A DNA stretch of 59,364 bases from a virus, in IMG/VR virus record IMGVR_UViG_3300042543_000383, positions 1-59,364 of that record; one strand, written 5' to 3'. The notes below the pieces were generated by a model. It was not told the DNA's origin, searched no databases, and saw only the letters and a list, made by a program, of their open reading frames with translations. The position numbers and the translations under genes were made by a program. Below are positions 1-59,364 of this stretch, piece after piece. Each line of letters opens with the position of its first letter. Position 1 is the first letter of the stretch.

Positions 1-2
1 CC

Positions 3-977
3 GATACCCGGGAGGCGGACTTCATTGCATCGACCGCTGCCATCGACTCGCACGGCGAGATCGTTGAGCAGGTCTGGGACCTCGAACGGTACACGAAGAA
101 CCCCATCGTCCTTTACGGGCATGACCGATGGGACTTGCCAATCGGCAAGAGCACCAAGGTTGGCCTGGTGAATGAGCAGCTTGAGTGCACCATCCAGTTC
201 GCGTCCAAGGAGATGAACGAGAAGGCCGAACAGGTCTGGCTCCAAGTCCAGGGCGGGTTCCTCCGAGCGGTCAGCGTCGGCTTTCGCCCAAACGAGGTGA
301 GGCTTGAGGTCCGTGACGGTGAGGACGTTTGGGTCCTGTCCAAAAACGAACTGCTGGAGATCAGCGTCGTCCCGATTCCCTCGAATCCGGAGGCTCTGGC
401 GAAGATGAAAGCCAAGGCGCGCGATGCGCTTCAGGCCACAACGGTCGCAACCGGCGACACGGAGAAATCAATGGAAGTCACCGAGCAGGCCGCGAAGGCC
501 GAGCAAGAAGAGGCCGCTGCCGTCGCAGTGGTCGAGACCGTTACGCCCGCCGCAGAGCAAGCCACGGAACAGCCTGCCGAGAAGCAGGCCCCCGAGGCCG
601 CGCACACTACCGCCGTCGAGTCGACGGACGACGTCGCGAGCAAGGCTGTTGCGGAGCGGGATGCCGCACTGAAGGCCGCCCAGGAAGCCCGCGCAGAGTT
701 GGATGCGATTCGCGCCAAGGCGATTGCCAAAGAGGTGGATGACCTCGTGGGCAAGAAGTTCATGCCCGCCGCGAAGGACGCGTTCCTCGCCCTGGCCAAC
801 CTCTCCAAGAAGCACTTCGACGCCATCGTTGAACACCTTCCTCCGCTCAAGGTGCTGGACCAGGTGATTCCGCAGACGAACGACAAGGCCGTCGGCGCTG
901 CTGACCTCGGTGAGTTGTTGCTCAAGGAGCAGGACGAAGACGCGCCGGCTCAGGGCGATCTCGGCTCGCTTCTGTAA
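3..977 (+). CDS. Prohead protease with C-terminal scaffold (5' truncated)
   Basis: The reading frame is open from the left edge, so the N-terminus is missing. The first part has HK97/S78 prohead-protease hallmarks: an NPIVLYGHD segment with the likely catalytic His at 120-122, an AVSVGF segment with the likely catalytic Ser at 273-275, and the family block LLEISVVPIPSNPEAL. After about 150 residues the protein becomes Ala/Glu/Lys-rich with a predicted coiled coil, as in protease-scaffold fusions. By family, it would cleave the scaffold and capsid N-termini during maturation. The decoration and major capsid genes follow directly. The only doubt is where it starts. Confidence 0.9.
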   Translation, partial: DTREADFIASTAAIDSHGEIVEQVWDLERYTKNPIVLYGHDRWDLPIGKSTKVGLVNEQLECTIQFASKEMNEKAEQVWLQVQGGFLRAVSVGFRPNEVRLEVRDGEDVWVLSKNELLEISVVPIPSNPEALAKMKAKARDALQATTVATGDTEKSMEVTEQAAKAEQEEAAAVAVVETVTPAAEQATEQPAEKQAPEAAHTTAVESTDDVASKAVAERDAALKAAQEARAELDAIRAKAIAKEVDDLVGKKFMPAAKDAFLALANLSKKHFDAIVEHLPPLKVLDQVIPQTNDKAVGAADLGELLLKEQDEDAPAQGDLGSLL

Positions 978-1092
978 CCCGTTCGGCGCGCCGCAGGCCG
1001 CCACCAATCGAAACAAGTCAACCGGCGCGAATCCAGCCGACTGCATACGACGCAGTGGGAACGGGAGAGGTGCGTCCTGAAGAGGCAAACAC

Positions 1093-1503
1093 ATGGCTAC
1101 TCGTCCCCATATCAAGAACCAAAACGCGCTCGTCCAGGCATTCGTCGTCCCCGCCACCAAGGCTGTCACGCTCGGTAAGCGGGTGAAGTTCAGCGGCGCG
1201 GACAACGCCGTCGAAGACTGCGGCGCCAACGAGGACGGCATCGGCATCGCGATGGAATCCGGCGTTGCCGGCGACACCGTTTCCATCTCCCTCGAAGGCT
1301 TCGCGGTTGTCGAGGTTCTCGTCGGCACCGGCGGCGCGACGCGCGGCGCATACGCCAAGTTCCTCGCCGACGGCTTCACCGACCAGGCGACCGCTGACGG
1401 TACCACCGTCCGATTCCTCGTTGGCAAGTTCATGCAGAGCGGCGTTGCGGGTGACCGCGTCGGTCTTCTGCTGGGCGCCACCTCACCGCACTCCACGTCC
1501 TAA
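1093..1503 (+). CDS. Head decoration / capsid cement protein (DUF2190-like)
   Basis: This is a 136-residue, glycine- and alanine-rich, mostly beta protein. It has the phrase pattern of capsid-cement proteins (DGIGIAMES, AGDTVSISLEG, LVGTGGATRGAYAKF). It sits between the prohead protease and the major capsid gene, the usual place for a decoration protein that stabilises the shell. The ATG is preceded by a GAAGAGGCAA ribosome site. The upstream 115 bases (978-1092) hold no other gene that I can see. Confidence 0.8.
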   Translation: MATRPHIKNQNALVQAFVVPATKAVTLGKRVKFSGADNAVEDCGANEDGIGIAMESGVAGDTVSISLEGFAVVEVLVGTGGATRGAYAKFLADGFTDQATADGTTVRFLVGKFMQSGVAGDRVGLLLGATSPHSTS

Positions 1504-1628
1504 CGGACAGACAAGCGCTTTGAGGGCTCGCGCTCACCACCACTGAGCCCTCACCAACAACGCCACAAGACGTGTCTCGCAGGGTGCGGAACGCGACGGC
1601 GGCGCTCGACTTTTGACCAGAGGATTCA

Positions 1629-2684
1629 ATGCAATTCGACACCAAGAACGACGTCGTCGCTCGCGCCAAGGCCCTCATTGCGGACCCCCGCAACAAGGAG
1701 CTTGTGCTCCGCGCCAATGAGGCGCTCGTTCGCTGCAAGGGCGTCGCCGGCTCCCTGCACAACGACACCACCCTCACCAACCTGTCCATCCAGTACAAGA
1801 ACCCATCCCTCATCGGCCTCCAGCTGATGCCGGTGGTGAAGGTGGACAAGCTCTCGAACAAGTTCGCCAAGTACTCCCAGCGCGACCGTCTGGCGGTGCC
1901 CTCGGACGAGGTGACCAACCGCTCCGTCCCCAACGAGGTCAGCGAGAACCGCTCGTTCGACAACTACAGCTGCAAGCAGTACGCGCTGCTGAACTACATC
2001 GACGAGATGGAACTTCAGAACCAGGACGCGCCGCTCAACGAGATGGTTGACCTGATGGCTGCGGTGAACGACGCGCTGGCCTTGGCTGAGGAGCAACGCA
2101 TCGCGACCATCCTCACCACGGCCGCGAACTTCCCCACCGCGAACAAGGTCACCCTGTCCGGCACGGACCGCTGGTCCATCACCGGTGCGGAAGGCAGCAC
2201 CAGCGACCCCATCCGCGACATCCAGGTTGCCAACCGTGCGGTGTGGAGTGGCTTCGGCAACACCAAGCGCATCGGCTACTGCTCCGGCTCGGTGTTCGAT
2301 GTGCTCAAGCGGCACTCGAAGATCTCCGACCGCTTCAAGTACGTGCAGAGCGGTCTCCCGCTGCGCACGCAGATCGCGCAGATGCTGGAGCTTGACGACA
2401 TCCTCGTCGGCGACGCGTGGAACGACACGGCCAACATCGGCCAGGCGCAGAGCAACGCCCGCATCTGGGGCGCCTACTTCGGAGTGGTCTCGGTGGCATC
2501 GTCCCCGAGCACCCGCAGCGCGCACTTCGGCTCCACATTCCGCATGGGCGACAAGGTCTCGAACCAGTGGTTCGACCCGAAGATCGGCATGGCCGGCGGC
2601 TACTACGCCAAGGTCGGTATGGCGGAGGATCACAAGATCGTCGCCAGTGATGCCGGGTACCTCATCTCCGCCACGGTGGCCTAA
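1629..2684 (+). CDS. Major capsid protein
   Basis: The 351-residue product has the length and position of a major capsid protein. Segments support this: LIGLQLMPVVKV near residue 58, YALLNYIDEMEL near 118, and RIGYCSGSVFDVLK near 216. The last resembles the conserved strand of Mu gpT/E-type capsid proteins. It follows protease-scaffold and decoration genes and precedes connector genes. The TAA stop shares its A with the next ATG. The exact capsid family is uncertain, but the assignment rests on both sequence and order. Confidence 0.85.
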   Translation: MQFDTKNDVVARAKALIADPRNKELVLRANEALVRCKGVAGSLHNDTTLTNLSIQYKNPSLIGLQLMPVVKVDKLSNKFAKYSQRDRLAVPSDEVTNRSVPNEVSENRSFDNYSCKQYALLNYIDEMELQNQDAPLNEMVDLMAAVNDALALAEEQRIATILTTAANFPTANKVTLSGTDRWSITGAEGSTSDPIRDIQVANRAVWSGFGNTKRIGYCSGSVFDVLKRHSKISDRFKYVQSGLPLRTQIAQMLELDDILVGDAWNDTANIGQAQSNARIWGAYFGVVSVASSPSTRSAHFGSTFRMGDKVSNQWFDPKIGMAGGYYAKVGMAEDHKIVASDAGYLISATVA

Positions 2685-2881
2685 TGGCATCGCCGAAGAA
2701 GGAAGCGCCTCCTGAGGGAGAGCAGCCCAAGGAACAGACCCCGGTCGAGGCACCGAAGAAGGTGTACTTGGTCAGGCTCGGTGTTGGAGCAGTCCAGCAC
2801 AACGCAGGCCACTTCAAGGAGGGCGAGCCCGTTCCTGAAGAGCTTGTGGCAGAGCTTGCGGATCTGGTCGAAGAAGCGTGA
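2684..2881 (+). CDS. Small acidic head-associated protein, unknown
   Basis: A 65-residue protein whose ATG overlaps the capsid stop (TAATG), so it is translationally coupled to capsid. The N-terminal third is Lys/Glu/Pro-rich and probably disordered. The rest (KVYLVRLGVGAVQHNAGHF then EGEPVPEELVAELADLVEEA) looks like a short beta segment followed by a helix. Small proteins of this kind are common just after capsid genes. I do not recognise a defined family. Confidence 0.6.
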   Translation: MASPKKEAPPEGEQPKEQTPVEAPKKVYLVRLGVGAVQHNAGHFKEGEPVPEELVAELADLVEEA

Positions 2882-2888
2882 CACAACG

Positions 2889-2910
2889 GTGAGGCCTTAC
2901 GGGGCCTCAC
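2889..2910 (+). terminator. Stem-loop after the capsid genes
   Basis: A perfect 8-base-pair stem (GTGAGGCC with GGCCTCAC) closes a TTACGG loop 8 bases after the stop of the preceding gene. No U-rich tract follows, so it may be an attenuator, a 3'-end stabiliser or a weak terminator rather than a strong intrinsic one. Confidence 0.4.
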
Positions 2911-2961
2911 TCTAACCCCCACGGTGTCGAGGCCTTCGGGTCGCCACGCCGTGGTTCTTTC

Positions 2962-3066
2962 GCACGATGTCATTGCGGGACAGAGCCGCATGCCTCCTTT
3001 AGAGGGCGGCCGCCTATAAGCGAAAGCGAAGGGCGTCATCCGGTGGTGCAACTCCACCATCGTGCA
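2962..3066 (+). ncRNA. tRNA-like structured RNA candidate
   Basis: The ends form a perfect 7-bp acceptor-like helix (GCACGAT with ATCGTGC). The 3' strand of that helix is stacked directly on a 5-bp hairpin with a 7-base TGCAACT loop at 3042-3058, which is the geometry of an acceptor plus T arm. A single A then CC follow. The 73 bases between are too long for a normal tRNA and contain further hairpins (TGCGG/CCGCA, the palindrome GGCGGCCGCC, and GCGAAAGC). I could not find a convincing anticodon arm. It could be a divergent tRNA, a tRNA-like regulator or a packaging element. The 2882-3251 stretch holds no protein gene that I can see. Confidence 0.35.
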
Positions 3067-3151
3067 CCGGGGCAGCAGTTGGGCCCCACATACGCTCATC
3101 CGGCACGACCGGAAAGAGTAACGGCGTCATCCGCAAGGGTGGCGCCAGCAT

Positions 3152-3227
3152 GGGGCAGCAAGCCGCAAGGCGCGGCTCCCGATTCCAAATCGGGGAGAGC
3201 TTGGTTCGATCCCAAGGCGTCCCGCCA
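3152..3227 (+). tRNA. Probable tRNA-Trp (anticodon CCA)
   Basis: The element is 76 bases long, the canonical length. The D stem AGCC/GGCT encloses a loop with the AAGG bases. The anticodon stem CCCGA/TCGGG carries the loop TTCCAAA with CCA at 3185-3187. The T arm CTTGG-TTCGATC-CCAAG is perfect. The 3' end reads GCGTCCC-G-CCA, so CCA is encoded and the discriminator is G73, as in bacterial tRNA-Trp. Weak points are two mismatches at the base of the acceptor (pairs 6-67 and 7-66) and no U8. It lies just upstream of a connector gene. Confidence 0.55.
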
Positions 3228-3251
3228 ATCAACCGCCAGCGAGGCAAGACC

Positions 3252-3746
3252 ATGACCGTCGCGACCTACTTCTTCACCGACGCAGAGCTTGCCCAGCGCA
3301 TCGGCAAAGACGCGGTGCGCGCGTTGTTCGACGACAATCAGGACGGTGTTGCAGACACCGACAACCTGACTGCCATCAAGCGCGACGCGACGGCATGCGT
3401 TGCAGGCTACATGCGCGGCATCTACGCGCTTCCGCTGGAAGAGCCGGTGTCGAACGAGGTCAAGCGCCTCGCCCTCGATGTCGCCGTTGCCTACGCGGCA
3501 GAGCGGCACCCCGAGTACGTTCGTCGAGATTGGCGCGCAGCTTGGGAGAAGGTGCGGCAAGAGCTTTGCGATGTCCGCAACGGCAAGACCCGCCTCGACA
3601 TCTCCCCGAGCACCAACCCCGCAATCGCGCCGTCCAACGTCGGCGGTTCGGTTGGGACGGTAGTCTCCTCCGAGCAAGCCAACGGGAAGTCCGCCACCGC
3701 GGCACCAGAGGCTGGTTCGTTCTGGGGTGAGATGGGCGACTTCTAG
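3252..3746 (+). CDS. Head-tail connector, gp36/DUF1320-like
   Basis: The product is 164 residues. The ATG at 3252 is chosen because of the GAGGCAAG ribosome site and because codons further upstream run through the tRNA. The N-terminus (YFFTDAELAQRIGKDAV) followed by alternating helices with an AYAAERHPEYVRRDW stretch is typical of the Mu gp36 / DUF1320 adaptor family, which docks on the portal ring. The last 45 residues are Ser/Ala/Gly-rich and probably flexible. Confidence 0.7.
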   Translation: MTVATYFFTDAELAQRIGKDAVRALFDDNQDGVADTDNLTAIKRDATACVAGYMRGIYALPLEEPVSNEVKRLALDVAVAYAAERHPEYVRRDWRAAWEKVRQELCDVRNGKTRLDISPSTNPAIAPSNVGGSVGTVVSSEQANGKSATAAPEAGSFWGEMGDF

Positions 3747-3748
3747 TC

Positions 3749-4132
3749 GTGACCATCAGCATCGAGTTCGAGGGCATCGAGGAGTTCCGCCGCAACTGCC
3801 AAGAGGCAGCCAAGGAACTCGATGCAGGTCTCTACTCCGCGGTGAAGGAAGCCGCGGAAGCGGGCGCACTCGAAGCGCGCACCAACCACCCGTACACCAA
3901 CCGTACAGGGATGCTCGAAGCGAACACCGTCGCGCTGATGCTGCGGCAGGGGTTCGCAAACTACGAGGGAGAGATCTTCGCGAACCGCGAATACGCCTCC
4001 TACGTCAACGATGGGACGAGCCGTTCGAGGCCATACCCCTTCATGCCCCAGGCAGAGGCGAAAGCCCGCCAGGTGTTCGACTTCATCACCGGGAGCACCG
4101 TTGCAAGGGTCCTGGCCATCCTGAACCGCTGA
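3749..4132 (+). CDS. HK97 gp10-like tail completion / connector protein
   Basis: A 127-residue protein starting with GTG two bases after the preceding stop. It has the pattern of the HK97 gp10-like family: an N-terminal beta-strand (IEFEGIEEF), a long helix, an ARTNHPYTNRTGMLEANT segment, and EYASYVNDGTSRSRPYPFMPQA near the C-terminus. This family caps the tail or joins head and tail. Spacing to the next gene is 4 bases. Confidence 0.75.
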   Translation: MTISIEFEGIEEFRRNCQEAAKELDAGLYSAVKEAAEAGALEARTNHPYTNRTGMLEANTVALMLRQGFANYEGEIFANREYASYVNDGTSRSRPYPFMPQAEAKARQVFDFITGSTVARVLAILNR

Positions 4133-4136
4133 GCCC

Positions 4137-5105
4137 ATGCCCAACCTCCTAGGACCTCTCGCACTGCCGATCCCGGCAACGGAGCAGGAGGATAGCGCGG
4201 GCGATCCGCTCCTTGACTTGCTTGGCGAGTTCCTGACAGCGGCCATCAACGAAGAGTGCACGAACGCATGGCGCGAGCTGTCGAAGGACAGCACGGAAGC
4301 CGTCAATGCAGTCTTCACCTTCGACCCGAAGCAGCGCGGCGTTGAGTCCAAGAAGTTCCCGGCGCTGTTCATCTGGCGCACGGAGGACGGCGTAGACCGG
4401 CAGGTCGGTGATCTGCACATCTCCACCAACACAATCCAGATCCTCTGGGTGATGCCGGGACACTCAGGGCGGCCCCAGGTGACACGCAGAGACCCGTTCT
4501 GGCATGGGGTGATGTCTGCGGCACGGCTCGCGCTCACAAGCGACAGGCACCCCGCCTGGACGCACGTAGACGACGACACCGAAGGCGGCGCCTTCTACGG
4601 CTCCTGCTTCTCCAAGTGGGCCAACCTCTACTCAGAGCCCAAGGTCGGCAGGGCCAAGCCAGAGAAGTTGTCCGTCGAGTTCGTCGGCAGCAAGGACATG
4701 GTCCCCGAATACGTCGGCGCCTCACTGATGCTGATGGTGGATGAGACCGCGACCGGCACCGGTGCACCGGCACTGCCCTTCAACGGCGGCATCACCGGCA
4801 CCATCGTCACGGGAGAAGACCAGGGGCATACCCACCTTGCATTCGAGCTTGGTGTGAAGGTCTTCGCTCTGTCCGCTTCGACTGGCGACATTGCCGGCGG
4901 AGAGACCTTGACCATCATCGGCAACGGATTCGCCGAAGGCTGCACTGTCCTGTTCGGGACGGTGGCCGCGGCATCGGTCGAGTTCGACTCCGAGACAGAG
5001 CTGACCGTCGTCACGCCTGCCCATGCGGCGGGCTTGGTTGACGTGACGGTGACGAACCCATCCGGCGAGCTTGGCGTCCTTGGGGGCGCGTTCACCTTCG
5101 CCTGA
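4137..5105 (+). CDS. Tail-terminator-like protein with C-terminal IPT/TIG domain
   Basis: The protein has 322 residues. Residues 1-215 form an unfamiliar domain in the position of a tail terminator or completion protein. Residues about 238-322 read as an Ig-like IPT/TIG domain (LSASTGDIAGGETLTIIGNGF, then LTVVTPAHAAG and VDVTVTNPSG). Such Ig-like add-ons on phage structural proteins are thought to bind surface polysaccharide weakly. The fusion makes this gene longer than usual for its position. Confidence 0.6.
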   Translation: MPNLLGPLALPIPATEQEDSAGDPLLDLLGEFLTAAINEECTNAWRELSKDSTEAVNAVFTFDPKQRGVESKKFPALFIWRTEDGVDRQVGDLHISTNTIQILWVMPGHSGRPQVTRRDPFWHGVMSAARLALTSDRHPAWTHVDDDTEGGAFYGSCFSKWANLYSEPKVGRAKPEKLSVEFVGSKDMVPEYVGASLMLMVDETATGTGAPALPFNGGITGTIVTGEDQGHTHLAFELGVKVFALSASTGDIAGGETLTIIGNGFAEGCTVLFGTVAAASVEFDSETELTVVTPAHAAGLVDVTVTNPSGELGVLGGAFTFA

Positions 5106-5149
5106 ACAACACATCTGCCTCGCATCCGGCGAGCACTGGAGACTCCTGA

Positions 5150-5719
5150 ATGCAGCGCACCATCAGCGTCATTGCGAACCCGTTCCACTTCATTGACGCC
5201 AACAACCGCCCCGCAGGCGTTGTCCCGGTGCCAGGTTTCCCAGGCCGCTACATCGGCGCCTTCCTCGACCACGAGGCCACCAGCAAGACGCGCTCAGAAG
5301 AGAAGATGGCCCGCCGGGGCGGGAAATCTGTCTTCGGCTACTTCGCCGACGCAGATGGCAAGCTGAAGCCGCAGAAGCTACCGGGGGACACTGGCTTCCT
5401 CGCTGGCATCTCCGCATCGATTCATGACGGCGCCATCCTCGCCGCAGACCTTGAGACCGCCTCGATGGTTGGCCTCAGCGCTCAGGCGTTCAAGGACCCC
5501 TACGAGCAACTGAAGGTTGAGCGCGACGCAGCTGTCGCCCGTCTGGAAGCAGAGGGCCGCAAGCCTGGTGCTTGGGCGACGGATGACAAGTTCTTCGCTC
5601 CACCGCAGGAGCCAACGCCAGAGGCGCAAGCCCAGGCAGAGCAACCCAAGGCCGAGGCAGAGCCGGAGCCCAAACAACCGCAGCGCGAGAAGAGCGCTGA
5701 GAAAGACAGCGCACAATGA
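5150..5719 (+). CDS. Structural-module protein of unknown function
   Basis: A 189-residue protein between the terminator-like gene and the sheath gene, overlapping the sheath start by 4 bases (ATGA). The N-terminal 110 residues look folded. The last 60 are Pro/Glu/Gln/Ala-rich and probably disordered. By position it could be a head-tail joining or tail-completion protein, but I do not recognise the fold. Confidence 0.55.
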   Translation: MQRTISVIANPFHFIDANNRPAGVVPVPGFPGRYIGAFLDHEATSKTRSEEKMARRGGKSVFGYFADADGKLKPQKLPGDTGFLAGISASIHDGAILAADLETASMVGLSAQAFKDPYEQLKVERDAAVARLEAEGRKPGAWATDDKFFAPPQEPTPEAQAQAEQPKAEAEPEPKQPQREKSAEKDSAQ

Positions 5720-7236
5720 GTGGACCGTTCGATACGGGCGTCTCCGCCTCGTACAAGGTTCCCGGGTTCTTCGGGAAGATCATCTTCGGCGCGGGCACTG
5801 TCAGTGCGGGCGCTGTTCGGCTTGTCTGTCTCCTGGTCGGCATGAAGACCAGCGCTGGAAGCCTCACGGTGGACAGTCAGATCGCCGACTGCACCAGCCA
5901 GGAAGAGGCAGACTCCTACGCGGGCGCCGGCTCGCAACTGGCGCGCATGGCGTACTCCGCGCTTCAGGTGCCGACGGTCAAGCTCAAGATGGCAGCCGTC
6001 ACCGAGCCCGGCGGCGGCAGCGCTGCAACCGTCACCATCGTCCTCACTGGCACCATCACCGCGGCTGGTGAGACCCACATCCGCATCGCAGGCAAGAGCT
6101 ACAAGACGGCCTTCCTCGCGACCGACACCCTGGACACCATCGGCGCAGCGGTCGTCGCCAAGATTTCCTCGGACACCCGCTGCCCGTTCTCGGCGGCCTA
6201 CAACAGCAGCACCGACACCATCACCCTGACGTGCCGAAACAAGGGCACGCAGGGGCGAGACTGGATCGTCTACTGGGTGACCGATGACATCGCTGCATCC
6301 GGCCTCATCGGCACGATTGCCGGCAGCTCTACCGTCAACACTGGCGGTGTTCGAGCCGGCGCAGCATCGTCCGGCACCGGTTCAGAGGACGTTACCTCGC
6401 TCCTCACCAAGCTCCTGACGAACCGCTACGCTCGCGTCGCTGTCGGTCACAACGACACCACGAACGCTGCGCTCTGGGAGGCCCACGTCAACGCCAAGGC
6501 GCTTGCCACCACGATGCTGTACGACCAACTGGTCTTCGGCTTCAACGGCACCTACGCCAACGCCATCAGCCTCGCAGCCACGACCCTCAACGCGCACCGC
6601 GCGCAAGTCGTTTGGCATCGCAACAGCGAAAGCCACCCCTGCGAGATCGCGGCCTACGTGGCAGCGAAGCGCTCGGTGGTGGAGCAGGCGACTTGGGTGC
6701 CGGACTACGACGGCCTGGAACTCACCCCCATCGCGCCTCAGGCGTTCGATGCGGACAAGCCCACGCCGGCCGAGCAAGACGCCGCCCTCAACAACGGCGT
6801 CACACCCTGCACCACGGTCAACGGCGTTGCGGTCTGCGTCCGCGCCATCACCACGTACTGCCTGAACGGCACTGCGCAGGACGAGCGCTGCCTCGACATC
6901 GGCGATGCGGTCTGCCCGGACCAGGCGATGATCGATCTGCAACTCTTCTGGTCCACGGAGTTCCGTCCGGCCAATCCCTACGTCGGTCCCGACCCGGCGG
7001 AGGGAGACCCCGAGCCCCCCAGCGGCGTTGCCTTCCCCAAGCTCTGGAACGGCAAGGTCGTTCAGAAGCTGGAGGAGTGGGGCCGCGCCGGATGGATGAA
7101 GTTCCCGCCGACCGGCATCTGGGCGCCGACGTCGACCTTCGTTGAAGCCTCCGAGGCCATTGCGACGGTCATCCCTCTCCCCGTTCGACGCCTGCAACAC
7201 CGCACCGACCAGGTGATGCGCCAGACCGCGAGCTGA
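5716..7236 (+). CDS. Contractile tail sheath protein (Mu gpL-like)
   Basis: At 506 residues this is the usual size for a Mu-type sheath. Its C-terminal half carries sheath features: a QLVFGFNG..ANAISLAATTLNAHRAQVVWHR stretch, a YVAAKRSVVEQATWVPDYDG stretch, and a terminal WAPTSTFVEASEAIATVIPLPVR. The insert around residues 95-215 is beta-rich and probably surface-exposed. The tube gene lies just downstream. This gene shows that the phage has a contractile tail. Confidence 0.9.
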   Translation: MSGPFDTGVSASYKVPGFFGKIIFGAGTVSAGAVRLVCLLVGMKTSAGSLTVDSQIADCTSQEEADSYAGAGSQLARMAYSALQVPTVKLKMAAVTEPGGGSAATVTIVLTGTITAAGETHIRIAGKSYKTAFLATDTLDTIGAAVVAKISSDTRCPFSAAYNSSTDTITLTCRNKGTQGRDWIVYWVTDDIAASGLIGTIAGSSTVNTGGVRAGAASSGTGSEDVTSLLTKLLTNRYARVAVGHNDTTNAALWEAHVNAKALATTMLYDQLVFGFNGTYANAISLAATTLNAHRAQVVWHRNSESHPCEIAAYVAAKRSVVEQATWVPDYDGLELTPIAPQAFDADKPTPAEQDAALNNGVTPCTTVNGVAVCVRAITTYCLNGTAQDERCLDIGDAVCPDQAMIDLQLFWSTEFRPANPYVGPDPAEGDPEPPSGVAFPKLWNGKVVQKLEEWGRAGWMKFPPTGIWAPTSTFVEASEAIATVIPLPVRRLQHRTDQVMRQTAS

Positions 7237-7258
7237 GAGGCGCGCGCAACCATCAACC

Positions 7259-7298
7259 CCGCCCTGCTGGCATGAGTCGGCAGGGCGGTCCTGTTTTT
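7259..7298 (+). terminator. Intrinsic terminator between sheath and tube genes
   Basis: A 9-bp perfect stem (CCGCCCTGC at 7259-7267 with GCAGGGCGG at 7280-7288) is followed by TCCTGTTTTT. It has the form of a Rho-independent terminator inside an otherwise continuous structural operon. Partial termination could set the ratio of sheath and upstream mRNA to tube mRNA. Confidence 0.75.
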
Positions 7299-7335
7299 CG
7301 CGCGGTCTCTTTCCGCGCCCGAAAGGACCACGCCA

Positions 7336-7719
7336 ATGGCAGCCCCCCGGATTCGCTCGCTCGCCTTCTACTACAAGGGCAAGAAGGCCGTCACCGTCAA
7401 CAAGTTCTCCATCAAGTACAACCTCAACCGCTCGGCGCAGTTCGGGCATGACGAGTACCTCGCCCACGCCGAAGGCATCGGCATGGTGCAGATCACATGC
7501 ACCGAAGTCGTCACCGTCTCCGGCTCCACCACGGTCGACGACCTGGAGAACATCCTGCTGAAGGGCGGCCGAGTGAAGTGCTCCGCCATCATCGGCGGTC
7601 GCTTCCAAGAGTTCGAGCTGACGGTGACCGACCTGAACTACGAGTCTGACTCGCAGGCTGGTACGGCCACCGGCAACATCACCCTCGAAGGCGCGCTGCC
7701 CGCTGGCGTGTCCGGCTAA
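7336..7719 (+). CDS. Tail tube protein (Mu gpM-like)
   Basis: A 127-residue, beta-rich protein directly after the sheath gene. It begins with RIRSLAFYYKGKKAVTVNKF and ends with a run of strands (FELTVTDLNYESDSQAGTATGNITLEG), consistent with the two-sheet tube fold of contractile tails. It would polymerise inside the sheath. Its stop shares an A with the next ATG (TAATG). Confidence 0.8.
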   Translation: MAAPRIRSLAFYYKGKKAVTVNKFSIKYNLNRSAQFGHDEYLAHAEGIGMVQITCTEVVTVSGSTTVDDLENILLKGGRVKCSAIIGGRFQEFELTVTDLNYESDSQAGTATGNITLEGALPAGVSG

Positions 7720-8363
7720 TGGCTACGCTGAAGCAAGTGTCCGAGCGCTTCGCCCACCTTCAGGGCGGAAAGCGGCAACGCTTCACCGTAGAGCTTCCGC
7801 TGGATGCTGTTTACGACGAAGAGAAGGCCGTCTACACGGGCCAGACCATCAAGGTAGACGTTACCCCGCTGGACATGCAGGAGGAGATCCTGGTGCTCGC
7901 GGGGGCCCGGCAATTCGCGGCAGACAACGGTGGCAAGGAAGACGACCCTGGCGACCCCATCTACGAGAAGGGGGCAAGGCTCAATACTTTGCTTCTGGCG
8001 TGCGTCGACCACGAGAGCCCGAAGGATGCACCGGTTCCGTTCTTCTCTTCGGTCTCCGAGATACTCCAGCAGAAGCTCCTGTCACCCGACCACCTAGCCA
8101 TTCTGCACGAAGCGCAGATGACGCATCAGGACCAATGCTCCCCCCGCAAGCTGGATATTCCGGCTAGCCAGTACATCGCGACAGTGGTGCACATGGCGGG
8201 AGGGAACCTCCCTTTTTTTCTCAGGCTGCGGCCAGGCATGCAGTGGAGCTTGGTGCATACTATGGCCAAGCAGCTTCTAGACTCACAAGCGCTCAAGTCG
8301 CTCTATTCCTTGCCCTCCGACACGACGACGCCGGATACGAGCGAGCCTTCGGTGAGTGAGTGA
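7719..8363 (+). CDS. Tail assembly chaperone (first), with slippery heptamer
   Basis: The 214-residue product lies between the tube and tape-measure genes, where tail assembly chaperones sit. At 8213-8219 the in-frame heptamer T-TTT-TTT follows a GGGAGG/CCTCCC hairpin that also offers a Shine-Dalgarno-like GGAGGG. A -1 slip there gives an alternative C-terminus of nearly the same length that stops at 8357-8359, immediately before the next start. The frame-0 tail is Ser/Thr-rich, while the -1 tail looks more like a folded helix. The normal product may therefore be either. Confidence 0.65.
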   Translation: MATLKQVSERFAHLQGGKRQRFTVELPLDAVYDEEKAVYTGQTIKVDVTPLDMQEEILVLAGARQFAADNGGKEDDPGDPIYEKGARLNTLLLACVDHESPKDAPVPFFSSVSEILQQKLLSPDHLAILHEAQMTHQDQCSPRKLDIPASQYIATVVHMAGGNLPFFLRLRPGMQWSLVHTMAKQLLDSQALKSLYSLPSDTTTPDTSEPSVSE

Positions 8364-8929
8364 GCACGTTCTCCCAACTGGCCAAGGAGGTCATGGAGCC
8401 GCCGATGACCATCACTGTCCCAAAGAACGTCTGGGCTCACACGTGGGAAGAGCGACCGAAGACGGACCTCCTCGCCGGGATGCGACTCATCTCGGACGCT
8501 GAGGTTCAGGCCGGACAACATCTCGCCCGCAAGTTCGCTACGGATCTTCACCCTGGCGACACGATGCGGGACCGAGAGCTTTGGGTGATGGCCTACGAGG
8601 ACGCACTCATCCGCCACGTAGCCGCACGCTCACTATGCGACCCGCACAACGTTGATGAGCCGTTTCGGGCAATCGCCCCGGCGCCTGAGGACATCATGGC
8701 GTCGAAGGACTATGTGCAGCCGGATGGCGTTCGATTCCTGTTCGACGCATACGAGCGCCTGCGCATCGAGTTGGACCCGACGCAGCCACTGCTTGAAGAC
8801 GGGCAGTTGATGGACCTGGTCGATGCGTTCGACCTTCACATCGACGAACTGTCACCGACGAAGGCCGGACGCATTCGAAGGCTCCTCTCCTACTGCCTCT
8901 CCGAACTGACAGAGCAAACCAATGGCTGA
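8360..8929 (+). CDS. Tail assembly protein (second)
   Basis: The 189-residue product starts with GTG within a (GTGA)3 run that overlaps the upstream stop, so it is coupled to the first chaperone. It is mostly helical and acidic, with no membrane segment. Its position just before the tape measure suggests the second chaperone of the G/GT-type pair, although it is not in continuous frame with the first. It overlaps the tape-measure start by 8 bases. Confidence 0.55.
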   Translation: MSTFSQLAKEVMEPPMTITVPKNVWAHTWEERPKTDLLAGMRLISDAEVQAGQHLARKFATDLHPGDTMRDRELWVMAYEDALIRHVAARSLCDPHNVDEPFRAIAPAPEDIMASKDYVQPDGVRFLFDAYERLRIELDPTQPLLEDGQLMDLVDAFDLHIDELSPTKAGRIRRLLSYCLSELTEQTNG

Positions 8930-11147
8930 GATTCGCATCAAGATCGGCGCGTCGGTAGACCGCGGTCTTGAGAACGCGTTCCGGCCCCTGGAAGAGTCAG
9001 CAAAGCGCGCGAAGCGAACGCTCCGTACTGAGTTTGACGCGAGCGCCAAAGAGCAACTGAAGGCCCAACAGAAGGCCGACAGGGAGATGGCCAAGTCCGC
9101 GCGAGACGCGGCGCGAGAGCAGGCCAAGGCGGCCAGGGAAGCGGCAGCCCAGAAGACCAAGGCGGAGCGGGACGCAGCGAAGGAAGCCGCAAGGCTGGAC
9201 CGTGAGCGAGTCCGCACGGCAGAGCGGGCAGAGCGAGACATCGTTCGGGCCAAGGAGAAGGCCGAGCGCGAGAAGGCTGAACTCACTAAGAAGGCCCAGC
9301 GCGAGGAAGAGCGCGCGCAAAGGGATGCTGTCCGCGCCGCAGAGAAGGCCGCGAAGGACCAAGCACGAGCCATCGCCAGGCAGCAACGGGAGCAGATTCG
9401 CGCGACTCATCAGGCGGAGCGCGACCATCGTAGACAGTCCCGCGCAGACCACTACGACCGGATGCTTGCGTCTCGCAACGTCGGCCGCACCGTCGACAAC
9501 ATCGTCACTCCTGCCGCTCGCCTCGGGGGCAAGGGACTATCCTTTGCAAAGGGGGTCTTGAGCGACGTTGCCCAGGGCGCGGGCGCAGACTTCTCGCTGG
9601 CATCTCACGTCCAGAAGAACGTGAGCTTGGAGAAGAACGCAACAGACCTCACCAACGCCGGCTACATGCCAGGGGAAAAGGGACAGGCCGGTATACGGCA
9701 AGACCCGCAAGCCCTCATCAGGGATGTCCGCAAGGCCGCTGATGCCACTGCCACCGATGCCAACGTGGCCATGGAAGGCCTTCAGAAGTTCGTCGCCAAG
9801 ACAGGCGACCTTCAGACCGGACGCGAAATCATCCAAGACTTGGCGAAGTACTCTCGCGCAACGGGCGCTGAGTTGGATGACATGGCCGACGCTGCCGGCG
9901 ACGTTGCGAGCGCTCTAGGCGAAACGGACAACAAGGGTGAGAAGGTCAAGGCCGTCATGAAGGCCATCGCTGCCCAAGGCAAAGTGGGCGCGGTCGAGAT
10001 CAAGGACCTCGCCACTCAGATGGCGAAGATCGGCGCATCAGCAACTCAGTTCACCGGTGACGGTGCTGAGAACGTTGCGAAGATGGCTGCCATCTCCCAG
10101 GCCGCTCGCCAGAAGGGCGGTGCCGCAAGCGCCACCCAGGCCGCGCAGTCGACCATGGGCTTCATGGCGACGTTCTCCAAAGCAGCCAGGCAGAACCAGT
10201 TCAAGGCGTACGGGGTCAACATCCGCGCTGCTGACGGCAAGGTTGCGGACCCAAAACAGATCATCATGGATTCGATTGCCGCGGCGGCTTCAGAGAAGCA
10301 CGGCGGCATGGCCAACTTCGACAAGAACATGGGCAAGATGTTCATGGACTCTTCGTCGAAGCGAGCGACGCGCGGGTTCGAGGCGGTCTACAAGGACACC
10401 AAGGGAACGCACGAGCAGAAGATGGAAGCGGTGTCGAAGTACTTCGACAAGCTGGCCAATGCGACCATGAGCGAGACGGAGGTGATGGAATCATTCACCC
10501 GCTCGATGTCGACGACCGAAGCGCAAGCCCAGTTGGTCAACAACCAACTGTCCGCTGCTGCCCAAGAGTTGCAGAACAGCCTCCGACCAGCGATGGCCGG
10601 AATGGCCCCAGTGATGATTCAGGGGACGAAGGCCGTCACCGACTGGATCGGGATGCTGACAGGCATCAAGGCCCAGATGTCGCAGGCGGCCGGTTACCGT
10701 ACGTCGAACGAGTCCGGCAACGCGCGCCGACTTCTTGAAGGCGACACGTCCAATGGTGTTGTTGGGCAAAACTACGATGTAGCCGTCAGCAAGCAGAAGG
10801 CGCTACAGGACGCAATCGCGGCCAAGGAAACCGAGCACAAGAAGAACATCCTCCAGGACGAGGGCAAGCGGAAGCTCAGCCTCGCAAACCCAATGGGTGA
10901 TGTTGGCGCGGCACTGTTCGACAAGTTCACTGGTCGCACTGAAGCGCGAAAGAAGAACCTCGACACGGAGCGCGAGGACCTTCGCCTGATGCGCGAAGAG
11001 AACGACAAGATGACGAAAGCCCTCGAAGGCGTTCGCCGCGGTCTCCTCGAAGGGACGCTGAAGGTGGAGGTTGTGAACCAGCCGACGCCAGGACCTCCGG
11101 GCGCACCAACTAGCGGACGTTCGACGCAGACGCAGACCACACCATGA
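8922..11147 (+). CDS. Tape measure protein
   Basis: A 741-residue protein, the longest of the tail module. Residues about 25-170 are an extreme Ala/Lys/Arg/Glu coiled coil built on ADREMAKSARDAAREQAKAA-like heptads. Residues 230-420 (DATATDANVAMEGLQKFVAK, ELDDMADAAGDVASALGETDN) match the helical core of phage tape-measure proteins. No peptidase or transglycosylase domain is evident. It sets tail length and is threaded inside the tube. Its end overlaps the next ATG by 4 bases. Confidence 0.85.
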   Translation: MAEIRIKIGASVDRGLENAFRPLEESAKRAKRTLRTEFDASAKEQLKAQQKADREMAKSARDAAREQAKAAREAAAQKTKAERDAAKEAARLDRERVRTAERAERDIVRAKEKAEREKAELTKKAQREEERAQRDAVRAAEKAAKDQARAIARQQREQIRATHQAERDHRRQSRADHYDRMLASRNVGRTVDNIVTPAARLGGKGLSFAKGVLSDVAQGAGADFSLASHVQKNVSLEKNATDLTNAGYMPGEKGQAGIRQDPQALIRDVRKAADATATDANVAMEGLQKFVAKTGDLQTGREIIQDLAKYSRATGAELDDMADAAGDVASALGETDNKGEKVKAVMKAIAAQGKVGAVEIKDLATQMAKIGASATQFTGDGAENVAKMAAISQAARQKGGAASATQAAQSTMGFMATFSKAARQNQFKAYGVNIRAADGKVADPKQIIMDSIAAAASEKHGGMANFDKNMGKMFMDSSSKRATRGFEAVYKDTKGTHEQKMEAVSKYFDKLANATMSETEVMESFTRSMSTTEAQAQLVNNQLSAAAQELQNSLRPAMAGMAPVMIQGTKAVTDWIGMLTGIKAQMSQAAGYRTSNESGNARRLLEGDTSNGVVGQNYDVAVSKQKALQDAIAAKETEHKKNILQDEGKRKLSLANPMGDVGAALFDKFTGRTEARKKNLDTEREDLRLMREENDKMTKALEGVRRGLLEGTLKVEVVNQPTPGPPGAPTSGRSTQTQTTP

Positions 11148-12097
11148 GCCGAGTATTCACCGTTCACCGGAAGGCTGGCTTCTTCGGCCGAGTCTTCCCG
11201 GTGACCGATTGCGTGATCACTGGCGGCATCCGCCACCACGTACACGAATACCCGCACACCCCAGGCGGCGACACCGAGCCGATGGGGCGCAAGCTCTACA
11301 CGATTCGGATGCGGGCATTCTTCGGAAGCGTCCCAGGCTCCAAGCTCAACCGGGACTACCCGGACCTCTACCCGACGACGTTGCAGATCCTGCGAGCGGC
11401 GTTCGAGGAGGAGAAGGTCGCCGACCTGCTCATCCCAACGGTGGGCACCATCAAGGCGCGCGCTGTTGGCTGGACGCAAACGATGTCGTCGGGGAACCTC
11501 TCCGGCGAGACGATGGAACTGGAGTTCCTCGAAGAGTACGAGAACCAGTACCTCGACAACTCCGGGTCGGTAGACATCAACATCGACGTCGACGCGGCGA
11601 ACGATGCGCTCCAAACGGCAGCGGCGGCCAAGCTGGCTGACCTCGACACCGGCGAGTTCGGCAATCCAGACCCGCGCATCGAGAAGGCAACCAGCCTCTT
11701 CCAGTCGCTCAACGATGCGGTAGGTGCAGTGCTCGCCATCCGTGACACGGTGGACGTTGCGGCGCGGCTCATCGAGTCCAAGCTGCTGAAGGTCGCTGAC
11801 TTGTGCCGCGAGGTCGACAGGACACTCGGGACACTGCAAGGCGCGGACTTCGTCCGGGTGATGCAGGCGAACCGTGACCTCTGGCAGAGCGTCAACGAGA
11901 CCATCGAGAACGTCACCAAGAAGCCGAGCCCGCTCCAGTACTACGAGACGCCGAAGCTGATGGGCGTCAACGAGGTTGCCATCGCACTGTCCAAGTACGG
12001 TGTGAAGCCGGTGGACCTGCTCTCGCTCAACGGCTTCGAGGATGCGTTTGCCATCCCTCCCGGCTACCGCGTCAAGTACCTGAACCTCGCAGCCTGA
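11144..12097 (+). CDS. Baseplate / DNA circularisation protein (Mu gpN-like)
   Basis: The 317-residue product has the Mu gpN pattern at its N-terminus: GFFGRVFPVTD then HEYPHTPGGDTEPMGRKLYTIRMRAFF. The C-terminal stretch (MGVNEVAIALSKYGVKPVDLLSLNGF through IPPGYRVKYL) has the rhythm of a LysM-like module. It follows the tape measure and begins the Mu-type baseplate gene series. It overlaps the tape measure by 4 bases. Confidence 0.75.
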   Translation: MSRVFTVHRKAGFFGRVFPVTDCVITGGIRHHVHEYPHTPGGDTEPMGRKLYTIRMRAFFGSVPGSKLNRDYPDLYPTTLQILRAAFEEEKVADLLIPTVGTIKARAVGWTQTMSSGNLSGETMELEFLEEYENQYLDNSGSVDINIDVDAANDALQTAAAAKLADLDTGEFGNPDPRIEKATSLFQSLNDAVGAVLAIRDTVDVAARLIESKLLKVADLCREVDRTLGTLQGADFVRVMQANRDLWQSVNETIENVTKKPSPLQYYETPKLMGVNEVAIALSKYGVKPVDLLSLNGFEDAFAIPPGYRVKYLNLAA

Positions 12098-12100
12098 CCC

Positions 12101-13255
12101 ATGGCCAACATCGGCAAAGACGGCGAGCTGGACGACCGCGTCCGACTGAAGCTTGGGGGCGTCGAGACCAAGACCTTCGAGTCCTACTCGGTCAGCACGG
12201 CAGTACTGACGCAACCGTCGGCATTCTCCGCCCGGCTCGGCTCGTCCGAAGTCGCGGCCAAGTTCTTCCAGAAGTACCCGCCGCGGACCTCGTTCCAGTT
12301 GATGATCGGCGACCTCGCCCAGTTCACTGGCGAGACCGACGGGTTCCAGGGCACTGGCAGCGCCACGTCTACCAGCATCACCCTGAAGGGCAGGGACCTC
12401 CTTGCTCGCTTGCATGATGCAGACGTCACCGCAGACACCCCGTATGCAGAGGTGACCTACGAGGACATGGTCAAGGCGGCCATGAAGGAGGTCGGTCTTG
12501 GGGATCGCCTTCTCATCGTTGGCAATGCCGTCTCGCGCGAAGCGAAGGTTGGCCGCAAGATCAGCGGCACCGAGCCGCAGGTCAGTAGCTTGGTGACGCA
12601 GACCGTCGGTGCAGGCGGACTCGTCCGGCAAAGCGTCCGCGCGAAGATGGGCGAGACGTGGCTGAACTTCTGCCTTCGGCACCTCGAAAGCGTCGGTCTG
12701 TTCCTTTGGACAGACTTCGAGGGGAACCTCGTTCTATCCAAGCCCAACCCGAACCAGAAGCCCTCCTATCGGTTCATCCGCGAGGTGGGCAGCCGCACCA
12801 ACCGCGTCAACATCACCGACTGGTCATTCAACAACGACACCACCCACCGCTTCAGCGAGATCGTCACGTGGGGCAGGGCGCCCGGTAGGGGCAAGGGACG
12901 CGGCAAGATCAAGGGCGACCTCGACGACGCCGAGATGATTGAGTGGGGCTACGACCGCCCCAAGGTCTTCCACGACAGCGACATCACCAACGGGCAGAGC
13001 GCGATTGCGCTAGCCAAGCGGCGAATGGGCGAGGCCAACCGCGCCGGCTGGCAACTGACCTACACCTTCCAAGGTCACACGGTCCCATCGATTGACGGGC
13101 GCAGCCGAGTGGTTGTTGCTCCCGACACGGTCGCCCAGGTGCAGGACGATGAACTCGGCATCAACGAGCCGCTCTACATCGAGAGCGTTGAGTACCACTG
13201 CCCGCCGACGCAGACGGTAGTAACGATGATGCGGCTCAAAGACGTTGTCTTCTGA
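12101..13255 (+). CDS. Baseplate hub protein (Mu gp44/gpP-like)
   Basis: A 384-residue protein in the hub position. It has two beta-barrel-like halves with ITLKGRDLLARLHDADV near residue 90, VGETWLNFCLRHLESVGLFLWTD-type sequence near 190, and VVVAPDTVAQVQDDELGINEPLYIESVEY near the C-terminus. These are typical of gp44/gp27-type hubs that connect tube to spike. It abuts the spike gene, sharing the A of TGATGG. Confidence 0.8.
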   Translation: MANIGKDGELDDRVRLKLGGVETKTFESYSVSTAVLTQPSAFSARLGSSEVAAKFFQKYPPRTSFQLMIGDLAQFTGETDGFQGTGSATSTSITLKGRDLLARLHDADVTADTPYAEVTYEDMVKAAMKEVGLGDRLLIVGNAVSREAKVGRKISGTEPQVSSLVTQTVGAGGLVRQSVRAKMGETWLNFCLRHLESVGLFLWTDFEGNLVLSKPNPNQKPSYRFIREVGSRTNRVNITDWSFNNDTTHRFSEIVTWGRAPGRGKGRGKIKGDLDDAEMIEWGYDRPKVFHDSDITNGQSAIALAKRRMGEANRAGWQLTYTFQGHTVPSIDGRSRVVVAPDTVAQVQDDELGINEPLYIESVEYHCPPTQTVVTMMRLKDVVF

Positions 13256-14043
13256 TGGACCAACTATCCTTTCACTTCGGCGTAGCCACTGGCTCCGAGT
13301 ACGACGAAGACAATCACCTCGGCATCCAGATTGACCACTTCGGCGAGGCCGGCAGTGTTCCCGCCGAGATGGTGATGCCCTTCGGCCTTCTGGCTCGTCC
13401 GCTCGACCCCGAGGTTGACGGAGACGCCTCCCCGCAAGAGGGCTGCACCCTCATGTGGAACGAGGAAGGATCGCGCACCAACGCGATGCCCCTCTCGGAC
13501 AACCGCGTAACGAAGCTCCTGCCCAAGCTCCGCAAGGGCGGGTCAATGCTCTACTGCGGGGCCGGCAACTACGCGCTGTTCGACGGCAAGGACCCGACGG
13601 ACGAAACCAAGCGCGCCGGCTCCTATTACGTTGGCGTGAAGTACGGAGCCAAGAGTCACCTGCTCGGTATGGTGACGAGGGAGAGCGGGCAGGAGTTCGT
13701 CACCCTGGTACATGGCGAAGGTCATGGCCTGATGCTCACGGCGAGTGGCAGCGCCATCCTGAAGAACAAGAGCGGCAACGCGTACCTCGAAGCTTCGGAC
13801 GATGGCATCAACATCGCTGGCAACGTCTCGCTCGTTGGGACATTCCAGGCTGGAGACCCGGCAACGGCTGGTTCACTTGTGCTTGCATCACAACTGCTTT
13901 CGCTGATGCAGGCCATGGAGGCCAAGCTGATTGCTGGCATCGCGCTAGCGTCTGCAACGTTCGCGGGTGGTGTGGTCATCCCGCCAAGCATCAACGCTGG
14001 ACTCGTCGCGAGCATCGGCACGAAGCAGATCAAGGCGACATGA
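13255..14043 (+). CDS. Tail spike / puncturing protein (Mu gp45-like)
   Basis: The 262-residue product resembles gpV/gp45 spikes. An N-terminal OB-like part (LGIQIDHFGEAGSVPAEMVMPFGL) is followed by a repetitive beta region (GLMLTASGSAILKNKSGN, then AYLEASDDGINIAGNVSL) and a hydrophobic C-terminus. The trimer would form the membrane-piercing needle under the hub. It overlaps the next, repeat-containing gene by 4 bases (ATGA). Confidence 0.8.
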   Translation: MDQLSFHFGVATGSEYDEDNHLGIQIDHFGEAGSVPAEMVMPFGLLARPLDPEVDGDASPQEGCTLMWNEEGSRTNAMPLSDNRVTKLLPKLRKGGSMLYCGAGNYALFDGKDPTDETKRAGSYYVGVKYGAKSHLLGMVTRESGQEFVTLVHGEGHGLMLTASGSAILKNKSGNAYLEASDDGINIAGNVSLVGTFQAGDPATAGSLVLASQLLSLMQAMEAKLIAGIALASATFAGGVVIPPSINAGLVASIGTKQIKAT

Positions 14044-14369
14044 GTTGCGGGTACCCGACGCTGCAACTCTCGTTGCCAGGCATCGACATCCCGGCAGTCA
14101 GAATACCGGGAGTGCCAACGCTTCCGGGGTTCGACGTCGACCTAGATGCGACACTGCCAACGCCAACAGCGCAACTCTCGCTCCCTGGCATCGACATCCC
14201 CGCTGTACGTATCCCCAAGGTCCCAACAATCCCTGGGCTGGATGTTGACTTGGACCCAAGCCTTCCGTTCCCAACGGCGCAACTCTCGTTGCCGGGCGTC
14301 GGTATCGGCGCCCCACGAATCCCATCACTCCCGACCCTTCCAACTCTCCCTTGCCCCTTCGACGAATGA
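14040..14369 (+). CDS. Proline-rich three-repeat baseplate-region protein
   Basis: A 109-residue protein that starts in an ATGA overlap with the spike gene. Nearly all of it is three copies of a roughly 36-residue unit beginning QLSLPGIDIPAVRIP and continuing VPTLPGFDVDLD. The third copy is shorter and diverged. One Cys lies at each end of the protein. Regular Pro/Asp/hydrophobic spacing suggests an extended beta-like rod. Sitting between spike and gp46 genes, it could be a spike tip, a baseplate linker or an adhesin. I know no named family. Confidence 0.7.
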   Translation: MSCGYPTLQLSLPGIDIPAVRIPGVPTLPGFDVDLDATLPTPTAQLSLPGIDIPAVRIPKVPTIPGLDVDLDPSLPFPTAQLSLPGVGIGAPRIPSLPTLPTLPCPFDE

Positions 14370-14372
14370 ACC

Positions 14373-14831
14373 ATGGGAGCCGGTAGCACTTCAGCAGGGT
14401 CGACCCCCGCAGGTCTCGACACCGTCGTATCAATCGGGCGAGTCGAGTTGCCGGCGCTCAAGTCGCCGCTCTACGACCCTGCCATTCGCGGCTTTGCGAT
14501 GCAGAGCGCGGGTGACTACCCCATCCAGGTTCATCCCGTCATCGAACGGGCATCGATGCTCATCGGCATGAGGCGAGGGGCGAGCCCTTCAAGCCAAGAC
14601 GTTGGCTTGCGCTTGGAGGAGATCCGCAAGGCTTCAGACGAAGACGTCCAGAACGTTGCGGCGGATGAGGTCAACATCGCCCTCAAGCCGTTGCTGGACG
14701 CGCGAGACATCAAGGTGGTTGCGGTCGAAGTGATCCGCGATCTCTGGGGAACACGCGCAGCGATGGTTGTGACAGTCGCAAACCTTCGGGAGCCAGGTGC
14801 CCCATCAGTCCCCATCCGCAGGGCGTTCTAA
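14373..14831 (+). CDS. Baseplate wedge protein, gp25/gp46-like
   Basis: A 152-residue protein with the gp25/Mu gp46 layout. The central segment DPAIRGFAMQSAGDYPIQVHPVIERASMLI is followed by a helix (GLRLEEIRKASDEDVQNVAADEV) and a C-terminal strand pair. The first 20 residues are Ser/Gly/Thr-rich. Its place between the spike and gpJ-like genes fits a wedge component that anchors the baseplate to the sheath. Confidence 0.7.
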   Translation: MGAGSTSAGSTPAGLDTVVSIGRVELPALKSPLYDPAIRGFAMQSAGDYPIQVHPVIERASMLIGMRRGASPSSQDVGLRLEEIRKASDEDVQNVAADEVNIALKPLLDARDIKVVAVEVIRDLWGTRAAMVVTVANLREPGAPSVPIRRAF

Positions 14832-14834
14832 CAA

Positions 14835-16301
14835 ATGAGCACTGACGATCTTCCGAGTGAGTTCTTCGTCCCGTCTCGGGATGAGATCGCGCTCCAGTAC
14901 CAGCGGGACTACAAGTTCCACCAGCCGACCGCCGTTGTCGGTGCTGGCACCGCCGCCGCTGCCCGAGGCAACGCACTCGCGGATACCCTGCTCCCGCTGT
15001 ACGCGGATGCCAAGGCCGTTGCGCAAGACGCGAAGCTTGCGGACATGACCGAGGCCGGGCTGAACAAGGAGGCCACCGCTATCGGCATTGCGACGCGGTT
15101 GCCGCCGTCGGCTGCCACTGGCTACGTGACCATCACCGCATCGACCGGCGGTGGGACCATCCAAGCCGGCGACGAACTGCGGGACCCCAAGACGCAGATC
15201 CGTGCCCGCGTGCTGCGGACGGACCTCTACACGCAAGGCTCGTCCTGCGCCATTGAGACAATCGACACCGGCCCGACGGCGAACCTCGCCGAAGGCACCC
15301 GGATGACGTGGGTGACGCAGCGGCCGGGCATTGGCTCCACCGCAACCGTCGCAGGGCAGAACGGTGCCGGCCTCGAAGGCGGTAGGGACCAAGAGACGCT
15401 GGACGAGATGCGGGCTCGCATCGCTGACGCCAAGGCCAACCCGGCCAGCGCCGGCAACGATGCGGAGATTCGGAAGGTCGTCCGCGAGACCCCGAACGTT
15501 CCCGTTCAGGAAGTCTTCACCTACGCATGCAGCGATGGCCCAGGGACGACCGCCTACGCGTTCACCCTTCGCCCCGCTACTGCCGGAGGGTCGCGCGCCC
15601 CAAGCTCTGCACAAGTCGGCCTGACGCTGGCAAACGTCATCGGAGAGCTACCCAAGGATGACGGCATCATTGCGTGCCTGACGGTTGAGGAGCCGACGTA
15701 CACCGAGCTTGCCGTTCGGTGGGTTGCCGATGCGCCCGGATGGGCAGACATCTCCCCATGGCCCAGCTCCGTAACGCTCGTCCTGTCGGCGGGCCTCACG
15801 GATGCCTACAACTTCAGCGTCAGCACCGAGCCGAAGGTTGGGGCGACGTTCGCGCTCTACAACCCGGACACTGGCAAGTTCTCTCGCAAGAAGGTCCTGT
15901 CCTACAGCCCGGTGATGGGCGGATATGCCGTTGTCTGCGACCAGACCAATGGCGCGAGTGACGCATACCTGCCTGTCGCACTGCAAGCGGTCTCCCCTTG
16001 GAGTGACTCACTGGACCTGCTGTTGCCGCCCCTGGTTGGCGTCTACGACGGCGTTGGACCCGGCGAGATGGTGGCGAGCTTCTTCGACGAAGGGATGCGG
16101 CAGAAACGCAACCCGGCGACGAACCCGAGGCGCTACCCGCACACACTGACCGGGAAGTCCTTCGACCCGGTCGAGGACATCCCTGACGTTGACGAGTTGC
16201 AGGTCAACAGCCCGACGCTTCCGTACGTGACTCCGGTCGGGACGCTCAACGTTTCGGTCAACCTCCTGACCCTTGGCGACATCGCCGTTTACCCACTCTG
16301 A
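14835..16301 (+). CDS. Baseplate J-like protein (Mu gp47-like)
   Basis: The 488-residue product is typical of baseplate J proteins. It has an early AAARGNALADTLLPLYADAK-like helix, the ATRLPPSAATGYVTITAST region, and the diagnostic GGRDQETLDEMRARIADAKANPAS followed by VRETPNVPVQEVFTY. It forms the baseplate wedge together with the neighbouring gp46- and gp48-like proteins. Confidence 0.9.
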   Translation: MSTDDLPSEFFVPSRDEIALQYQRDYKFHQPTAVVGAGTAAAARGNALADTLLPLYADAKAVAQDAKLADMTEAGLNKEATAIGIATRLPPSAATGYVTITASTGGGTIQAGDELRDPKTQIRARVLRTDLYTQGSSCAIETIDTGPTANLAEGTRMTWVTQRPGIGSTATVAGQNGAGLEGGRDQETLDEMRARIADAKANPASAGNDAEIRKVVRETPNVPVQEVFTYACSDGPGTTAYAFTLRPATAGGSRAPSSAQVGLTLANVIGELPKDDGIIACLTVEEPTYTELAVRWVADAPGWADISPWPSSVTLVLSAGLTDAYNFSVSTEPKVGATFALYNPDTGKFSRKKVLSYSPVMGGYAVVCDQTNGASDAYLPVALQAVSPWSDSLDLLLPPLVGVYDGVGPGEMVASFFDEGMRQKRNPATNPRRYPHTLTGKSFDPVEDIPDVDELQVNSPTLPYVTPVGTLNVSVNLLTLGDIAVYPL

Positions 16302-16307
16302 GGACGA

Positions 16308-16793
16308 ATGGCAGCCACCGCAAACCTCACCTTCGACAACGTTGTTGCGACGCGTCCGACGCTCGCGGAGCTTGGCGGGGCGACGAAGGAAGACCATCCG
16401 AAGTACCCGCCGAACCCGGCGACGATGGCGACCGCGAACGAGTACAACCACTTCACCAAGCTGCTCCAAGGCTTGGCGAACGTCACCCCATCGGTGAGCA
16501 TCTGGATTCAATTCACGGCAGGCACTCCAGCAGTGAGCGCGATCCGGGCGGTTGGCAGTACCGTCGTCAGCGGAGACTTCACCGTTACCGACAACGGCGC
16601 GGGTGACACCACCATCTCCTGGGCGGCGGGCAAGCTGCCCAACCCAACGGGGCAAGGCGCAGCCGTCAGCCTTACGGCGGACGTCGAGATTGACCGCGTC
16701 CGCGCGTACTACCCGACCACCACGTCAGTGCGGGTGAAGACGAAGCTTTCGGCAACCGGCACTGACGCAGACTTCCTCGTCCAGATCATCTAA
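16308..16793 (+). CDS. Baseplate-associated fibre-like protein, unknown
   Basis: A 161-residue protein inserted between the gp47- and gp48-like genes. The N-terminus is helical (ATANEYNHFTKLLQGLAN). The rest is Thr/Val-rich beta (VVSGDFTVTDNGAGDTTISW), a pattern common in short tail-fibre domains. It may attach fibres to the baseplate. I do not recognise a named family. Confidence 0.55.
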   Translation: MAATANLTFDNVVATRPTLAELGGATKEDHPKYPPNPATMATANEYNHFTKLLQGLANVTPSVSIWIQFTAGTPAVSAIRAVGSTVVSGDFTVTDNGAGDTTISWAAGKLPNPTGQGAAVSLTADVEIDRVRAYYPTTTSVRVKTKLSATGTDADFLVQII

Positions 16794-16797
16794 GCCG

Positions 16798-17784
16798 ATG
16801 CCCCTCTTCTCCGCATTCACCCCGTTCGGCCTGCTGGACTTCTCCAGCCAGGACAGCGACGCCGAGAAGGCGTACCGCGAGCTCAAGGCGAACTACGGCG
16901 AGGAAGCGTTCGACTACACCATCGGCACCGAACACGAGGCTGACGTCTACGCGACGGCAATGGCCATCGGCGCGGCCAAGGCGACCATCCGCCGGGCGGG
17001 CAACCAACACAACCCAGCAACCGCTTTCGAGTTGCTTCCCGCGCATGAGGCAGCCTTTGGCCTCGTCCCGGCCCGTGGCGCCTCTCTGGCGAGCCGGCAG
17101 GCAGCGGCAGCGGCAAGGAATAGGGTCCTGAGGGGCTCGCGTCCTGAGGCCATCCAGGAGGCGCTGGAGGGGGTTCTCGGGTCGGACCTCCTGGCCATCC
17201 GCGTTCTGACCGTCGCAGAGTCGGACCAATGGCCGACAAGCATTGTCGATGCCGGCCCTGGGCTCTACTCCGACCCCCGCAAACCGCTCAAGTTCATCAA
17301 GCTCCTGGACCCCGTAGCGGGCGCACTCGATGGCATCACCCCCATCGAGTTGACTCTGCCCTACGAGAACTGGGACACCACCGATACGCCCGTCACCCTG
17401 GCCCGCGGGGAGCTTCTCCTGGTGGAGCCTGAGATCCCCGACGAGGCAGAGGTTGTCGAGGTGACCGAAGTCGCGACCGTCGGCGGGGTGAAGACATTCA
17501 CCGCCGAGTTCCTCCGCGCTCACAACTTCGAGTCCGCAGCGACAACGCGCCCCACTCCCATCCGAACATCGACCAAGCGGCACTACCTCATCGTCGTCAC
17601 CGCAAGCGCGTCGCTTGACGCCGTCATCCGCAAACAGGTGAACGAGACGATGCAGCGGATGGTGCGCGGCGTGTCGACCTGGAACATCGTCCAGCCGTAC
17701 GACATCCCGTCTCGTGTGGTTGGCCCATTCTTCTTGAACCAATCCGGTCTCGGTGTCGTCACCATCGAACAGATCACCTACTGA
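16798..17784 (+). CDS. Baseplate protein, Mu gp48 position
   Basis: A 328-residue protein starting 4 bases after the preceding stop. The N-terminal helix-rich part (ASLASRQAAAAARNRVLRGSRPEAIQEALEGVLG) resembles the DUF2313/gp48 family that follows the J protein in Mu-like phages, but the C-terminal half is longer and beta-rich. It is probably the last conserved baseplate component before fibre genes. Confidence 0.6.
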   Translation: MPLFSAFTPFGLLDFSSQDSDAEKAYRELKANYGEEAFDYTIGTEHEADVYATAMAIGAAKATIRRAGNQHNPATAFELLPAHEAAFGLVPARGASLASRQAAAAARNRVLRGSRPEAIQEALEGVLGSDLLAIRVLTVAESDQWPTSIVDAGPGLYSDPRKPLKFIKLLDPVAGALDGITPIELTLPYENWDTTDTPVTLARGELLLVEPEIPDEAEVVEVTEVATVGGVKTFTAEFLRAHNFESAATTRPTPIRTSTKRHYLIVVTASASLDAVIRKQVNETMQRMVRGVSTWNIVQPYDIPSRVVGPFFLNQSGLGVVTIEQITY

Positions 17785-17787
17785 CCC

Positions 17788-18618
17788 ATGGCTCACAACA
17801 CGCGCAGACTCACGGACGCAGGGACCGTCATCGGGACCAGTGCGGACCTTGCCGACGCGTTCCGGGACATTGACGAGACCACCACCAAGGCACTGAATGG
17901 GGCGGACGGCGGAACGTTCACCGCGGCTGCCACCATCACCATCGGCGGGGTCGGTGTGCAGTTGGCCTGTCCGGTGGACATGAATGGTGCTGCGATTGCG
18001 GCAACATCAACGAATCCGCTCACCCACGGAGCCCTGACCGCAACCGACGACTACATTCGACTTGGCCCTGGGCACACGGGATCAACGCGAACGTTCAGGC
18101 AGTGGTTGGCGCCCGTCATCAGTCCCGAAATCTTTTGGGTCACGTCCGCCGACCTTGAGGAGGGGAGCGCAGCTACATCGCGCTTTCCAGGCAATCGGTT
18201 TGCAGCGAGACTTCGCGTGCATGACGGGGCCACGCTCGCGAGCGTAGTTGTCAGGTGGAAGGTCAAGTGGGCGCATGCAGCACTTCCGGCGAAGCTCCCG
18301 GTGTTCCGTGTGATCCGGACAGACACCAACGGTGATGTCCAAGTGTTGCGGGCAGACTCGGGACTGGCAAGCGATGGGTTCATTGGCCTGGCCGCCAACC
18401 CATCAAACCTATCCAATTATCAGGCATCGAACGGTCCGCAGGACAGTGCGACGTACGTCTGCGATCAGAACAACGTCGTTGACGTTTCCAAGTATGACTA
18501 CCTGGTAGAGATCATCGACGAAGATGGAACCAATGCCTTCGACCAGTACGTCAGAGGAAACGTCTTCTACTGGGCCGAGACCACCGTCGACTTCATCACC
18601 AGCCTGAGGCCGCAATGA
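17788..18618 (+). CDS. Tail fibre-like protein, paralogue 1 of 3
   Basis: A 276-residue protein. It shares two signature blocks with the next two genes: RVHDGATLASVVVRWKV around residue 140 and QNNVVDVSKYDYLVEIIDEDG around residue 230. The N-terminal 60 residues look like an attachment region (ITIGGVGVQLACPVDMNG). The three genes probably arose by tandem duplication and diverged. A receptor-binding or decoration role at the baseplate is inferred from position. Confidence 0.6.
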   Translation: MAHNTRRLTDAGTVIGTSADLADAFRDIDETTTKALNGADGGTFTAAATITIGGVGVQLACPVDMNGAAIAATSTNPLTHGALTATDDYIRLGPGHTGSTRTFRQWLAPVISPEIFWVTSADLEEGSAATSRFPGNRFAARLRVHDGATLASVVVRWKVKWAHAALPAKLPVFRVIRTDTNGDVQVLRADSGLASDGFIGLAANPSNLSNYQASNGPQDSATYVCDQNNVVDVSKYDYLVEIIDEDGTNAFDQYVRGNVFYWAETTVDFITSLRPQ

Positions 18619-19448
18619 GTGCACGAAGCAAGGTGCGTCCTGGCGGTCAGTGGTACGGCACGACGACCATCGGTCCACGGCAACTATGCGCACTTGACCA
18701 ACGCGTTTCCGAACTCATCAACATCGATGGCGGCACGTGGAACCCGACGAACCACATCACCTTCGGCGGAGTCGGGCTCAAGCTGAATGGTGTCGGTGGC
18801 CTCACTGGTGGTGTCACCACGAAGATGGGCTATGGCGGAGATGAGCCGCGGATCCGCTTGCCAGCCAGCACGTGGCCATCGTTCTCGACGCCATCAACGC
18901 GCACGCGCAGCATCTTCGTGCCGGCGACCGGTATAGAGAATGGGGCGTTCGTCGCCTCGTTCCCGACGATGACGTTCGTCAACAGCGATGGTGTCCCTGT
19001 CCGCTACAGGTACGAACTTCCGACGTTCCCGGATCTCTATGGCGTGATGTCGGTCCCGCAAATGCGGTTCCACGACGGCGCGACACTGACGAAGGCGACG
19101 TTCTACTACAAGTTCATTGGGCCGAAGCTGTTGGGCACTGAGAGGCTTGGGGTGTTTCGGGTGGATGCCTCAAATACCATCCAGGCTCTTTGCACCACGC
19201 ACACCAGTTCTGGAATCGTTTACTCGGATGCCACCACGTACACCGGTGGGGCAAAGAGGGACGTGTCAACCGCTGACGCGTACTATGCCGACGGGACCAC
19301 AATCGCCCTTGAGTTCGTTCCGGATCAGTACAACGTCATCGACACGAGCGCGTACGTCTATCAGGTGCGAGCGTACTTCGAAGATGTGTGGCCCATCATC
19401 TACGGGGTGAAGTTCGACTTCACCGTTCCAAACAGGCGCTACGAGTAG
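18615..19448 (+). CDS. Tail fibre-like protein, paralogue 2 of 3
   Basis: The 277-residue product overlaps paralogue 1 by 4 bases. The shared blocks appear as RFHDGATLTKATFYYKF and QYNVIDTSAYVYQVRAYFED, with HITFGGVGLKLNG matching the N-terminal block of paralogue 1. Regions between the blocks differ widely, as expected for surface loops under diversifying pressure. Confidence 0.6.
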   Translation: MSARSKVRPGGQWYGTTTIGPRQLCALDQRVSELINIDGGTWNPTNHITFGGVGLKLNGVGGLTGGVTTKMGYGGDEPRIRLPASTWPSFSTPSTRTRSIFVPATGIENGAFVASFPTMTFVNSDGVPVRYRYELPTFPDLYGVMSVPQMRFHDGATLTKATFYYKFIGPKLLGTERLGVFRVDASNTIQALCTTHTSSGIVYSDATTYTGGAKRDVSTADAYYADGTTIALEFVPDQYNVIDTSAYVYQVRAYFEDVWPIIYGVKFDFTVPNRRYE

Positions 19449-19451
19449 CCA

Positions 19452-20546
19452 ATGGCAGCCTTCACACGCACCCAATCAGACGGCACATGGAACACCGGCT
19501 ATGCGGTGACGCCGGCAGACATCGCTGACCTTGAGCGCAAGGCGTTCCAGGGGATCAATGGCGATGTCGGCGGAAGCTATACCCCGACATCAGAGCTGTT
19601 CATCCAGGGCAGCTCGATGGTTGTGAGTGGTCCGACGGAGATTCGACAGCGCGGCATCGTGACTGGAGCCGTTGTTCTGTATGGGACGGAATTCGAGCGG
19701 TTCGCCGTCGGGCACGTCAACCGGTCCAGGACCATCTGGCAGCCATGCTCGCCCTTCGCTGTCGTTGGTCCCACGTCTTGGGCGGTTGTTCCTAGCATCA
19801 ACCCGCGAGGCGCGCATGCGGTCGCAAGCCGCATCATTGGGCACGAGGCGGCAGTGGTGCCGGAGTTCGTTGTTGAGCTTCGGGTTCACAACGGAGCCAC
19901 GTTGAGCAAGGCGAGGCTTCGGCTCAAGGTCACAACCCCGCACTCAAGCGCGCCGGCAGCCATGCCGAAGGTTCGCATCGGCAGGATGCGATACGACGGA
20001 GTTGTCGAATACCTGACCAGCGGCATCGACAACTACGTATCCCTTCCGAAAGCGAACTCGGGGCAGGACTGGTACAAGGACGGCGACGTTCAGGAGTTCG
20101 AGATCCCGTGTACGCAGAACAACGTCATCGACATCTCGCAGTACAGCTACTTCGCCAACGTAGTCGAGGAGAGCGGCATTCGTGGGTATCCGTTCGAGAT
20201 TGATGTCTTCGCGGCTGAAGACATCCAAGCGGCCTCCCTGACGAACCAAGCCATCCCGCCAGGCACCATGTCTCTCTTTATGGGGCAGAACGTTGCTTCC
20301 GAGAATGGCGTTTACGACGCAGGTGGACGAGCCGGGCTCAGGCTATCGCCCGACTTCAAGAACGGCATGGTCTTCTTCGTCAGGTCTGGTGATGAGTTCA
20401 CCGGAACATACTGGCAGATGAGCATCCCGGAACCGTTCACGGTCGACTCATCGCCGATCCGGTTTAGCTCGGTCGTCCCCCGAGGAACCCTGTTCCTCGG
20501 CTTCCTTCTCGACTTCACGAACATCACTGACAACCGCTTCCAGTGA
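19452..20546 (+). CDS. Tail fibre-like protein, paralogue 3 of 3
   Basis: A 364-residue protein with the shared blocks RVHNGATLSKARLRLKV and QNNVIDISQYSYFANVVEESG. It carries an extra C-terminal region of about 90 residues absent from paralogues 1 and 2. It starts 3 bases after paralogue 2. The next 197 bases (20547-20743) hold a GCCCGG/CCGGGC hairpin near 20558 but no gene that I can support. Confidence 0.6.
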   Translation: MAAFTRTQSDGTWNTGYAVTPADIADLERKAFQGINGDVGGSYTPTSELFIQGSSMVVSGPTEIRQRGIVTGAVVLYGTEFERFAVGHVNRSRTIWQPCSPFAVVGPTSWAVVPSINPRGAHAVASRIIGHEAAVVPEFVVELRVHNGATLSKARLRLKVTTPHSSAPAAMPKVRIGRMRYDGVVEYLTSGIDNYVSLPKANSGQDWYKDGDVQEFEIPCTQNNVIDISQYSYFANVVEESGIRGYPFEIDVFAAEDIQAASLTNQAIPPGTMSLFMGQNVASENGVYDAGGRAGLRLSPDFKNGMVFFVRSGDEFTGTYWQMSIPEPFTVDSSPIRFSSVVPRGTLFLGFLLDFTNITDNRFQ

Positions 20547-20743
20547 GCCCACCGCGATAGCCCGGCGCACCGGGCAGGGCATTCCGCCGCCGTCTTGACG
20601 GTCGAGGTGCGCGAGGTCGACCGGGAACACCGGCAACTTCCACGCGCACGCGGGACAAGTCGCCGCACCCACGAGGCCCACGCCTCCAGGGTGCACACCT
20701 ATTCACCAACGCGCGCCAGTAGGTGCCGCGAACGGACACATCT

Positions 20744-22147
20744 ATGCCCAGCGCAGCAGCAAGGGTCTCCATCAATGGGGGCGCCAACCAGACTTCGGCG
20801 AACAAGCCCATCGTTGCGCCCAGCGCGGCAACCGTTGCGCTGTCGAGTGCGGACACCTCGTTCTGGACGCAGCAGCGTTGGGAAATCTACGCCTACCCCG
20901 ATGGGTGGACCGCGCCAGTCGGTTGGAGCACTGACGCCAACGGCGTCATCTACAGCACCAGCGTTACGCCTTCGTCGTTCAGCCTCCCGGCGAACACCAC
21001 TAGGTGGGGCAAGTGGGGCATCCGACTGACCGTCAACAACGGCCTTGTCGACGGCGTTGCGGACGCGTCGATGGTTGATGAGTCGCTCGCCTTCGAGATG
21101 CTCTCGCCGTCAGGTCTACACGACCTGATGAAGTACGAGTCCAACCAGTTCGGCGCGGACTGGACGGAGCAGTTTCGGGAGAACCTTCGAGAGCTGGCGA
21201 ACGGTGGGAACCCAGGCGGTTCCAATACCCAGATCCAATACAACAACGCTGGCGTGTTTGCTGGTGTCGGCAATGTCATCCACAACGCAGGGAACCTATC
21301 CCTATCAGAGTCCGCCCCGACCACTGGAACGACTGGTCAGGTCACCGTTGCTTGCGTGCAGCGTGCAGGCAAACGCCACCTCGTGGTGGGAGATGGCTAC
21401 GTCACTTCGTGGGCTCGCGCGACCGGCGGAAACGTCTTGGTCGGGACTCATCCAGGCCACGTAAAGCAGTCCTACTACAACCCGTGGGGCAACGCCGACA
21501 CCACCGTGACGGCGACGTTCACAATGACGCTGACGGGCACTCTCGGTGCGCCATCCGTCGCGAGCACATCACTGCTTGCCAGTACGTGCCGAATCCAGTC
21601 TACCAGCGCCACATCTATCGGCAGCTTCGCGTCTCTCTACGAATCCTCCGCGAAGCTTTGGCGCGGCAACGCAGCGGGCCGAGGCGGGTTTTACCTCGTG
21701 ATGCGGTTCGCTCCCGAAGACGCCGCAACGGTTTCCGGCGCTCGCATGTTCGTCGGGCTTCATACGTCGGTGGCAGGGGCGACCAACGTCGAACCCAACA
21801 CGCTCACGAGCATCATCGGCGTTTGCCAGTTGAGCACGTCGAACAACCTGCACCTCATCAACAACGACGGCACCGGCACCGCGACGACGGTTGACCTTGG
21901 CGCGTCCTTCCCTGCAAACGGGAACACGGCTGCCTATGAGTTGACGATGTGGTGCCCGCCGAACGAATCATTCGTTGGGTACCGCATTGAACGGCTGGAC
22001 ACGGGAGACGTCAGCGAGGGGACTTGGACAACTGACCTGCCTCCGAACACGACGTTCCTGGCGCGCCGCGCATGGCGCACGAACAACGCCCAGGCGCTAG
22101 CCGTCAAGATGACCATCATCAGTATCTATGCGGAGACGTTGGTGTGA
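20744..22147 (+). CDS. Tail fibre / receptor-binding protein
   Basis: The frame is open from a GTG at 20723, but ATG 20744 gives a more natural N-terminus (MPSAAARVSINGG); neither has a clear ribosome site. The 467-residue product has a beta-rich N-terminal domain. Then comes SNTQIQYNNAGVFAGVGNVIHN, a phrase widely found at the start of phage fibre tip domains, followed by a large glycine/threonine-rich C-terminal domain. It probably makes host contact. Confidence 0.65.
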   Translation: MPSAAARVSINGGANQTSANKPIVAPSAATVALSSADTSFWTQQRWEIYAYPDGWTAPVGWSTDANGVIYSTSVTPSSFSLPANTTRWGKWGIRLTVNNGLVDGVADASMVDESLAFEMLSPSGLHDLMKYESNQFGADWTEQFRENLRELANGGNPGGSNTQIQYNNAGVFAGVGNVIHNAGNLSLSESAPTTGTTGQVTVACVQRAGKRHLVVGDGYVTSWARATGGNVLVGTHPGHVKQSYYNPWGNADTTVTATFTMTLTGTLGAPSVASTSLLASTCRIQSTSATSIGSFASLYESSAKLWRGNAAGRGGFYLVMRFAPEDAATVSGARMFVGLHTSVAGATNVEPNTLTSIIGVCQLSTSNNLHLINNDGTGTATTVDLGASFPANGNTAAYELTMWCPPNESFVGYRIERLDTGDVSEGTWTTDLPPNTTFLARRAWRTNNAQALAVKMTIISIYAETLV

Positions 22148-24288
22148 TTGCGGAGTCAATGAGGCCGGCATCGCTGGCCATCATCGCGACACTGGCACTC
22201 CAGTGTTTCCCCGTCGCGGTGAGACCAAAGCTTGTCGCGGTATCTCCAGACCTTGGAGATGTTGATGGCGAGGTTTTGGTTACGCTCTCCGGCGCGAACC
22301 TCATTGGCGCAAGCGGGGCAACGATCGGTGGGTCTGAGTGTTCGCAGCTCAAGGTCGTCGACAACGCTACGGCGACATGCCTGACGCCGTCTAAGCCGCT
22401 CGGCACGTACAACGTTGTCATCACCACACCAGCGGGAAGGTCCACACTCGTCAATGGATTCGAGTCCTGGTACCCGACGGCAATCACCGGCGCGCGTATC
22501 TATGACTCTGCGAAGGAAGTCGCTGCGGCCGGGTCATCGTTCGTCGTCAACTTCTCGATGGTCTCGGAAGAGATCGATCCGTCCTGGAAGCTGCGTGATG
22601 GACATGTGGCGTTCTACACACCGGGCACCGATGACGTTGCGCTCGTAGGCGGCTGGAACCCATTCTACTCGGACGGCCTCGGCAACGGCGGCGACGGCAC
22701 GCGCCCTGGCTGGACCTCCCCGCGGCAGACCACCAACGAAGTCTGGAAGAGCACCAACGGCGGACAGAACTGGACGGCGCTGCTTGCGGACAACAACGCC
22801 GAGTTCGAGCGCCGGCACACGCCTGGCATCGCGCAGGTCGGCAGTAAGTGGGTCATGATTGGCGGCGATCTTTGGGTCAACGATCCGCCCGACTCCTACC
22901 AGCGAGACATCGTATCCAGCACTGACGGCGGGCTGAACTGGACGACGGAGATGGCGACAACGCCATGGTCGTCGCGCATGCTTCACCTCGTCACCCAGAA
23001 GCCATTCGCCGGCAAGCTCTGGATGTTCGGCGGGCAAGACGGCGTCCTTGGCTTTGGCGGAACGGCAGACTTCCACAACGACGTTTGGAACTGCCCAGAG
23101 GACGACCTCGACAACTGGACGCAAGTCATTGCCGACGGCGCAGCGATCGCAACGCGCCCTGGTGGGCGCGGAGGCGTCAACAACCTCATCGTGTGGGCAC
23201 CGCTGACGGGCACCTACGCTGGCATCGAGCGCATGTGGCTGGCTGGCGGCTGTCAGTACGGATCTCCACACGTCTACTACAACGAGGTTTGGAGCACGAC
23301 CAACGGGACTAGTTGGGTGCAGCACGCAGACGCCGGCTGGACCCCGCGGTTCTACCACTCCCTCTTCGTGCTCCGCGGTCGGCTTTGGATGATCGCCGGC
23401 GGCGACAACGTCGCCGGGAACAAGAGCGACCTCTGGTACACCGAGGACGGCGAGAACTGGACCGAAGTCGACGCGCGCTTTGCGCCGCTCGAAGCAGGCT
23501 CGCATGCCGATGCCATCACTGTCGTGGATGATCGCTACGCGATCTTCGCGATGGGCAACGGTTCCCTCGGGGCCGGGCCTCCGTACCTCAAGCGAGTCTG
23601 GCGCATCGACGTTCACTCTGGGACGCGAGTGTCGGCATGGGGCGACCACGGATCTGGCAGTGTCGACCTGACCGCATCAGGGGTGAATCGGCCGCTGCTG
23701 CTGGCCTCCGGCCAAGTTGGCAGCTTCGCCGCCCGACCCGCCATCGTCTTCGACGGTGCCGACAACTACATGGCCGCCGCATCCGTGGACATCCAATCTG
23801 GCGGCTACACCAGGTTCTTCTTCGGTCGGATCCCTCACCGAAAGGATGATGCGTCGCCAAGCGACACGACCGTTCAACATTGCGCCTTCGGCAATGACGC
23901 CGCGAACCAATACGAGACGACCGGACTGTCGAACGGAGCGCTCGCCATCACCGACGGCTCCGTCGCATGGGACCTGACAACGCAAGGCCTCACCAATCAC
24001 GATGATGGTTTCGGAACGGCAAAGGCCTACACCGTGACGCGCGCGACCGACAACAGCGTCAAGTTCTACGTCGATGGCGTCCAAGTAGGGACCACGCAGA
24101 CGGTGAACTACAACACCACGTACAGCGGTTGGAAGTTCATCGGCGCTGGGCTGGGTACGGACTCCCCGACATCATCGAACAACAAGTTGCAGGGCGCCTT
24201 TGGTGCCTTCGTCACTTGTGACGGTGTGATCAGTGAGGCCAACATCGCCAAGCTCTCGAAGTGGGGCCACGGCAAGTTCAAGGAGTGA
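22144..24288 (+). CDS. IPT/TIG, kelch/BNR and LamG-like adhesin
   Basis: The GTG at 22144 overlaps the upstream stop; ATG 22159 is an alternative. The 714-residue product has a hydrophobic signal-like N-terminus (ASLAIIATLALQCF). An IPT/TIG domain follows (LVAVSPDLGDVDGEVLVTLSG), then kelch/BNR-type repeats (NEVWKSTNGGQNW, DIVSSTDGGLNWT, DLWYTEDGENWTE), and a concanavalin/LamG-like domain at the C-terminus (FYVDGVQVGTTQTVNYN). The order fits a carbohydrate-binding fibre. The signal-like start is odd for a virion protein. Confidence 0.65.
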   Translation: MIAESMRPASLAIIATLALQCFPVAVRPKLVAVSPDLGDVDGEVLVTLSGANLIGASGATIGGSECSQLKVVDNATATCLTPSKPLGTYNVVITTPAGRSTLVNGFESWYPTAITGARIYDSAKEVAAAGSSFVVNFSMVSEEIDPSWKLRDGHVAFYTPGTDDVALVGGWNPFYSDGLGNGGDGTRPGWTSPRQTTNEVWKSTNGGQNWTALLADNNAEFERRHTPGIAQVGSKWVMIGGDLWVNDPPDSYQRDIVSSTDGGLNWTTEMATTPWSSRMLHLVTQKPFAGKLWMFGGQDGVLGFGGTADFHNDVWNCPEDDLDNWTQVIADGAAIATRPGGRGGVNNLIVWAPLTGTYAGIERMWLAGGCQYGSPHVYYNEVWSTTNGTSWVQHADAGWTPRFYHSLFVLRGRLWMIAGGDNVAGNKSDLWYTEDGENWTEVDARFAPLEAGSHADAITVVDDRYAIFAMGNGSLGAGPPYLKRVWRIDVHSGTRVSAWGDHGSGSVDLTASGVNRPLLLASGQVGSFAARPAIVFDGADNYMAAASVDIQSGGYTRFFFGRIPHRKDDASPSDTTVQHCAFGNDAANQYETTGLSNGALAITDGSVAWDLTTQGLTNHDDGFGTAKAYTVTRATDNSVKFYVDGVQVGTTQTVNYNTTYSGWKFIGAGLGTDSPTSSNNKLQGAFGAFVTCDGVISEANIAKLSKWGHGKFKE

Positions 24289-24306
24289 TCTCCGCAGGAG
24301 GGCGCC

Positions 24307-24822
24307 ATGAGCGAAGAGGTATCGAAACTGACCCCCGAGGAACGCCTCGAAGGTCTCATGTTGGCGCTGTCCGGACGCATCGAAGAAGCGCATCAGGAAG
24401 CGAAGGGCTGGTACCGCACCGTTCGCAACTCCATCGCTGAGACCAACCAAGAGCTGTCGATGCTCAAGGCTCGGCTTGACTCCGCCGAGAACAAGCTGCG
24501 CCGGCACGACTCCGGTTTTGCTCGCGCCTCCGATGCGGACCTGAAGCAGAACGAAGACATCAAGTCCATCGTCGCGGCAACCGGGAACTGCGTACAAGCC
24601 ATCGACGCACTTGAGAAGAAGCTCGAAGCGTACGAGGCCAACGCCAGTACCAAGGCCGAGAGCATGCAGACGGTTGCAACGGAAGCCGTCTCGCAGACCC
24701 AGACCTTGGAGTCTCAAAAGCAGAAGCTTGAGAAGGAGGGCAGCAAGTCCACCCTCGGGCTCGTCCTCACCATCGGCGTTCTCGTTCTCCAGATCGTCGA
24801 ACACTACATCAGCCGGAAGTGA
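24307..24822 (+). CDS. C-terminally membrane-anchored coiled-coil protein
   Basis: A 171-residue protein preceded by a GCAGGAGGGCGCC ribosome site. Most of it is helical coiled coil. A single hydrophobic segment, TLGLVLTIGVLVLQIVEHYI, ends four residues from the C-terminus, giving a tail-anchored topology. It is followed by several tiny membrane proteins. A role in lysis timing or envelope disruption is an inference from that context. Confidence 0.6.
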   Translation: MSEEVSKLTPEERLEGLMLALSGRIEEAHQEAKGWYRTVRNSIAETNQELSMLKARLDSAENKLRRHDSGFARASDADLKQNEDIKSIVAATGNCVQAIDALEKKLEAYEANASTKAESMQTVATEAVSQTQTLESQKQKLEKEGSKSTLGLVLTIGVLVLQIVEHYISRK

Positions 24823-24825
24823 CTG

Positions 24826-24930
24826 ATGACACCTGCAACTCTCGAACGGATTGAGACAGTGAAGACCTTCATCATGCTGTCGGTGCTGGTGCACGGCGCG
24901 GCAATGCTGGCCGTCTACTACCTGCGATGA
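24826..24930 (+). CDS. Small single-span membrane protein
   Basis: A 34-residue ORF starting 3 bases after the preceding stop. A short charged N-terminus is followed by one membrane span (FIMLSVLVHGAAMLAVYYL). Its stop overlaps the next start (ATGA). The size, topology and tight coupling to other small membrane proteins suggest a holin-like or antiholin-like role, but no sequence motif proves it. Confidence 0.5.
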   Translation: MTPATLERIETVKTFIMLSVLVHGAAMLAVYYLR

Positions 24931-25019
24931 GCTTGGAGGAGGCACTCGACGTAGCGGCCTACGCCGTCGTGACTGTCTCCGTCATCATCTGGCTTCAGCT
25001 TCTCCAAGTCTGGCGCTGA
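24927..25019 (+). CDS. Small single-span membrane protein
   Basis: A 30-residue ORF in ATGA overlap with the previous one. It has an acidic N-terminus (MSLEEALD) and one span (AAYAVVTVSVIIWLQLL). It is part of a run of four adjacent membrane genes. Its small size lowers confidence, but the coupling and hydrophobicity support it. Confidence 0.45.
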   Translation: MSLEEALDVAAYAVVTVSVIIWLQLLQVWR

Positions 25020-25025
25020 CCACCA

Positions 25026-25145
25026 ATGCGTAACGACCTCGTAGACGCTGCCAAAGGCTGGCTCTGCATGGTCGCGCTCGCTCTCGCGTTCAGCGCAGTC
25101 ATTGAAGTTTGCACGGGCCGATGGCCCACCGGAGTATCCCCATGA
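25026..25145 (+). CDS. Small membrane protein
   Basis: A 39-residue ORF with one hydrophobic segment (WLCMVALALAFSAVIEV). It starts 6 bases after the preceding stop and overlaps the next gene by 4 bases. It is a probable member of the lysis or membrane gene cluster, with function unknown. Confidence 0.4.
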   Translation: MRNDLVDAAKGWLCMVALALAFSAVIEVCTGRWPTGVSP

Positions 25146-25618
25146 ATCGTGACAACCTCATCGGCCTTGGCTTCATCGTTGCCATTGTTGGCGCAGCCGT
25201 CCTGACCTACTTCGGCAAGGCGGACCCGGTCTACAGCTTCGGTTCCATCATGGGAGCTTTCCTCCTTTGGGTGCAGGACCGACCGGCCTTTGTGAAGAAG
25301 TTCTTCGGCGGCAAGGACGACCCGCCGCCGCCCGCTGCCGGCGCCGTAGCAGCGGTGTTGCTCGTGCTCTGCATGGGTGCGTCTAGCTCCCAGGCATCCT
25401 GCTCTCCAGCGTTCCGCAATGCCGTAGCCAAGAGCATCGTCGAGTTGGCCCCGTGCCTTCTGCTGAAGGTAGAGCAGGACGTTGAAGCCAAAGATGCCAT
25501 CCTCCAGTGCAACGTCCCTCAGGAGTTGGTTGAAGATGCGCTGATGCTGGTCGCGGCGCAGAAGGCCGCTCACTCGCATGTGCTCGCGTCGAAACGAGAC
25601 GCCGGGGCTTGCCAGTGA
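25142..25618 (+). CDS. Multi-span membrane protein with Cys-containing C-terminal domain
   Basis: The 158-residue product starts at ATG 25142 (ATGA overlap). Two hydrophobic segments lie in the first 50 residues, then a Pro-rich linker (DDPPPPAAG), then a third segment (AVAAVLLVLCMGA). A soluble domain of about 70 residues with four cysteines follows, probably on the periplasmic side. A holin or inner-membrane spanin-type role is plausible from the neighbours but unproven. Confidence 0.55.
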   Translation: MNRDNLIGLGFIVAIVGAAVLTYFGKADPVYSFGSIMGAFLLWVQDRPAFVKKFFGGKDDPPPPAAGAVAAVLLVLCMGASSSQASCSPAFRNAVAKSIVELAPCLLLKVEQDVEAKDAILQCNVPQELVEDALMLVAAQKAAHSHVLASKRDAGACQ

Positions 25619-26427
25619 CAGACCTGATTCAGACGGCTGCCGACGCGGCGGAGTTCGTCAAACGGAAGTGGGGGCGGAAGCTCTTCCACGATGCCACGCA
25701 GATTGAGGAGTCCGACTGGATGTACTCCTCCGCGTTCCTCCTTGAGACCCATTTGCCGGGCGTCTCGATGCGGCCGCTTGTCGGGGCCATCCGTGACCAG
25801 GGGGCCACGAGTGCTTGCACCAACTTCGCCCTGTCGCGCAGCGTCGCGACTCGCGCGTACACCGTCGGCGCTCCACTGACGAACTACCCGAGCGAGGTGG
25901 CCAACTACAAGCTTGGCCAGATGCTGGCGAACCCAGATGCCCCGCTCGTAGACATGGGCGCCAAGCTCGGCAAGGTGCTCCAGTCCGCGCGAGACGTTGG
26001 GATGGTGAGCGAAGCGCGCGCACCGTTCGACCCTGACACCATCACCGAACCGCTTCCGTGGGACGTGTACCGCGCCGGGTCTTCGGCGATGTCGGTACTG
26101 AACAAGGGCCTGTCCTACTACCGCGTCTTCGGCTCGGTGCAGGCCAAGCAAGCGCTTTCGAGGAACATCCCACTCGTGATCGGCATGTCTGTTGACGAGT
26201 CGTTCATGAAGTACGACGGAGGCACCTACGTTCGCGGTGGTGCAGTTGTCGGCGGTCACGCAATGACGGGCATCGGCTACCGCGCTGGCTGCCTCGAACT
26301 GGTGAACTCGTGGGGCGAGTTCTGGGGTGAGTCTGGTTTTGCCTGGCTCCCTCTCGAATACCTGGACTCCCCGAGCATCGTCTTCGAAGTCTACGCAATC
26401 GACATTGCCCCGAGGGCCGTCGTATGA
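25615..26427 (+). CDS. Papain-like (C1) cysteine protease
   Basis: GTG 25615 overlaps the upstream stop (GTGA). The 270-residue product has all papain-family catalytic features: Gln62 in IRDQGATSAC, Cys68 in that segment, His215 in GGHAMTGIGY, and Asn231 in LVNSWGEFWGESGFAWL. There is no obvious signal peptide or propeptide. Between membrane genes and a lipoprotein gene, it may process a virion or envelope protein, or cut cell-wall peptides. C1 proteases are uncommon in phages. Confidence 0.8.
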   Translation: MTDLIQTAADAAEFVKRKWGRKLFHDATQIEESDWMYSSAFLLETHLPGVSMRPLVGAIRDQGATSACTNFALSRSVATRAYTVGAPLTNYPSEVANYKLGQMLANPDAPLVDMGAKLGKVLQSARDVGMVSEARAPFDPDTITEPLPWDVYRAGSSAMSVLNKGLSYYRVFGSVQAKQALSRNIPLVIGMSVDESFMKYDGGTYVRGGAVVGGHAMTGIGYRAGCLELVNSWGEFWGESGFAWLPLEYLDSPSIVFEVYAIDIAPRAVV

Positions 26428-26747
26428 AGCGCCTCGCATTCCTCGCGCTGCTCTTTGCGGCGTGTTCATCGGCCAAGGTTCTCCCCGTGGAACCCCCTGC
26501 TGTTGTCGTCTTTCCGCGCGACGGCGGGGCCGGTTGCTGCGAGCCAGCTTGTGCACGGATGCGCGAGAGTGGTTGCCCCGAGGGCGACCCATCCGAAACC
26601 GGCGAGTCCTGCGAAGACCTCTGCCGCCGCATCACTGCCATGCGCATCGACATGGGGGCTTGCTGCGTTGCTGCCTCCCGCACCAAAGACGAACTGCTCT
26701 CCTGCGGGACAACGAAGTCCGCTCGCGCAGTCCGTTGCCAACACTGA
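26424..26747 (+). CDS. Cysteine-rich lipoprotein
   Basis: The 107-residue product starts in ATGA overlap with the protease gene. The N-terminus (MKRLAFLALLFAACSS) is a lipoprotein signal with the acylated Cys at residue 14. The mature part is Cys-rich with about ten more cysteines, likely disulfide-bonded in the periplasm. It could be an outer-membrane spanin partner or a surface-modifying protein. It is too divergent to name. Confidence 0.6.
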   Translation: MKRLAFLALLFAACSSAKVLPVEPPAVVVFPRDGGAGCCEPACARMRESGCPEGDPSETGESCEDLCRRITAMRIDMGACCVAASRTKDELLSCGTTKSARAVRCQH

Positions 26748-26755
26748 CGGGGTGT

Positions 26756-27037
26756 ATGCAGATGGACAGTCGCGACCGAACGTACCCCACCGGGCGAATG
26801 CTTGCCGTGGTGGTCAAGACGATCAGTGATTCAGTGCCCCCGCCGGCCCCACCACCGTTCTTTGGTGCGTGCGAGCGATGCGAGGGCGTTGGCTTCAAGG
26901 AACGCGTTGTGGAGCCCTATAGCGGCCCAATGCTGGCGAGAGAGAAGAAGTGCCGCGTCTGCGATGGCACTGGACTCGCGACACCGGAGCAGAACGAAGC
27001 ATGGCGCGCCGAATTGTCAGCCAAGCAGAGCGCTTGA
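26756..27037 (+). CDS. Zinc-finger protein with two CxxCxGxG motifs
   Basis: A 93-residue protein with CERCEGVG and CRVCDGTG separated by about 27 residues. This is the DnaJ-type cysteine-rich motif, present here as one pair rather than the two pairs of DnaJ. There is no J domain. The next gene repeats the same layout, and the two overlap by 37 bases in different frames. The likely role is zinc-dependent protein binding. Confidence 0.6.
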   Translation: MQMDSRDRTYPTGRMLAVVVKTISDSVPPPAPPPFFGACERCEGVGFKERVVEPYSGPMLAREKKCRVCDGTGLATPEQNEAWRAELSAKQSA

Positions 27038-27204
27038 CGCATTGCTGCCCGGCTTGCTGCGGACTCGGCAAGACAGAGCACGTCGAAGAAGGCGGACTCG
27101 ACATCACGTACCACATCCAACTTTGCGACACCTGCTGGGGCGCTGGGCGCGTCACTGAGAAGCGGATGCGCAAGTACTGGAACGACACCCCCGCAACAGC
27201 CTGA
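27001..27204 (+). CDS. Second small zinc-finger protein, DnaJ-type motif
   Basis: The product is 67 residues from ATG 27001. It contains CPACCGLG and CDTCWGAG with about 25 residues between, so it has the same arrangement as the preceding protein. A short basic C-terminus follows. The two proteins together would supply the four CxxCxGxG motifs of a DnaJ zinc domain. The start could be later, and the gene is small. Confidence 0.55.
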   Translation: MARRIVSQAERLTHCCPACCGLGKTEHVEEGGLDITYHIQLCDTCWGAGRVTEKRMRKYWNDTPATA

Positions 27205-27278
27205 GCGCTGCTGACGACAATTCAAACCCATCGATTGCTGGGCCCCGTCACCGGTGCGCCTGAACGGAGAACTACGCC

Positions 27279-27719
27279 ATGTCTATGTCGAACACTTCGG
27301 AGAACAACCTTCTCCTCCTCCTCTTCAACAACACCAACTGGGCAAACCTTGGTGATGCGACGGGGCTCCGAAGTTCCACCACCGCCGGGTCGTTCCACAT
27401 CTCGCTGCATACCGCAGACCCCGGCGAGGCTGGCTCCCAGACCACCAGCGAGATCAGCTACACCGGGTATAGCCGCGTTGCTGTCGCTCGCAGCGGTTCC
27501 GGCTTCACCGTCACCGGCGCATCAGTGAGCAACGCTGCTGCCGTCACGTTCGGAGCCTGCACCGCGGGCAGCGGAACTGCGACTCACTTCAGCATCGGCC
27601 GAGACGCTTCGGGCACTGGTGAAATCATCATCAGCGGCGCGCTCTCGGCGAGCCTCGCGATCTCTGCGGGTATTACTCCACAATTCGCTATCGGGCAGAT
27701 GACCGCCACGGCCGACTGA
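27279..27719 (+). CDS. Virion-associated / fibre-attachment protein
   Basis: A 146-residue protein after a CGGAGAAC ribosome site. Its sequence (FHISLHTADPGEAGSQTTSEISYTGYSRVAVAR) is a recurrent phage domain usually found next to tail-fibre genes. The rest is Ser/Thr/Gly-rich beta. It is likely a structural component of the fibre assembly; the exact role is unknown. Confidence 0.6.
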   Translation: MSMSNTSENNLLLLLFNNTNWANLGDATGLRSSTTAGSFHISLHTADPGEAGSQTTSEISYTGYSRVAVARSGSGFTVTGASVSNAAAVTFGACTAGSGTATHFSIGRDASGTGEIIISGALSASLAISAGITPQFAIGQMTATAD

Positions 27720-27779
27720 CCGTGAAGGTGTTCGAGGTGGCTTCAGAGCAGGAACGTATTCGGACGGAGTCCTAATCAG

Positions 27780-28229
27780 ATGGCAGACAATGTTGGATAC
27801 AGCCCTGGCTCTGGGGCCACCATCGCATCGGATGACATTGGTGGCATTCAGCACCAGCGCGTCAAGATCACACTGGGCGCTGATGGTGTGTCGAACGGCG
27901 ACGTCAGCGAAGCGAACCCGATGCCCGTCATGGGTGAGGGCGAGCTTGTCGAGTCGCTCTTCGCGATTCGCTCGGCGCTCGAAGTCCTCGCGCGCAACAC
28001 CGGGCAGGCATACCCAGACACCGCGGGCCGCTTGCGTGTCGCGATTGACTCAATCAGCTCCGCGCTCACCCTAGCGACCATCACCACCGTCGGCACTGTC
28101 ACCACGGTTACGACCGTGACGACGATGACAAACCAGGTGAACGTGGGCGGCTACTCGGCGGCGCCGCAAATCCAGGCTCTCACGCAAATCGGGGCGGAGT
28201 CGCTCCGTCGAAATATCTCGGTGACCTAA
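27780..28229 (+). CDS. Fibre-region structural protein, unknown
   Basis: The 149-residue product begins with ATIASDDIGGIQHQRVKITLGADG, a phrase seen in many phage proteins located before tail fibres. The middle is helical (VESLFAIRSALEVLAR), followed by a Thr/Val-rich stretch (TTVGTVTTVTTVTTMT). Its stop overlaps the next start (TAATG). Confidence 0.55.
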   Translation: MADNVGYSPGSGATIASDDIGGIQHQRVKITLGADGVSNGDVSEANPMPVMGEGELVESLFAIRSALEVLARNTGQAYPDTAGRLRVAIDSISSALTLATITTVGTVTTVTTVTTMTNQVNVGGYSAAPQIQALTQIGAESLRRNISVT

Positions 28230-29665
28230 TGGCGACCACGAACGGCAACCGCAAGATCCTCGACCTCAAGCGCTGGGAGATGTGCGCGCCCGCACCCGTC
28301 GCAACGGCCGCGGCGCACTTCATCGCAAGCTCGCGCTGCTACCGACAGCAGCAACTGCTCGTGACGTCCAACACCGTTGCGTACCTGTACGCGCCGCTCG
28401 AAGACGGCTTCGTGCAGGTGCCCAGCCCGGCGCTCGCTGGCACCTTTGGCGCTGGTGCAACCGGCTGCGGCGTTTCGTGGACGACCGGCTCAACCATCGG
28501 CGCCGCCTCGCTCACTGCGACCGCTGGCACGACAACCAGCATCACAACGAACCAGACGCTGGCGCGCGACCTCCGCGGTTACAGTGTGCACATCCTTGCC
28601 GGCCCGAACGCTGGCGAGACGAAGACGATCGCGTCCAACACCATCGGCGCCAACGCCGTCATTACGTTCACCGCTGCAAGCGGTGTCGCGTTCTCGGCGT
28701 CGACGGTGTACCGCATCATCGCTCCCAAGTTCTTCGTGCTCGGCGCGGGCACGCTCGCGGCGGGCTCGTTCAAATCCTACGACTTCGCCACCAACACTTG
28801 GACGACCTGCACCATCACCGGTCTGCCGGCCACCATCGGTACCGACGCGAAGCTCATCTCGACGCCGGGATGGCTGGACGATACATACAATGCTTTCGCG
28901 ACTGGAACCGCGACGGCTGGCGGCGCTAGCACGCTGACCAACAGCGCGAAAACCTGGGCCACGAACCAGTGGGCCAACTATCAGATCCGCATCACTGCGG
29001 GCACCGGGGCTGGCCAGATCCGCACGATCGCCAGCAACACCGGCACGGTCATTACCACCAGCGCGGCCTGGACGACGAACCCCGACGCGACGAGCCAGTA
29101 CTCAATCGAGGGGAACGACAACTTCCTCTACTTGATGGGCAACAACGCCGTCACGATGTACCGCTACGACATCGCGGCCAACACATGGTCGACGCTGGCA
29201 CCTGGTGTTGCCCGTGGCGGCGCGCCCGGCGCTGGCATGTCGGGACACTGGGTGCACTCTGCACCAGAGGCGGACTGGACCAACGAAAGCGCCATCCAGA
29301 ACGGGCGCTACATCTACTCGTTCCGTGGGGCAGGTGGCGCGCTCATCGACCGCTACGACATCGCGGCAAACACCTGGGCAGCAATCACCTACAGCCCAGC
29401 AACGGAAACGCTCACCACTGGCACGAAGTACACCCGCGTTGATGGTGCACTCTACATCCAGAAGGACGCGACGGGCCGGTGGTTTCGGTACAACTTTGCG
29501 ACCAATGAAATGGATGGGTGGGGCACCATGCTCTACCCCAACGGTGCGGCCATTGTCGGGGACACCGCGTTTTTTGCGAACTTCGAAGATGGTGCGACCA
29601 AGATCTCGTTCGTGTACATCATCCTCAACACCTCCCAGGTGATGCTGCGGCAGATGATCATCTGA
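28229..29665 (+). CDS. Kelch-like repeat tail protein
   Basis: A 478-residue protein. Repeats include TNTWTTCTITGLPATIG, YRYDIAANTWSTLAPG and DRYDIAANTWAAITYS, the kelch-like YD.ATNTW pattern, suggesting a beta-propeller. Two internal copies of an AGPNAGETKTIASNT / AGTGAGQIRTIASNT loop add a repeated beta module. It is probably a fibre or adhesin that binds host surface glycans. Confidence 0.65.
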   Translation: MATTNGNRKILDLKRWEMCAPAPVATAAAHFIASSRCYRQQQLLVTSNTVAYLYAPLEDGFVQVPSPALAGTFGAGATGCGVSWTTGSTIGAASLTATAGTTTSITTNQTLARDLRGYSVHILAGPNAGETKTIASNTIGANAVITFTAASGVAFSASTVYRIIAPKFFVLGAGTLAAGSFKSYDFATNTWTTCTITGLPATIGTDAKLISTPGWLDDTYNAFATGTATAGGASTLTNSAKTWATNQWANYQIRITAGTGAGQIRTIASNTGTVITTSAAWTTNPDATSQYSIEGNDNFLYLMGNNAVTMYRYDIAANTWSTLAPGVARGGAPGAGMSGHWVHSAPEADWTNESAIQNGRYIYSFRGAGGALIDRYDIAANTWAAITYSPATETLTTGTKYTRVDGALYIQKDATGRWFRYNFATNEMDGWGTMLYPNGAAIVGDTAFFANFEDGATKISFVYIILNTSQVMLRQMII

Positions 29666-29687
29666 GCGAAGAGGGGAGAGCGCCTAA

Positions 29688-31736
29688 ATGTTTCTGTCGC
29701 TTCTCGGCGCTCTCCCTTTCCCGCAGAGCGTCAATTGGTCCGGCTCGTGGGTCGCAAACTACAGTGCCTCGCCTTGGCCTGGCCAGCAAACGAAGGGGCC
29801 GTCTTCCGGAAGGGATCTGTCAGAGGGTACCAACCCACCCGGCACTGGACCCACCCAAAACGGATACACCCCAGCATCCTTCGATGGCACGAATGACGTC
29901 CTCGCTACGGGCGTATCATTCACGTCGGGCTACTACCTAGAAGACTTCTTTTCTTCGACGGGTTGGACAGCGCACTTCGTCGTCAAGTTCGGCTCGCTCG
30001 CGGCGGACAACAACTTCTATGACGAGCCGGCGCTCGTAGCGCAGGACGGCTCTAGCGTTGTAGGCATCACTGCGTCAGCAAGCGGTGTCAGAGCGCACCA
30101 GTACAGCACTGGGTTCCCGGACTACACGCCATACGTGGCTGTCGGCACAACCGACTATCACGTCGTCCAAGTGCGCTGGAGCAGTGCCAGCGGTCTGCTT
30201 GAGATCCGTGTAGATGGTGGAGCATGGTCGAGCGTTTCGATGCCCGACATGTTCAGCGCGCCGACTCGCGCACTGCGCATCGGCTCGAACTACAACGCCG
30301 CGGCGTTTTTGGATGCGGACTTCCTTGAGATCCGCTTCCGCGCCCAGACGTCGACCGATACCGAACTCGACGATCTCTACGACTACGCAGTAGCCACATA
30401 TGCGCTTGGTGGCGTCAGTGCCATCTCTGGAACCGCGAGCCTCACACTCGCCACCGGCACATCGGTCCTCACTGGCACCGGCGCCCTGGTCGGCAGCGGG
30501 ACCGCGACCCTTGCCACTGGTACGAGCACCCTAACCGGTGTTGGTGGCCTTGTTGGCTCTGCGCCCATCGTCCTCGCGACGGGCACGTCGACTCTCCGTG
30601 GCACTGGCGCGCTCGTAGGCTCGGCGTCTTGTACGCTGACCAACGGGACCTGCACGCTGACGGGCACCGGCGCAGCCGTTGGCTCCGCCTCGCTCACGCT
30701 TGCAACGGGCACGTCCACCCTCGCTGGTGTTGCGGCCATCGCCGGGTCGGCGTCGCTGGCCCTTACCACCGGAACGTCCACTCTCCGTGGCACTGGGGCA
30801 CTGGTCGGCTCCGCAAGCGCCACGCTTGCCACCGGCACCTCTACCCTGACGGGCAGCGGGGCGCTGACTGGTTCAGCCTCCGTAACGCTCGCCACCGGCA
30901 CCTCCGCACTCACCGGGGTTGCGGCTTGCGTCGGCTCTGCCTCGCTCGCGCTCACCACCGGGACCAGTACCCTTCTGGGCACTGGCGCCATGGTGGGGTC
31001 TGCCCCGCTCTCGCTGACGACGACGGGCGACCTGACCGATGCGTCGTCCGGCTTCTCGTACATCAGCGGGTCGGCAACCATCACCCTGTCGGCAAGCGCA
31101 ACGCTTGCTGCCCAGGGCGCTCTGGTTGGCTCCGCAAGCCTCGCGCTTGCCACCGGGACGAGCACCCTAAGGGGAACGGCAAACGCCCAGGGAAGCGCGA
31201 CAGCGAGCCTTGCCGCGTCTGCTACGGCCACCGGGACAGGGGCGCTATCTGGGACTGCCCCCGTCGTCCTGACGTGCTCCGCGACACCGCGAGGCACGGG
31301 CGCACTGGTTGGGTCAAGCTCCCTGGCTGTAGCGGCAACCGCTACGGGTCGGATGCTTGCGGCCATCGCCGGCTCGGTGTCATTCAGCCTTGGCGCCAAC
31401 GGCACCATCGTCGCCACCGGAGGCCTGCAAGGCCTTGCCCTGGTTGCGCTGTCGACGTCCGGGACTCCGACCGGGGTTGCGTCTGCGGCAGGCACCGGAA
31501 CGCTGACGCTTGGGGCCAGCGCATTGCTTGGCGCAACCGTCACCGCAAGTGGCAGCGCTGCACTGGCACTGTCACTCACCGGAACGCTTGGTGTCGTCAC
31601 TGAGGACGTTATCCCAGGCGGGCCATACACCACGCGACTCGCCGGCAACTTCATCGGCGTGACTCGTCCGGTGTCGGACGAGAGGGCATCGACCCGAATC
31701 GTCGCATCACAAGTCGCAAGGACGAGGCGCCCATGA
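29688..31736 (+). CDS. LamG-like fibre protein with about 19 tandem repeats
   Basis: The 682-residue product has an N-terminal concanavalin/LamG-type domain (residues about 60-235, including ALRIGSNYNAAAFLDADFLEIRF). From residue about 242 it runs into about 19 tandem units of 20-21 residues, with a core like GSASLTLATGTSTLTGTGALV. The first nine are highly similar and the later ones diverge. The pattern suggests a long beta-helical or beta-solenoid shaft. Copy number may change by recombination. Confidence 0.7.
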   Translation: MFLSLLGALPFPQSVNWSGSWVANYSASPWPGQQTKGPSSGRDLSEGTNPPGTGPTQNGYTPASFDGTNDVLATGVSFTSGYYLEDFFSSTGWTAHFVVKFGSLAADNNFYDEPALVAQDGSSVVGITASASGVRAHQYSTGFPDYTPYVAVGTTDYHVVQVRWSSASGLLEIRVDGGAWSSVSMPDMFSAPTRALRIGSNYNAAAFLDADFLEIRFRAQTSTDTELDDLYDYAVATYALGGVSAISGTASLTLATGTSVLTGTGALVGSGTATLATGTSTLTGVGGLVGSAPIVLATGTSTLRGTGALVGSASCTLTNGTCTLTGTGAAVGSASLTLATGTSTLAGVAAIAGSASLALTTGTSTLRGTGALVGSASATLATGTSTLTGSGALTGSASVTLATGTSALTGVAACVGSASLALTTGTSTLLGTGAMVGSAPLSLTTTGDLTDASSGFSYISGSATITLSASATLAAQGALVGSASLALATGTSTLRGTANAQGSATASLAASATATGTGALSGTAPVVLTCSATPRGTGALVGSSSLAVAATATGRMLAAIAGSVSFSLGANGTIVATGGLQGLALVALSTSGTPTGVASAAGTGTLTLGASALLGATVTASGSAALALSLTGTLGVVTEDVIPGGPYTTRLAGNFIGVTRPVSDERASTRIVASQVARTRRP

Positions 31737-32056
31737 GCCGATTCGACATCAAGCGCAATGACAGGTTGCCGGCCATCTCGGTCTTTCTGGAGGCCGGCAA
31801 CGCTGCCATCGATCTCACCTCTTGCACCGTCCGGTTCCTCATGACCAGCGAGGCGACTGGGGTACTGAAGGTGGATGGCGCAGCGACCGTGCTGAGCGCC
31901 TCGACTGGCAAGGTCTCCTACGAATGGGGCGCGACGGACACTGACACCTCGGGAGTCTACCGCGCGGAATGGGAGGTCACGTTCCCAGGTGGCAAGACAC
32001 GCACTGTCCCATCGAAGGGCTACGACACCGTCGAAGTCCACGATGACTTGGATTGA
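31733..32056 (+). CDS. BppU-N-like fibre-base protein
   Basis: A 107-residue Ig-like protein overlapping the repeat fibre by 4 bases. The pattern DIKRNDRLPAISVFLEAGNAAIDLTSCTVRFLM, then TSGVYRAEWEVTFPGGKTRTVP, matches the N-terminal domain of upper baseplate protein BppU and related phage proteins. It may connect fibres to the baseplate. Confidence 0.6.
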   Translation: MSRFDIKRNDRLPAISVFLEAGNAAIDLTSCTVRFLMTSEATGVLKVDGAATVLSASTGKVSYEWGATDTDTSGVYRAEWEVTFPGGKTRTVPSKGYDTVEVHDDLD

Positions 32057-32061
32057 CACCG

Positions 32062-32358
32062 ATGGCTGACGAAGACGGGAAGGCTCGCCGCCTATCGTTC
32101 CGCAACCGGCGCATCAACCCGAGCGTAGGCGCCGAGTCACCAGATGTTCCGGCCGTTCTTGAGCCGGGCACACTCGCCGCGTTTATCCGCCCGCTTCGGT
32201 GGGTTCAGATCTACGCACTCGACGATTGGTGCACGAAGGTTTGGTGGCGAGAGGCCATCGTCGATGCGGACATCCGAGGTCTTCTCCAGTGGAACCGTGA
32301 AGCGATGACGTGGGGTCTGACCGATGCGGGTCGCAAGGCCATTCGTGACGTGAACTGA
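32062..32358 (+). CDS. Small hypothetical protein
   Basis: A 98-residue product from ATG 32062, 5 bases after the preceding stop. It is tryptophan-rich in the centre (LRWVQIYALDDWCTKVWWREAI) and lacks a membrane segment. It lies just before the endolysin gene. No family is recognised. Confidence 0.5.
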   Translation: MADEDGKARRLSFRNRRINPSVGAESPDVPAVLEPGTLAAFIRPLRWVQIYALDDWCTKVWWREAIVDADIRGLLQWNREAMTWGLTDAGRKAIRDVN

Positions 32359-32370
32359 AGGAGCGGGTCA

Positions 32371-33396
32371 ATGCGCGCAGTGGTACGAGCAACGTTCCCT
32401 GGTTGGTCGGCGGAGTTGGAAGGTGCGGTTCCGTACTTCTACCTCGACATCATCGGCAAGGTGACGATTGCCATCGGCAACCTCGTAGACCCTGTCGAGT
32501 TGGCGCTTGATCTCCCGCTCATCAACAAGCACACCGGCAAGCTCGCATCGCGTTCGGAGATCCGCGCCGAGTGGCAGTTGGTCAAGAGCCACCCAAAGCT
32601 CGCGCAGTGGGGGCATAGGCCAGCGGCAGACATCACCAATCTTCGCCTTCCCGATGATGGGGTGGTTGAGTTCCTCCAGCGGATCGCATCGCGCTTCTGG
32701 GGCGAGCTTCGGGGGCGCTTCCCGCACATCGACGATTGGAGCGCAGACGCCCAACTGGCGACACTGAGCATGGCATGGGCTTGCGGGACGGGATTCAACT
32801 TCCCCGTCCTCGTCCGGATGCTCAACAAGCCAGACTTCTCCGCGGCCTCGTACAACTGCCACATCAACACGGATGGCGCAGACCGAAGGCCCGGCACCTC
32901 CGACGACAACCATGGCGTTGTCCCGAGGAACCACCGGAACAAGATCCTCTACCGCAACGCCGCCGTTGTCGCGAAACTCGACCTCGACCCGGAGCGGCTC
33001 TACTACCCCGAAATACTCTGGCCGGACCTCTCGCCATTCGTCATCTACGCCACGGAAGCGGAGTCGCTACGCGCCGCACGGGCCGAGATGAAGGCAGAGC
33101 ACTTCCGGGCAGCGCAAGCGCGTCTGAAGGCCGCTGGGTTCGACCCTGGCCCCATCGATGGCGTCTTTGGGAAACGCTCGCAAGCCGCACTCAGTGCTGC
33201 CGGCGGGGACAACATCGACACCTGGGCCGCGCTCTGGCAGACGACCCGAGGGCCTGAATACGAAGGGTCCGACGTACCCATCACCATCGAACTCGATGGC
33301 CCGCTTGGTACGAGCAAGGGCATCGTCGACTGGACGCTTGATGCGCGACGAAGAGAGCAATCGGGCAACGACGACCCGCCACCGGAGGCTGCATGA
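32371..33396 (+). CDS. Endolysin: T4-lysozyme-type domain plus peptidoglycan-binding domain
   Basis: The 341-residue product carries Glu17, Asp26 and Thr32 in ELEGAVPYFYLDIIGKVTIA. That spacing (9 then 6) equals the catalytic triad spacing of T4 lysozyme and GH24 enzymes. A later WACGTGFNFPVLVRML segment is consistent with the lobe of such enzymes. Residues about 245-272 (ARLKAAGFDPGPIDGVFGKRSQ) form a PG_binding_1 motif. It would cleave peptidoglycan glycan strands at lysis. No signal peptide is seen, so it should need a holin. Confidence 0.75.
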   Translation: MRAVVRATFPGWSAELEGAVPYFYLDIIGKVTIAIGNLVDPVELALDLPLINKHTGKLASRSEIRAEWQLVKSHPKLAQWGHRPAADITNLRLPDDGVVEFLQRIASRFWGELRGRFPHIDDWSADAQLATLSMAWACGTGFNFPVLVRMLNKPDFSAASYNCHINTDGADRRPGTSDDNHGVVPRNHRNKILYRNAAVVAKLDLDPERLYYPEILWPDLSPFVIYATEAESLRAARAEMKAEHFRAAQARLKAAGFDPGPIDGVFGKRSQAALSAAGGDNIDTWAALWQTTRGPEYEGSDVPITIELDGPLGTSKGIVDWTLDARRREQSGNDDPPPEAA

Positions 33397-33737
33397 TTCG
33401 GGAAACCATCGCGGTGCTCGGTGTTGTCTACAACATCATCAAGGCTGACCTCGCATCCAACGATGAAGGCGAGATGGATGCCGACTCTTGCGAGATCCGC
33501 GTAGCCAGCAGCGCAACGCCGCCGCGCTACTGGTCCATCGTCAGGCACGAGATCGGTCATGCCGCTTGGCACGAGTCGGGCGCCGGTCTCGTGATGCGCC
33601 AAGACTTCGGCATGTCGGACGAGACCGCCCGCAAGGCGGAAGAGATCGTGATGTCTGTCTTTCTCCCAACCTTCTGCGATGCACTTGAGCGGAAGGGACT
33701 CCTGTCTCCCATGGTGCTTCAGGAGTACGAGCAATGA
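33393..33737 (+). CDS. Small zinc metallopeptidase-like protein (HEIGH)
   Basis: A 114-residue protein overlapping the endolysin gene. It carries HEIGH at residues 52-56, the HExxH zinc-binding motif. A third ligand may be a Glu in ARKAEEIVMSVF about 23 residues later, by analogy with gluzincins. It is small for a complete peptidase, and its target is unknown. It is coupled to the phosphoesterase by a 4-base overlap. Confidence 0.55.
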   Translation: MIRETIAVLGVVYNIIKADLASNDEGEMDADSCEIRVASSATPPRYWSIVRHEIGHAAWHESGAGLVMRQDFGMSDETARKAEEIVMSVFLPTFCDALERKGLLSPMVLQEYEQ

Positions 33738-35110
33738 GCGGCGTTGTCAGTCGGTGGACAGAGCAGAACATCGACATCCTCATCGCATGCGTTCGTGGCG
33801 CAAAGACCATGGGCGAGGCGCTCATTCATGCGTCAGCAGCCCTTGGCTTTGAGGTGACGTTCCCCGGTGCGGCCGGTGCGCTTCGCAGGTCTCGCAAGCT
33901 TCGCATTGGATCGCTGCTCGGAAAACTGCCGACGCAGACCGATGAAGACGGCCCGCCTACGCTGCCGTCCGTCCGAGCCCCTGAGCAACTGGACCCGGAG
34001 TCCACGGTTGAGCTTGCAGCCTTCCGAGCCAGGCAAGCGGCGCGGCAGAGCGTTGCGCCGATGGCTTTCGTCCCGACGCCTCCGCCGAAGGAAGAGAAGC
34101 CCAAGCGAGAGCCCACCGTCGAAGACGACTTGGCGCTTCATCGGGCCAAGATTCGCATCTCGGATCTTGAGGATGCCAAGAAGCGTCTGCTGAAGGAACT
34201 CGACGACCACAAGGACCAGATCGCGGTGATGCGCGACCTGCGCAGCGCTCGCCCGATGGGGCCGGTGACGGCAGCCAAGAAGGTGGGCGGCAAACAGCGA
34301 ACCGGAACCCCGGTGATGCTCTGCTCCGACTGGCACATCGAGGAGCCCGTCGACCCGGCCAAGGTCAACGGCATCAACGAGTACAACCTCGACATCGCCG
34401 CGCGCTGCATCAACGACCTCGCGGACGGCTTCGAGTGGATGATGCGCGACACCCGCTACGACTGCCGATCTGCGGTAGTGTGGCTCGGGGGTGACCTCTT
34501 CAGTGGATACATTCACGAAGAACTGACCGAGGGTAACTTCCTCTCACCGACGCAAGCGGTGCTCTGGCTGCAAGACCGCATCGAGGCGATGCTGAGGAAG
34601 ATCGCGGCGACCTGCCCGAACCTCGAACGCATCATCGTTCCTTGCAACGATGGCAACCATGGGCGGATGACGCACAAGATCCGAGTCAGCACTCGGACAG
34701 CGAACAGCCTCGAATGGTTGATGTACCAGAACCTCGCGGTTCGGATGCGAGACGATCCTCGCTTCGAGTTCCAGATTGCCGAAGGGGAGTGGACGTTCCT
34801 CGACCTGTACGGCGACAAGCTCGCCTTCACCCATGGCGACTCGTTCAGCTACGGCGGCGGCGTCGGAGGCATCTCTATCCCCATCCGCCGCGGCGTTGCT
34901 CGGCAGTTCGCTGGGCAGAAGATCGCCAAGGTTTGCATGGGGCACTTCCACCAGCGCCAAGACTTCGGCGACATCGCGGTGAATGGCAGCTTGATAGGCC
35001 CAGGGCCCTACTCGATGCGCATCCACGCAGCTCCAGAGCCGCGACAGCAACACTGGTTCCTCTGGGACAGTGAACGCGGGCAGGCATTGAGCGCTCCCAT
35101 GTGGCTTTGA
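33734..35110 (+). CDS. Calcineurin-like metallophosphoesterase with N-terminal HTH-like region
   Basis: The 458-residue product has the full two-metal phosphoesterase series: SDWH near residue 198, GGDL near 252, DGNHGR near 304, THGDS near 364 and GHFHQ near 401. The N-terminal 60 residues (WTEQNIDILIACVRGAKTMGEALI) resemble a helix-turn-helix, followed by a charged linker. Related phage proteins occur near packaging or late genes. A nuclease or phosphatase activity on DNA is plausible. Confidence 0.85.
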   Translation: MSGVVSRWTEQNIDILIACVRGAKTMGEALIHASAALGFEVTFPGAAGALRRSRKLRIGSLLGKLPTQTDEDGPPTLPSVRAPEQLDPESTVELAAFRARQAARQSVAPMAFVPTPPPKEEKPKREPTVEDDLALHRAKIRISDLEDAKKRLLKELDDHKDQIAVMRDLRSARPMGPVTAAKKVGGKQRTGTPVMLCSDWHIEEPVDPAKVNGINEYNLDIAARCINDLADGFEWMMRDTRYDCRSAVVWLGGDLFSGYIHEELTEGNFLSPTQAVLWLQDRIEAMLRKIAATCPNLERIIVPCNDGNHGRMTHKIRVSTRTANSLEWLMYQNLAVRMRDDPRFEFQIAEGEWTFLDLYGDKLAFTHGDSFSYGGGVGGISIPIRRGVARQFAGQKIAKVCMGHFHQRQDFGDIAVNGSLIGPGPYSMRIHAAPEPRQQHWFLWDSERGQALSAPMWL

Positions 35111-35126
35111 TTCTCACGAGACAAGA

Positions 35127-35429
35127 ATGACCCTCACCACCCTCCGCCCCGCATTCCTTCGCACCTCCCCAGATGGATCTTGGGGCATCATCGACTCCTT
35201 CACCGACGCCCAAGGCATATCGTTCGACTGTCCCTGCTGCGGCAAGAAGCATCGAATCGTCTGCTGGTTTGACGACCGAGGAACCCCGAGCGCAATCGCG
35301 GCAGACCGTGGGAGGTGGGTTGCGTCCGGTAGCGGACTCGCAGACCTGACGTTGTCCCCATCGATCCACTTGCTCGGCGGTTGCGCTTGGCAGGGGAGTG
35401 TTACCAACGGCGAGGTCACTTCCGCGTAA
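35127..35429 (+). CDS. Small zinc-ribbon phage protein (DUF6527-like)
   Basis: A 100-residue protein with CPCCGKKH near residue 35, followed by RWVASGSGLADLTLSPSIHLLGGCAWQG. The Trp/Pro/Cys spacing resembles a family of small phage proteins often listed as DUF6527. It is the last gene of the + strand module and is followed by a strong terminator. Function unknown. Confidence 0.6.
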   Translation: MTLTTLRPAFLRTSPDGSWGIIDSFTDAQGISFDCPCCGKKHRIVCWFDDRGTPSAIAADRGRWVASGSGLADLTLSPSIHLLGGCAWQGSVTNGEVTSA

Positions 35430-35465
35430 GACTTTCAGCGCGCATCGTCCAGCGCACAAAACAAG

Positions 35466-35499
35466 AAGGCCGCAGGCTCCGAGAGGGGTCTGCGGCCTT
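35466..35499. terminator. Bidirectional terminator between convergent modules
   Basis: A perfect 10-bp stem (AAGGCCGCAG with CTGCGGCCTT) is preceded by an A-rich stretch and followed by CAGCTATTTTG. It sits between the end of the + structural module (35429) and the end of the - strand gene at 35552, so it can stop transcription from both sides. Confidence 0.8.
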
Positions 35500-35551
35500 C
35501 AGCTATTTTGTCTTTGGCTTGAACTGGCCCGCGGGCCAATCATCGCAATCG

Positions 35552-36133
35552 TCACTCATCGAACCCAGCGACCCCGCGAGCCCCAAGCCAGCGCTTGGCC
35601 TCCTTGGACGGGATGCTGTTGTTCGGCAGTGCTGCGATCTCCCCAGCGCGAATCAACTCCCGGACCCTCTCTGGGTGGACGCCCGCTAGGGCAGCAAGCT
35701 CTTTCACTCGGACAGCTTGGCCGAGCATCACCGTCTGCCGCGCATTGGCTGCCAGCATGACGACGCCAATCTCGTCCGTTGCGTCCACCTCGTCAGGCAG
35801 GTCGAAGGCGCCACCTCCAAACGTCCCGCGGTCCCCAGCGCAGGAATAGAGCGCGGACATGACTTCGATGAGCGCGTCTTGGCAGCAGCCGTCATCTGGC
35901 CAGTCAGTTGCGGATCGCCCGCGCTGGGCGTAGCCCGTCAGCAGTTGGACAGTGAAGCGAAGCGTTGATGGTGCGGGCATGCCATCGCCAGGGCCCTGGC
36001 CGTCTCCGATGACGGTCGCCCCGATGTCCATTGCGCGAGTCGCGATGAATTCAAAAACCTTGTCGTGGACCTCCTTTGCAAGCTTCTTCCCGTCGATGTC
36101 CGCGAGCCTTGGTTGCGTGGGCTTGGGTGCCAT
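35552..36133 (-). CDS. Protein with C-terminal excisionase/MerR-like HTH
   Basis: A 193-residue protein. Residues about 140-190 (VRVKELAALAGVHPERVRELIRAGEIAALP) have the winged-HTH pattern of MerR and excisionase-type DNA-binding domains. The first 130 residues are acidic with no known fold and contain CCQDALIEVMSALYSC. It could be a regulator of late genes. The start lies 121 bases from the next - strand gene. Confidence 0.6.
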   Translation of the reverse strand: MAPKPTQPRLADIDGKKLAKEVHDKVFEFIATRAMDIGATVIGDGQGPGDGMPAPSTLRFTVQLLTGYAQRGRSATDWPDDGCCQDALIEVMSALYSCAGDRGTFGGGAFDLPDEVDATDEIGVVMLAANARQTVMLGQAVRVKELAALAGVHPERVRELIRAGEIAALPNNSIPSKEAKRWLGARGVAGFDE

Positions 36134-36209
36134 GTCTCTCGTCTCCGTGTATGGTTGTGATGCCCAACGCGCGCAGCGTGCATCTGCTCCGCTTCGCGCA
36201 TTGAGCCAT

Positions 36210-36240
36210 GGCCCCGGGGAAGTAGTGCTCCCGCGGGGCC
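36210..36240 (+). terminator. Terminator-like hairpin
   Basis: The stem GGCCCCG/CGGGGCC has an inner GGGA/TCCC pairing and is followed on the + strand by GCTTTTGTTC. No + strand gene lies just upstream, so it may act as a back-stop for read-through past 35499 or protect the - strand transcripts. Confidence 0.45.
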
Positions 36241-36253
36241 GCTTTTGTTCTGA

Positions 36254-36529
36254 CTACGCCGCCGCAGTCGACTCGATGGTCTGTCGGAGGGTAGCGCTGT
36301 AGCCGTCGAACAGAACGTCTCCGCTCGCGACCATGGTAGCCAAGTAGTCCACGCCATCCGCGACACTGTCGGCGCGGTATGCATCGACAATGCGGGCTGC
36401 AATCAGCCGCGCGTCACCCGTCGCAACGAGCACGTCGTCGTGGTTGACGTGACACGAAACGGCATCGGGGTGTTCTGCGCGGAGAGCTTCGGCAGCGGTG
36501 CCGTAGGCCAGTTCTGTTTTGCGGCTCAT
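36254..36529 (-). CDS. Small hypothetical protein
   Basis: A 91-residue product, mostly helical, with VSCHVNHDDVLVATGDARLIAARIV in the middle. The start is in the conserved stop-start junction GAGGTGTCCCAATGAGC shared with its neighbours. It is the last of four small coupled genes. No family is recognised. Confidence 0.55.
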   Translation of the reverse strand: MSRKTELAYGTAAEALRAEHPDAVSCHVNHDDVLVATGDARLIAARIVDAYRADSVADGVDYLATMVASGDVLFDGYSATLRQTIESTAAA

Positions 36530-36753
36530 TGGGACACCTCGGTGAGCAGGCCGACAATCTTCCCGGCTTGGATCTCCACCGCGACAACGGTGCCGTCGAT
36601 TGCGTCCAGCGAATCACGCACAAGCTCCGCGAGGTCTGCCTCCTGATCGCGTCGAGTGGCCGCGTCCACGGTGCCAGCCCAGGCCACTGGCCGGGAGAGG
36701 GTTCGGATCGTGTCGAGGGTGTACGTGCCCGTAACGCTGGTTCGGAGGCTCAT
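36526..36753 (-). CDS. Small hypothetical protein ending EVSQ
   Basis: The 75-residue product overlaps its downstream neighbour by 4 bases and ends in EVSQ, encoded by the same bases that form the next ribosome site. The central part (RRDQEADLAELVRDSLDAID) is helical and acidic. Unknown function. Confidence 0.55.
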   Translation of the reverse strand: MSLRTSVTGTYTLDTIRTLSRPVAWAGTVDAATRRDQEADLAELVRDSLDAIDGTVVAVEIQAGKIVGLLTEVSQ

Positions 36754-36941
36754 TGGGACACCTCGCTGATCACCACAACGCCGGGGAACTTGGCGGCTAG
36801 GCTATCCAGTTCCTTCGACCATCCGCCGCGCGCCTCAAGCTCCCTCACCCAGACGTCAATATCTGCCTGTTGAACGCCGCTCGTGTCTGATGCGAGCTGT
36901 TCGATTTTGGCGAGAATGTCCACGCTATTCAGGCGGCTCAT
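36750..36941 (-). CDS. Small hypothetical protein ending EVSQ
   Basis: A 63-residue, mostly helical acidic protein (IDVWVRELEARGGWSKELDSL). It has the same junction at both ends as its neighbours. Unknown function. Confidence 0.55.
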   Translation of the reverse strand: MSRLNSVDILAKIEQLASDTSGVQQADIDVWVRELEARGGWSKELDSLAAKFPGVVVISEVSQ

Positions 36942-37210
36942 CGGGACACCTCATTCGAGATAGTGACAGCCCAGGCTCCCTTGCCCATGGCGTCGCCACC
37001 GACCGCGATCACCTCGTCGCCGTTGCGCAACACCGTCACCTCGTCCGTGTTGCGACGAGCAAACACCAGGCCGTACCCGTCAGCACGGAGCGAGGCTACC
37101 GCCTCGTCCACGTCCTCTTCGGTCGGGTCCCATCCGCGGCCGGCGTTGTTGCCCTGATCGTACAGGCGGGAGGCTTCAGTCATCGTGAGGTTCTTGATGT
37201 CGATAGTCAT
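36938..37210 (-). CDS. Small hypothetical protein, first of a four-gene set
   Basis: ATG 37210 is chosen because of the AAGGAGCAGAACG ribosome site; the frame is open further upstream but runs into the regulatory region. The 90-residue product has a beta-rich C-terminus (VTVLRNGDEVIAVGGDAMGKGAWAVTIS-type) and ends EVSR in the shared junction. It is likely transcribed from the 37.2-37.35 kb region. Confidence 0.6.
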   Translation of the reverse strand: MTIDIKNLTMTEASRLYDQGNNAGRGWDPTEEDVDEAVASLRADGYGLVFARRNTDEVTVLRNGDEVIAVGGDAMGKGAWAVTISNEVSR

Positions 37211-37302
37211 CGTTCTGCTCCTTGTTTTTGCCGCGCCGGGTAGTGCACCGTCGCGACACCTGGAATGTGCACTGGGATACGGCATTGGTCAATACAGTAT
37301 CA

Positions 37303-37333
37303 TGTCGATAGTTTGTAAGTCCGCGTATCGACA
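37303..37333. promoter_or_regulatory. Inverted-repeat operator in a divergent intergenic region
   Basis: Perfect 8-base arms TGTCGATA (37303-37310) and TATCGACA (37326-37333) are separated by 15 bases, in the only A/T-rich stretch nearby. It lies between the - strand gene starting at 37210 and the + strand gene at 37384. A third copy of TGTCGATAG occurs at 37198-37206 just inside the - strand gene. The layout suggests a repressor or activator site controlling both directions. Confidence 0.6.
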
Positions 37334-37383
37334 AGGGAACTATTTTCACTTGGGCCCGGCGGAAGGGCTGGTATCTCTCGGGG

Positions 37384-37785
37384 ATGCGCACTTCTCCCTT
37401 CGAATCTGCCGTCCAGTCCCTCGCTGCCGAGTTCGCCCGCGCCGTTGTCCGCGCCCTTGGGTCTATGACCCTGGACGAGATTGCCGCCGTCAGGGCGAGC
37501 GCTGGCGGGTCTCCCGTCGCGCTTGCTGCGCCCGCTGCCAAGGCGCCCAGCAAGCCCGCCAAACGCGCGCCAGGGCGTCGCAGCGCTGAGGACCTGGACG
37601 CTGCGGTCAAGGCGATTGTGGGGGCGCTACGGGGCGCCAAGGGCGGGCTCAGCAGTGAGCAGATTCAGAAGGCGCTTGGGATGACGGCGAAAGAGACGCC
37701 GCGGCCCATCGCCAAGGCCCTCGCGGCCAAGGCGATCCGCAAGCGCGGGAGCAAACGGGCTACTCGGTACTACGCTGTCGGGTGA
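37384..37785 (+). CDS. Basic DNA-binding protein with winged-helix-like C-terminus
   Basis: The 133-residue product is the only + strand gene between 35.4 and 57.7 kb. Residues 45-65 form an Ala/Lys/Pro/Arg linker like those of histone H1-type bacterial proteins. Residues about 66-133 (DAAVKAIVGALRGAKGGLSSEQIQKALG, then RKRGSKRATRYY) read as a winged helix. It probably binds DNA, possibly the palindrome just upstream of its own start. Confidence 0.65.
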   Translation: MRTSPFESAVQSLAAEFARAVVRALGSMTLDEIAAVRASAGGSPVALAAPAAKAPSKPAKRAPGRRSAEDLDAAVKAIVGALRGAKGGLSSEQIQKALGMTAKETPRPIAKALAAKAIRKRGSKRATRYYAVG

Positions 37786-38124
37786 CTATCTTGCCCGCCG
37801 CACCCACTGGGAGATCAGTTGCCCCACGCCGATGCCCATGTTCGCCGCAATGGCCTTGAGGCTCTCCGCGTCTTCGGGTGGCAGTCGAACATAGACAGCG
37901 ACCGTCGTCCGGTTTGCGTCAGCGCCAGATGGGCCGCTAGGTGAGGGCCGCTTGATGCCGTTTGCCTTGAGCCATTCCCAGAGAGAACTCGACGCCGGTG
38001 CTGTCGCGCGGAGCTGTTGCAAGCTGCACGTTGCCCATGCGTCGTCTGAGCCTTTGCGTCTGCGAGAAACGCCGACCGCGTCCACCTGGTACTCGTACAC
38101 GCCGAACTCGAAACGCTCACCCAT
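37786..38124 (-). CDS. Ribbon-helix-helix-type protein
   Basis: ATG 38124 is preceded by GAGGTC. The 112-residue product ends with RTTVAVYVRLPPEDAESLKAIAANMGIGVGQLISQWV, which fits an Arc/MetJ/CopG-type ribbon-helix-helix. The N-terminal part is Ser/Arg-rich with YEYQVDAVGVSRRRKG. It ends one base from the convergent + strand gene. It is a candidate for an autoregulated repressor. Confidence 0.6.
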   Translation of the reverse strand: MGERFEFGVYEYQVDAVGVSRRRKGSDDAWATCSLQQLRATAPASSSLWEWLKANGIKRPSPSGPSGADANRTTVAVYVRLPPEDAESLKAIAANMGIGVGQLISQWVRRAR

Positions 38125-38178
38125 GATTGACCTCTCGGTTGTAAGTCGGCAGCATAGCCGATGGTGGGTCCTATCCAC

Positions 38179-38574
38179 TCACCCACGGGCTCGGCCATTG
38201 CAGTGGCGCGAGCCCACTACTACCTGCGCGTCGATGTCCCAGAGACCAAGCCTGCCGAGTACCGGCACCTCGGCCACGCGCTTCACCAACTTGACGTGCC
38301 ACGCGTAGAGTCCAGGAGACCAGACAATGCCAGCGGCTTGCGCGTGCGACGGCAGGAACTCCGTGCAGTCGGTCACATCGACGATGCACATAGTCACACC
38401 GTCACTGCGCAAGCCCACAACGTCGATGGTCGGGACGTTGCGAGTGTCGGGCCTTGCCGATGAGCAGATCATCAACGGCCCGCGGTAGTGGATGCGGCGA
38501 CTACGAACCTCGATGGTCTTCTTGCCGTCTCGGATGAGCGATGCCCACGGGTTCTTGACGGAGAGCGCCTTCAT
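38179..38574 (-). CDS. ASCH-domain protein
   Basis: The 131-residue product starts MKALSVKNPWASLIRDGKKT, followed by IEVRSRRIHYRGPLMICSSA. These are the hallmark segments of the ASCH (ASC-1 homology) RNA-binding beta-barrel: a hydrophobic start, GKKTIEVRS and RGPLxIxxSA. Phage ASCH proteins are thought to bind RNA or nucleotide modifications. It is coupled to the upstream gene by a 4-base overlap. Confidence 0.75.
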   Translation of the reverse strand: MKALSVKNPWASLIRDGKKTIEVRSRRIHYRGPLMICSSARPDTRNVPTIDVVGLRSDGVTMCIVDVTDCTEFLPSHAQAAGIVWSPGLYAWHVKLVKRVAEVPVLGRLGLWDIDAQVVVGSRHCNGRARG

Positions 38575-38900
38575 CGCAGCACCAGCTCTGCCCAGTTGTA
38601 GGTGCGCCCGGTGGCGAAGCGGTCGTAGCCACCGCAAGGTCCGCCGATGATGCCAGTGTACCGATGCATCTCCTGAGTACGGCGAACCGGAGTCATGCGA
38701 GCAATCCAGGACCAACGCTCGACGACGTTGCCGGGCTCGCGATGCGCCACGAAGTCGGTGCCGCGCCACACCTCGCTCGCGACCTTGGCGCCATCATGAA
38801 GTCGAAGCGCTCCGCGACTGCGACGCACCCAGCGATGAGCGACCAGTACGTCCCTTGCGCCGGTGCGCGCGAGTTCGTAGCGCCTGTAGTTGCCGGTCAT
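38571..38900 (-). CDS. Small basic hypothetical protein
   Basis: The 109-residue product starts at 38900 in ATGA overlap with the upstream gene. It is Arg-rich, with TPVRRTQEMHRYTGIIGGPCGGYDRF near the C-terminus. No recognised family. The tight coupling on both sides supports a real gene. Confidence 0.5.
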   Translation of the reverse strand: MTGNYRRYELARTGARDVLVAHRWVRRSRGALRLHDGAKVASEVWRGTDFVAHREPGNVVERWSWIARMTPVRRTQEMHRYTGIIGGPCGGYDRFATGRTYNWAELVLR

Positions 38901-39220
38901 GACGCCACCGCCTTCATGCGCTTGCGGTCGCCGGACTTGCGGGACGCTTCCGACAGCGCAGCCGCCATCCGCGAGGCGATGAGCCAGGCCCCGTCCCATG
39001 AGTCGAACAACTTCACCCGCACGATGTGGGTCCCGTGGCAGAACAGTTCGATGATGCGTCCCTCGTTGTTGCCGTTCTTGACGCGGACGTCGATGACGCC
39101 GTCAGCGAAGCCGGACTTGCGGATGGCCGTCACGATGTCGGGACGTTGGACGCTGACCCACTCGACGCTCAGGTTGTTGATTTGCGCCCAGCGTTCGAGG
39201 ATGCGGTTGTTGATGCACAT
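38897..39220 (-). CDS. Hypothetical protein with a leader like that of the DUF932-like gene
   Basis: A 107-residue protein with beta strands (GVIDVRVKNGNNEGRIIELFCHG). Upstream lies CTGGATAGGAG, the same ribosome-site sequence found before the start at 40752. Function unknown. Confidence 0.55.
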   Translation of the reverse strand: MCINNRILERWAQINNLSVEWVSVQRPDIVTAIRKSGFADGVIDVRVKNGNNEGRIIELFCHGTHIVRVKLFDSWDGAWLIASRMAAALSEASRKSGDRKRMKAVAS

Positions 39221-39258
39221 GAGAGACTCCTATCCAGAAAGGTTGAGGGGGAAAGGAA

Positions 39259-39284
39259 GGGCGCTGCGTTGCAGCGCAGCGCCC
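39259..39284 (-). terminator. Terminator after the DUF932-like gene
   Basis: A perfect 10-bp stem (GGGCGCTGCG with CGCAGCGCCC) has a 6-base loop. On the - strand it is followed by TTCCTTTCCCCC. It lies between the stop at 39301 and the next gene start at 39220, so it may partly separate the two transcripts. Confidence 0.65.
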
Positions 39285-39300
39285 TACCGGGTGACAGAAC

Positions 39301-40752
39301 TCAGCGCGCTTCGACGTAGCGGAGCGGCTTGACGTTGTTGACCATCCAGGCCCCGACTGCGCGCTCTGCGTCGCGACGTTGCTCGGTGCCCTGGGTCTGG
39401 ATGTACTTGGTCCAGCCCTGGGCGAAGTCGGCGCGGGACAAGTAGGACTCCTCGCGGCGCTCGTTGAAGAACGCGGTGGTCAGTCCCTCGATGTGGTGGT
39501 CGGTGCGGCCGGGGAGCACCGCCGAGAGTTCGCTGCTGCGGTCAGTCAGCAGCGCGCGCCAGAAGCCGGGGATGGCATCTTCGAGGGGGACACCCGAGGG
39601 CACCTCGATTGCCTGCGCGCGCTTGGTGCCCCAAGCTTTGCAGAGTACCTCGATGGCCGCAGTGGCCGCGTCGACCATGACTGCGACGTCGTCCAGAATC
39701 GCGCCGCGGTGGATGCGCGAGGCGCCGACGCCGTCAGCGACGTAGGTGGAGGCGTTGAGGCAGCGCAGGAGTTCGATGCCGCCGCCGCCGTCAAGGCGAC
39801 CGGTGCCGTTGTCCCGCGAGCGGAAGGACGCGAAGCCCTTGAACGCCTCGCCGACCGCTTGCTCTGCCACCGGGGTAGGGGTCCAGACCGAGGCGCGAAG
39901 CTCCCAGCCCGTCGTCGTGGGGTCGTACGCAGTGGCGCCGCGGGCATCGGCTGGCAGGGCGTCTACGAGACGCGCCAGCGCTTCCGGTGCGTCGGCGACA
40001 CCGTAGGAGGGGGAGACCGCTGCAAAGATGTCCTGAAGCCCCTGGGCCGTCCGCGTACGCAACTTGAATCGCAGGTCGGGGCGGCGCTTCAGTTCGCGCA
40101 CCAGCACCTCGGCAATCGTCTCCTTGTCGTGGCGGACAGCCGCCATGTCGCGCTCGTCCTCCGGCTTGGCAAGCTCCTCGCTGACGCGCTCACGGAGACC
40201 AAGCAGGAACCCAAGGCAGGGGGACTGAAGGCGTCCGCAGATGCCGCGGAGCGCGGTCTCGGTCATGCGGAGGCCGTTCATTGAAACGATGCCGTTGACG
40301 TGAACGCCGCGCGCCATGTCCGCTGCGCTCGTCTCAACGTCGACCCGCTTCTCAGCGCGAACCATCTCGATGAGTTGGTGGGCCGCATCGCGGACCAGGG
40401 TCATCGCGTCGTGCTCCGCCTTGCGAGCGTTCTGGGTATCGTAACCCTCGACCGCCATCCGGGTGCCAGTGGCGTAGAACTGCTCCGCAGCGTTGACAGC
40501 GACGCCGCCAGCGATGAGCGCCGCCTGCTGTTGCTCGATGCGCTCCTTGGCGGCAACGTCGACCGTCTGCTCCGTCCAGGTGGAGTAGACCGGAGCGGGA
40601 GAGACTGGTGCCGCGTCAACCACCGGAACGATCTGCGGGATACCGCCGCCCGCCTCGCGGACCATCGCGTCGGCGACGCTCATCGGGTCATCGGCGAGGG
40701 CAACGATCTTGGTGATGTCGTTCAGGGTGATGCTGTAGTGAGTCGCGTTCAT
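39301..40752 (-). CDS. DUF932-like phage/plasmid protein
   Basis: The 483-residue product starts at ATG 40752 after CTGGATAGGAG. The second half has the DUF932 rhythm: FKLRTRTAQGLQDIFAAVSPSYG, GWELRASVWTP, and a Gly/Asp-rich GTGRLDGGGGIELLRCLNAS. DUF932 proteins are common in phages and plasmids and have no firmly known function. The N-terminal 150 residues are Ala/Glu-rich and helical. Confidence 0.6.
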   Translation of the reverse strand: MNATHYSITLNDITKIVALADDPMSVADAMVREAGGGIPQIVPVVDAAPVSPAPVYSTWTEQTVDVAAKERIEQQQAALIAGGVAVNAAEQFYATGTRMAVEGYDTQNARKAEHDAMTLVRDAAHQLIEMVRAEKRVDVETSAADMARGVHVNGIVSMNGLRMTETALRGICGRLQSPCLGFLLGLRERVSEELAKPEDERDMAAVRHDKETIAEVLVRELKRRPDLRFKLRTRTAQGLQDIFAAVSPSYGVADAPEALARLVDALPADARGATAYDPTTTGWELRASVWTPTPVAEQAVGEAFKGFASFRSRDNGTGRLDGGGGIELLRCLNASTYVADGVGASRIHRGAILDDVAVMVDAATAAIEVLCKAWGTKRAQAIEVPSGVPLEDAIPGFWRALLTDRSSELSAVLPGRTDHHIEGLTTAFFNERREESYLSRADFAQGWTKYIQTQGTEQRRDAERAVGAWMVNNVKPLRYVEAR

Positions 40753-40817
40753 GTGGAGTCTCCTATCCAGTTGTTTGGGTTGCGCGTCGCGTTGCAGCGC
40801 GCCGCGGGTGTCGTCGT

Positions 40818-40973
40818 TCAGCGCCAGTACCCAGTGGCCTTCAGCGCGTCCTCGGCCGCGAAGTATTCGCGCCAAGCCTTGTTCTGCGAAGACTTCGAGA
40901 GGCCCGCAGCTTCGACGCGGCGGACGTTCGCTTGAGCTTTCTCGAACCGGCTCTTGATGTCGTCGTTGCTCAT
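40818..40973 (-). CDS. Small protein from a leaderless transcript
   Basis: A 51-residue, charged helical protein (SRFEKAQANVRRVEAAGLSKSS). The ATG lies 7 bases after a -10 box and has no ribosome site, so its mRNA is probably leaderless. It is the first gene after the terminator that ends the CRISPR-type operon. Confidence 0.55.
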   Translation of the reverse strand: MSNDDIKSRFEKAQANVRRVEAAGLSKSSQNKAWREYFAAEDALKATGYWR

Positions 40974-40979
40974 GAGATT

Positions 40980-41008
40980 ACTATACGCGCGCGGATTGCC
41001 GCGCGCAA
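40980..41008 (-). promoter_or_regulatory. Promoter with a palindrome filling its spacer
   Basis: On the - strand, TTGCGC (-35) and TATAGT (-10) are separated by exactly 17 bases. A perfect palindrome, GCGCGCGG-CAAT-CCGCGCGC (40987-41006), covers the spacer and overlaps the -35 box, which is an ideal site for a repressor. The predicted start point coincides with the ATG at 40973. Confidence 0.7.
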
Positions 41009-41022
41009 GTGGATAACGCAAA

Positions 41023-41044
41023 AAAAGACCAGTGACGGTCTTTT
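41023..41044. terminator. Bidirectional terminator closing the type IV operon
   Basis: The stem AAAAGACC/GGTCTTTT has a 6-base loop and is followed on the - strand by further Ts (seven in all), with T-rich flanks on the + strand too. It lies 38 bases after the stop of the SLOG gene and marks the end of the long - strand operon. Confidence 0.8.
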
Positions 41045-41081
41045 CTGCGGGAAACGAGTAGTTACTGACTTCCTATCTACA

Positions 41082-41453
41082 TCATGTGCCCGATGCCTCG
41101 CCCCATTCAGTGACCACCCCAACCTTGACACCGGCCGCTCTGGCCTTGCTGACCATGTCCGCAGTCCCGACCCCGCCAGGAAACGCGACTACGATGTCTG
41201 GCTTCTCTCGCTCCAGCATCAGCGCGTTGCGGATGGGTCCTGCTGCCCGACCGTGCGTCTTCCAGTCGGCAGGGTAGGCGACGCACTGGTGTCCGTTCTC
41301 CCGCGCCCAGCGGGCAGCCAGCGCGTCAGCGCCAGTGGCTCCGCCGTGGACGATGCGGAGGTCACCGACGAAGGCGTGGAGCATGTTCAGCGTGTCTCTG
41401 ACGCGGTACCAGTCTGAGTAGTCGCGTCCGCCGCAAACGAGGATGGTGGTCAC
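41082..41453 (-). CDS. SLOG-fold nucleotide-binding protein (YspA/DUF2493-like)
   Basis: The 123-residue product begins with TILVCGGRDYSDWYRV, followed by IVHGGATGADALAARWA and VVAFPGGVGTADMV. These are the standard motifs of YspA/DUF2493 SLOG proteins, a Rossmann-like fold that binds nucleotides. It overlaps the CysH-like gene by 4 bases and is the last gene of the operon. SLOG proteins occur in several defence and nucleotide-signalling systems. Its link with type IV-B here is from context. Confidence 0.8.
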   Translation of the reverse strand: MTTILVCGGRDYSDWYRVRDTLNMLHAFVGDLRIVHGGATGADALAARWARENGHQCVAYPADWKTHGRAAGPIRNALMLEREKPDIVVAFPGGVGTADMVSKARAAGVKVGVVTEWGEASGT

Positions 41454-42199
41454 CGGTTCACGTCCCGTTCCCGCGCTGCAAGCGCGTCAGTCAACTCGTC
41501 CGAATAATACGCGCGCTCCCACGCGCGTCGCCCATGCCCGGTCCCTCGGTCCCCTCCCAGCGACCCAACGCGGATGTAGTTCCGGTCGTACATGCCGCCT
41601 TGGGTGCATGCGTACGCGGGATGCAACGGCAGCCCATGGGCATGAATGAACGGGAACACGTGAAGCGCCACCTTCCAGTGCCCGATTGGGGCGCAGGTGT
41701 TCTCCGTGGTGAGTCCGTAGTGCGCCGTTCGAAGGCGCCTGACCGCAGACTCTTGGGCGCGCACACCCGAGATGTGGCGCTTCCCGAACATGCGCTCGGC
41801 TTGCGCGAAACCCTCGGATGACGTGAGCCCCTTCTTCGCGGTACGAGCCTCGACCTCGTGATAGTTGGCGGTCGGATGCATCGCGAGAAATGCGTCCCGA
41901 ACCAAGACGCAATCTGGGTTCTCACGATCATCGACGCGCACCCAGACGAGAGGAACATGGATCCCGTGGGTCAACGCGATGTGCGCCGTCACCACGGAGT
42001 CCTTGCCCCAACTCACCCCGAGGTAACCGCGCCTGCCATCAGGGCCGGCATCAAGGAACGTTCGCATCTCGTGAGCTGCCTTGCGAGCAAGCACATCAAG
42101 AGTCGGCCGCATCCTCTTTGCCTCAAGCGCATCGGTGCGCTCATAGATGGCCCACTGCTCCAAATCGCGTGGCGTATGGCGCGGACTGGCTATCAGCAC
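41450..42199 (-). CDS. CysH-like (PAPS reductase family) protein of a type IV-B-like locus
   Basis: The 249-residue product carries the PP-loop SWGKDS at residues 63-68, the PAPS-reductase/ATP-pyrophosphatase signature. GVRAQESAVRRLR, near residue 145, matches the GxRxxES..R motif of the family. The C-terminal ECGLH of true PAPS reductases is absent, so sulfonucleotide reduction is unlikely. A cysH-like gene beside csf genes is the known hallmark of type IV-B CRISPR-Cas. It overlaps csf3 by 7 bases. An ATP-dependent nucleotide modification is possible, but its role is unknown in the field. Confidence 0.85.
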   Translation of the reverse strand: MLIASPRHTPRDLEQWAIYERTDALEAKRMRPTLDVLARKAAHEMRTFLDAGPDGRRGYLGVSWGKDSVVTAHIALTHGIHVPLVWVRVDDRENPDCVLVRDAFLAMHPTANYHEVEARTAKKGLTSSEGFAQAERMFGKRHISGVRAQESAVRRLRTAHYGLTTENTCAPIGHWKVALHVFPFIHAHGLPLHPAYACTQGGMYDRNYIRVGSLGGDRGTGHGRRAWERAYYSDELTDALAARERDVNR

Positions 42200-42828
42200 G
42201 CAGTGGCCTCCTCACGATGTTTCTGCCAGTACGGAGGCGCCAGAACGCGCCGTTCGATGCGATGCTCTCCCAGTCCCTCCCAGTCGAGCGGAAGCGGTCT
42301 GAGTGGCCGCCCAGCGCGAAGAACGGGGAAGCCCGGCCACGCTTCGATCGGCTCAACCACCCACCGATCCACACGGCCGAGACCGACGCCGCGCTTCTTC
42401 CCGAGGTGAGTGACGAGCGAGAGGATGTCCGTCACCGCGTCGATGTCCCCGATGGCATAGAACGTCATCAGATCGCCATGCAGGTGCAGAGTCTCGGCGG
42501 GGATGCGGAAGCCCTTGGACAGGCCGCCCTTTGGGTTGACGCTCATCTTGGTCTTCCCGAGCATCTGCGCCTCCAGCATCGGGAAGCGCTTGTTGATGAA
42601 CCGCTTCTCGTGCAGCTCGACACTGAACTGCCCCGTCGACGCGAGGTAGATGCCGCGCTCTCGCGAGATGGGGATCTGAATGTCAACGAGAGGACCGAAC
42701 CCCGGAGGGGGGAGCGCGTCGCGCACGGCAATGGCTGCCATGAGCAACGCGTCCAGTGCAATGCTCGCATGAGGAAGCATCACGGAACCGCGCAGGTGTG
42801 CGCGAGCGACGAAGGGACCCATGGTCAC
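42193..42828 (-). CDS. csf3: Csf3 (Cas5-like) subunit
   Basis: A 211-residue RAMP-type protein, the usual Csf3 size. Features include KTKMSVNPKGGLSKGFRIPAE (residues about 93-113) and the glycine-rich LGKKRGVGLGRVDRWVVEP near residue 155. The latter is a GxGxG-type loop typical of Cas5/Csf3 proteins that cap the guide 5' end. The start is GTG 42828, overlapping csf2; an ATG at 42822 is an alternative. It lies between csf2 and the CysH-like gene. Confidence 0.8.
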   Translation of the reverse strand: MTMGPFVARAHLRGSVMLPHASIALDALLMAAIAVRDALPPPGFGPLVDIQIPISRERGIYLASTGQFSVELHEKRFINKRFPMLEAQMLGKTKMSVNPKGGLSKGFRIPAETLHLHGDLMTFYAIGDIDAVTDILSLVTHLGKKRGVGLGRVDRWVVEPIEAWPGFPVLRAGRPLRPLPLDWEGLGEHRIERRVLAPPYWQKHREEATAC

Positions 42829-43832
42829 GCGTCCACCTCGGACAGAAACTTGGCGACCTTCTCTTTCCGCTCGCTCACATGCGAGAAGAAGAGGGAGCCG
42901 ATCTTCGGCGCCAACGCTCCAACGTCCAGGTTCTCCGGCGCCTCACGAGGGCGACGAACCGCGATCTGCTTTGCGATGATCGGACGGATGCGCCCGTGCC
43001 CGGTCGCGCGTTTCCCCCCGACGCGAGCATCGCGAAGGAAGGCGCCAACCATCGTGTTGAACGTGTCCCGCTCAAGCTCCGTGTGGACCGTCGCAGTGAC
43101 CGACCAGTAGAACAGTGCGCCGGAGACAACGGTCTCATGGTTGCGAGGAAGCATCGTGCTCTTGGACGAGTCCGCAATGACGACGTCGCCGACTTCCTTC
43201 CCGTGTTCGGACGCAAGCAGTCGCCGCTCGATGCTCAGCCCTCCGTCCGTCAGAAGCTTGCGCTTCCCAGGGTCCAGGCTCGGGTCCATGCGAACGCGCA
43301 TCACCTCTTCGACGTGACCGCGTGCAGATGAGAGTTTGACCCCGTGCTCCTTCAGCCATTCGTTGACCCACTCCGGCATCCGGTGGGCAGTCTCGTCGCA
43401 GATCAAGTCCGCCGCATCCACTTGGACCTTCCCAGGGATCGCGCGGTTCTGGGCGCAGCCTCCGAGGAGTCCTAGGGGAGGGCAGAGATCGATCATGACA
43501 GAGTAGTCCGACAACTTCACGGACCCTTCCTGCGAGCCAGATATCATCCCGCCAGCGAAGAGAAGTCGCAGAGCGGCCTCGCCAAGCGCGGGGTTTTCCA
43601 GCATCCCGGCCGCATCAAGAAGCGCGTAAGCGCCGGCCTCGCGCAGACCGTGGCGCATCGTGTCTCCGGTGATGATCGGTACATGTGCAAAGGAGCCATC
43701 GGGCAGACGGCGCTTCTCGCGCATCACGAGAGACGTGTTGCCGATGCTCTCCGATGCATGGGCAATTGGCGTAAGGGCCTCAAGGATGAAATCGTAACGA
43801 ACCACTTCGTGAACCTTCTTCGTCTCGCTCAT
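42825..43832 (-). CDS. csf2: Csf2 (Cas7-like) backbone subunit
   Basis: The 335-residue product starts at ATG 43832; codons further upstream belong to the overlapping cas11 region. Its opening FILEALTPIAHASESIGNTS, then VPIITGDTMRHGLREAG, is characteristic of Cas7/Csf2. A Gly-rich AGGMISGSQEG loop and VGGKRATGHGRIRPII near residue 280 fit the RRM core. Multiple copies would form the backbone of the effector along a guide RNA. Confidence 0.85.
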   Translation of the reverse strand: MSETKKVHEVVRYDFILEALTPIAHASESIGNTSLVMREKRRLPDGSFAHVPIITGDTMRHGLREAGAYALLDAAGMLENPALGEAALRLLFAGGMISGSQEGSVKLSDYSVMIDLCPPLGLLGGCAQNRAIPGKVQVDAADLICDETAHRMPEWVNEWLKEHGVKLSSARGHVEEVMRVRMDPSLDPGKRKLLTDGGLSIERRLLASEHGKEVGDVVIADSSKSTMLPRNHETVVSGALFYWSVTATVHTELERDTFNTMVGAFLRDARVGGKRATGHGRIRPIIAKQIAVRRPREAPENLDVGALAPKIGSLFFSHVSERKEKVAKFLSEVDA

Positions 43833-44245
43833 TGTGCCGCTTCCTCTCGTGCTGCCTGGGCAGCTTCCTTGCGTTGTTCGGCGATGCCACGGGCCATCGC
43901 AATCAGGTAGCCAAACTCCCTTTCGATCAAGTCGAGCCATGCGCGGGAGCAGTTGTTCTCTCGGACGAAGTCCGCGAGATCACGAGAAGAGCGAGAGCTG
44001 TCCACTCGCAGCGCCCCCAACTGAAGCGTTCGAACCATCTTGGTCGTCCACTCCTCTACCGATTCGCTCTGCCGAGATGCCGCCAGCATCCGGCTCTGCA
44101 ACTGATCCCAGTGCTTCAGGACGTTGCACCCAGGCGTCCCCAGGTACGCGCTCCGAAGCTCCAGCAGAAGCTCCACTGTCAGCGTCCGCAGACGCTCTTT
44201 CTTTTCCTCGTTCACGTTTCGGTCCCTTCTTCTTGGTCGGCCCAT
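43829..44245 (-). CDS. cas11: Cas11-like small subunit
   Basis: A 138-residue, almost entirely helical protein (LTVELLLELRSAYLGTPGCNVLKHW, then VEEWTTKMVRTLQLGALR). Size, helicity and position between csf1 and csf2 fit the type IV-B small subunit. The first ATG is at 44245, with a GTG at 44215 as an alternative. The gene overlaps the 3' end of csf1 by up to 266 bases in another frame and csf2 by 4 bases. Expected to form the belly filament of the effector. Confidence 0.7.
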   Translation of the reverse strand: MGRPRRRDRNVNEEKKERLRTLTVELLLELRSAYLGTPGCNVLKHWDQLQSRMLAASRQSESVEEWTTKMVRTLQLGALRVDSSRSSRDLADFVRENNCSRAWLDLIEREFGYLIAMARGIAEQRKEAAQAAREEAAQ

Positions 44246-44990
44246 CAGCCTTCGATTTCGTCGTCTTCGCCGCGGCCTTCTTTGCCGCCTTCTCTTGTTT
44301 CTCCGCTTCCATCCTTTCGGCCACTGCGGCCTCGTCACGTTGCGCCAGCCAGATGGCCAACTCAAACCACTGCCCACCACGCCTAAAGCCGTGCTTGGTC
44401 TCGAACGCGTGAAGCTTCGCCCCGCACAACTGCCACGCGCGCGAGCCGAGAGCCCCAGACAGAATCTCCTCCTTCGTTGCGCCCATCGTCAGCAGATCGG
44501 CGATGTCGTCCAGCATTGACCAGCCTTCAGCATCGCGAGGCAACTCGACGATGGCCTCCTCGAACAGGACCGCACCACCGGCCTGTCCAGGCGCGTTGAT
44601 GGGGGTCCACGGGATCAGGTGCTTCTTGCCGCTGTCCGCGATGGCGGCGAACCATGGGGCCTCGTGGGTGCGGCGAATGAAGTCTCGGATGGCTGGCTTC
44701 TGCCCCTTGTTCACGCGGACGTGAGAGGAGCCTTCCACCAGGTGCGTCCACATGCGCTCAGTGTCGGGAGGTTTGCCGGCCATGACGTGGACACATGACT
44801 CGCAGACGTAGCCGCTCTCTGCGCAGCGGACGCGGTTCTGGCCTGTAAAGTTTGCGCCGGCCCACTTGTGACGCTCCACCCCTCGCGTCGCGTCACCGCC
44901 GCAAACCCAACAATGGAACGCTTCCATGTCTCGGCACATGGCGTTTGGCTTGAGCCCGAGAATCTTGTGGATGATCTGGCTAGGGCTCAC
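43980..44990 (-). CDS. csf1: Csf1 large subunit with disordered tail ending QLSLF
   Basis: The 336-residue product starts at GTG 44990 in a GTGA overlap. Its N-terminus carries the Csf1-type zinc finger Cys27-x2-Cys30 and Cys63-x2-Cys66 (FHCWVCGGDATRG and YVCESCVHV). Residues about 75-225 form the main domain (HVRVNKGQKPAIRDFI, then GALGSRAWQLCGAKLHAFE). Residues 225-330 are Lys/Ala/Ser-rich and probably disordered, ending QLSLFS. QLSLF matches the bacterial beta-clamp-binding consensus, and a clamp gene lies upstream in the operon. The tail is encoded by bases shared with cas11. Confidence 0.8.
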   Translation of the reverse strand: MSPSQIIHKILGLKPNAMCRDMEAFHCWVCGGDATRGVERHKWAGANFTGQNRVRCAESGYVCESCVHVMAGKPPDTERMWTHLVEGSSHVRVNKGQKPAIRDFIRRTHEAPWFAAIADSGKKHLIPWTPINAPGQAGGAVLFEEAIVELPRDAEGWSMLDDIADLLTMGATKEEILSGALGSRAWQLCGAKLHAFETKHGFRRGGQWFELAIWLAQRDEAAVAERMEAEKQEKAAKKAAAKTTKSKADGPTKKKGPKRERGKERASADADSGASAGASERVPGDAWVQRPEALGSVAEPDAGGISAERIGRGVDDQDGSNASVGGAASGQLSLFS

Positions 44991-45925
44991 GGAACCTCCG
45001 AGACACGAATGCGCCCAAAGCCAAACGCGGTGCGCCCTCCAAAGCCGGTACGTGCTGCGACTTCAAGAAGCCACCGGGCTGGAGCGTTTGCCTCGACCAC
45101 GCAATGCCCCTCCCAGCCTGAAACGGTGCCGTACTTGCCGCCGACCTCTACCCTGGCGACCCTCGTATCGACCTCAGACGCTTCGACGCGGATCAGGTCG
45201 TCCGTCTTCAGGTGTTCGAGAGAGAAACGCTGAAGCCAAGCTCCGGCGAGTGTGTTGAGCAGCGCGACTGATGTTGGCTTCTCGTGGCTCTTGGTGCGCC
45301 CATCCGTTGTCATGACGACAGGGGTGATGGTGTCGATACGGACGCGCTTCCTGCCCCTAGCAATGCCGCGCGGCGCCTTGATTCGGAAGGCCTGTCCAAA
45401 CTTGAACTTCGATGGATGCCCGTACAGTGGACAGTCGACAGTCTTGCCGGCCAATGAGGCGCCAGCATCGTGCCACCAGTGGACCGCCCAACCGCTCTGA
45501 TACGGGAACAGCGTCCACAACGGAAAGCGAGGCATGTGCCCCATGTCGAGGATGTTGGTCAGTGCGCCATGAAGGCCCCGGGTGTTTCGCAACTCAATGG
45601 GCCACTTTGGCGACGGGTAGACACTGAAGGCCATTGATGCGCCCGGCAGGTACGTGTCGAACGGAGGGGCGCCAGCAAGCCATGGTTTGCGGGTGGAGCA
45701 GGCTCGGTTTGCCTCTGCCCACTTGCGGTTCCGCTCCCTGTCCTTCTCGACGTAGGAAGGCGATGCTCTCCGTGCACGGTCCCGCTCCCGCTCCCGTTCC
45801 TTCCTGCACTCTTCAGAGCAGAACTGCGTCATCCAAGGGTTGGCCGTTTGGTACACCGACCGGCAACGTTTGCACTCTGCTTCGTACCGCTCACGCTCTG
45901 CTGCGTTCATCAACTCACACCTCAC
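44987..45925 (-). CDS. Zinc-finger Cas6-like RAMP protein
   Basis: A 312-residue protein, start in ATGA overlap at 45925 (ATG 45910 also possible). It begins with a treble-clef-like zinc finger (Cys18, Cys21, Cys36, Cys40), then an Arg/Glu-rich helix. The rest reads as a RAMP fold: GLHGALTNILDMG near residue 118 and the glycine-rich loop TGFGGRTAFGFGRIRV at the C-terminus, as in Cas6. Catalytic residues cannot be assigned by eye. Its immediate coupling to csf1 suggests crRNA binding or processing. It could instead be another RAMP subunit. Confidence 0.6.
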   Translation of the reverse strand: MRCELMNAAERERYEAECKRCRSVYQTANPWMTQFCSEECRKERERERDRARRASPSYVEKDRERNRKWAEANRACSTRKPWLAGAPPFDTYLPGASMAFSVYPSPKWPIELRNTRGLHGALTNILDMGHMPRFPLWTLFPYQSGWAVHWWHDAGASLAGKTVDCPLYGHPSKFKFGQAFRIKAPRGIARGRKRVRIDTITPVVMTTDGRTKSHEKPTSVALLNTLAGAWLQRFSLEHLKTDDLIRVEASEVDTRVARVEVGGKYGTVSGWEGHCVVEANAPARWLLEVAARTGFGGRTAFGFGRIRVSEVP

Positions 45926-46281
45926 CCATTCCGATGCGACCGCGTCTCGTTGTAGGCGCTCTTGATCAGCACCGCGCGACCGATGTCGACGCCGTTCTCC
46001 TCTGCGGTGTCGAGCGCACGGATGATGATGTCAGCCAGCTCCTCTTCCATGCAGGTGAGGGGCTCAGCCGTCTTCTTGTCGCACGGCTTGTCCAGCATCC
46101 CGCGCCGGTAGGCCTCCCAGAGTTCGGAGACCTCGCCGTGCAGGTTTGCGACCGAGACAGCCATGGGCACCGGTTCGTCGTGGAAGCCTTTCGACCTGGC
46201 GATGCCGTAGACGTGGTTGGCAAGTGAGCGCAGCGAGTCCGCGATGCGCCGGCCTTCGCCGCTGTCTATGTATAGAGTCAT
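45922..46281 (-). CDS. MazG-like nucleotide pyrophosphohydrolase
   Basis: ATG 46281 follows GGAGGGGATGTG. The 119-residue product has NLHGEVSELWEAYR followed by CMEEELADIIIRALDTAEE, the ExxE and ExxD pair of all-alpha NTP pyrophosphatases. It would hydrolyse dNTPs or NTP alarmones. It overlaps both neighbours and lies between a DUF7768-like gene and the CRISPR-type genes. Confidence 0.8.
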   Translation of the reverse strand: MTLYIDSGEGRRIADSLRSLANHVYGIARSKGFHDEPVPMAVSVANLHGEVSELWEAYRRGMLDKPCDKKTAEPLTCMEEELADIIIRALDTAEENGVDIGRAVLIKSAYNETRSHRNG

Positions 46282-46661
46282 CACATCCCCTCCGTCTTCT
46301 TCACCGGCCCCGTCTCCACCAGCGCCATCAGGTCCGCAGGTAACGTTCGGTACTCCACCGCCGTCCCGCGACTGTTCGCCGTATCGACCCCGAGCGCCAT
46401 CCCGCTGCTGATGCCGAAGTCCGTGTAGACCGCCACCAGATCGCACTTGTTGCCCCAGGCAAAGCCCGCGCTGATGCCGAGCGTTCGGTGTTCCTTGTTC
46501 GTGTCGTCCAGCAGTTGTGTGTAGAGCAAGTGCGAAGCCATCGGGGCTTCATTGCGTCGCTCAATGCTGTCGAGGCAGCATAGCCGCGCGTAGTTGATGT
46601 TCTGCTCGAACGTCCTGCCGTTGGCTGGACTCAGCGGACTCTCAATGACCACTAGCTTCAT
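46281..46661 (-). CDS. DUF7768-like / deoxyribosyltransferase-fold protein
   Basis: The 126-residue product starts KLVVIESPLSPANGRTFEQN with LLYTQLLDDTN, then DLVAVYTDFGISSGMALGVD. This matches small Rossmann-like phage proteins related to nucleoside 2-deoxyribosyltransferases (often DUF7768). A nucleotide ligand is likely. Its ATG overlaps the stop of a tiny upstream gene. Confidence 0.65.
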   Translation of the reverse strand: MKLVVIESPLSPANGRTFEQNINYARLCCLDSIERRNEAPMASHLLYTQLLDDTNKEHRTLGISAGFAWGNKCDLVAVYTDFGISSGMALGVDTANSRGTAVEYRTLPADLMALVETGPVKKTEGM

Positions 46662-46813
46662 GACTTCTTGAACTCCTTCTCCTGATGCCGCTTCCTTGCC
46701 CCAGCAATGCGGCACTTCTTCGACTTTGCATGACGGTGCAGCGGCCGATGTGTCCCGACCGCATGCACCACCAACGCGCCACAATTGGCGCAGCGAGCGA
46801 CGTAGCCGCTCAC
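46658..46813 (-). CDS. Tiny zinc-binding protein
   Basis: A 51-residue ORF from GTG 46813, 5 bases after the dnaN stop. It has CANCG near the N-terminus and a later KKCRIAGARKRH, giving a possible Cys2-His/Cys zinc site. It is Lys/Arg-rich. Coupling on both sides (ATGA overlap with the next gene) supports it despite its size. Confidence 0.5.
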   Translation of the reverse strand: MSGYVARCANCGALVVHAVGTHRPLHRHAKSKKCRIAGARKRHQEKEFKKS

Positions 46814-46817
46814 CAGT

Positions 46818-47945
46818 TCAGATCCTCATCGGCATGACGACGCACAAGAAGTCATCGCCAGACTCCGCCTCGGGCGCCACCATCAGCGGGTCGAGTTCCC
46901 CGTTCAGTTTGAGGACCACCTCCTCGCAGGACAGAACGTTGCAGGCGTCGACGATGTATTTGGCGTTGAATCCAACGCTGATGTTCGGTCCGGTGTAGCC
47001 GATGATCAGTTCGTCCGCCCCATCACCATGCTCCGGGCTCTCCGCCTCGATGCGGAGCGTCCCCTTGGAGAAGCGGAACTTGACGCCTCCAGTGCGCTCG
47101 TTCGATGCAACGGAGATCGCCTTGCAAGCCTCAATGAGCGCGAGCCGGTCGACTTCCGCGATGCTGTCGTTCCCCTTCGGGATGACCTGCGAGTATGGCG
47201 GGAACTTCGCGTCCACCAACTTGATGCTGTAGACCATCCCGGCGAAGTCGAAGAACGCGTTGTTGTCTGCGATGGTGACGCGGATGACCGATCCAGCATC
47301 CGCTGCGCTGGCCTCGTCACACATGCGACGGATGTCAGTTGCTCCCTTCAGCGGAAGAAGGAACTCAAAAGCGGTTCCTTCGGAGACGGGGAGGTTCGAC
47401 AACGTCAGACGATGCCCGTCGGTGGAGACCGTTCGCAGGTTGGTGCCATCAGCCTCGAACTTGATCGCGTTCAGGTGGGCCCGCGACTCGTCCACGCCAA
47501 CGCTGGAGATGACTCGACCGATGGCGCGCGACAACGTCACGGCATGGAACTCGCGCGACGCCGTTGTGTTTGCGCCGGCAGCCTTTGCGACGGGCGGGAA
47601 GTCTTCGGCATGGTGGCATGGGAGCCGAAACTTTCGCGCCCCCTTCTCCGCCTTCATCTGGACGGCCTTGTCATCACCGATGATGGTGAGGTTGCCCGAA
47701 GGCATCGCCTTGACGCGAGCTTCCAGATCCTTCGCGCCGATGGCGATGGCCCCGGACTTCGAGACCTTGGCGTCCACGGACCCGGTGACGGATCGGTAGA
47801 GGTCGGTCGCGGTGAAGTGGACCTGTCCATCTTCGCAACGTAGGAGGATGTTCGCGAGCATCGGCATGGTGCTCTTGTGGTCTGCGACAGGCGTTGCCCG
47901 TCGAAGGATCTTGTCGAGGTCGTTGCGTTGAATCGTCACTTCCAT
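46818..47945 (-). CDS. dnaN: DNA polymerase sliding clamp (beta subunit)
   Basis: A 375-residue, full-length beta-clamp homologue. The start at ATG 47945 gives MEVTIQRNDLDKILRRATPV. Canonical features include HRLTLSNLPVSEG-type sequence near residue 170, KFPPYSQVIPKG near 250, and the C-terminal VVMPMRI. Clamp-binding proteins dock in its hydrophobic groove. A phage-encoded clamp could redirect host replication factors. Csf1 downstream in the same operon ends with a clamp-binding-type motif. Confidence 0.92.
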   Translation of the reverse strand: MEVTIQRNDLDKILRRATPVADHKSTMPMLANILLRCEDGQVHFTATDLYRSVTGSVDAKVSKSGAIAIGAKDLEARVKAMPSGNLTIIGDDKAVQMKAEKGARKFRLPCHHAEDFPPVAKAAGANTTASREFHAVTLSRAIGRVISSVGVDESRAHLNAIKFEADGTNLRTVSTDGHRLTLSNLPVSEGTAFEFLLPLKGATDIRRMCDEASAADAGSVIRVTIADNNAFFDFAGMVYSIKLVDAKFPPYSQVIPKGNDSIAEVDRLALIEACKAISVASNERTGGVKFRFSKGTLRIEAESPEHGDGADELIIGYTGPNISVGFNAKYIVDACNVLSCEEVVLKLNGELDPLMVAPEAESGDDFLCVVMPMRI

Positions 47946-48160
47946 TGTCTGTTCTCTCCGTTCGTTCGGGACCCGCCCGACTCGGTTGATGCAATTCGTT
48001 TCTCGATGGCCCGCTGAACAGCCACCACCTTCCACTGAGGGCAGCCGTTGGTGTCCGCGTACTGCCTTGCCCTGGCAACCAGATCGTCGAAGCTCGCGCT
48101 CCCGAGCCAGGCCAGGAACTTGATGTCCGCATCGATCCGGTGATGCTCCCCGCGCCTCAT
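47936..48160 (-). CDS. Small hypothetical protein upstream of dnaN
   Basis: A 74-residue product from ATG 48160 with DADIKFLAWLGSASFDDLVARARQYADTNG, helical, and a basic C-terminus. It overlaps dnaN by 10 bases and the upstream gene by 4. Unknown function. Confidence 0.5.
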   Translation of the reverse strand: MRRGEHHRIDADIKFLAWLGSASFDDLVARARQYADTNGCPQWKVVAVQRAIEKRIASTESGGSRTNGENRQWK

Positions 48161-48360
48161 TGCCCGGACACCTCCCGCCAACCGGCATCGGTCAGCCGGT
48201 AGTAGGTCTTTGGCCCATCGGCGAACTGCACCGTCGCAGTCGCGCACAACCCCCTCAGGACGAGCGCGTCAACCGCATCGGCCTGGGATGGGGTCTCGGG
48301 CATGAAGAGCATGTGGCGGGCCATCTGGCGCAAGCAAGCGGCCTCTGCGTCGATAGCCAT
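48157..48360 (-). CDS. Small winged-helix-like protein
   Basis: The 67-residue product starts at ATG 48360, overlapping the integrase stop by one base, after a GAGGAGG ribosome site. AVDALVLRGLCATATVQFADGPKTYYRLTDAGWREVSG has the shape of a small winged helix. It ends with the recurrent EVSGQ-stop junction. It may be a regulator. Confidence 0.55.
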   Translation of the reverse strand: MAIDAEAACLRQMARHMLFMPETPSQADAVDALVLRGLCATATVQFADGPKTYYRLTDAGWREVSGQ

Positions 48361-49736
48361 CAGCACGCCTCCTCTGCCGCGACATTGGCGCGATGCTCCG
48401 TCACCAATGCGTCGACCGCAGCGGCCAGGTCCAAGCCCTTGCGGGTCGCAAACGGGTCCCGCTCAGCAACAGCCGACAGGTAGGACCCGGATAGGGCCCA
48501 GAGCTTGTCCATCGGCGCGAGATCATTCATGACTGCCCCCGTTTGCAAAACCGTCATACGTGGGTTCGAATCCCATCCACGCCTCTCAATCAATTCAATG
48601 GCTTGGCCCGCATCCTCGCTCACCGGCACGGGCCCTATTCGGACCCTATGTTGCGGGATGGCATCGCTCGGAAGGTCGACACTCGGACCCATCGAGAGAC
48701 CGATGGATCGCGCATAGCGCTCCGTCACCTTCACGGATGAGTGACCAAGAAGATCCTTCACGGCCTCATAGCTCCAAGGCTTCCCATCCCAGGCCCCGGT
48801 CAGTAGGAGCGTTGCGCAGGTGTGGCGGAGATCATGCCATCGGACGCGGCGAGTGATCCCGGCCTTGGCCTTCCAGGCTGCCCAGTCAGCAGCGGCAACG
48901 ATGCGCCCCTTCGGGCGATGCAGTCCGGTGACGCTCGGCAGGACGATGCCTTTGCGTTTGGCCTCTGGCACCGCCAGGATGGCTTGTAGCGCGATGCCGA
49001 ACAGTCGGACCTTCCGCACTCGCCCGCTCTTCGTCGAGACGCCTGGGGTACCGTAGCGGAGCACTACGTGGGGGACCTTGGCGTTGACGTGAACGTCGGA
49101 CCAAAGAAGCGAACGCTCCTCCCCTTGGCGCATCCCGGTTCCGATGGCCAAGCAGACGGCCAAGTCGTTCCCGCTCGCAGCGATCAGCGCAAGCGTCTCC
49201 GCCATATCGAGGGCGGTGCTCTTCTCGTCCGTGCTGCCATGGTCCTTGACCTTGATGCCAAGCGCGACGTTGGTTGCGAGCTTGCCGGCCTCGACTCCGT
49301 AGGAGAGAACAGCGCGCAAGGTGTTGAGCGCGTTGCGCCTGGTCATCGTCGACAGCCCGCGCGCGGAGATGTCCGCCAGCCATTCCCGAATCTGTCCAGC
49401 CGTCAGATCGCGAGCCGGCATCCGCGATGCCTCCCACGGAAGGACGTAGGCGTTCCAGCAAGACCTGAAGCTCTTGATGGCCTTGTACCCATCGCGCTCG
49501 CGCAGGTCGATGCAGGACTCACCAAGGCGCTTCAGGCTGATGCCGCCTCGCGTACACTCGCTCTCCGCTAGCACCGCAAGGATGCCATCGAGAGCCATCT
49601 CCGCCTCTTCGTAGGTCGCAAACGGTGAGCCTTCGATCTCTTCCCTCCGTCCGATGGTGAACGGGAAGCGCGCGCGGTACCGTCCGTCTGCGATCTTGGT
49701 GATGGTGCCAGAGCCCTTCGGCCTTCGCTTCGTCAT
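48360..49736 (-). CDS. int: Tyrosine-family integrase containing attP
   Basis: The 458-residue product has an N-terminal DNA-binding domain (GRYRARFPFTIGRREEIEG), a SAM-like core-binding domain and the catalytic set: Arg in GTGMRQGEE (about residue 202), HDLRH (about 300), LGHSS (about 330) and Tyr in TERYAR (about 340). After the catalytic domain, a roughly 115-residue extension begins with GWDSNPRMTVLQTG, which is the antisense of a tRNA-Cys 3' half. The attachment site therefore lies inside the gene, and integration would replace the C-terminus. Confidence 0.93.
   Translation of the reverse strand: MTKRRPKGSGTITKIADGRYRARFPFTIGRREEIEGSPFATYEEAEMALDGILAVLAESECTRGGISLKRLGESCIDLRERDGYKAIKSFRSCWNAYVLPWEASRMPARDLTAGQIREWLADISARGLSTMTRRNALNTLRAVLSYGVEAGKLATNVALGIKVKDHGSTDEKSTALDMAETLALIAASGNDLAVCLAIGTGMRQGEERSLLWSDVHVNAKVPHVVLRYGTPGVSTKSGRVRKVRLFGIALQAILAVPEAKRKGIVLPSVTGLHRPKGRIVAAADWAAWKAKAGITRRVRWHDLRHTCATLLLTGAWDGKPWSYEAVKDLLGHSSVKVTERYARSIGLSMGPSVDLPSDAIPQHRVRIGPVPVSEDAGQAIELIERRGWDSNPRMTVLQTGAVMNDLAPMDKLWALSGSYLSAVAERDPFATRKGLDLAAAVDALVTEHRANVAAEEAC
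48541..48584 (+). other. attP core: 3' half of tRNA-Cys inside int
   Basis: Read on the + strand, the bases give anticodon-loop TTGCAAA (GCA at 48545-48547) and ACCGT, the T arm GTGGG-TTCGAAT-CCCAT (48560-48576), the acceptor strand CCACGCC and a T discriminator at 48584. GCA with U73 is the tRNA-Cys signature. The 5' half of the tRNA (a GGCGTGG acceptor) is not found upstream, as expected for attP rather than an intact gene. Integration would restore the host tRNA-Cys. Confidence 0.75.
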
Positions 49737-49960
49737 ACGCCGCCTCGCTTCTTTATCATCCGCCTTGCCCGTGACGTGTACAGGTCATCGGTGACTGGAG
49801 ACAAGGGCTGCGGGAACGGCCTCGCACGAAGTGCCCGAGGGCGACTCTTTGGAGCAAGCGGAGCCGGGTCATTGGCGGGCTCGGTTGCCTCCAGTTCTTC
49901 TGCGATGTCGGTGAGTACATCAGCCAGTGCGCGGTAGAGGTTGGCTAGCTTGGCGCTCAT
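49733..49960 (-). CDS. Small basic protein next to integrase; candidate excisionase
   Basis: A 75-residue product overlapping int by 4 bases. The N-terminal half is an acidic helix (LYRALADVLTDIAEELEATE). The C-terminal half is Pro/Arg-rich and basic (SRPRALRARPFPQP, TSRARRMIKKRGG). Recombination directionality factors are often small basic proteins beside int, but no HTH is visible, so the role is uncertain. Confidence 0.5.
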   Translation of the reverse strand: MSAKLANLYRALADVLTDIAEELEATEPANDPAPLAPKSRPRALRARPFPQPLSPVTDDLYTSRARRMIKKRGGV

Positions 49961-50169
49961 TGCGAAACCTTGGTGAGGGTCTTCGGGATGCGCCGCGCCG
50001 TCAGCTTTACCCCGATGCCGCGCAGTGCGTCCAGGAACCGCGATGCGACTTCGACAGAAACGCGCTGGCTACCTTGGCAGAGGTTGCAGTGACGGGCCTT
50101 GTGCTTGGCAGCCTTGCGCCTCGCGACTTCGGTGCCGTGCATCGGGTTGCAGGATGGGCATCGGGTCAT
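49957..50169 (-). CDS. Small zinc-finger protein
   Basis: The 70-residue product has CPSCNPMHGTE and CNLCQGSQRV, a CxxC pair forming one zinc ribbon with basic residues between. The C-terminus ends KVSQ at another stop-start junction. It probably binds nucleic acid or protein. Confidence 0.6.
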   Translation of the reverse strand: MTRCPSCNPMHGTEVARRKAAKHKARHCNLCQGSQRVSVEVASRFLDALRGIGVKLTARRIPKTLTKVSQ

Positions 50170-50172
50170 CGC

Positions 50173-50313
50173 TCAACCTCCGCCTTGTGGATGTCGATAT
50201 GCCGCTACCCTGCTGCTCTTATGAGCATCGCGCAGCACCCTGGTGGGCAGCCCCAGCTTGGTCAACCATGCGCCGCTCGCCAGCTTCACCACGTATCGCT
50301 GTTCGGTGGTCAT
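50173..50313 (-). CDS. Small hypothetical protein
   Basis: A 46-residue product from ATG 50313, preceded by a GAGGGA element. RYVVKLASGAWLTKLGLPTRV looks like a small beta-rich domain. Unknown function. Confidence 0.45.
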   Translation of the reverse strand: MTTEQRYVVKLASGAWLTKLGLPTRVLRDAHKSSRVAAYRHPQGGG

Positions 50314-50354
50314 GACATGTCCCTCATCTCGTGTACTCCTCATCAATCGTCCGT

Positions 50355-50378
50355 GGACGCTGGCGGAATCGAACCACC
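50355..50378 (-). other. T-arm-like tRNA fragment
   Basis: On the - strand, GGTGG-TTCGATT-CCGCC (one T-G pair) is a perfect T-arm form, followed by AGCGTCC-A as a possible acceptor 3' strand. I could not find a matching 5' acceptor strand or a sound anticodon arm upstream to about 50450. It is a degenerate tRNA, a recombination remnant or an unrelated hairpin. Confidence 0.3.
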
Positions 50379-50444
50379 AACACGCGCGCATGCCACATGG
50401 GCGCCCCGTTGATGCCGGTCTCTCCCGGCTGTCAGTTCAACGAT

Positions 50445-50666
50445 TCACCCTTCCCAGTGAGCGGACTGTGCTGCGCGCTCCACCGCCACACTCTCTGCTT
50501 GGCGCAGCGCTATCGACAACACGTCGGCGACCCTGTCGGCATCCCGCTGCGTCATGTCTCGCGATGCAAGTCGCCACTCCTTTCCGGTCCAGACTTCCAC
50601 TAGGCGTCGATGCTTGAAGCTGTTGATGCCGTTCACTACGCGCACCATTGGGTGACGATCGCTCAT
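50445..50666 (-). CDS. Small hypothetical protein
   Basis: A 73-residue product (MVRVVNGINSFKHRRLVEVW then WRLASRDMTQRDADRVADVLS) with a beta part and a helical part. It starts in ATGA overlap with the upstream gene. A longer ORF in another frame over the same bases looks like a shadow. Unknown function. Confidence 0.5.
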   Translation of the reverse strand: MSDRHPMVRVVNGINSFKHRRLVEVWTGKEWRLASRDMTQRDADRVADVLSIALRQAESVAVERAAQSAHWEG

Positions 50667-51082
50667 AGTGGCCCACCCGAGAGCTTTCGAAGTTGGGCCA
50701 TCACACGGTCCTCCCCATCCTTCAGTCCGCGCCGATACGCCGCCGCATTCTCACTGGCGAACATGGTGGAGATTGTCGCGGCCCTCATTGACCCAACAGC
50801 AGCGATCAGTTCATTCTCACAAGTGCGCTCGAAGATGCCTACCGCGCGGCCCATGTCTTCGACAATCTGACCCATCACCGCCCTTGCCAAACACACGAAG
50901 TGCACGTCATTGGCGGTCATGCTCTCGGCAATCAGCGGCGCTCCGTAGAACTCCTCGGAGCCGTTCGTATTGGCCAATGGGGCGACGATGTGATTGATGC
51001 TGCTGCCATCGCCGGATGCGATCCATGGGCCCTTGGTCGCTCGCTGCACAACCTGATCAAGCTCGTAGTGCCGAAACCTCAT
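50663..51082 (-). CDS. Ead/Ea22-like phage protein
   Basis: A 139-residue protein. ATKGPWIASGDGSSINHIVAP, followed by AESMTANDVHFVCLARAV, follows the TxGPW...NxxxDAxFIAxAR pattern of a common group of phage early proteins with unknown role. The C-terminal helix has AYRRGLKDGEDRV. Coupled on both sides. Confidence 0.6.
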   Translation of the reverse strand: MRFRHYELDQVVQRATKGPWIASGDGSSINHIVAPLANTNGSEEFYGAPLIAESMTANDVHFVCLARAVMGQIVEDMGRAVGIFERTCENELIAAVGSMRAATISTMFASENAAAYRRGLKDGEDRVMAQLRKLSGGPL

Positions 51083-52578
51083 AGCGGTGCATCATCGTCT
51101 TCCTCGACAGCCTCAATCGCCTCGAACACAACCTCTCCCGCATCAACCCGGGTCCCGATGAGTTGGTAGTCGTCCCGCGTTGCGTCAGCGACGAACCGCC
51201 GCATCTGCTCTTCATCCAGACGCTCCAACCCGTCGACCACCAGGATCTTGCTCTTGGCGTTCAGCCTCCGAGCGATCTCAACAGCGAAGCCAAGTTGCTC
51301 CTGGCCGCAGCGTTCGACGATGTCCACCCCGTCCAGAAGGACCTTGTCCCCGTCCACTGACAACCCACTGATGCCGTCAGCGTTGGCAAGCAGTTCGTTC
51401 GGGATGTCTTTGCGCAACCGGTCGAGGATGGCGGTCAGTTCCGCGGAATCGGCCTGTAGGCGCGTCGCGAGGTTGGACGCCTCTTCATGCCTTGCCCGTT
51501 GCTCGCGGGCCTTGTCGGCTGCCCTGGCGCGTTCTACGAGGGCCTTGGCCTCATCCCTAGCAGCCTTGGCCTTGGCCAGCTTTGCCGGGTCCATCGGGGT
51601 GCCGTGCGCAGAGGCAAGACCTGACTCCAGGGTGTTCGCCATCGATGTCAGTTCCTTGGCCTTGGCAAGCTTCGCCATGTCCGCCTGAACTTCGGCAAGC
51701 CTCGCCCTAGCGGCAACCACCTTGCGCTCCAGTTGTTCGAGTTCGTTGACCGCAGCGTTCTCATGAGAGCCGTTTGCGAGCGCTTCCAGGTCATCCCAGA
51801 CATGCAGTGCGGCATGAAGCGCCCCGGACTCTGCCCGCATCCCATCGATGCGCTTCCGCATCTCCTCCGCCTTGGCCCCGGACTCCTCGAAGCGCTTGGC
51901 CTCCGACTCCAGTTGACCGAGAGCCTTCTCCGCCTCGCTCAGCTTGGCATCTGCCTCGCCAACTGCTGGAGCCTCAAGCGCTGCATCTGGTACGTACAAC
52001 TCCGTCGCCCTGGCTTCGGCGGCCTTGGCCTGCGCGTTGATGTCCTTCCGCGCGTTGTAGACCAGTGTCGCCAATTGCTCCGCAACCTCCAGCCCATGGG
52101 CATCGTAGTTGATGGCCTCAGCGGCGGGGCGAATGGCCGGCGGGATGATCTCAAGTGCTGCGGCTCGGCTCAGCTTCGCTGGCATTGCCCGAAGGATGAT
52201 CGCCTTGCGACGCTTAGCGTCTGCCTCGTAAAGCTCGATGGGGTCCAGCGGGCTTGTCCCGAGTAGTTCCATCAAGAGCGACTGTGGGGCGCTCAGCTTG
52301 TGGCCGTCTTGCTCTACCGTCAGCGTCGAAGTCTTCGCGGTGATGAGCCGACGAACAGACTTGTCCCCAAGGTCCACCAGGATCTCCGCCTTCGATGCGC
52401 CCAGGCGGATGGCGTCTGCGCCGATGTCCCGGCCCGCAAGCGCTGCCCGGATAGCCTTCAGGACACTGGTCTTGCCGGCGCCGTTGGGGCCTTTGACGAC
52501 CGCGCCAGCGTCGCCGATGCACTCATCCAGGGCTTCGATGCCTCTGTAGTTCGTGACTCGTAGTCGTGTGATCTTCAT
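51079..52578 (-). CDS. Rad50/SMC-like ATPase
   Basis: The 499-residue product starts MKITRLRVTNYRG with Walker A GPNGAGKT at residues 30-37. A central roughly 230-residue coiled coil follows, rich in Ala/Glu/Lys. The Walker B region KILVVDGLERLDEEQ sits near residue 445, preceded by a signature-like CGQEQLGFAVEIARRLNA. It is a short AAA-type ABC ATPase of the RecN/SbcC kind. It is coupled to a DnaQ-like exonuclease and near RecT, suggesting DNA-end processing. Confidence 0.85.
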   Translation of the reverse strand: MKITRLRVTNYRGIEALDECIGDAGAVVKGPNGAGKTSVLKAIRAALAGRDIGADAIRLGASKAEILVDLGDKSVRRLITAKTSTLTVEQDGHKLSAPQSLLMELLGTSPLDPIELYEADAKRRKAIILRAMPAKLSRAAALEIIPPAIRPAAEAINYDAHGLEVAEQLATLVYNARKDINAQAKAAEARATELYVPDAALEAPAVGEADAKLSEAEKALGQLESEAKRFEESGAKAEEMRKRIDGMRAESGALHAALHVWDDLEALANGSHENAAVNELEQLERKVVAARARLAEVQADMAKLAKAKELTSMANTLESGLASAHGTPMDPAKLAKAKAARDEAKALVERARAADKAREQRARHEEASNLATRLQADSAELTAILDRLRKDIPNELLANADGISGLSVDGDKVLLDGVDIVERCGQEQLGFAVEIARRLNAKSKILVVDGLERLDEEQMRRFVADATRDDYQLIGTRVDAGEVVFEAIEAVEEDDDAPL

Positions 52579-53240
52579 GGCATCTCCTGCACCGGAAAGG
52601 CGAGCGTCGCCGCTTCCTCCGCGACCATCTTCTTCCACCATTGACTGCGGTCTGGGTCCCACCGGAACCCGGCCGCCTTGAGTTCGTCATTGCGGCTGCG
52701 CGGGACGTTCGCGACGAAGCGAGCCTTTGGCCGCATCGCCTTGGTGAGCATCGCGTCAACGTCATGGCCCTTCTCGGCCACCCGTTGGAACATCCGCGCA
52801 AGGGTCAGGACGTCATCGAAGGCGCGGTGAGCGAAGGCCACCGGGACGTCATGCGCGAGCGCCAAGGCCACCAGGGACTTGCTGCCCTTGCCGGCGTTCG
52901 GCCACTCGATGTCATTGCATGAGCAGACCCAGGGGACGTCCGCGAAGAGGCTGCTGCTGAACCATGGCCGGTCGAAGTCGACGTTGTGGCAGACAACCGC
53001 GTCGACGAAGTTGGCCTTCATGTCGCGCTCGATGAAGTGCAACGCTCGGCCATGCTGGAGAAGCTCCGCGGGGATGCCGTTGACCTTCTCCGCCTCGTTG
53101 CCCATCGCGTCCACAAGCTCCGAGTGAACGCTGATGATCGCGTTGTAGGTGGTGTCGAACAGCGCATAGGCCACCTCCACCACATGGTCCTTTTCGTGGT
53201 CGAGACCGGTCGTCTCAGTGTCACCGATGAGCAGCCTCAT
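52575..53240 (-). CDS. DnaQ-like 3'-5' exonuclease
   Basis: The 221-residue product has the DEDDh motifs: DTET (Asp7, Glu9), HNVDFD near residue 85, and HRAFDDVLT near 138. The C-terminal 40 residues (LKAAGFRWDPDRSQWWKK) form a small domain found at the end of several phage and bacterial nucleic-acid enzymes. It overlaps the SMC-like gene by 4 bases and probably acts with it. Confidence 0.88.
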   Translation of the reverse strand: MRLLIGDTETTGLDHEKDHVVEVAYALFDTTYNAIISVHSELVDAMGNEAEKVNGIPAELLQHGRALHFIERDMKANFVDAVVCHNVDFDRPWFSSSLFADVPWVCSCNDIEWPNAGKGSKSLVALALAHDVPVAFAHRAFDDVLTLARMFQRVAEKGHDVDAMLTKAMRPKARFVANVPRSRNDELKAAGFRWDPDRSQWWKKMVAEEAATLAFPVQEMP

Positions 53241-53830
53241 GGCCGCCTCCAGGTGATGCGCGCGGCGTCGACGATGAACGGGATGTCGTCATCGCCAGAT
53301 ACGAAGTCGGCAGACGCGAACGGGTCCCCGCCGTCATCATCGCCGAACGATCCGCCGTTCTGCGCAAAGGCATCAGGCTCCTTGGACTCAGCACCCATCG
53401 GGGCCAGCGCCTTGGGCTTCCAGCCTTCACGAATGCGCTTGGCCCATCCGCGGGCGAGGCGAGCGGTCTTCCGCCCAAACCGAGACATGGGGTACGGCGC
53501 CTTGCCGCCCTTGGGCTGGTACAGCTTCCCAGCCTCGTCGTCCTTCGACGCCATCCAGTCTTGCAGACTGGCAAACTCCTCAAGGAAGTCGGCCGGGCAC
53601 TGCGACAGCTTGTAGCCCTTGTAGTCATGGCCGCCGTTCTCCAGCCACCTCTTTGGGCTCTTGCGAACCTGCTCATCCCCGTATTGGGAGTCCAACTCGC
53701 GGTCGGTAGCAACCTCGCCACCTGCTCCGCCACCGCCAGCGCTTCCGCCAACGAACACCGCCTTGAGTGCTGCAATGGTGGTCTCCAGTGCTTGCACCCT
53801 GGACTCCAAAGCCTTGATGGGATCAGTCAT
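53237..53830 (-). CDS. Phage DNA-metabolism protein with an internal SSB-type acidic motif
   Basis: A 197-residue product from ATG 53830. It has an N-terminal coiled coil (PIKALESRVQALETTIAALK) and a Gly-rich linker. The middle domain includes PYPMSRFGRKTARLARGWAKRI. An acidic stretch near the end contains DDDIPF, the tip motif of single-stranded DNA-binding proteins, followed by 12 more residues. It is coupled to the Cas4-like and DnaQ-like genes. An SSB-like or adaptor function is an inference. Confidence 0.5.
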   Translation of the reverse strand: MTDPIKALESRVQALETTIAALKAVFVGGSAGGGGAGGEVATDRELDSQYGDEQVRKSPKRWLENGGHDYKGYKLSQCPADFLEEFASLQDWMASKDDEAGKLYQPKGGKAPYPMSRFGRKTARLARGWAKRIREGWKPKALAPMGAESKEPDAFAQNGGSFGDDDGGDPFASADFVSGDDDIPFIVDAARITWRRP

Positions 53831-54984
53831 GCCGCGCTCCGCTTCTTCTCTCGTGTCTTCTTCGGTGCCCCGGTCTTGCTCCCCACCGGCCGAATCTGGT
53901 GGCCCTCGCTCTCGATGTAGCAAGACGCGATCTGATCGTTGTTCGCCCCAAGGTCGAGGATGAGCCCGATGGCCCGGTCCTGGTTGAAGCTCTTCCTGGA
54001 CATCGGAATCTTCTTCAGTGTGCGACCGTCGGGGAGGGGGATGTCTTGCCGTTCAGCCATCGCCTTGATGCCCTTGGCAACGGCATCCGCAAGGCGTTCG
54101 ATCTGCTTCAGCTTCAGGTATGCGGCGCCCAGTTCATCGGGTGTCATCGCAGTGAATCGAGACGCCACCACCGCTTCCAAGTCTTCCTTCTTGGCCTCTG
54201 TCATCGCGACGGCTTCCGGCCCTGCGAACGCCTCCACCATCGGGAGCATGTGCCGCGCGATGCCGACGTATGCCGGGCATGCGTTCATTGCTGGGCAGTA
54301 TTTGCAGTGGTCGCCAGCCCTCACCGGGACAGGCTCTCCCGCCGCCATCTTCAGCCGCGTCCGCTTGACGTTGCTGACAAGGCCCACCAGTTCATCGCCG
54401 AAGCTGTCGAGGTCGAAGGTGTCGAGGAACGCAACGTCCAGCGTTACCGACCCGTCCTCTGCGACATAGGCGATCCGGGCCTCGACCATCTCCGCGCCAT
54501 GTCGAAGTTGGGCGATGCGAGCGAAGTAGCGGATCTGCGCGTTCTCTGCCGCAGGCGTCACGTCCTGCCCGCTCTTGACGTCAATGACGACCGGATGGCC
54601 CAGCGTCGACATGCCCTCGATGTCGACCGTTCCGCCGATCTCTGAAGGCTCAAGCCTCGGGTAGTTGCGCCCGATGTTGATGCCAAGTTCCGTCACGTAG
54701 TCCGTTCCGGTGCAGAGCGCGTACGCCACCTCGCCGCGGACATCGGTCAACCCGCCAGTCAGCTTCGCCCAGTCCAACGCCAGGCATGTAGCGCGCCACT
54801 GGATGGGGATGCGGACGGAGGCATCATGAGGGGACATGCCGGCCACCACATCTCGGATGAACTTGGCGATGGCCGTTCCTCGCTCTGCGGGCTCGCCAGG
54901 GGCCTCGTACGTCGCCGGGAGCACGTGACTAGCCGTGCACGCCAGAACGCGTTCCAGGGCCGACGCAGTGGGGTTGTCGCTCAC
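53827..54984 (-). CDS. Cas4/RecB-like PD-(D/E)XK nuclease with Fe-S cysteines
   Basis: The 385-residue product has GTVDIEGM, then VVIDVKSGQ: the metal-binding Asp and the D-x-K of PD-(D/E)XK nucleases, around residues 118-138. CKYCPAMNACP near 230 and Cys16 near the N-terminus could bind a 4Fe-4S cluster as in Cas4/AddB. Next to RecT, it is likely the partner 5'-3' exonuclease. There are no cas1 or cas2 genes, so a spacer-acquisition role is not supported. Confidence 0.8.
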   Translation of the reverse strand: MSDNPTASALERVLACTASHVLPATYEAPGEPAERGTAIAKFIRDVVAGMSPHDASVRIPIQWRATCLALDWAKLTGGLTDVRGEVAYALCTGTDYVTELGINIGRNYPRLEPSEIGGTVDIEGMSTLGHPVVIDVKSGQDVTPAAENAQIRYFARIAQLRHGAEMVEARIAYVAEDGSVTLDVAFLDTFDLDSFGDELVGLVSNVKRTRLKMAAGEPVPVRAGDHCKYCPAMNACPAYVGIARHMLPMVEAFAGPEAVAMTEAKKEDLEAVVASRFTAMTPDELGAAYLKLKQIERLADAVAKGIKAMAERQDIPLPDGRTLKKIPMSRKSFNQDRAIGLILDLGANNDQIASCYIESEGHQIRPVGSKTGAPKKTREKKRSAA

Positions 54985-55856
54985 TGCGCGGCCTCCTCGC
55001 TAGCCGCCGCCGGTTCAGACGCAGGAGCAGGCTTTGCCGCCGCTGCGAACTTCGAATTGTACGCGGCCTTCGCGTCCGTCGCCCATGGCTCCCCGGCTTC
55101 AGACACGAACTTCTGGACCATCGCCCGGACTTGCTTCCCCGCCTCGGCCTTTGCGATCTTGATCTTCAGATCCTCAAGCTCGCTCGCGTAGTCGCGAATC
55201 GCGCCAGCGACCGGAGAGGCCTGCTTCGGTTCCTCGACAACCTCAGCATCCGGGATCTTGTCCGACGGCGGAGCTTGAGGGATTGGACCTTGCTGCGGCC
55301 CTTGGACCTTCAAGGGCTTTGAGTTCTCCTCCTGCATGTCTTCGTACGACGGCATCCCGTTGATCAGATCGGGAAACTCCGACTGCGCCGCGTAGCTTCG
55401 CGCTCGCGCTTGCAGCATCCGCTTCGGATACATCTCCCAGTTGCCGCCGGCCTTGATGAGGTTCGCCCTGCGAGCTTCGGCGATCGTGAACTCGTACTCA
55501 CGACCCGGACGACCGATGCGCTTTGCGTAGTACACACACTTCTCTTCGGTGATCTCGCGCATCTCGAACGCGTCAACAACGCGTTGCCCCTCGGGAGCAG
55601 TCATGTTGCCGAGGATGCGGCTCTCCATGAACTGCGCCGCCAGCGTCGCCCGGCCCTTGATGAAGTAGATGTTTTGCATCGACTCAAAGGCGCTCATTCC
55701 CATCGAGCGGCCAGCTTGGATCTTGGCGAAGGCGACCTGCGCAGTGATCTCGTAGGCAACAGCCAAGTTCGTTGCGAACTTGATGGCCTCCTGAATGTCT
55801 GCCGGCTCCAAGAGGGCAAGACTGCTTGATTGAACTAGTGACGTAGTCGGTGACAT
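54981..55856 (-). CDS. recT: RecT-family single-strand annealing protein
   Basis: The 291-residue product starts at ATG 55856 after CAAGGAGAACAAC. GMSAFESMQNIYFIKGRATLAAQ-type sequence near residue 62 and NWEMYPKRMLQARARSYAA near 145 are the RecT hallmarks. The C-terminal 110 residues are Pro/Gln/Ala-rich and variable. It would anneal single-stranded DNA produced by the adjacent nuclease. Confidence 0.88.
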   Translation of the reverse strand: MSPTTSLVQSSSLALLEPADIQEAIKFATNLAVAYEITAQVAFAKIQAGRSMGMSAFESMQNIYFIKGRATLAAQFMESRILGNMTAPEGQRVVDAFEMREITEEKCVYYAKRIGRPGREYEFTIAEARRANLIKAGGNWEMYPKRMLQARARSYAAQSEFPDLINGMPSYEDMQEENSKPLKVQGPQQGPIPQAPPSDKIPDAEVVEEPKQASPVAGAIRDYASELEDLKIKIAKAEAGKQVRAMVQKFVSEAGEPWATDAKAAYNSKFAAAAKPAPASEPAAASEEAAQ

Positions 55857-55885
55857 TGTTGTTCTCCTTGTTCCCACTCAACACT

Positions 55886-55913
55886 TGGACCAGCGCCTCG
55901 GAGTTGAACCAAG
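55886..55913 (-). other. tRNA 3'-end-like element with encoded CCA
   Basis: On the - strand, CTTGG-TTCAACT-CCGAG forms a T arm, directly followed by GCGCTGG-T-CCA. This is the layout of a complete tRNA 3' end with U discriminator. The upstream 55 bases form several hairpins (GACGG/CCGTC, AGTC/GACT) but no convincing 5' acceptor strand or anticodon loop. It may be a divergent or decayed tRNA between recT and its upstream gene. Confidence 0.35.
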
Positions 55914-56042
55914 GACAGGGCCGTAAACCTTCGCCAGTCGGCAGACTCGACGGGCTCTCCGTCTGCCAGGGAATCAGTCAGGTGCGCTCGCATTGCGCAA
56001 GCGCCCATGTTCCTCGCGGTCTCACCCGCGCCCGTCGAAGTC

Positions 56043-56243
56043 CTACGCGACCTTGTCGCTCTTCCCGTCGCAGAGCCAGCACACCAGCCCGTCCGGCGTT
56101 TCGTACGCAGGCACCGGTTGCCCGCACTTCGCGCAACCCTTATGCGTCGCCGCGTACTGCCGCAACGTCATCTCTCGCTGCGCCTTGTCGAGGCCCATGA
56201 CTTCGCGAACGCTTTGCCCATTGCTCGCTGCCCAAATCATCAC
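56043..56243 (-). CDS. Small zinc-ribbon protein
   Basis: A 66-residue protein with CAKCGQPVP and CWLCDGK, a two-CxxC zinc ribbon in the C-terminal half, and a helical N-terminus (GLDKAQREMTLRQYAATH). It overlaps the upstream gene by 4 bases. It probably binds nucleic acid or protein. Confidence 0.6.
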   Translation of the reverse strand: MMIWAASNGQSVREVMGLDKAQREMTLRQYAATHKGCAKCGQPVPAYETPDGLVCWLCDGKSDKVA

Positions 56244-56593
56244 TTGCCTCCCAACCGCTCAACCCGAGCGGCAATTGATTCTTCGACGGCTGCCCGCCGC
56301 TTGCGTCCAAGTTGGTAGAGACCGACCAAGACATCCCGCGCTTGTCGCGGAGTCACCCCGGCAACTTGCGCCAGCAACACCAAGTCCTCCGACGCCCGGA
56401 GTTCCGTCTCCAGTCGGACTTGGGCGGAAGACTTCTCTGCGGCTGCCAGCATCTCGTGAGCCTTGCGGTAGTCCTCAATCAAGGGCACCAGCGTTGCCGC
56501 CGATGCCTCCCGATGCCTCTGCGCGTCCCGCATCGCCCGCTCATGTGCGAGCGAGATTACGGCGCACGTGTCGTCTGCCTTGGGCCGGCGCAT
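56240..56593 (-). CDS. Helical hypothetical protein
   Basis: A 117-residue, almost wholly helical charged protein (LVPLIEDYRKAHEMLAAAEKSS, QVAGVTPRQARDVLVGLYQLG). Near the C-terminus a VTPRQARDVLVGL segment could be a short HTH. Its function is unknown. Confidence 0.5.
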   Translation of the reverse strand: MRRPKADDTCAVISLAHERAMRDAQRHREASAATLVPLIEDYRKAHEMLAAAEKSSAQVRLETELRASEDLVLLAQVAGVTPRQARDVLVGLYQLGRKRRAAVEESIAARVERLGGK

Positions 56594-57072
56594 CAGGCTG
56601 CCCGACGACCGTCAATGCGCATGTGGCTCTCGCTCACCAGCCGCCAGGTCACCGTGTGACCGGTGCCGACGAATACCCGGCGGTAGTGCTCCGCTGCCTT
56701 GGCTTCCGCCTCCTCGACAGAGCGAGCGATAAATTCGTCGATGTTCCCGTTGAGGTACTGCGCAGTCGTCCGGACCTCGAAAACGAAGGCCCGCGGGCGC
56801 ATCATGTCGCGCAGGAGGAATTTGCGCGTATCCGATACGGAGAGGGTCACCGAGCCGTCTTCGTGAATCTCAGCGAACCCATGCTTGCCCCTGCTGTCGA
56901 AATCGAAGGGGCTCAGCAGAACGCACCCGTTGCTCGCCCGATCATCGCCAGCGACAAACACCGGCACCCATTCGCCGTAGACCGTCTGGCACTCCCACTG
57001 CCCCTCTCGGATGCACCGAGCAAGGTTCTCGCGTGGGAGTAGATTGCGCCTCGCCTTCTTGACCGTGTTCAT
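56593..57072 (-). CDS. Hypothetical protein
   Basis: The 159-residue product starts at ATG 57072 (ATGA overlap). Strands such as GEWVPVFVAGDDRASNGCVLL and GSVTLSVSDTRKFLL suggest a small beta domain, followed by a helix. No recognised family. Confidence 0.5.
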   Translation of the reverse strand: MNTVKKARRNLLPRENLARCIREGQWECQTVYGEWVPVFVAGDDRASNGCVLLSPFDFDSRGKHGFAEIHEDGSVTLSVSDTRKFLLRDMMRPRAFVFEVRTTAQYLNGNIDEFIARSVEEAEAKAAEHYRRVFVGTGHTVTWRLVSESHMRIDGRRAA

Positions 57073-57251
57073 GCTGCCTCCTTCGCCCGTTCCGCTGCCA
57101 GTTGCCGCATCTCCGCGGCCATCTCCGTCCGCCCTTCTGACTCGTAGACGTTGGCCAGTCGCAGGGTCGACTCGGCCAAGCTCGCAAAGAACCGCTTCCG
57201 CGCCGCAGCTTGCAGCGCCTCGCGGTGACGTCGTTTCGCGCCGCGCCCCAT
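57069..57251 (-). CDS. Small basic helical protein
   Basis: A 60-residue product from ATG 57251: MGRGAKRRHREALQAAARKR and a second helix (RTEMAAEMRQLAAERAKE). It is strongly basic at the N-terminus and acidic at the C-terminus. Coupled to both neighbours; function unknown. Confidence 0.5.
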   Translation of the reverse strand: MGRGAKRRHREALQAAARKRFFASLAESTLRLANVYESEGRTEMAAEMRQLAAERAKEAA

Positions 57252-57562
57252 CACGCCACCGCCTTCGGCGCCATGACGCCAACGCACTCGCTGACGCTGC
57301 TGGGCATCTCGTCCCAGTTGAAGGCGAGGATGCTGTAGTGCCGCGTCGCCGCCGGCTCGTCGGGCTCTTCGCCGATCTCGGAGACCGAGTGACTGACGTT
57401 GATGCCCGTGAGCGCCCGGCCGATGCTCTCGACGATGGCCATCACATTGGCCCTGCTGGCCGCGTAGATGACAAACCCGACGTTGCCGGCGTCGATGCTG
57501 CACGGCAGGCCGGCGGCCTTGTAGAGCGCTTCCAACCGAGACTCAGCAGCGGACTTCTTCAT
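57251..57562 (-). CDS. First gene of the - strand early operon; hypothetical
   Basis: A 103-residue protein (SRLEALYKAAGLPCSIDAGNVGFVIYAASRANV), alpha/beta in character. It is the first gene after the promoter at 57616-57644 and so probably among the first phage genes expressed. No family recognised. Confidence 0.55.
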   Translation of the reverse strand: MKKSAAESRLEALYKAAGLPCSIDAGNVGFVIYAASRANVMAIVESIGRALTGINVSHSVSEIGEEPDEPAATRHYSILAFNWDEMPSSVSECVGVMAPKAVA

Positions 57563-57615
57563 CGCAAACTCCCCAGCTCCTGCGGCCCGGCCCCATCGCC
57601 GCGCCCCATGAGTGT

Positions 57616-57644
57616 ATTCTTACGTCCGAATTCTGACGTACGCA
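57616..57644 (-). promoter_or_regulatory. Early promoter with overlapping palindromic operator
   Basis: On the - strand, TTGCGT and TAAGAA are separated by 17 bases. The palindrome TACGTC-N8-GACGTA (57620-57639), with a central GAATTC, fills the spacer and touches both boxes. A repressor bound there would block the long early operon. The layout mirrors the promoter at 40980-41008. Confidence 0.65.
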
Positions 57645-57748
57645 AGGGGACGGAAGAAAAAAAGTAAGAAAAGTGACATCCCGGCGCGAAACCTTGGCTG
57701 GGGTTCGGTCGACAGGGGCATTGACCGGCCAGGCCGGGAAGGGGTCCA

Positions 57749-58360
57749 ATGCGGGGAATGAATGTGGAGGGGTTTGCGGCCTACTTGCGCCGCAAAGCGG
57801 GCATCAGGGCAACCGAACTGGTGATGGCGCCGACCATCGTGGCCCGGCTCATGGGCGATGGCGCGCTGGGTCTTGCCCCAGGTCTTGCGTCCGCCGCCTG
57901 CCTGACTGCCATGGGGGGCCGGCACGTCATCCTTTTGCGGGAGTTCTCACATGATTCGAACTTCGACATCATGCACGAGTGCGCCCATTGGGCGCTGCGC
58001 GTTGTATGGGGGCGACCATCTGACGACACTGAGCGGAACGCTAACGCGCTCGCCGCCGCCATCCTGGCTCCACCTCAGCTGCTGCTGTCAGCTCATCGAA
58101 AGCATCGTTCGCTCCAAGCCATGTCCAACGAACTGATGTTGTCGCAGACGGCTACATTCCTTCGCCTCGGTGAGGTCCTGCGGGACGAGCGCGCGGTCGT
58201 CACCCGTTCCGGGAATGTGCTCGTCCGGACGCAGGGCGCCTTCCCATGGGCCTCGGTGCCCGTGGTTGATGTGGCCCGTGGCAAGCGCTGGCCGGGGCTG
58301 TCTAGAGCCCACCTGCGCGGCGGCATCGACGACGGGCGCGTTGCGCTGAGGGTTGGCTAG
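57749..58360 (+). CDS. ImmA/IrrE-type metallopeptidase
   Basis: The 203-residue product carries HECAH at residues 76-80 in DIMHECAHWAL, with a downstream ERNANALAAAILAP, both diagnostic for the ImmA/IrrE family. These proteases cleave phage repressors and trigger induction. It diverges from the early operon across the palindrome at 57620-57639. A GGAAGGGG site precedes the ATG. I see no separate CI-like repressor gene beside it. Confidence 0.82.
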   Translation: MRGMNVEGFAAYLRRKAGIRATELVMAPTIVARLMGDGALGLAPGLASAACLTAMGGRHVILLREFSHDSNFDIMHECAHWALRVVWGRPSDDTERNANALAAAILAPPQLLLSAHRKHRSLQAMSNELMLSQTATFLRLGEVLRDERAVVTRSGNVLVRTQGAFPWASVPVVDVARGKRWPGLSRAHLRGGIDDGRVALRVG

Positions 58361-58361
58361 T

Positions 58362-58952
58362 TCACTCGTTCGCTGGACTCGCGGACACGAACGAGTCTGC
58401 GGGCAGGATGGCCCCGATGCGCATGAACTCGAACGCGCCTCTGACGTTGGCGGTGATGGCGTTGCATCCGTTCGGGCGGCCGGCGTAGATGCCGTTGTCG
58501 AACCGCGGGCCAACCTCGTGCAGCGTCTTGCCGTCAAGGACGTACTTCGGCGCAGCGATGCCCTTGATTTGGTAGTACAGCGGCTCGCCGGTGCAGTCCG
58601 ATTTGGCCCAGTAACTCTCAGTGAAAACCGCGAACTCTGGGACGCAACGGTAGTCCCCGAGGGCTTGCGTGAACACACACGCCTCGGTGCGCTGTAGGTC
58701 GACGAACCCAAGGAACTGACGCGACCCATCGGCACCGATGAGGTATCGAACTCTCAGTCGAGAACCGGACATGTACCACTCGTCCGCCATCGCGTTGTTG
58801 ACCACCGGCTTTCCAGCTTCAGCCGTTGCGTTCGGCGCTCCACCATCCTGCGAAGAACCCATGTCGCGGTCGGTTGCCGCTTCGCATGCGGCCATGGCGT
58901 AGTAGACCGCAGCGCCCGCAACCAGCGTCTTGCCTGCGCGACCGAACTTCAT
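58362..58952 (-). CDS. Lipoprotein with myxobacteria-type cysteine domain
   Basis: The 196-residue product has a lipoprotein signal (TLVAGAAVYYAMAAC, lipobox before Cys23). RLRVRYLIGADGSRQFLGFVD is followed by a six-cysteine region (ACVF, YRCVP, SDCTGEP). This pattern resembles a domain widespread in myxobacterial lipoproteins. It may be a lysogenic-conversion gene that alters the cell surface. It ends 1 base from the ImmA gene on the other strand. Confidence 0.6.
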   Translation of the reverse strand: MKFGRAGKTLVAGAAVYYAMAACEAATDRDMGSSQDGGAPNATAEAGKPVVNNAMADEWYMSGSRLRVRYLIGADGSRQFLGFVDLQRTEACVFTQALGDYRCVPEFAVFTESYWAKSDCTGEPLYYQIKGIAAPKYVLDGKTLHEVGPRFDNGIYAGRPNGCNAITANVRGAFEFMRIGAILPADSFVSASPANE

Positions 58953-59128
58953 CGGCCACCCGCATCAGCAACTGCCCGCTCAAGAGCTTCGCGGGCCTCC
59001 TTCGAATCACGGATCGCTTTCTCCGCTGAGGCGTGCGCCGCAGCCGACTTTGCCCGCTGTTCCTCCCTGTCGCAGCCGACGCCGGCCACCAGACAACAGA
59101 CGGCAATGGTTGTCTTGAGCGCGTTCAT
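58949..59128 (-). CDS. Small coiled-coil lipoprotein
   Basis: A 59-residue ORF overlapping the next lipoprotein gene by 4 bases. The signal MNALKTTIAVCCLVAGVGC gives an acylated Cys19. The mature part is a charged helix (SAAAHASAEKAIRDSKEARE). Its small size and topology resemble Rz1-type outer-membrane spanins, though it lacks their proline richness. Confidence 0.55.
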   Translation of the reverse strand: MNALKTTIAVCCLVAGVGCDREEQRAKSAAAHASAEKAIRDSKEAREALERAVADAGGR

Positions 59129-59364
59129 TTCTTCGACCCTTCCTGATCGTTCCTGGACTTCTTGATTCGTCTTTCCGCATTGTCTGGCTGGACAATGGTC
59201 ACCTTCAGCCGCTCGCCGATGTCGCCGCGCCGAAGTTGCTTGATGTGGTCGTAGACCTTCGCAGCGTTCGACTCTGCTTCCCTGGCCGGACTCGCGCGCA
59301 GACGAAGCATGTCTTGCACCGTGACGTCTCGATACGTTGCAGCCGCAGCCGAGATCGCCGGGTT
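59125..59364 (-). CDS. C-terminal part of a gene cut by the right edge
   Basis: The frame is open from the window end through 80 codons, so the start lies outside. A GTG at 59319 is possible but probably internal. VQDMLRLRASPAREAESNAA, then ERLKVTIVQPDNAERRIKK, is reminiscent of the C-terminus of small terminase-like or DNA-packaging proteins, but this is weak. It overlaps the next gene by 4 bases. Confidence 0.5.
   Translation of the reverse strand, partial: NPAISAAAATYRDVTVQDMLRLRASPAREAESNAAKVYDHIKQLRRGDIGERLKVTIVQPDNAERRIKKSRNDQEGSKK

Follow-up and report, generated by a model that had tools for sequence, protein, structure and literature searches.

A type IV-B-like csf operon in a phage replication gene run

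The window analysed here, a stretch of 59,364 nt of viral DNA (IMG/VR record IMGVR_UViG_3300042543_000383), carries a csf operon on its minus strand. A sequence-only reading had placed five genes (csf1, cas11, csf2, csf3 and a cysH-like gene) between positions 41450 and 45925. This gene set is real, and its strand and coordinates were confirmed, but the region holds six genes, the overlooked one being a cas6 at 44987-45925. This cas6 is the first gene of the operon and is followed by csf1 (43980..44990; large subunit, 336 aa, with a Cys-rich N-terminus and a long tail), cas11 (43829..44215; small subunit, 128 aa, GTG start), csf2 (42825..43832; Cas7-like backbone, 335 aa), csf3 (42193..42828; Cas5-like, 211 aa), and the cysH-like gene (41450..42199; 249 aa, with the PP-loop SWGKDS). 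The overlaps of 4-7 bases described earlier hold for four junctions (cas6/csf1, cas11/csf2, and csf2/csf3 with 4 nt each, csf3/cysH with 7 nt) but not for csf1/cas11, where the genes overlap out of frame by 236 nt.

Profile searches bore out the assignment as type IV-B-like. PADLOC recognised Csf1 (Csf1_0_IV, 6.7e-24, together with an alignment of six sequences), Cas11 (typeIV_Cas11, 1.1e-5, with a second Cas11 match at 1.7e-5, together with an alignment), Csf2 (Csf2_0_IV, 2.2e-42), and Csf3 (Csf3_0_IV, 4.8e-35). The best PDB match of the Csf2 profile was Csf2 of 7jhy (6.7e-37), which we take to be the type IV-B complex of Mycobacterium sp. JS623, and lower matches included a Cas7c (2.4e-26) and 8rc3, titled IV-A1 (5.4e-11). 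These proteins are divergent, as the NCBIfam models for Csf1, Csf2, and Csf3 stayed under their curated cut-offs (42.3/140, 33.4/130, and 45.8/140 bits, respectively) and Pfam at E<=0.1 returned no match for csf1, cas11, csf2, or csf3. The CysH-like protein matched PF01507 (PAPS_reduct; 2.9e-5, 24.6 bits against a cut-off of 22.5) and aligned with the CysH proteins of plasmids and of Skermania phage SPI1, in which such a set is present but unannotated (csf2, csf3, and cysH via tblastn; csf1 and cas11 via position and alignment). Phages and prophages have been found to carry type IV systems before (PMC10848311; PMC11656645).

The phage context also holds. The csf genes sit in an early or replication-type gene run and share their strand with DnaN, integrase, exonuclease, and RecT-like genes, while tail sheath and baseplate genes lie on the plus strand. 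Upstream of the operon, dnaN (46818..47945, minus strand) encodes a phage beta sliding clamp of 375 aa (TIGR00663, 225 bits, cut-off 137.65). A MazG-like gene (45922..46281, minus strand; phrog_3301 pyrophosphatase, 1.9e-22) lies directly upstream of cas6 as a neighbour of the operon, and its membership in the system is putative at most. Two other IMG/VR contigs, of 85,451 bp (G001) and 40,129 bp (G002), are collinear in this region and encode identical proteins, and the contig break between 41 and 46 kb that could have undone the earlier reading was not found. Overall, the anatomy of the csf locus is well supported.

A Cas6-fold protein encoded by the first gene

As judged from its structural model, the first gene of the operon (start GTG 45925 or ATG 45910) encodes a Cas6-fold protein with conserved histidines. 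A stretch with cysteines at positions 13, 16, 31, and 35 (numbered from ATG 45910), which appears zinc-finger-like by eye, precedes the RAMP domain; residues 11-51 gave a weak match to an HNH-endonuclease PHROG (4.6e-4), so a further activity is conceivable. PADLOC matched Cas6 at 3.6e-8 (residues 192-307), PF01881 scored 23.6 bits (cut-off 23), and TIGR01877 remained under its cut-off (32.2 vs 58.65). For PF10040 (cut-off 25), the score was 23.7 with the protein and 26.2 in a genome search, which exceeded the cut-off in three of seven contigs. An AF2 model of the RAMP part had a pLDDT of 75.4, and of the 24 PDB hits that Foldseek gave with E<=0.001, 21 were titled Cas6, Cas6-related, or CRISPR RNA-processing endoribonuclease (6fjw: 2.1e-6, TM ~0.54, rmsd 5.7). 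VIA-align Z scores were tied at 12.9 for 6fjw (rmsd 4.5 across 204 residues), 12.4 for the type IV Cas6 6njy, and 12.3 for 4c8y. Two histidines, His114 (codon 45569-45571, minus strand) and His125 (45536..45538, minus strand), were both present in all 13 homologues that covered this stretch in an alignment of 14 rows, and His125 is our candidate for the catalytic residue.

A Cas6 was not expected here, as type IV-B has been described as being without a crRNA processing enzyme (PMC8175902) and as generally encoding no Cas6 (PMC7937560). The earlier statement that csf plus cysH defines type IV-B is thus too simple for this operon, whose Cas6 is kept in relatives. The Csf2 clade that contains the window (support 99/100) has 20 members, 19 of them on virus contigs and one on a MAG contig; Cas6 homologues lie beside csf in 14 of these (15 counting a doubtful fragment in L091), compared to none of 14 rows outside the clade, and all four members scanned gave a Cas6 profile match (PADLOC E<=0.01; Pfam PF10040 E<=0.05). 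Could the Cas6-like gene be a mere passenger, acting separately in an otherwise ordinary type IV-B system? Cas6 went undetected in five of the 20 clade members, near csf or elsewhere in the contig (the contig-wide search had no positive control), L091 has an N-terminal fragment at most, and in L026 the gene is split across two frames. However, cas6 occurs in three different places (at the head of the operon, between csf3 and cysH, or downstream of cysH), and in the 10 lineages where it is full-length or split it always lies among the csf genes or immediately next to them; we therefore regard a passenger as highly improbable.

A clamp-binding motif at the end of Csf1

The Csf1 tail ends in a peptide with the full consensus for beta-clamp binding, QLSLF (43986..44000, minus strand; residues 331-335 of 336). 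It is encoded out of frame over cas11, within the 236-nt overlap of the csf1 3′ end and the 5′ part of cas11 (43980..44215, minus strand), an overlap that is also long in relatives (236 nt in L042, 251 nt in L025, and 89 nt in L032). The QLxLF beta-binding motif has been reported as usually C-terminal (PMC4549789). Among 21 loci of the clade, Csf1 ended in the strict form QL[SD]LF in 10 and in a relaxed form in 14; the strict motif was missing in 11, with only degenerate versions in L081 and L069 and nothing similar in L079 and L082. As background, we searched the last 40 residues of 3,871 six-frame ORFs (>=100 aa) from the 21 contigs, where the strict motif occurred in 10/21 Csf1 vs 0/3,850 other ORFs, the relaxed motif in 14/21 vs 7/3,850, and QxxL[FW] in 16/21 vs 15/3,850.

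A motif in an overprinted frame might be a functionless by-product, with the csf1 tail simply reading through an alternative frame over cas11 that high G+C keeps open. When cas11 codons were shuffled with the Cas11 protein fixed (20,000 shuffles per locus, 21 loci), the chance of a long enough open frame was indeed 0.3-42% per locus. The motif itself was rare, though, with the strict form in <=0.065% and the relaxed form in <=0.34% of shuffles at any locus, and the strict form was absent from the other ORF tails. Shared ancestry lies outside the shuffle model, yet the four aligned clade relatives share only 49-57% Csf2 identity with the window, and a by-product seems to us very unlikely. The tail may dock on the beta clamp, with the phage DnaN as a possible partner. 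A recognised dnaN was detected in just four of 23 contigs (one sub-cut-off, one outside the clade), implying that most relatives would need the host clamp. Together, an operon-encoded Cas6 and a clamp-type Csf1 tail suggest that the csf complex works at replication forks.

The sequence-only reading had offered competition with other elements or replication control as functions, and the clamp motif brings unexpected support for the latter, leaving that reading partly supported overall. In one form of replication control, directed at the phage's own replication or at a takeover of the host's, Csf1 would sit on phage or host DnaN and the complex would regulate or block the replisome, with RNA as a structural component rather than a guide. 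Besides the motif, this would fit with dnaN, exonuclease, and RecT genes lying in a same-strand run with csf, and with a block of ~41.4-48.6 kb (csf, mazG, dnaN) in which the window and G001 differ only once, compared with 0.2-8%, mostly 3-4%, in the neighbouring genes examined. The contig has two further blocks of this kind, however, which points to recombination in general rather than to csf-dnaN linkage; most relatives have no recognised dnaN, and the conserved Cas6 points to specific RNA processing. We consider control of replication without a guide improbable, if less so than a by-product.

Proposed guide source and mode of action

An array search, which recovered a known array as control, found none in the window, G001, or 40,000 of the 40,129 bases of G002, though incomplete contigs or degenerate arrays could hide one. 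Of 23 contigs, 22 yielded no array, and the array in the one exception adjoins a Cas12-like gene. In the literature, 97.8% of IV-B operons were reported to be without a CRISPR array (PMC7937560). CASTs have been reported to bind host crRNAs via Cas6 (PMC11656645).

We propose a phage-borne, array-less variant of the IV-B effector with two added parts, Cas6 and the Csf1 clamp tail; where its guides come from, what it targets, and that it binds the clamp are inferences. Cas6 would bind and trim hairpin RNA for which the phage itself has no array, with CRISPR transcripts from the host or a different element as the likeliest substrate, and Csf2, Cas11, Csf3, and Csf1 would assemble on the trimmed RNA. 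The Csf1 tail would tether the complex to sliding clamps (phage DnaN here, the host clamp in most relatives) and hence concentrate it at replication forks, where it may block replication or expression of guide-matching DNA without cutting. Its main use would be competition against phages or plasmids that share the cell, and CysH may modify nucleic acid bound by the complex. We favour this reading as a whole, tentatively, at somewhat less than an even chance. A bolder version, in which an array-less complex rides the clamp with guides that its own Cas6 takes from other CRISPR loci, polices all replicating DNA, and stops the forks of competitors, is possible but rather doubtful. Several points speak against clamp-tethered guiding: the missing array, the gaps in motif and cas6 distribution, the few dnaN genes, and a IV-B complex in E. 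coli that bound heterogeneous RNA, with supplied crRNAs unenriched (PMC7937560).

Alternatively, Cas6 and the Csf complex could lock up host crRNAs or pre-crRNAs and thereby starve host immunity, with the clamp motif of minor importance. The complex would then be an RNA sponge or anti-CRISPR. The sponge idea has already been raised for IV-B (PMC7937560, PMC8175902), and it suits a phage without an array, ten scanned operon-region proteins without a recognised effector nuclease (bar the weak HNH match at the Cas6 N-terminus), and a Csf2 that, in a profile alignment, is without the four-residue insertion in which Asp42 of 7jhy falls by hand count. It leaves unexplained why divergent phages preserve a consensus clamp motif in an overprinted frame at the Csf1 end, and we judge it rather unlikely.

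The clamp-tethered reading bears on the RNA cargo and targets of type IV-B complexes, which are an open question (PMC7937560, PMC8175902, PMC11656645). With its own Cas6, a IV-B-like set makes the cargo testable, and the Csf1 motif does so for the target by pointing to DnaN as the partner and the fork as the site. Type IV-A1 crRNPs have been reported near replication forks whether or not a target plasmid is present (PMC11551745), and the clamp motif could explain at the molecular level why type IV complexes lie at such sites. The csf1 tail could also be a functional peptide that evolved through overprinting of one cas gene on another.

Comparison with known systems

With type IV-A (DinG, Cas6/Csf5, and an array, as in P. 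oleovorans IV-A1), the phage set shares a Cas6, and the type IV Cas6 6njy is among its best, tied fold matches. Unlike type IV-A, its Csf2 is nearer IV-B, Cas11 and CysH are present, and there is no array; the DinG-type helicase domain, for which we take PF13307 to stand, was not found in three near-identical phage contigs (control positive in 11 of 14). The Cas6 resembles the endoribonucleases 6fjw, 6njy, and 4c8y in its RAMP fold, its Gly-rich C-terminal stretch, and apparently a conserved His located in the domain's N-terminal half, but is only 12-14% identical to them and has an extra Cys-rich N-terminus in several clade members.

Known type IV-B systems (the Csf complex of Mycobacterium sp. 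JS623 and plasmid loci, e.g., Xylanimonas pXCEL01) have the same csf1, cas11, csf2, csf3 order, a cysH-like gene, and no array; the phage set differs in its own Cas6, in a long Csf1 tail with a clamp-binding motif overprinted on cas11, and in its separate Csf2 clade. The type IV-B set of Fuxivirus, a Bathyarchaeia virus (PMC10848311), is likewise virus-borne and includes a CysH-like protein, but this virus is archaeal, it has a two-repeat mini-array, and the term "cas6" is absent from the main text of that report. Finally, clamp-binding transposases (IS1634 and others, PMC4549789) provide a precedent for a C-terminal QLxLF on a protein of a mobile element, and the phage motif differs in sitting on a CRISPR effector subunit.

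A type IV-B-like operon within the early genes of the phage

The window record, which spans 59,364 bases and represents an entire IMG/VR virus entry, carries contractile-tail genes (sheath, tape measure, and baseplate hub) on the + strand. Genes for DnaN, an integrase, exonucleases, and a RecT-like protein form an early-type run on the − strand. Inside this early-type run, cas6, csf1, cas11, csf2, csf3, and cysH lie in succession on the − strand from 45925 down to 41450. Two further contigs (85,451 and 40,129 bases) contain this region too, and the proteins they encode there are identical; the arrangement is therefore not an assembly accident. The sequence-only reading had proposed a type IV-B-like set within a phage replication operon, provided that no contig break fell between 41 and 46 kb; such a break is absent and ruled out by collinearity of the region in the two additional contigs. 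A gene of the YspA/SLOG family (41082–41453) directly follows cysH, and a gene matching a nucleoside 2-deoxyribosyltransferase PHROG (46281–46784) flanks the operon on its other side, directly before mazG. The terminase model (phrog_2) matched 13 of 21 contigs of the clade group, among them the window's twin but not the window itself; because it also matches 11 of 14 control genomes, it is weak evidence alone. Rfam searches yielded no match in the window, nor in the 85,451-base twin from 40 kb onward.

Each csf protein was matched by its PADLOC model (Csf1 6.7e-24, Cas11 1.1e-5, Csf2 2.2e-42, and Csf3 4.8e-35), and the corresponding NCBIfam matches were all under cut-offs, which indicates that these proteins are divergent. 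The best solved structure for a nine-protein Csf2 profile was the Csf2 of 7jhy, a IV-B complex (6.7e-37), followed by a Cas7c (2.4e-26) and then by Csf2 chains such as that of the IV-A1 structure 8rc3 (5.4e-11). Because our csf profiles were built from rows that include the Skermania phage SPI1 and three plasmids, strong scores in those genomes are no independent test. Placement in unrelated RAMP or zinc-finger families, which would have refuted the original assignment, was not borne out and is ruled out by the PADLOC models, the Csf2 profile against PDB, and the Cas6 fold matches described below. The CysH-like protein keeps its PP-loop (SWGKDS) and aligns with CysH of SPI1 and of plasmid IV-B loci. 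One study compares an Asp of IV-B Csf2 with the catalytic Asp of Csm3 (PMC7937560). That Asp, counted as residue 42 of 7jhy, lies within a four-residue insertion absent from the phage Csf2 profile, and because this insertion is missing, we infer from the alignment that Csf2 would not cut target RNA here.

Comparison of the window with its 85-kb relative revealed a single difference across 41,408–48,624, while most neighboring genes compared differed by 3–4%; the mazG stretch was free of differences. The identity of this block might be taken to mark a csf-dnaN cassette, an explanation rejected in view of equally clean blocks at 22.2–28.6 and 31.5–39.8 kb. Given these two further blocks, we read the clean blocks as ordinary mosaic recombination among related phages.

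The gene before csf1 encodes Cas6

The gene preceding csf1, overlooked in the sequence-only reading, is cas6. Its 312-aa product matches a Cas6 model over residues 192–307 (PADLOC, 3.6e-8), and in Pfam searches PF01881 was barely over and PF10040 barely under the cut-off. Sequence profiles of this protein against PDB gave no match in one search and one unrelated match in another, and tblastn in phage records returned no match. An initial structure model from 3 sequences reached a pLDDT of 45.8, and a model of the RAMP part from seven rows reached a pLDDT of 75.4 and a pTM of 0.74. Foldseek matches in PDB at E ≤ 0.001 were titled Cas6, Cas6-related, or CRISPR RNA-processing endoribonuclease in 21 of 24 cases; of the remaining three, two were 3qjj chains (“RAMP protein”) and the third came from 8fcu, a Cascade-transposon complex. 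With VIA-align, the model scored Z 12.9 to 6fjw (rmsd 4.5 over 204 residues), 12.4 to 6njy (a type IV Cas6), and 12.3 to 4c8y, all three of which we counted as tied. Two histidines, His114 and His125, are kept in all 13 homologues spanning that stretch (in an alignment of 14). Both lie in the N-terminal half, as would be expected of the catalytic His of Cas6, and His125 is a candidate for that role. The N-terminus is Cys-rich in several homologues, not all, and residues 11–51 of the window protein (gene 44987–45925) weakly match an HNH-endonuclease PHROG (4.6e-4); this match probably reflects a shared zinc-binding element, and it may also indicate a second activity.

Cas6 occurs in a mostly viral Csf2 clade

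In a tree of 34 Csf2 proteins from virus contigs, phage SPI1, plasmids, and one MAG contig, the window falls in a 20-row clade (support 99/100), and the long branches (L033–L036) and poorly filled rows flagged by the tree tool are all outside it. Cas6 homologues lie beside csf in 15 of the 20 clade rows as labelled (14 safe) and in none of the 14 rows outside. The Cas6 label changes four times on this tree, and none of 500 shuffles was as low, a number that is favored by near-copies. Three positions of cas6 were observed, namely before csf1, between csf3 and cysH, and after cysH. Among the 15, locus L081, which is the same contig as L026, has cas6 split into two frames as two overlapping ORFs (9584–10542 in L026), and L091 (8409–8864) retains at most the N-terminal Cys-rich stretch, with an empty whole-contig search of its contig (G023). 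This split gene and the remnant in L091 are apparent cases of decay or assembly errors. No Cas6 was found, near csf or contig-wide, in five of the 20 rows (L082, L084, L085, L087, and L090), where the whole-contig search covered 13 records, was empty in all, lacked its own positive control, and missed the N-terminal match of L091.

The three plasmid IV-B control loci, two of which have the order csf1, cas11, csf2, csf3, cysH, likewise contain no Cas6. In the isolated Skermania phage SPI1 (KR011061.1), ORFs 40–44 at 32,609–36,242, labelled hypothetical, correspond to csf1, cas11, csf2, csf3, and cysH, an unannotated IV-B set in which Cas6 was not detected. The MAG contig (L069), the sole cellular-genome match, looks like phage DNA by eye and has a small cupin-like gene (by eye, 7452–7853) between cas6 and cysH.

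CRISPR arrays and the source of guide RNA

Neither the window nor its 85-kb twin yielded a CRISPR array, and the scanned part of the 40,129-bp contig (G002) likewise gave none. A hidden array feeding Cas6 was rejected as well: a scan for at least three repeats in 23 clade contigs, which recovered the known array of control locus L038 and from which degenerate arrays or unassembled ends may escape, gave one array, in contig G018. A two-copy scan of the window returned two repeat pairs, at 14,063 and 30,818, which we read as repeats within genes. The G018 array comprises six repeats of 37 nt at contig positions 290–685, each with a GTGATC/GATCAC hairpin, and adjoins a 665-aa Cas12-like gene (9898–11895 of locus L084; PADLOC Cas12u1, 6.6e-45; also Cas12f), to which it likely belongs; Cas6 was not detected in this contig. 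At its csf locus (L084; contig of 46,961 bp), which belongs to the csf clade, the array and Cas12-like gene lie about 2 kb downstream of cysH, such that class 1 and class 2 CRISPR stand side by side in a phage. In a distant lineage, the 11,164-bp virus contig of L038 carries csf1-csf2-csf3-cysH at 5093–8330 and, after cysH, an 11-repeat array (32-nt repeat) at 9284–9974, which is unusual for IV-B.

Since the phage itself lacks an array, the nearest source of guide RNA would be CRISPR transcripts of the host or of other elements, from which the operon’s own Cas6 might pick it. IV-B complexes assemble on RNA, and one study reports that this RNA was heterogeneous, with no enrichment of supplied crRNAs (PMC7937560). 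That the operon includes a Cas6 of its own suggests RNA selection by this IV-B-like variant.

A sliding clamp-binding motif at the Csf1 tail

The final 236 nt of csf1 overlap the beginning of cas11 (GTG start at 44215) in another frame, and the six C-terminal residues of Csf1 are QLSLFS. An assembly error is ruled out as the origin of this overlap, which is identical in three contigs and has long counterparts in relatives. The consensus motif for binding the beta sliding clamp is QLxLF, mostly C-terminal, and QLSLF is termed the full consensus in PMC4549789. Strict QL[SD]LF occurs in 10 of 21 clade loci, and 14 match under a relaxed definition (Q[LM]xL[FW] or QLxLxL); with six close loci (L088, L089, and L092–L095) taken as one, the counts are 5 and 9 of 16 lineages, respectively. 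Of the 16 lineages, 11 have QxxL[FW], and a twelfth (L083) has QLSLSL. At the same site, L081 has QGWLPGF and L069 has QLGIPGI, and the Csf1 of L079 and L082 contain no clamp-like motif.

Codon shuffles with Cas11 fixed (20,000 each) produced the strict motif in at most 0.065% and the relaxed motif in at most 0.34% of cases at any locus, with codons drawn at random by local usage and loci treated without their relatedness; an earlier run covered seven loci. Six-frame translation of 21 contigs gave 3,871 ORFs of 100 aa or more. Within the last 40 residues, 10 of the 21 Csf1 and 0 of the 3,850 other ORFs had the strict motif; the relaxed motif occurred in 14 versus 7, and QxxL[FW] in 16 versus 15. 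The chance of an open alternative frame is 0.3–42% per locus; the open frame by itself is weak evidence, and the motif is the strong part.

Outside the clade, three plasmid Csf1 and the SPI1 Csf1 have no motif, and three of 13 other virus loci are motif-like: L027 (QLSMF, by eye), L033 (QGDLF), and L098, where QLLLF ends one of two Csf1. L098, on an 18.7-kb virus contig, holds a tandem set of homologues at 160–6705 in which csf2 is single, csf1 and cysH occur twice each, and csf3 occurs three times. On another contig (G003; L025/L087), csf1-cas11-csf2-csf3 is followed by a methyltransferase-like gene, and the Csf1 motif is retained as QLDLF; neither cysH near csf nor cas6 was detected there.

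The window phage encodes its own DnaN upstream on the same strand (225 bits against a cut-off of 137.65). Genes for dnaN were found in only four of 23 contigs (G000, G001, G029 under the cut-off, and G031 outside the clade), and most relatives would therefore need the host clamp.

Proposed role and comparison with known systems

Our favored explanation builds on the observed genes, Cas6 fold, and clamp motif: a complex guided by RNA and tethered at replication forks would block competing replicons. The origin of its guides, its target, its binding to the clamp, and its effect are inferred. The clamp motif suggests that the site of action is at replication forks, where the complex would be tethered through Csf1, and the tethered complex might then block competing replicons under guidance of the acquired RNA. 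The main rival is that the complex acts as a crRNA sponge.

Viruses that carry type IV-B are already known. None of the papers listed in literature searches announces IV-B with Cas6 in phages or a clamp motif on Csf1, though other papers or supplements could mention such loci; neither feature appears in the portions covered of PMC7937560, PMC8175902, PMC10848311, PMC11127173, PMC11656645, PMC11551745, PMC4549789, and PMC12669027. Elements of the favored fork-tethered block do have parallels in known systems: CASTs reportedly bind host crRNAs via Cas6 (PMC11656645), and IV-A1 complexes occur near forks, whether or not a target plasmid is present, for which the authors suspect contact with the replication machinery (PMC11551745).
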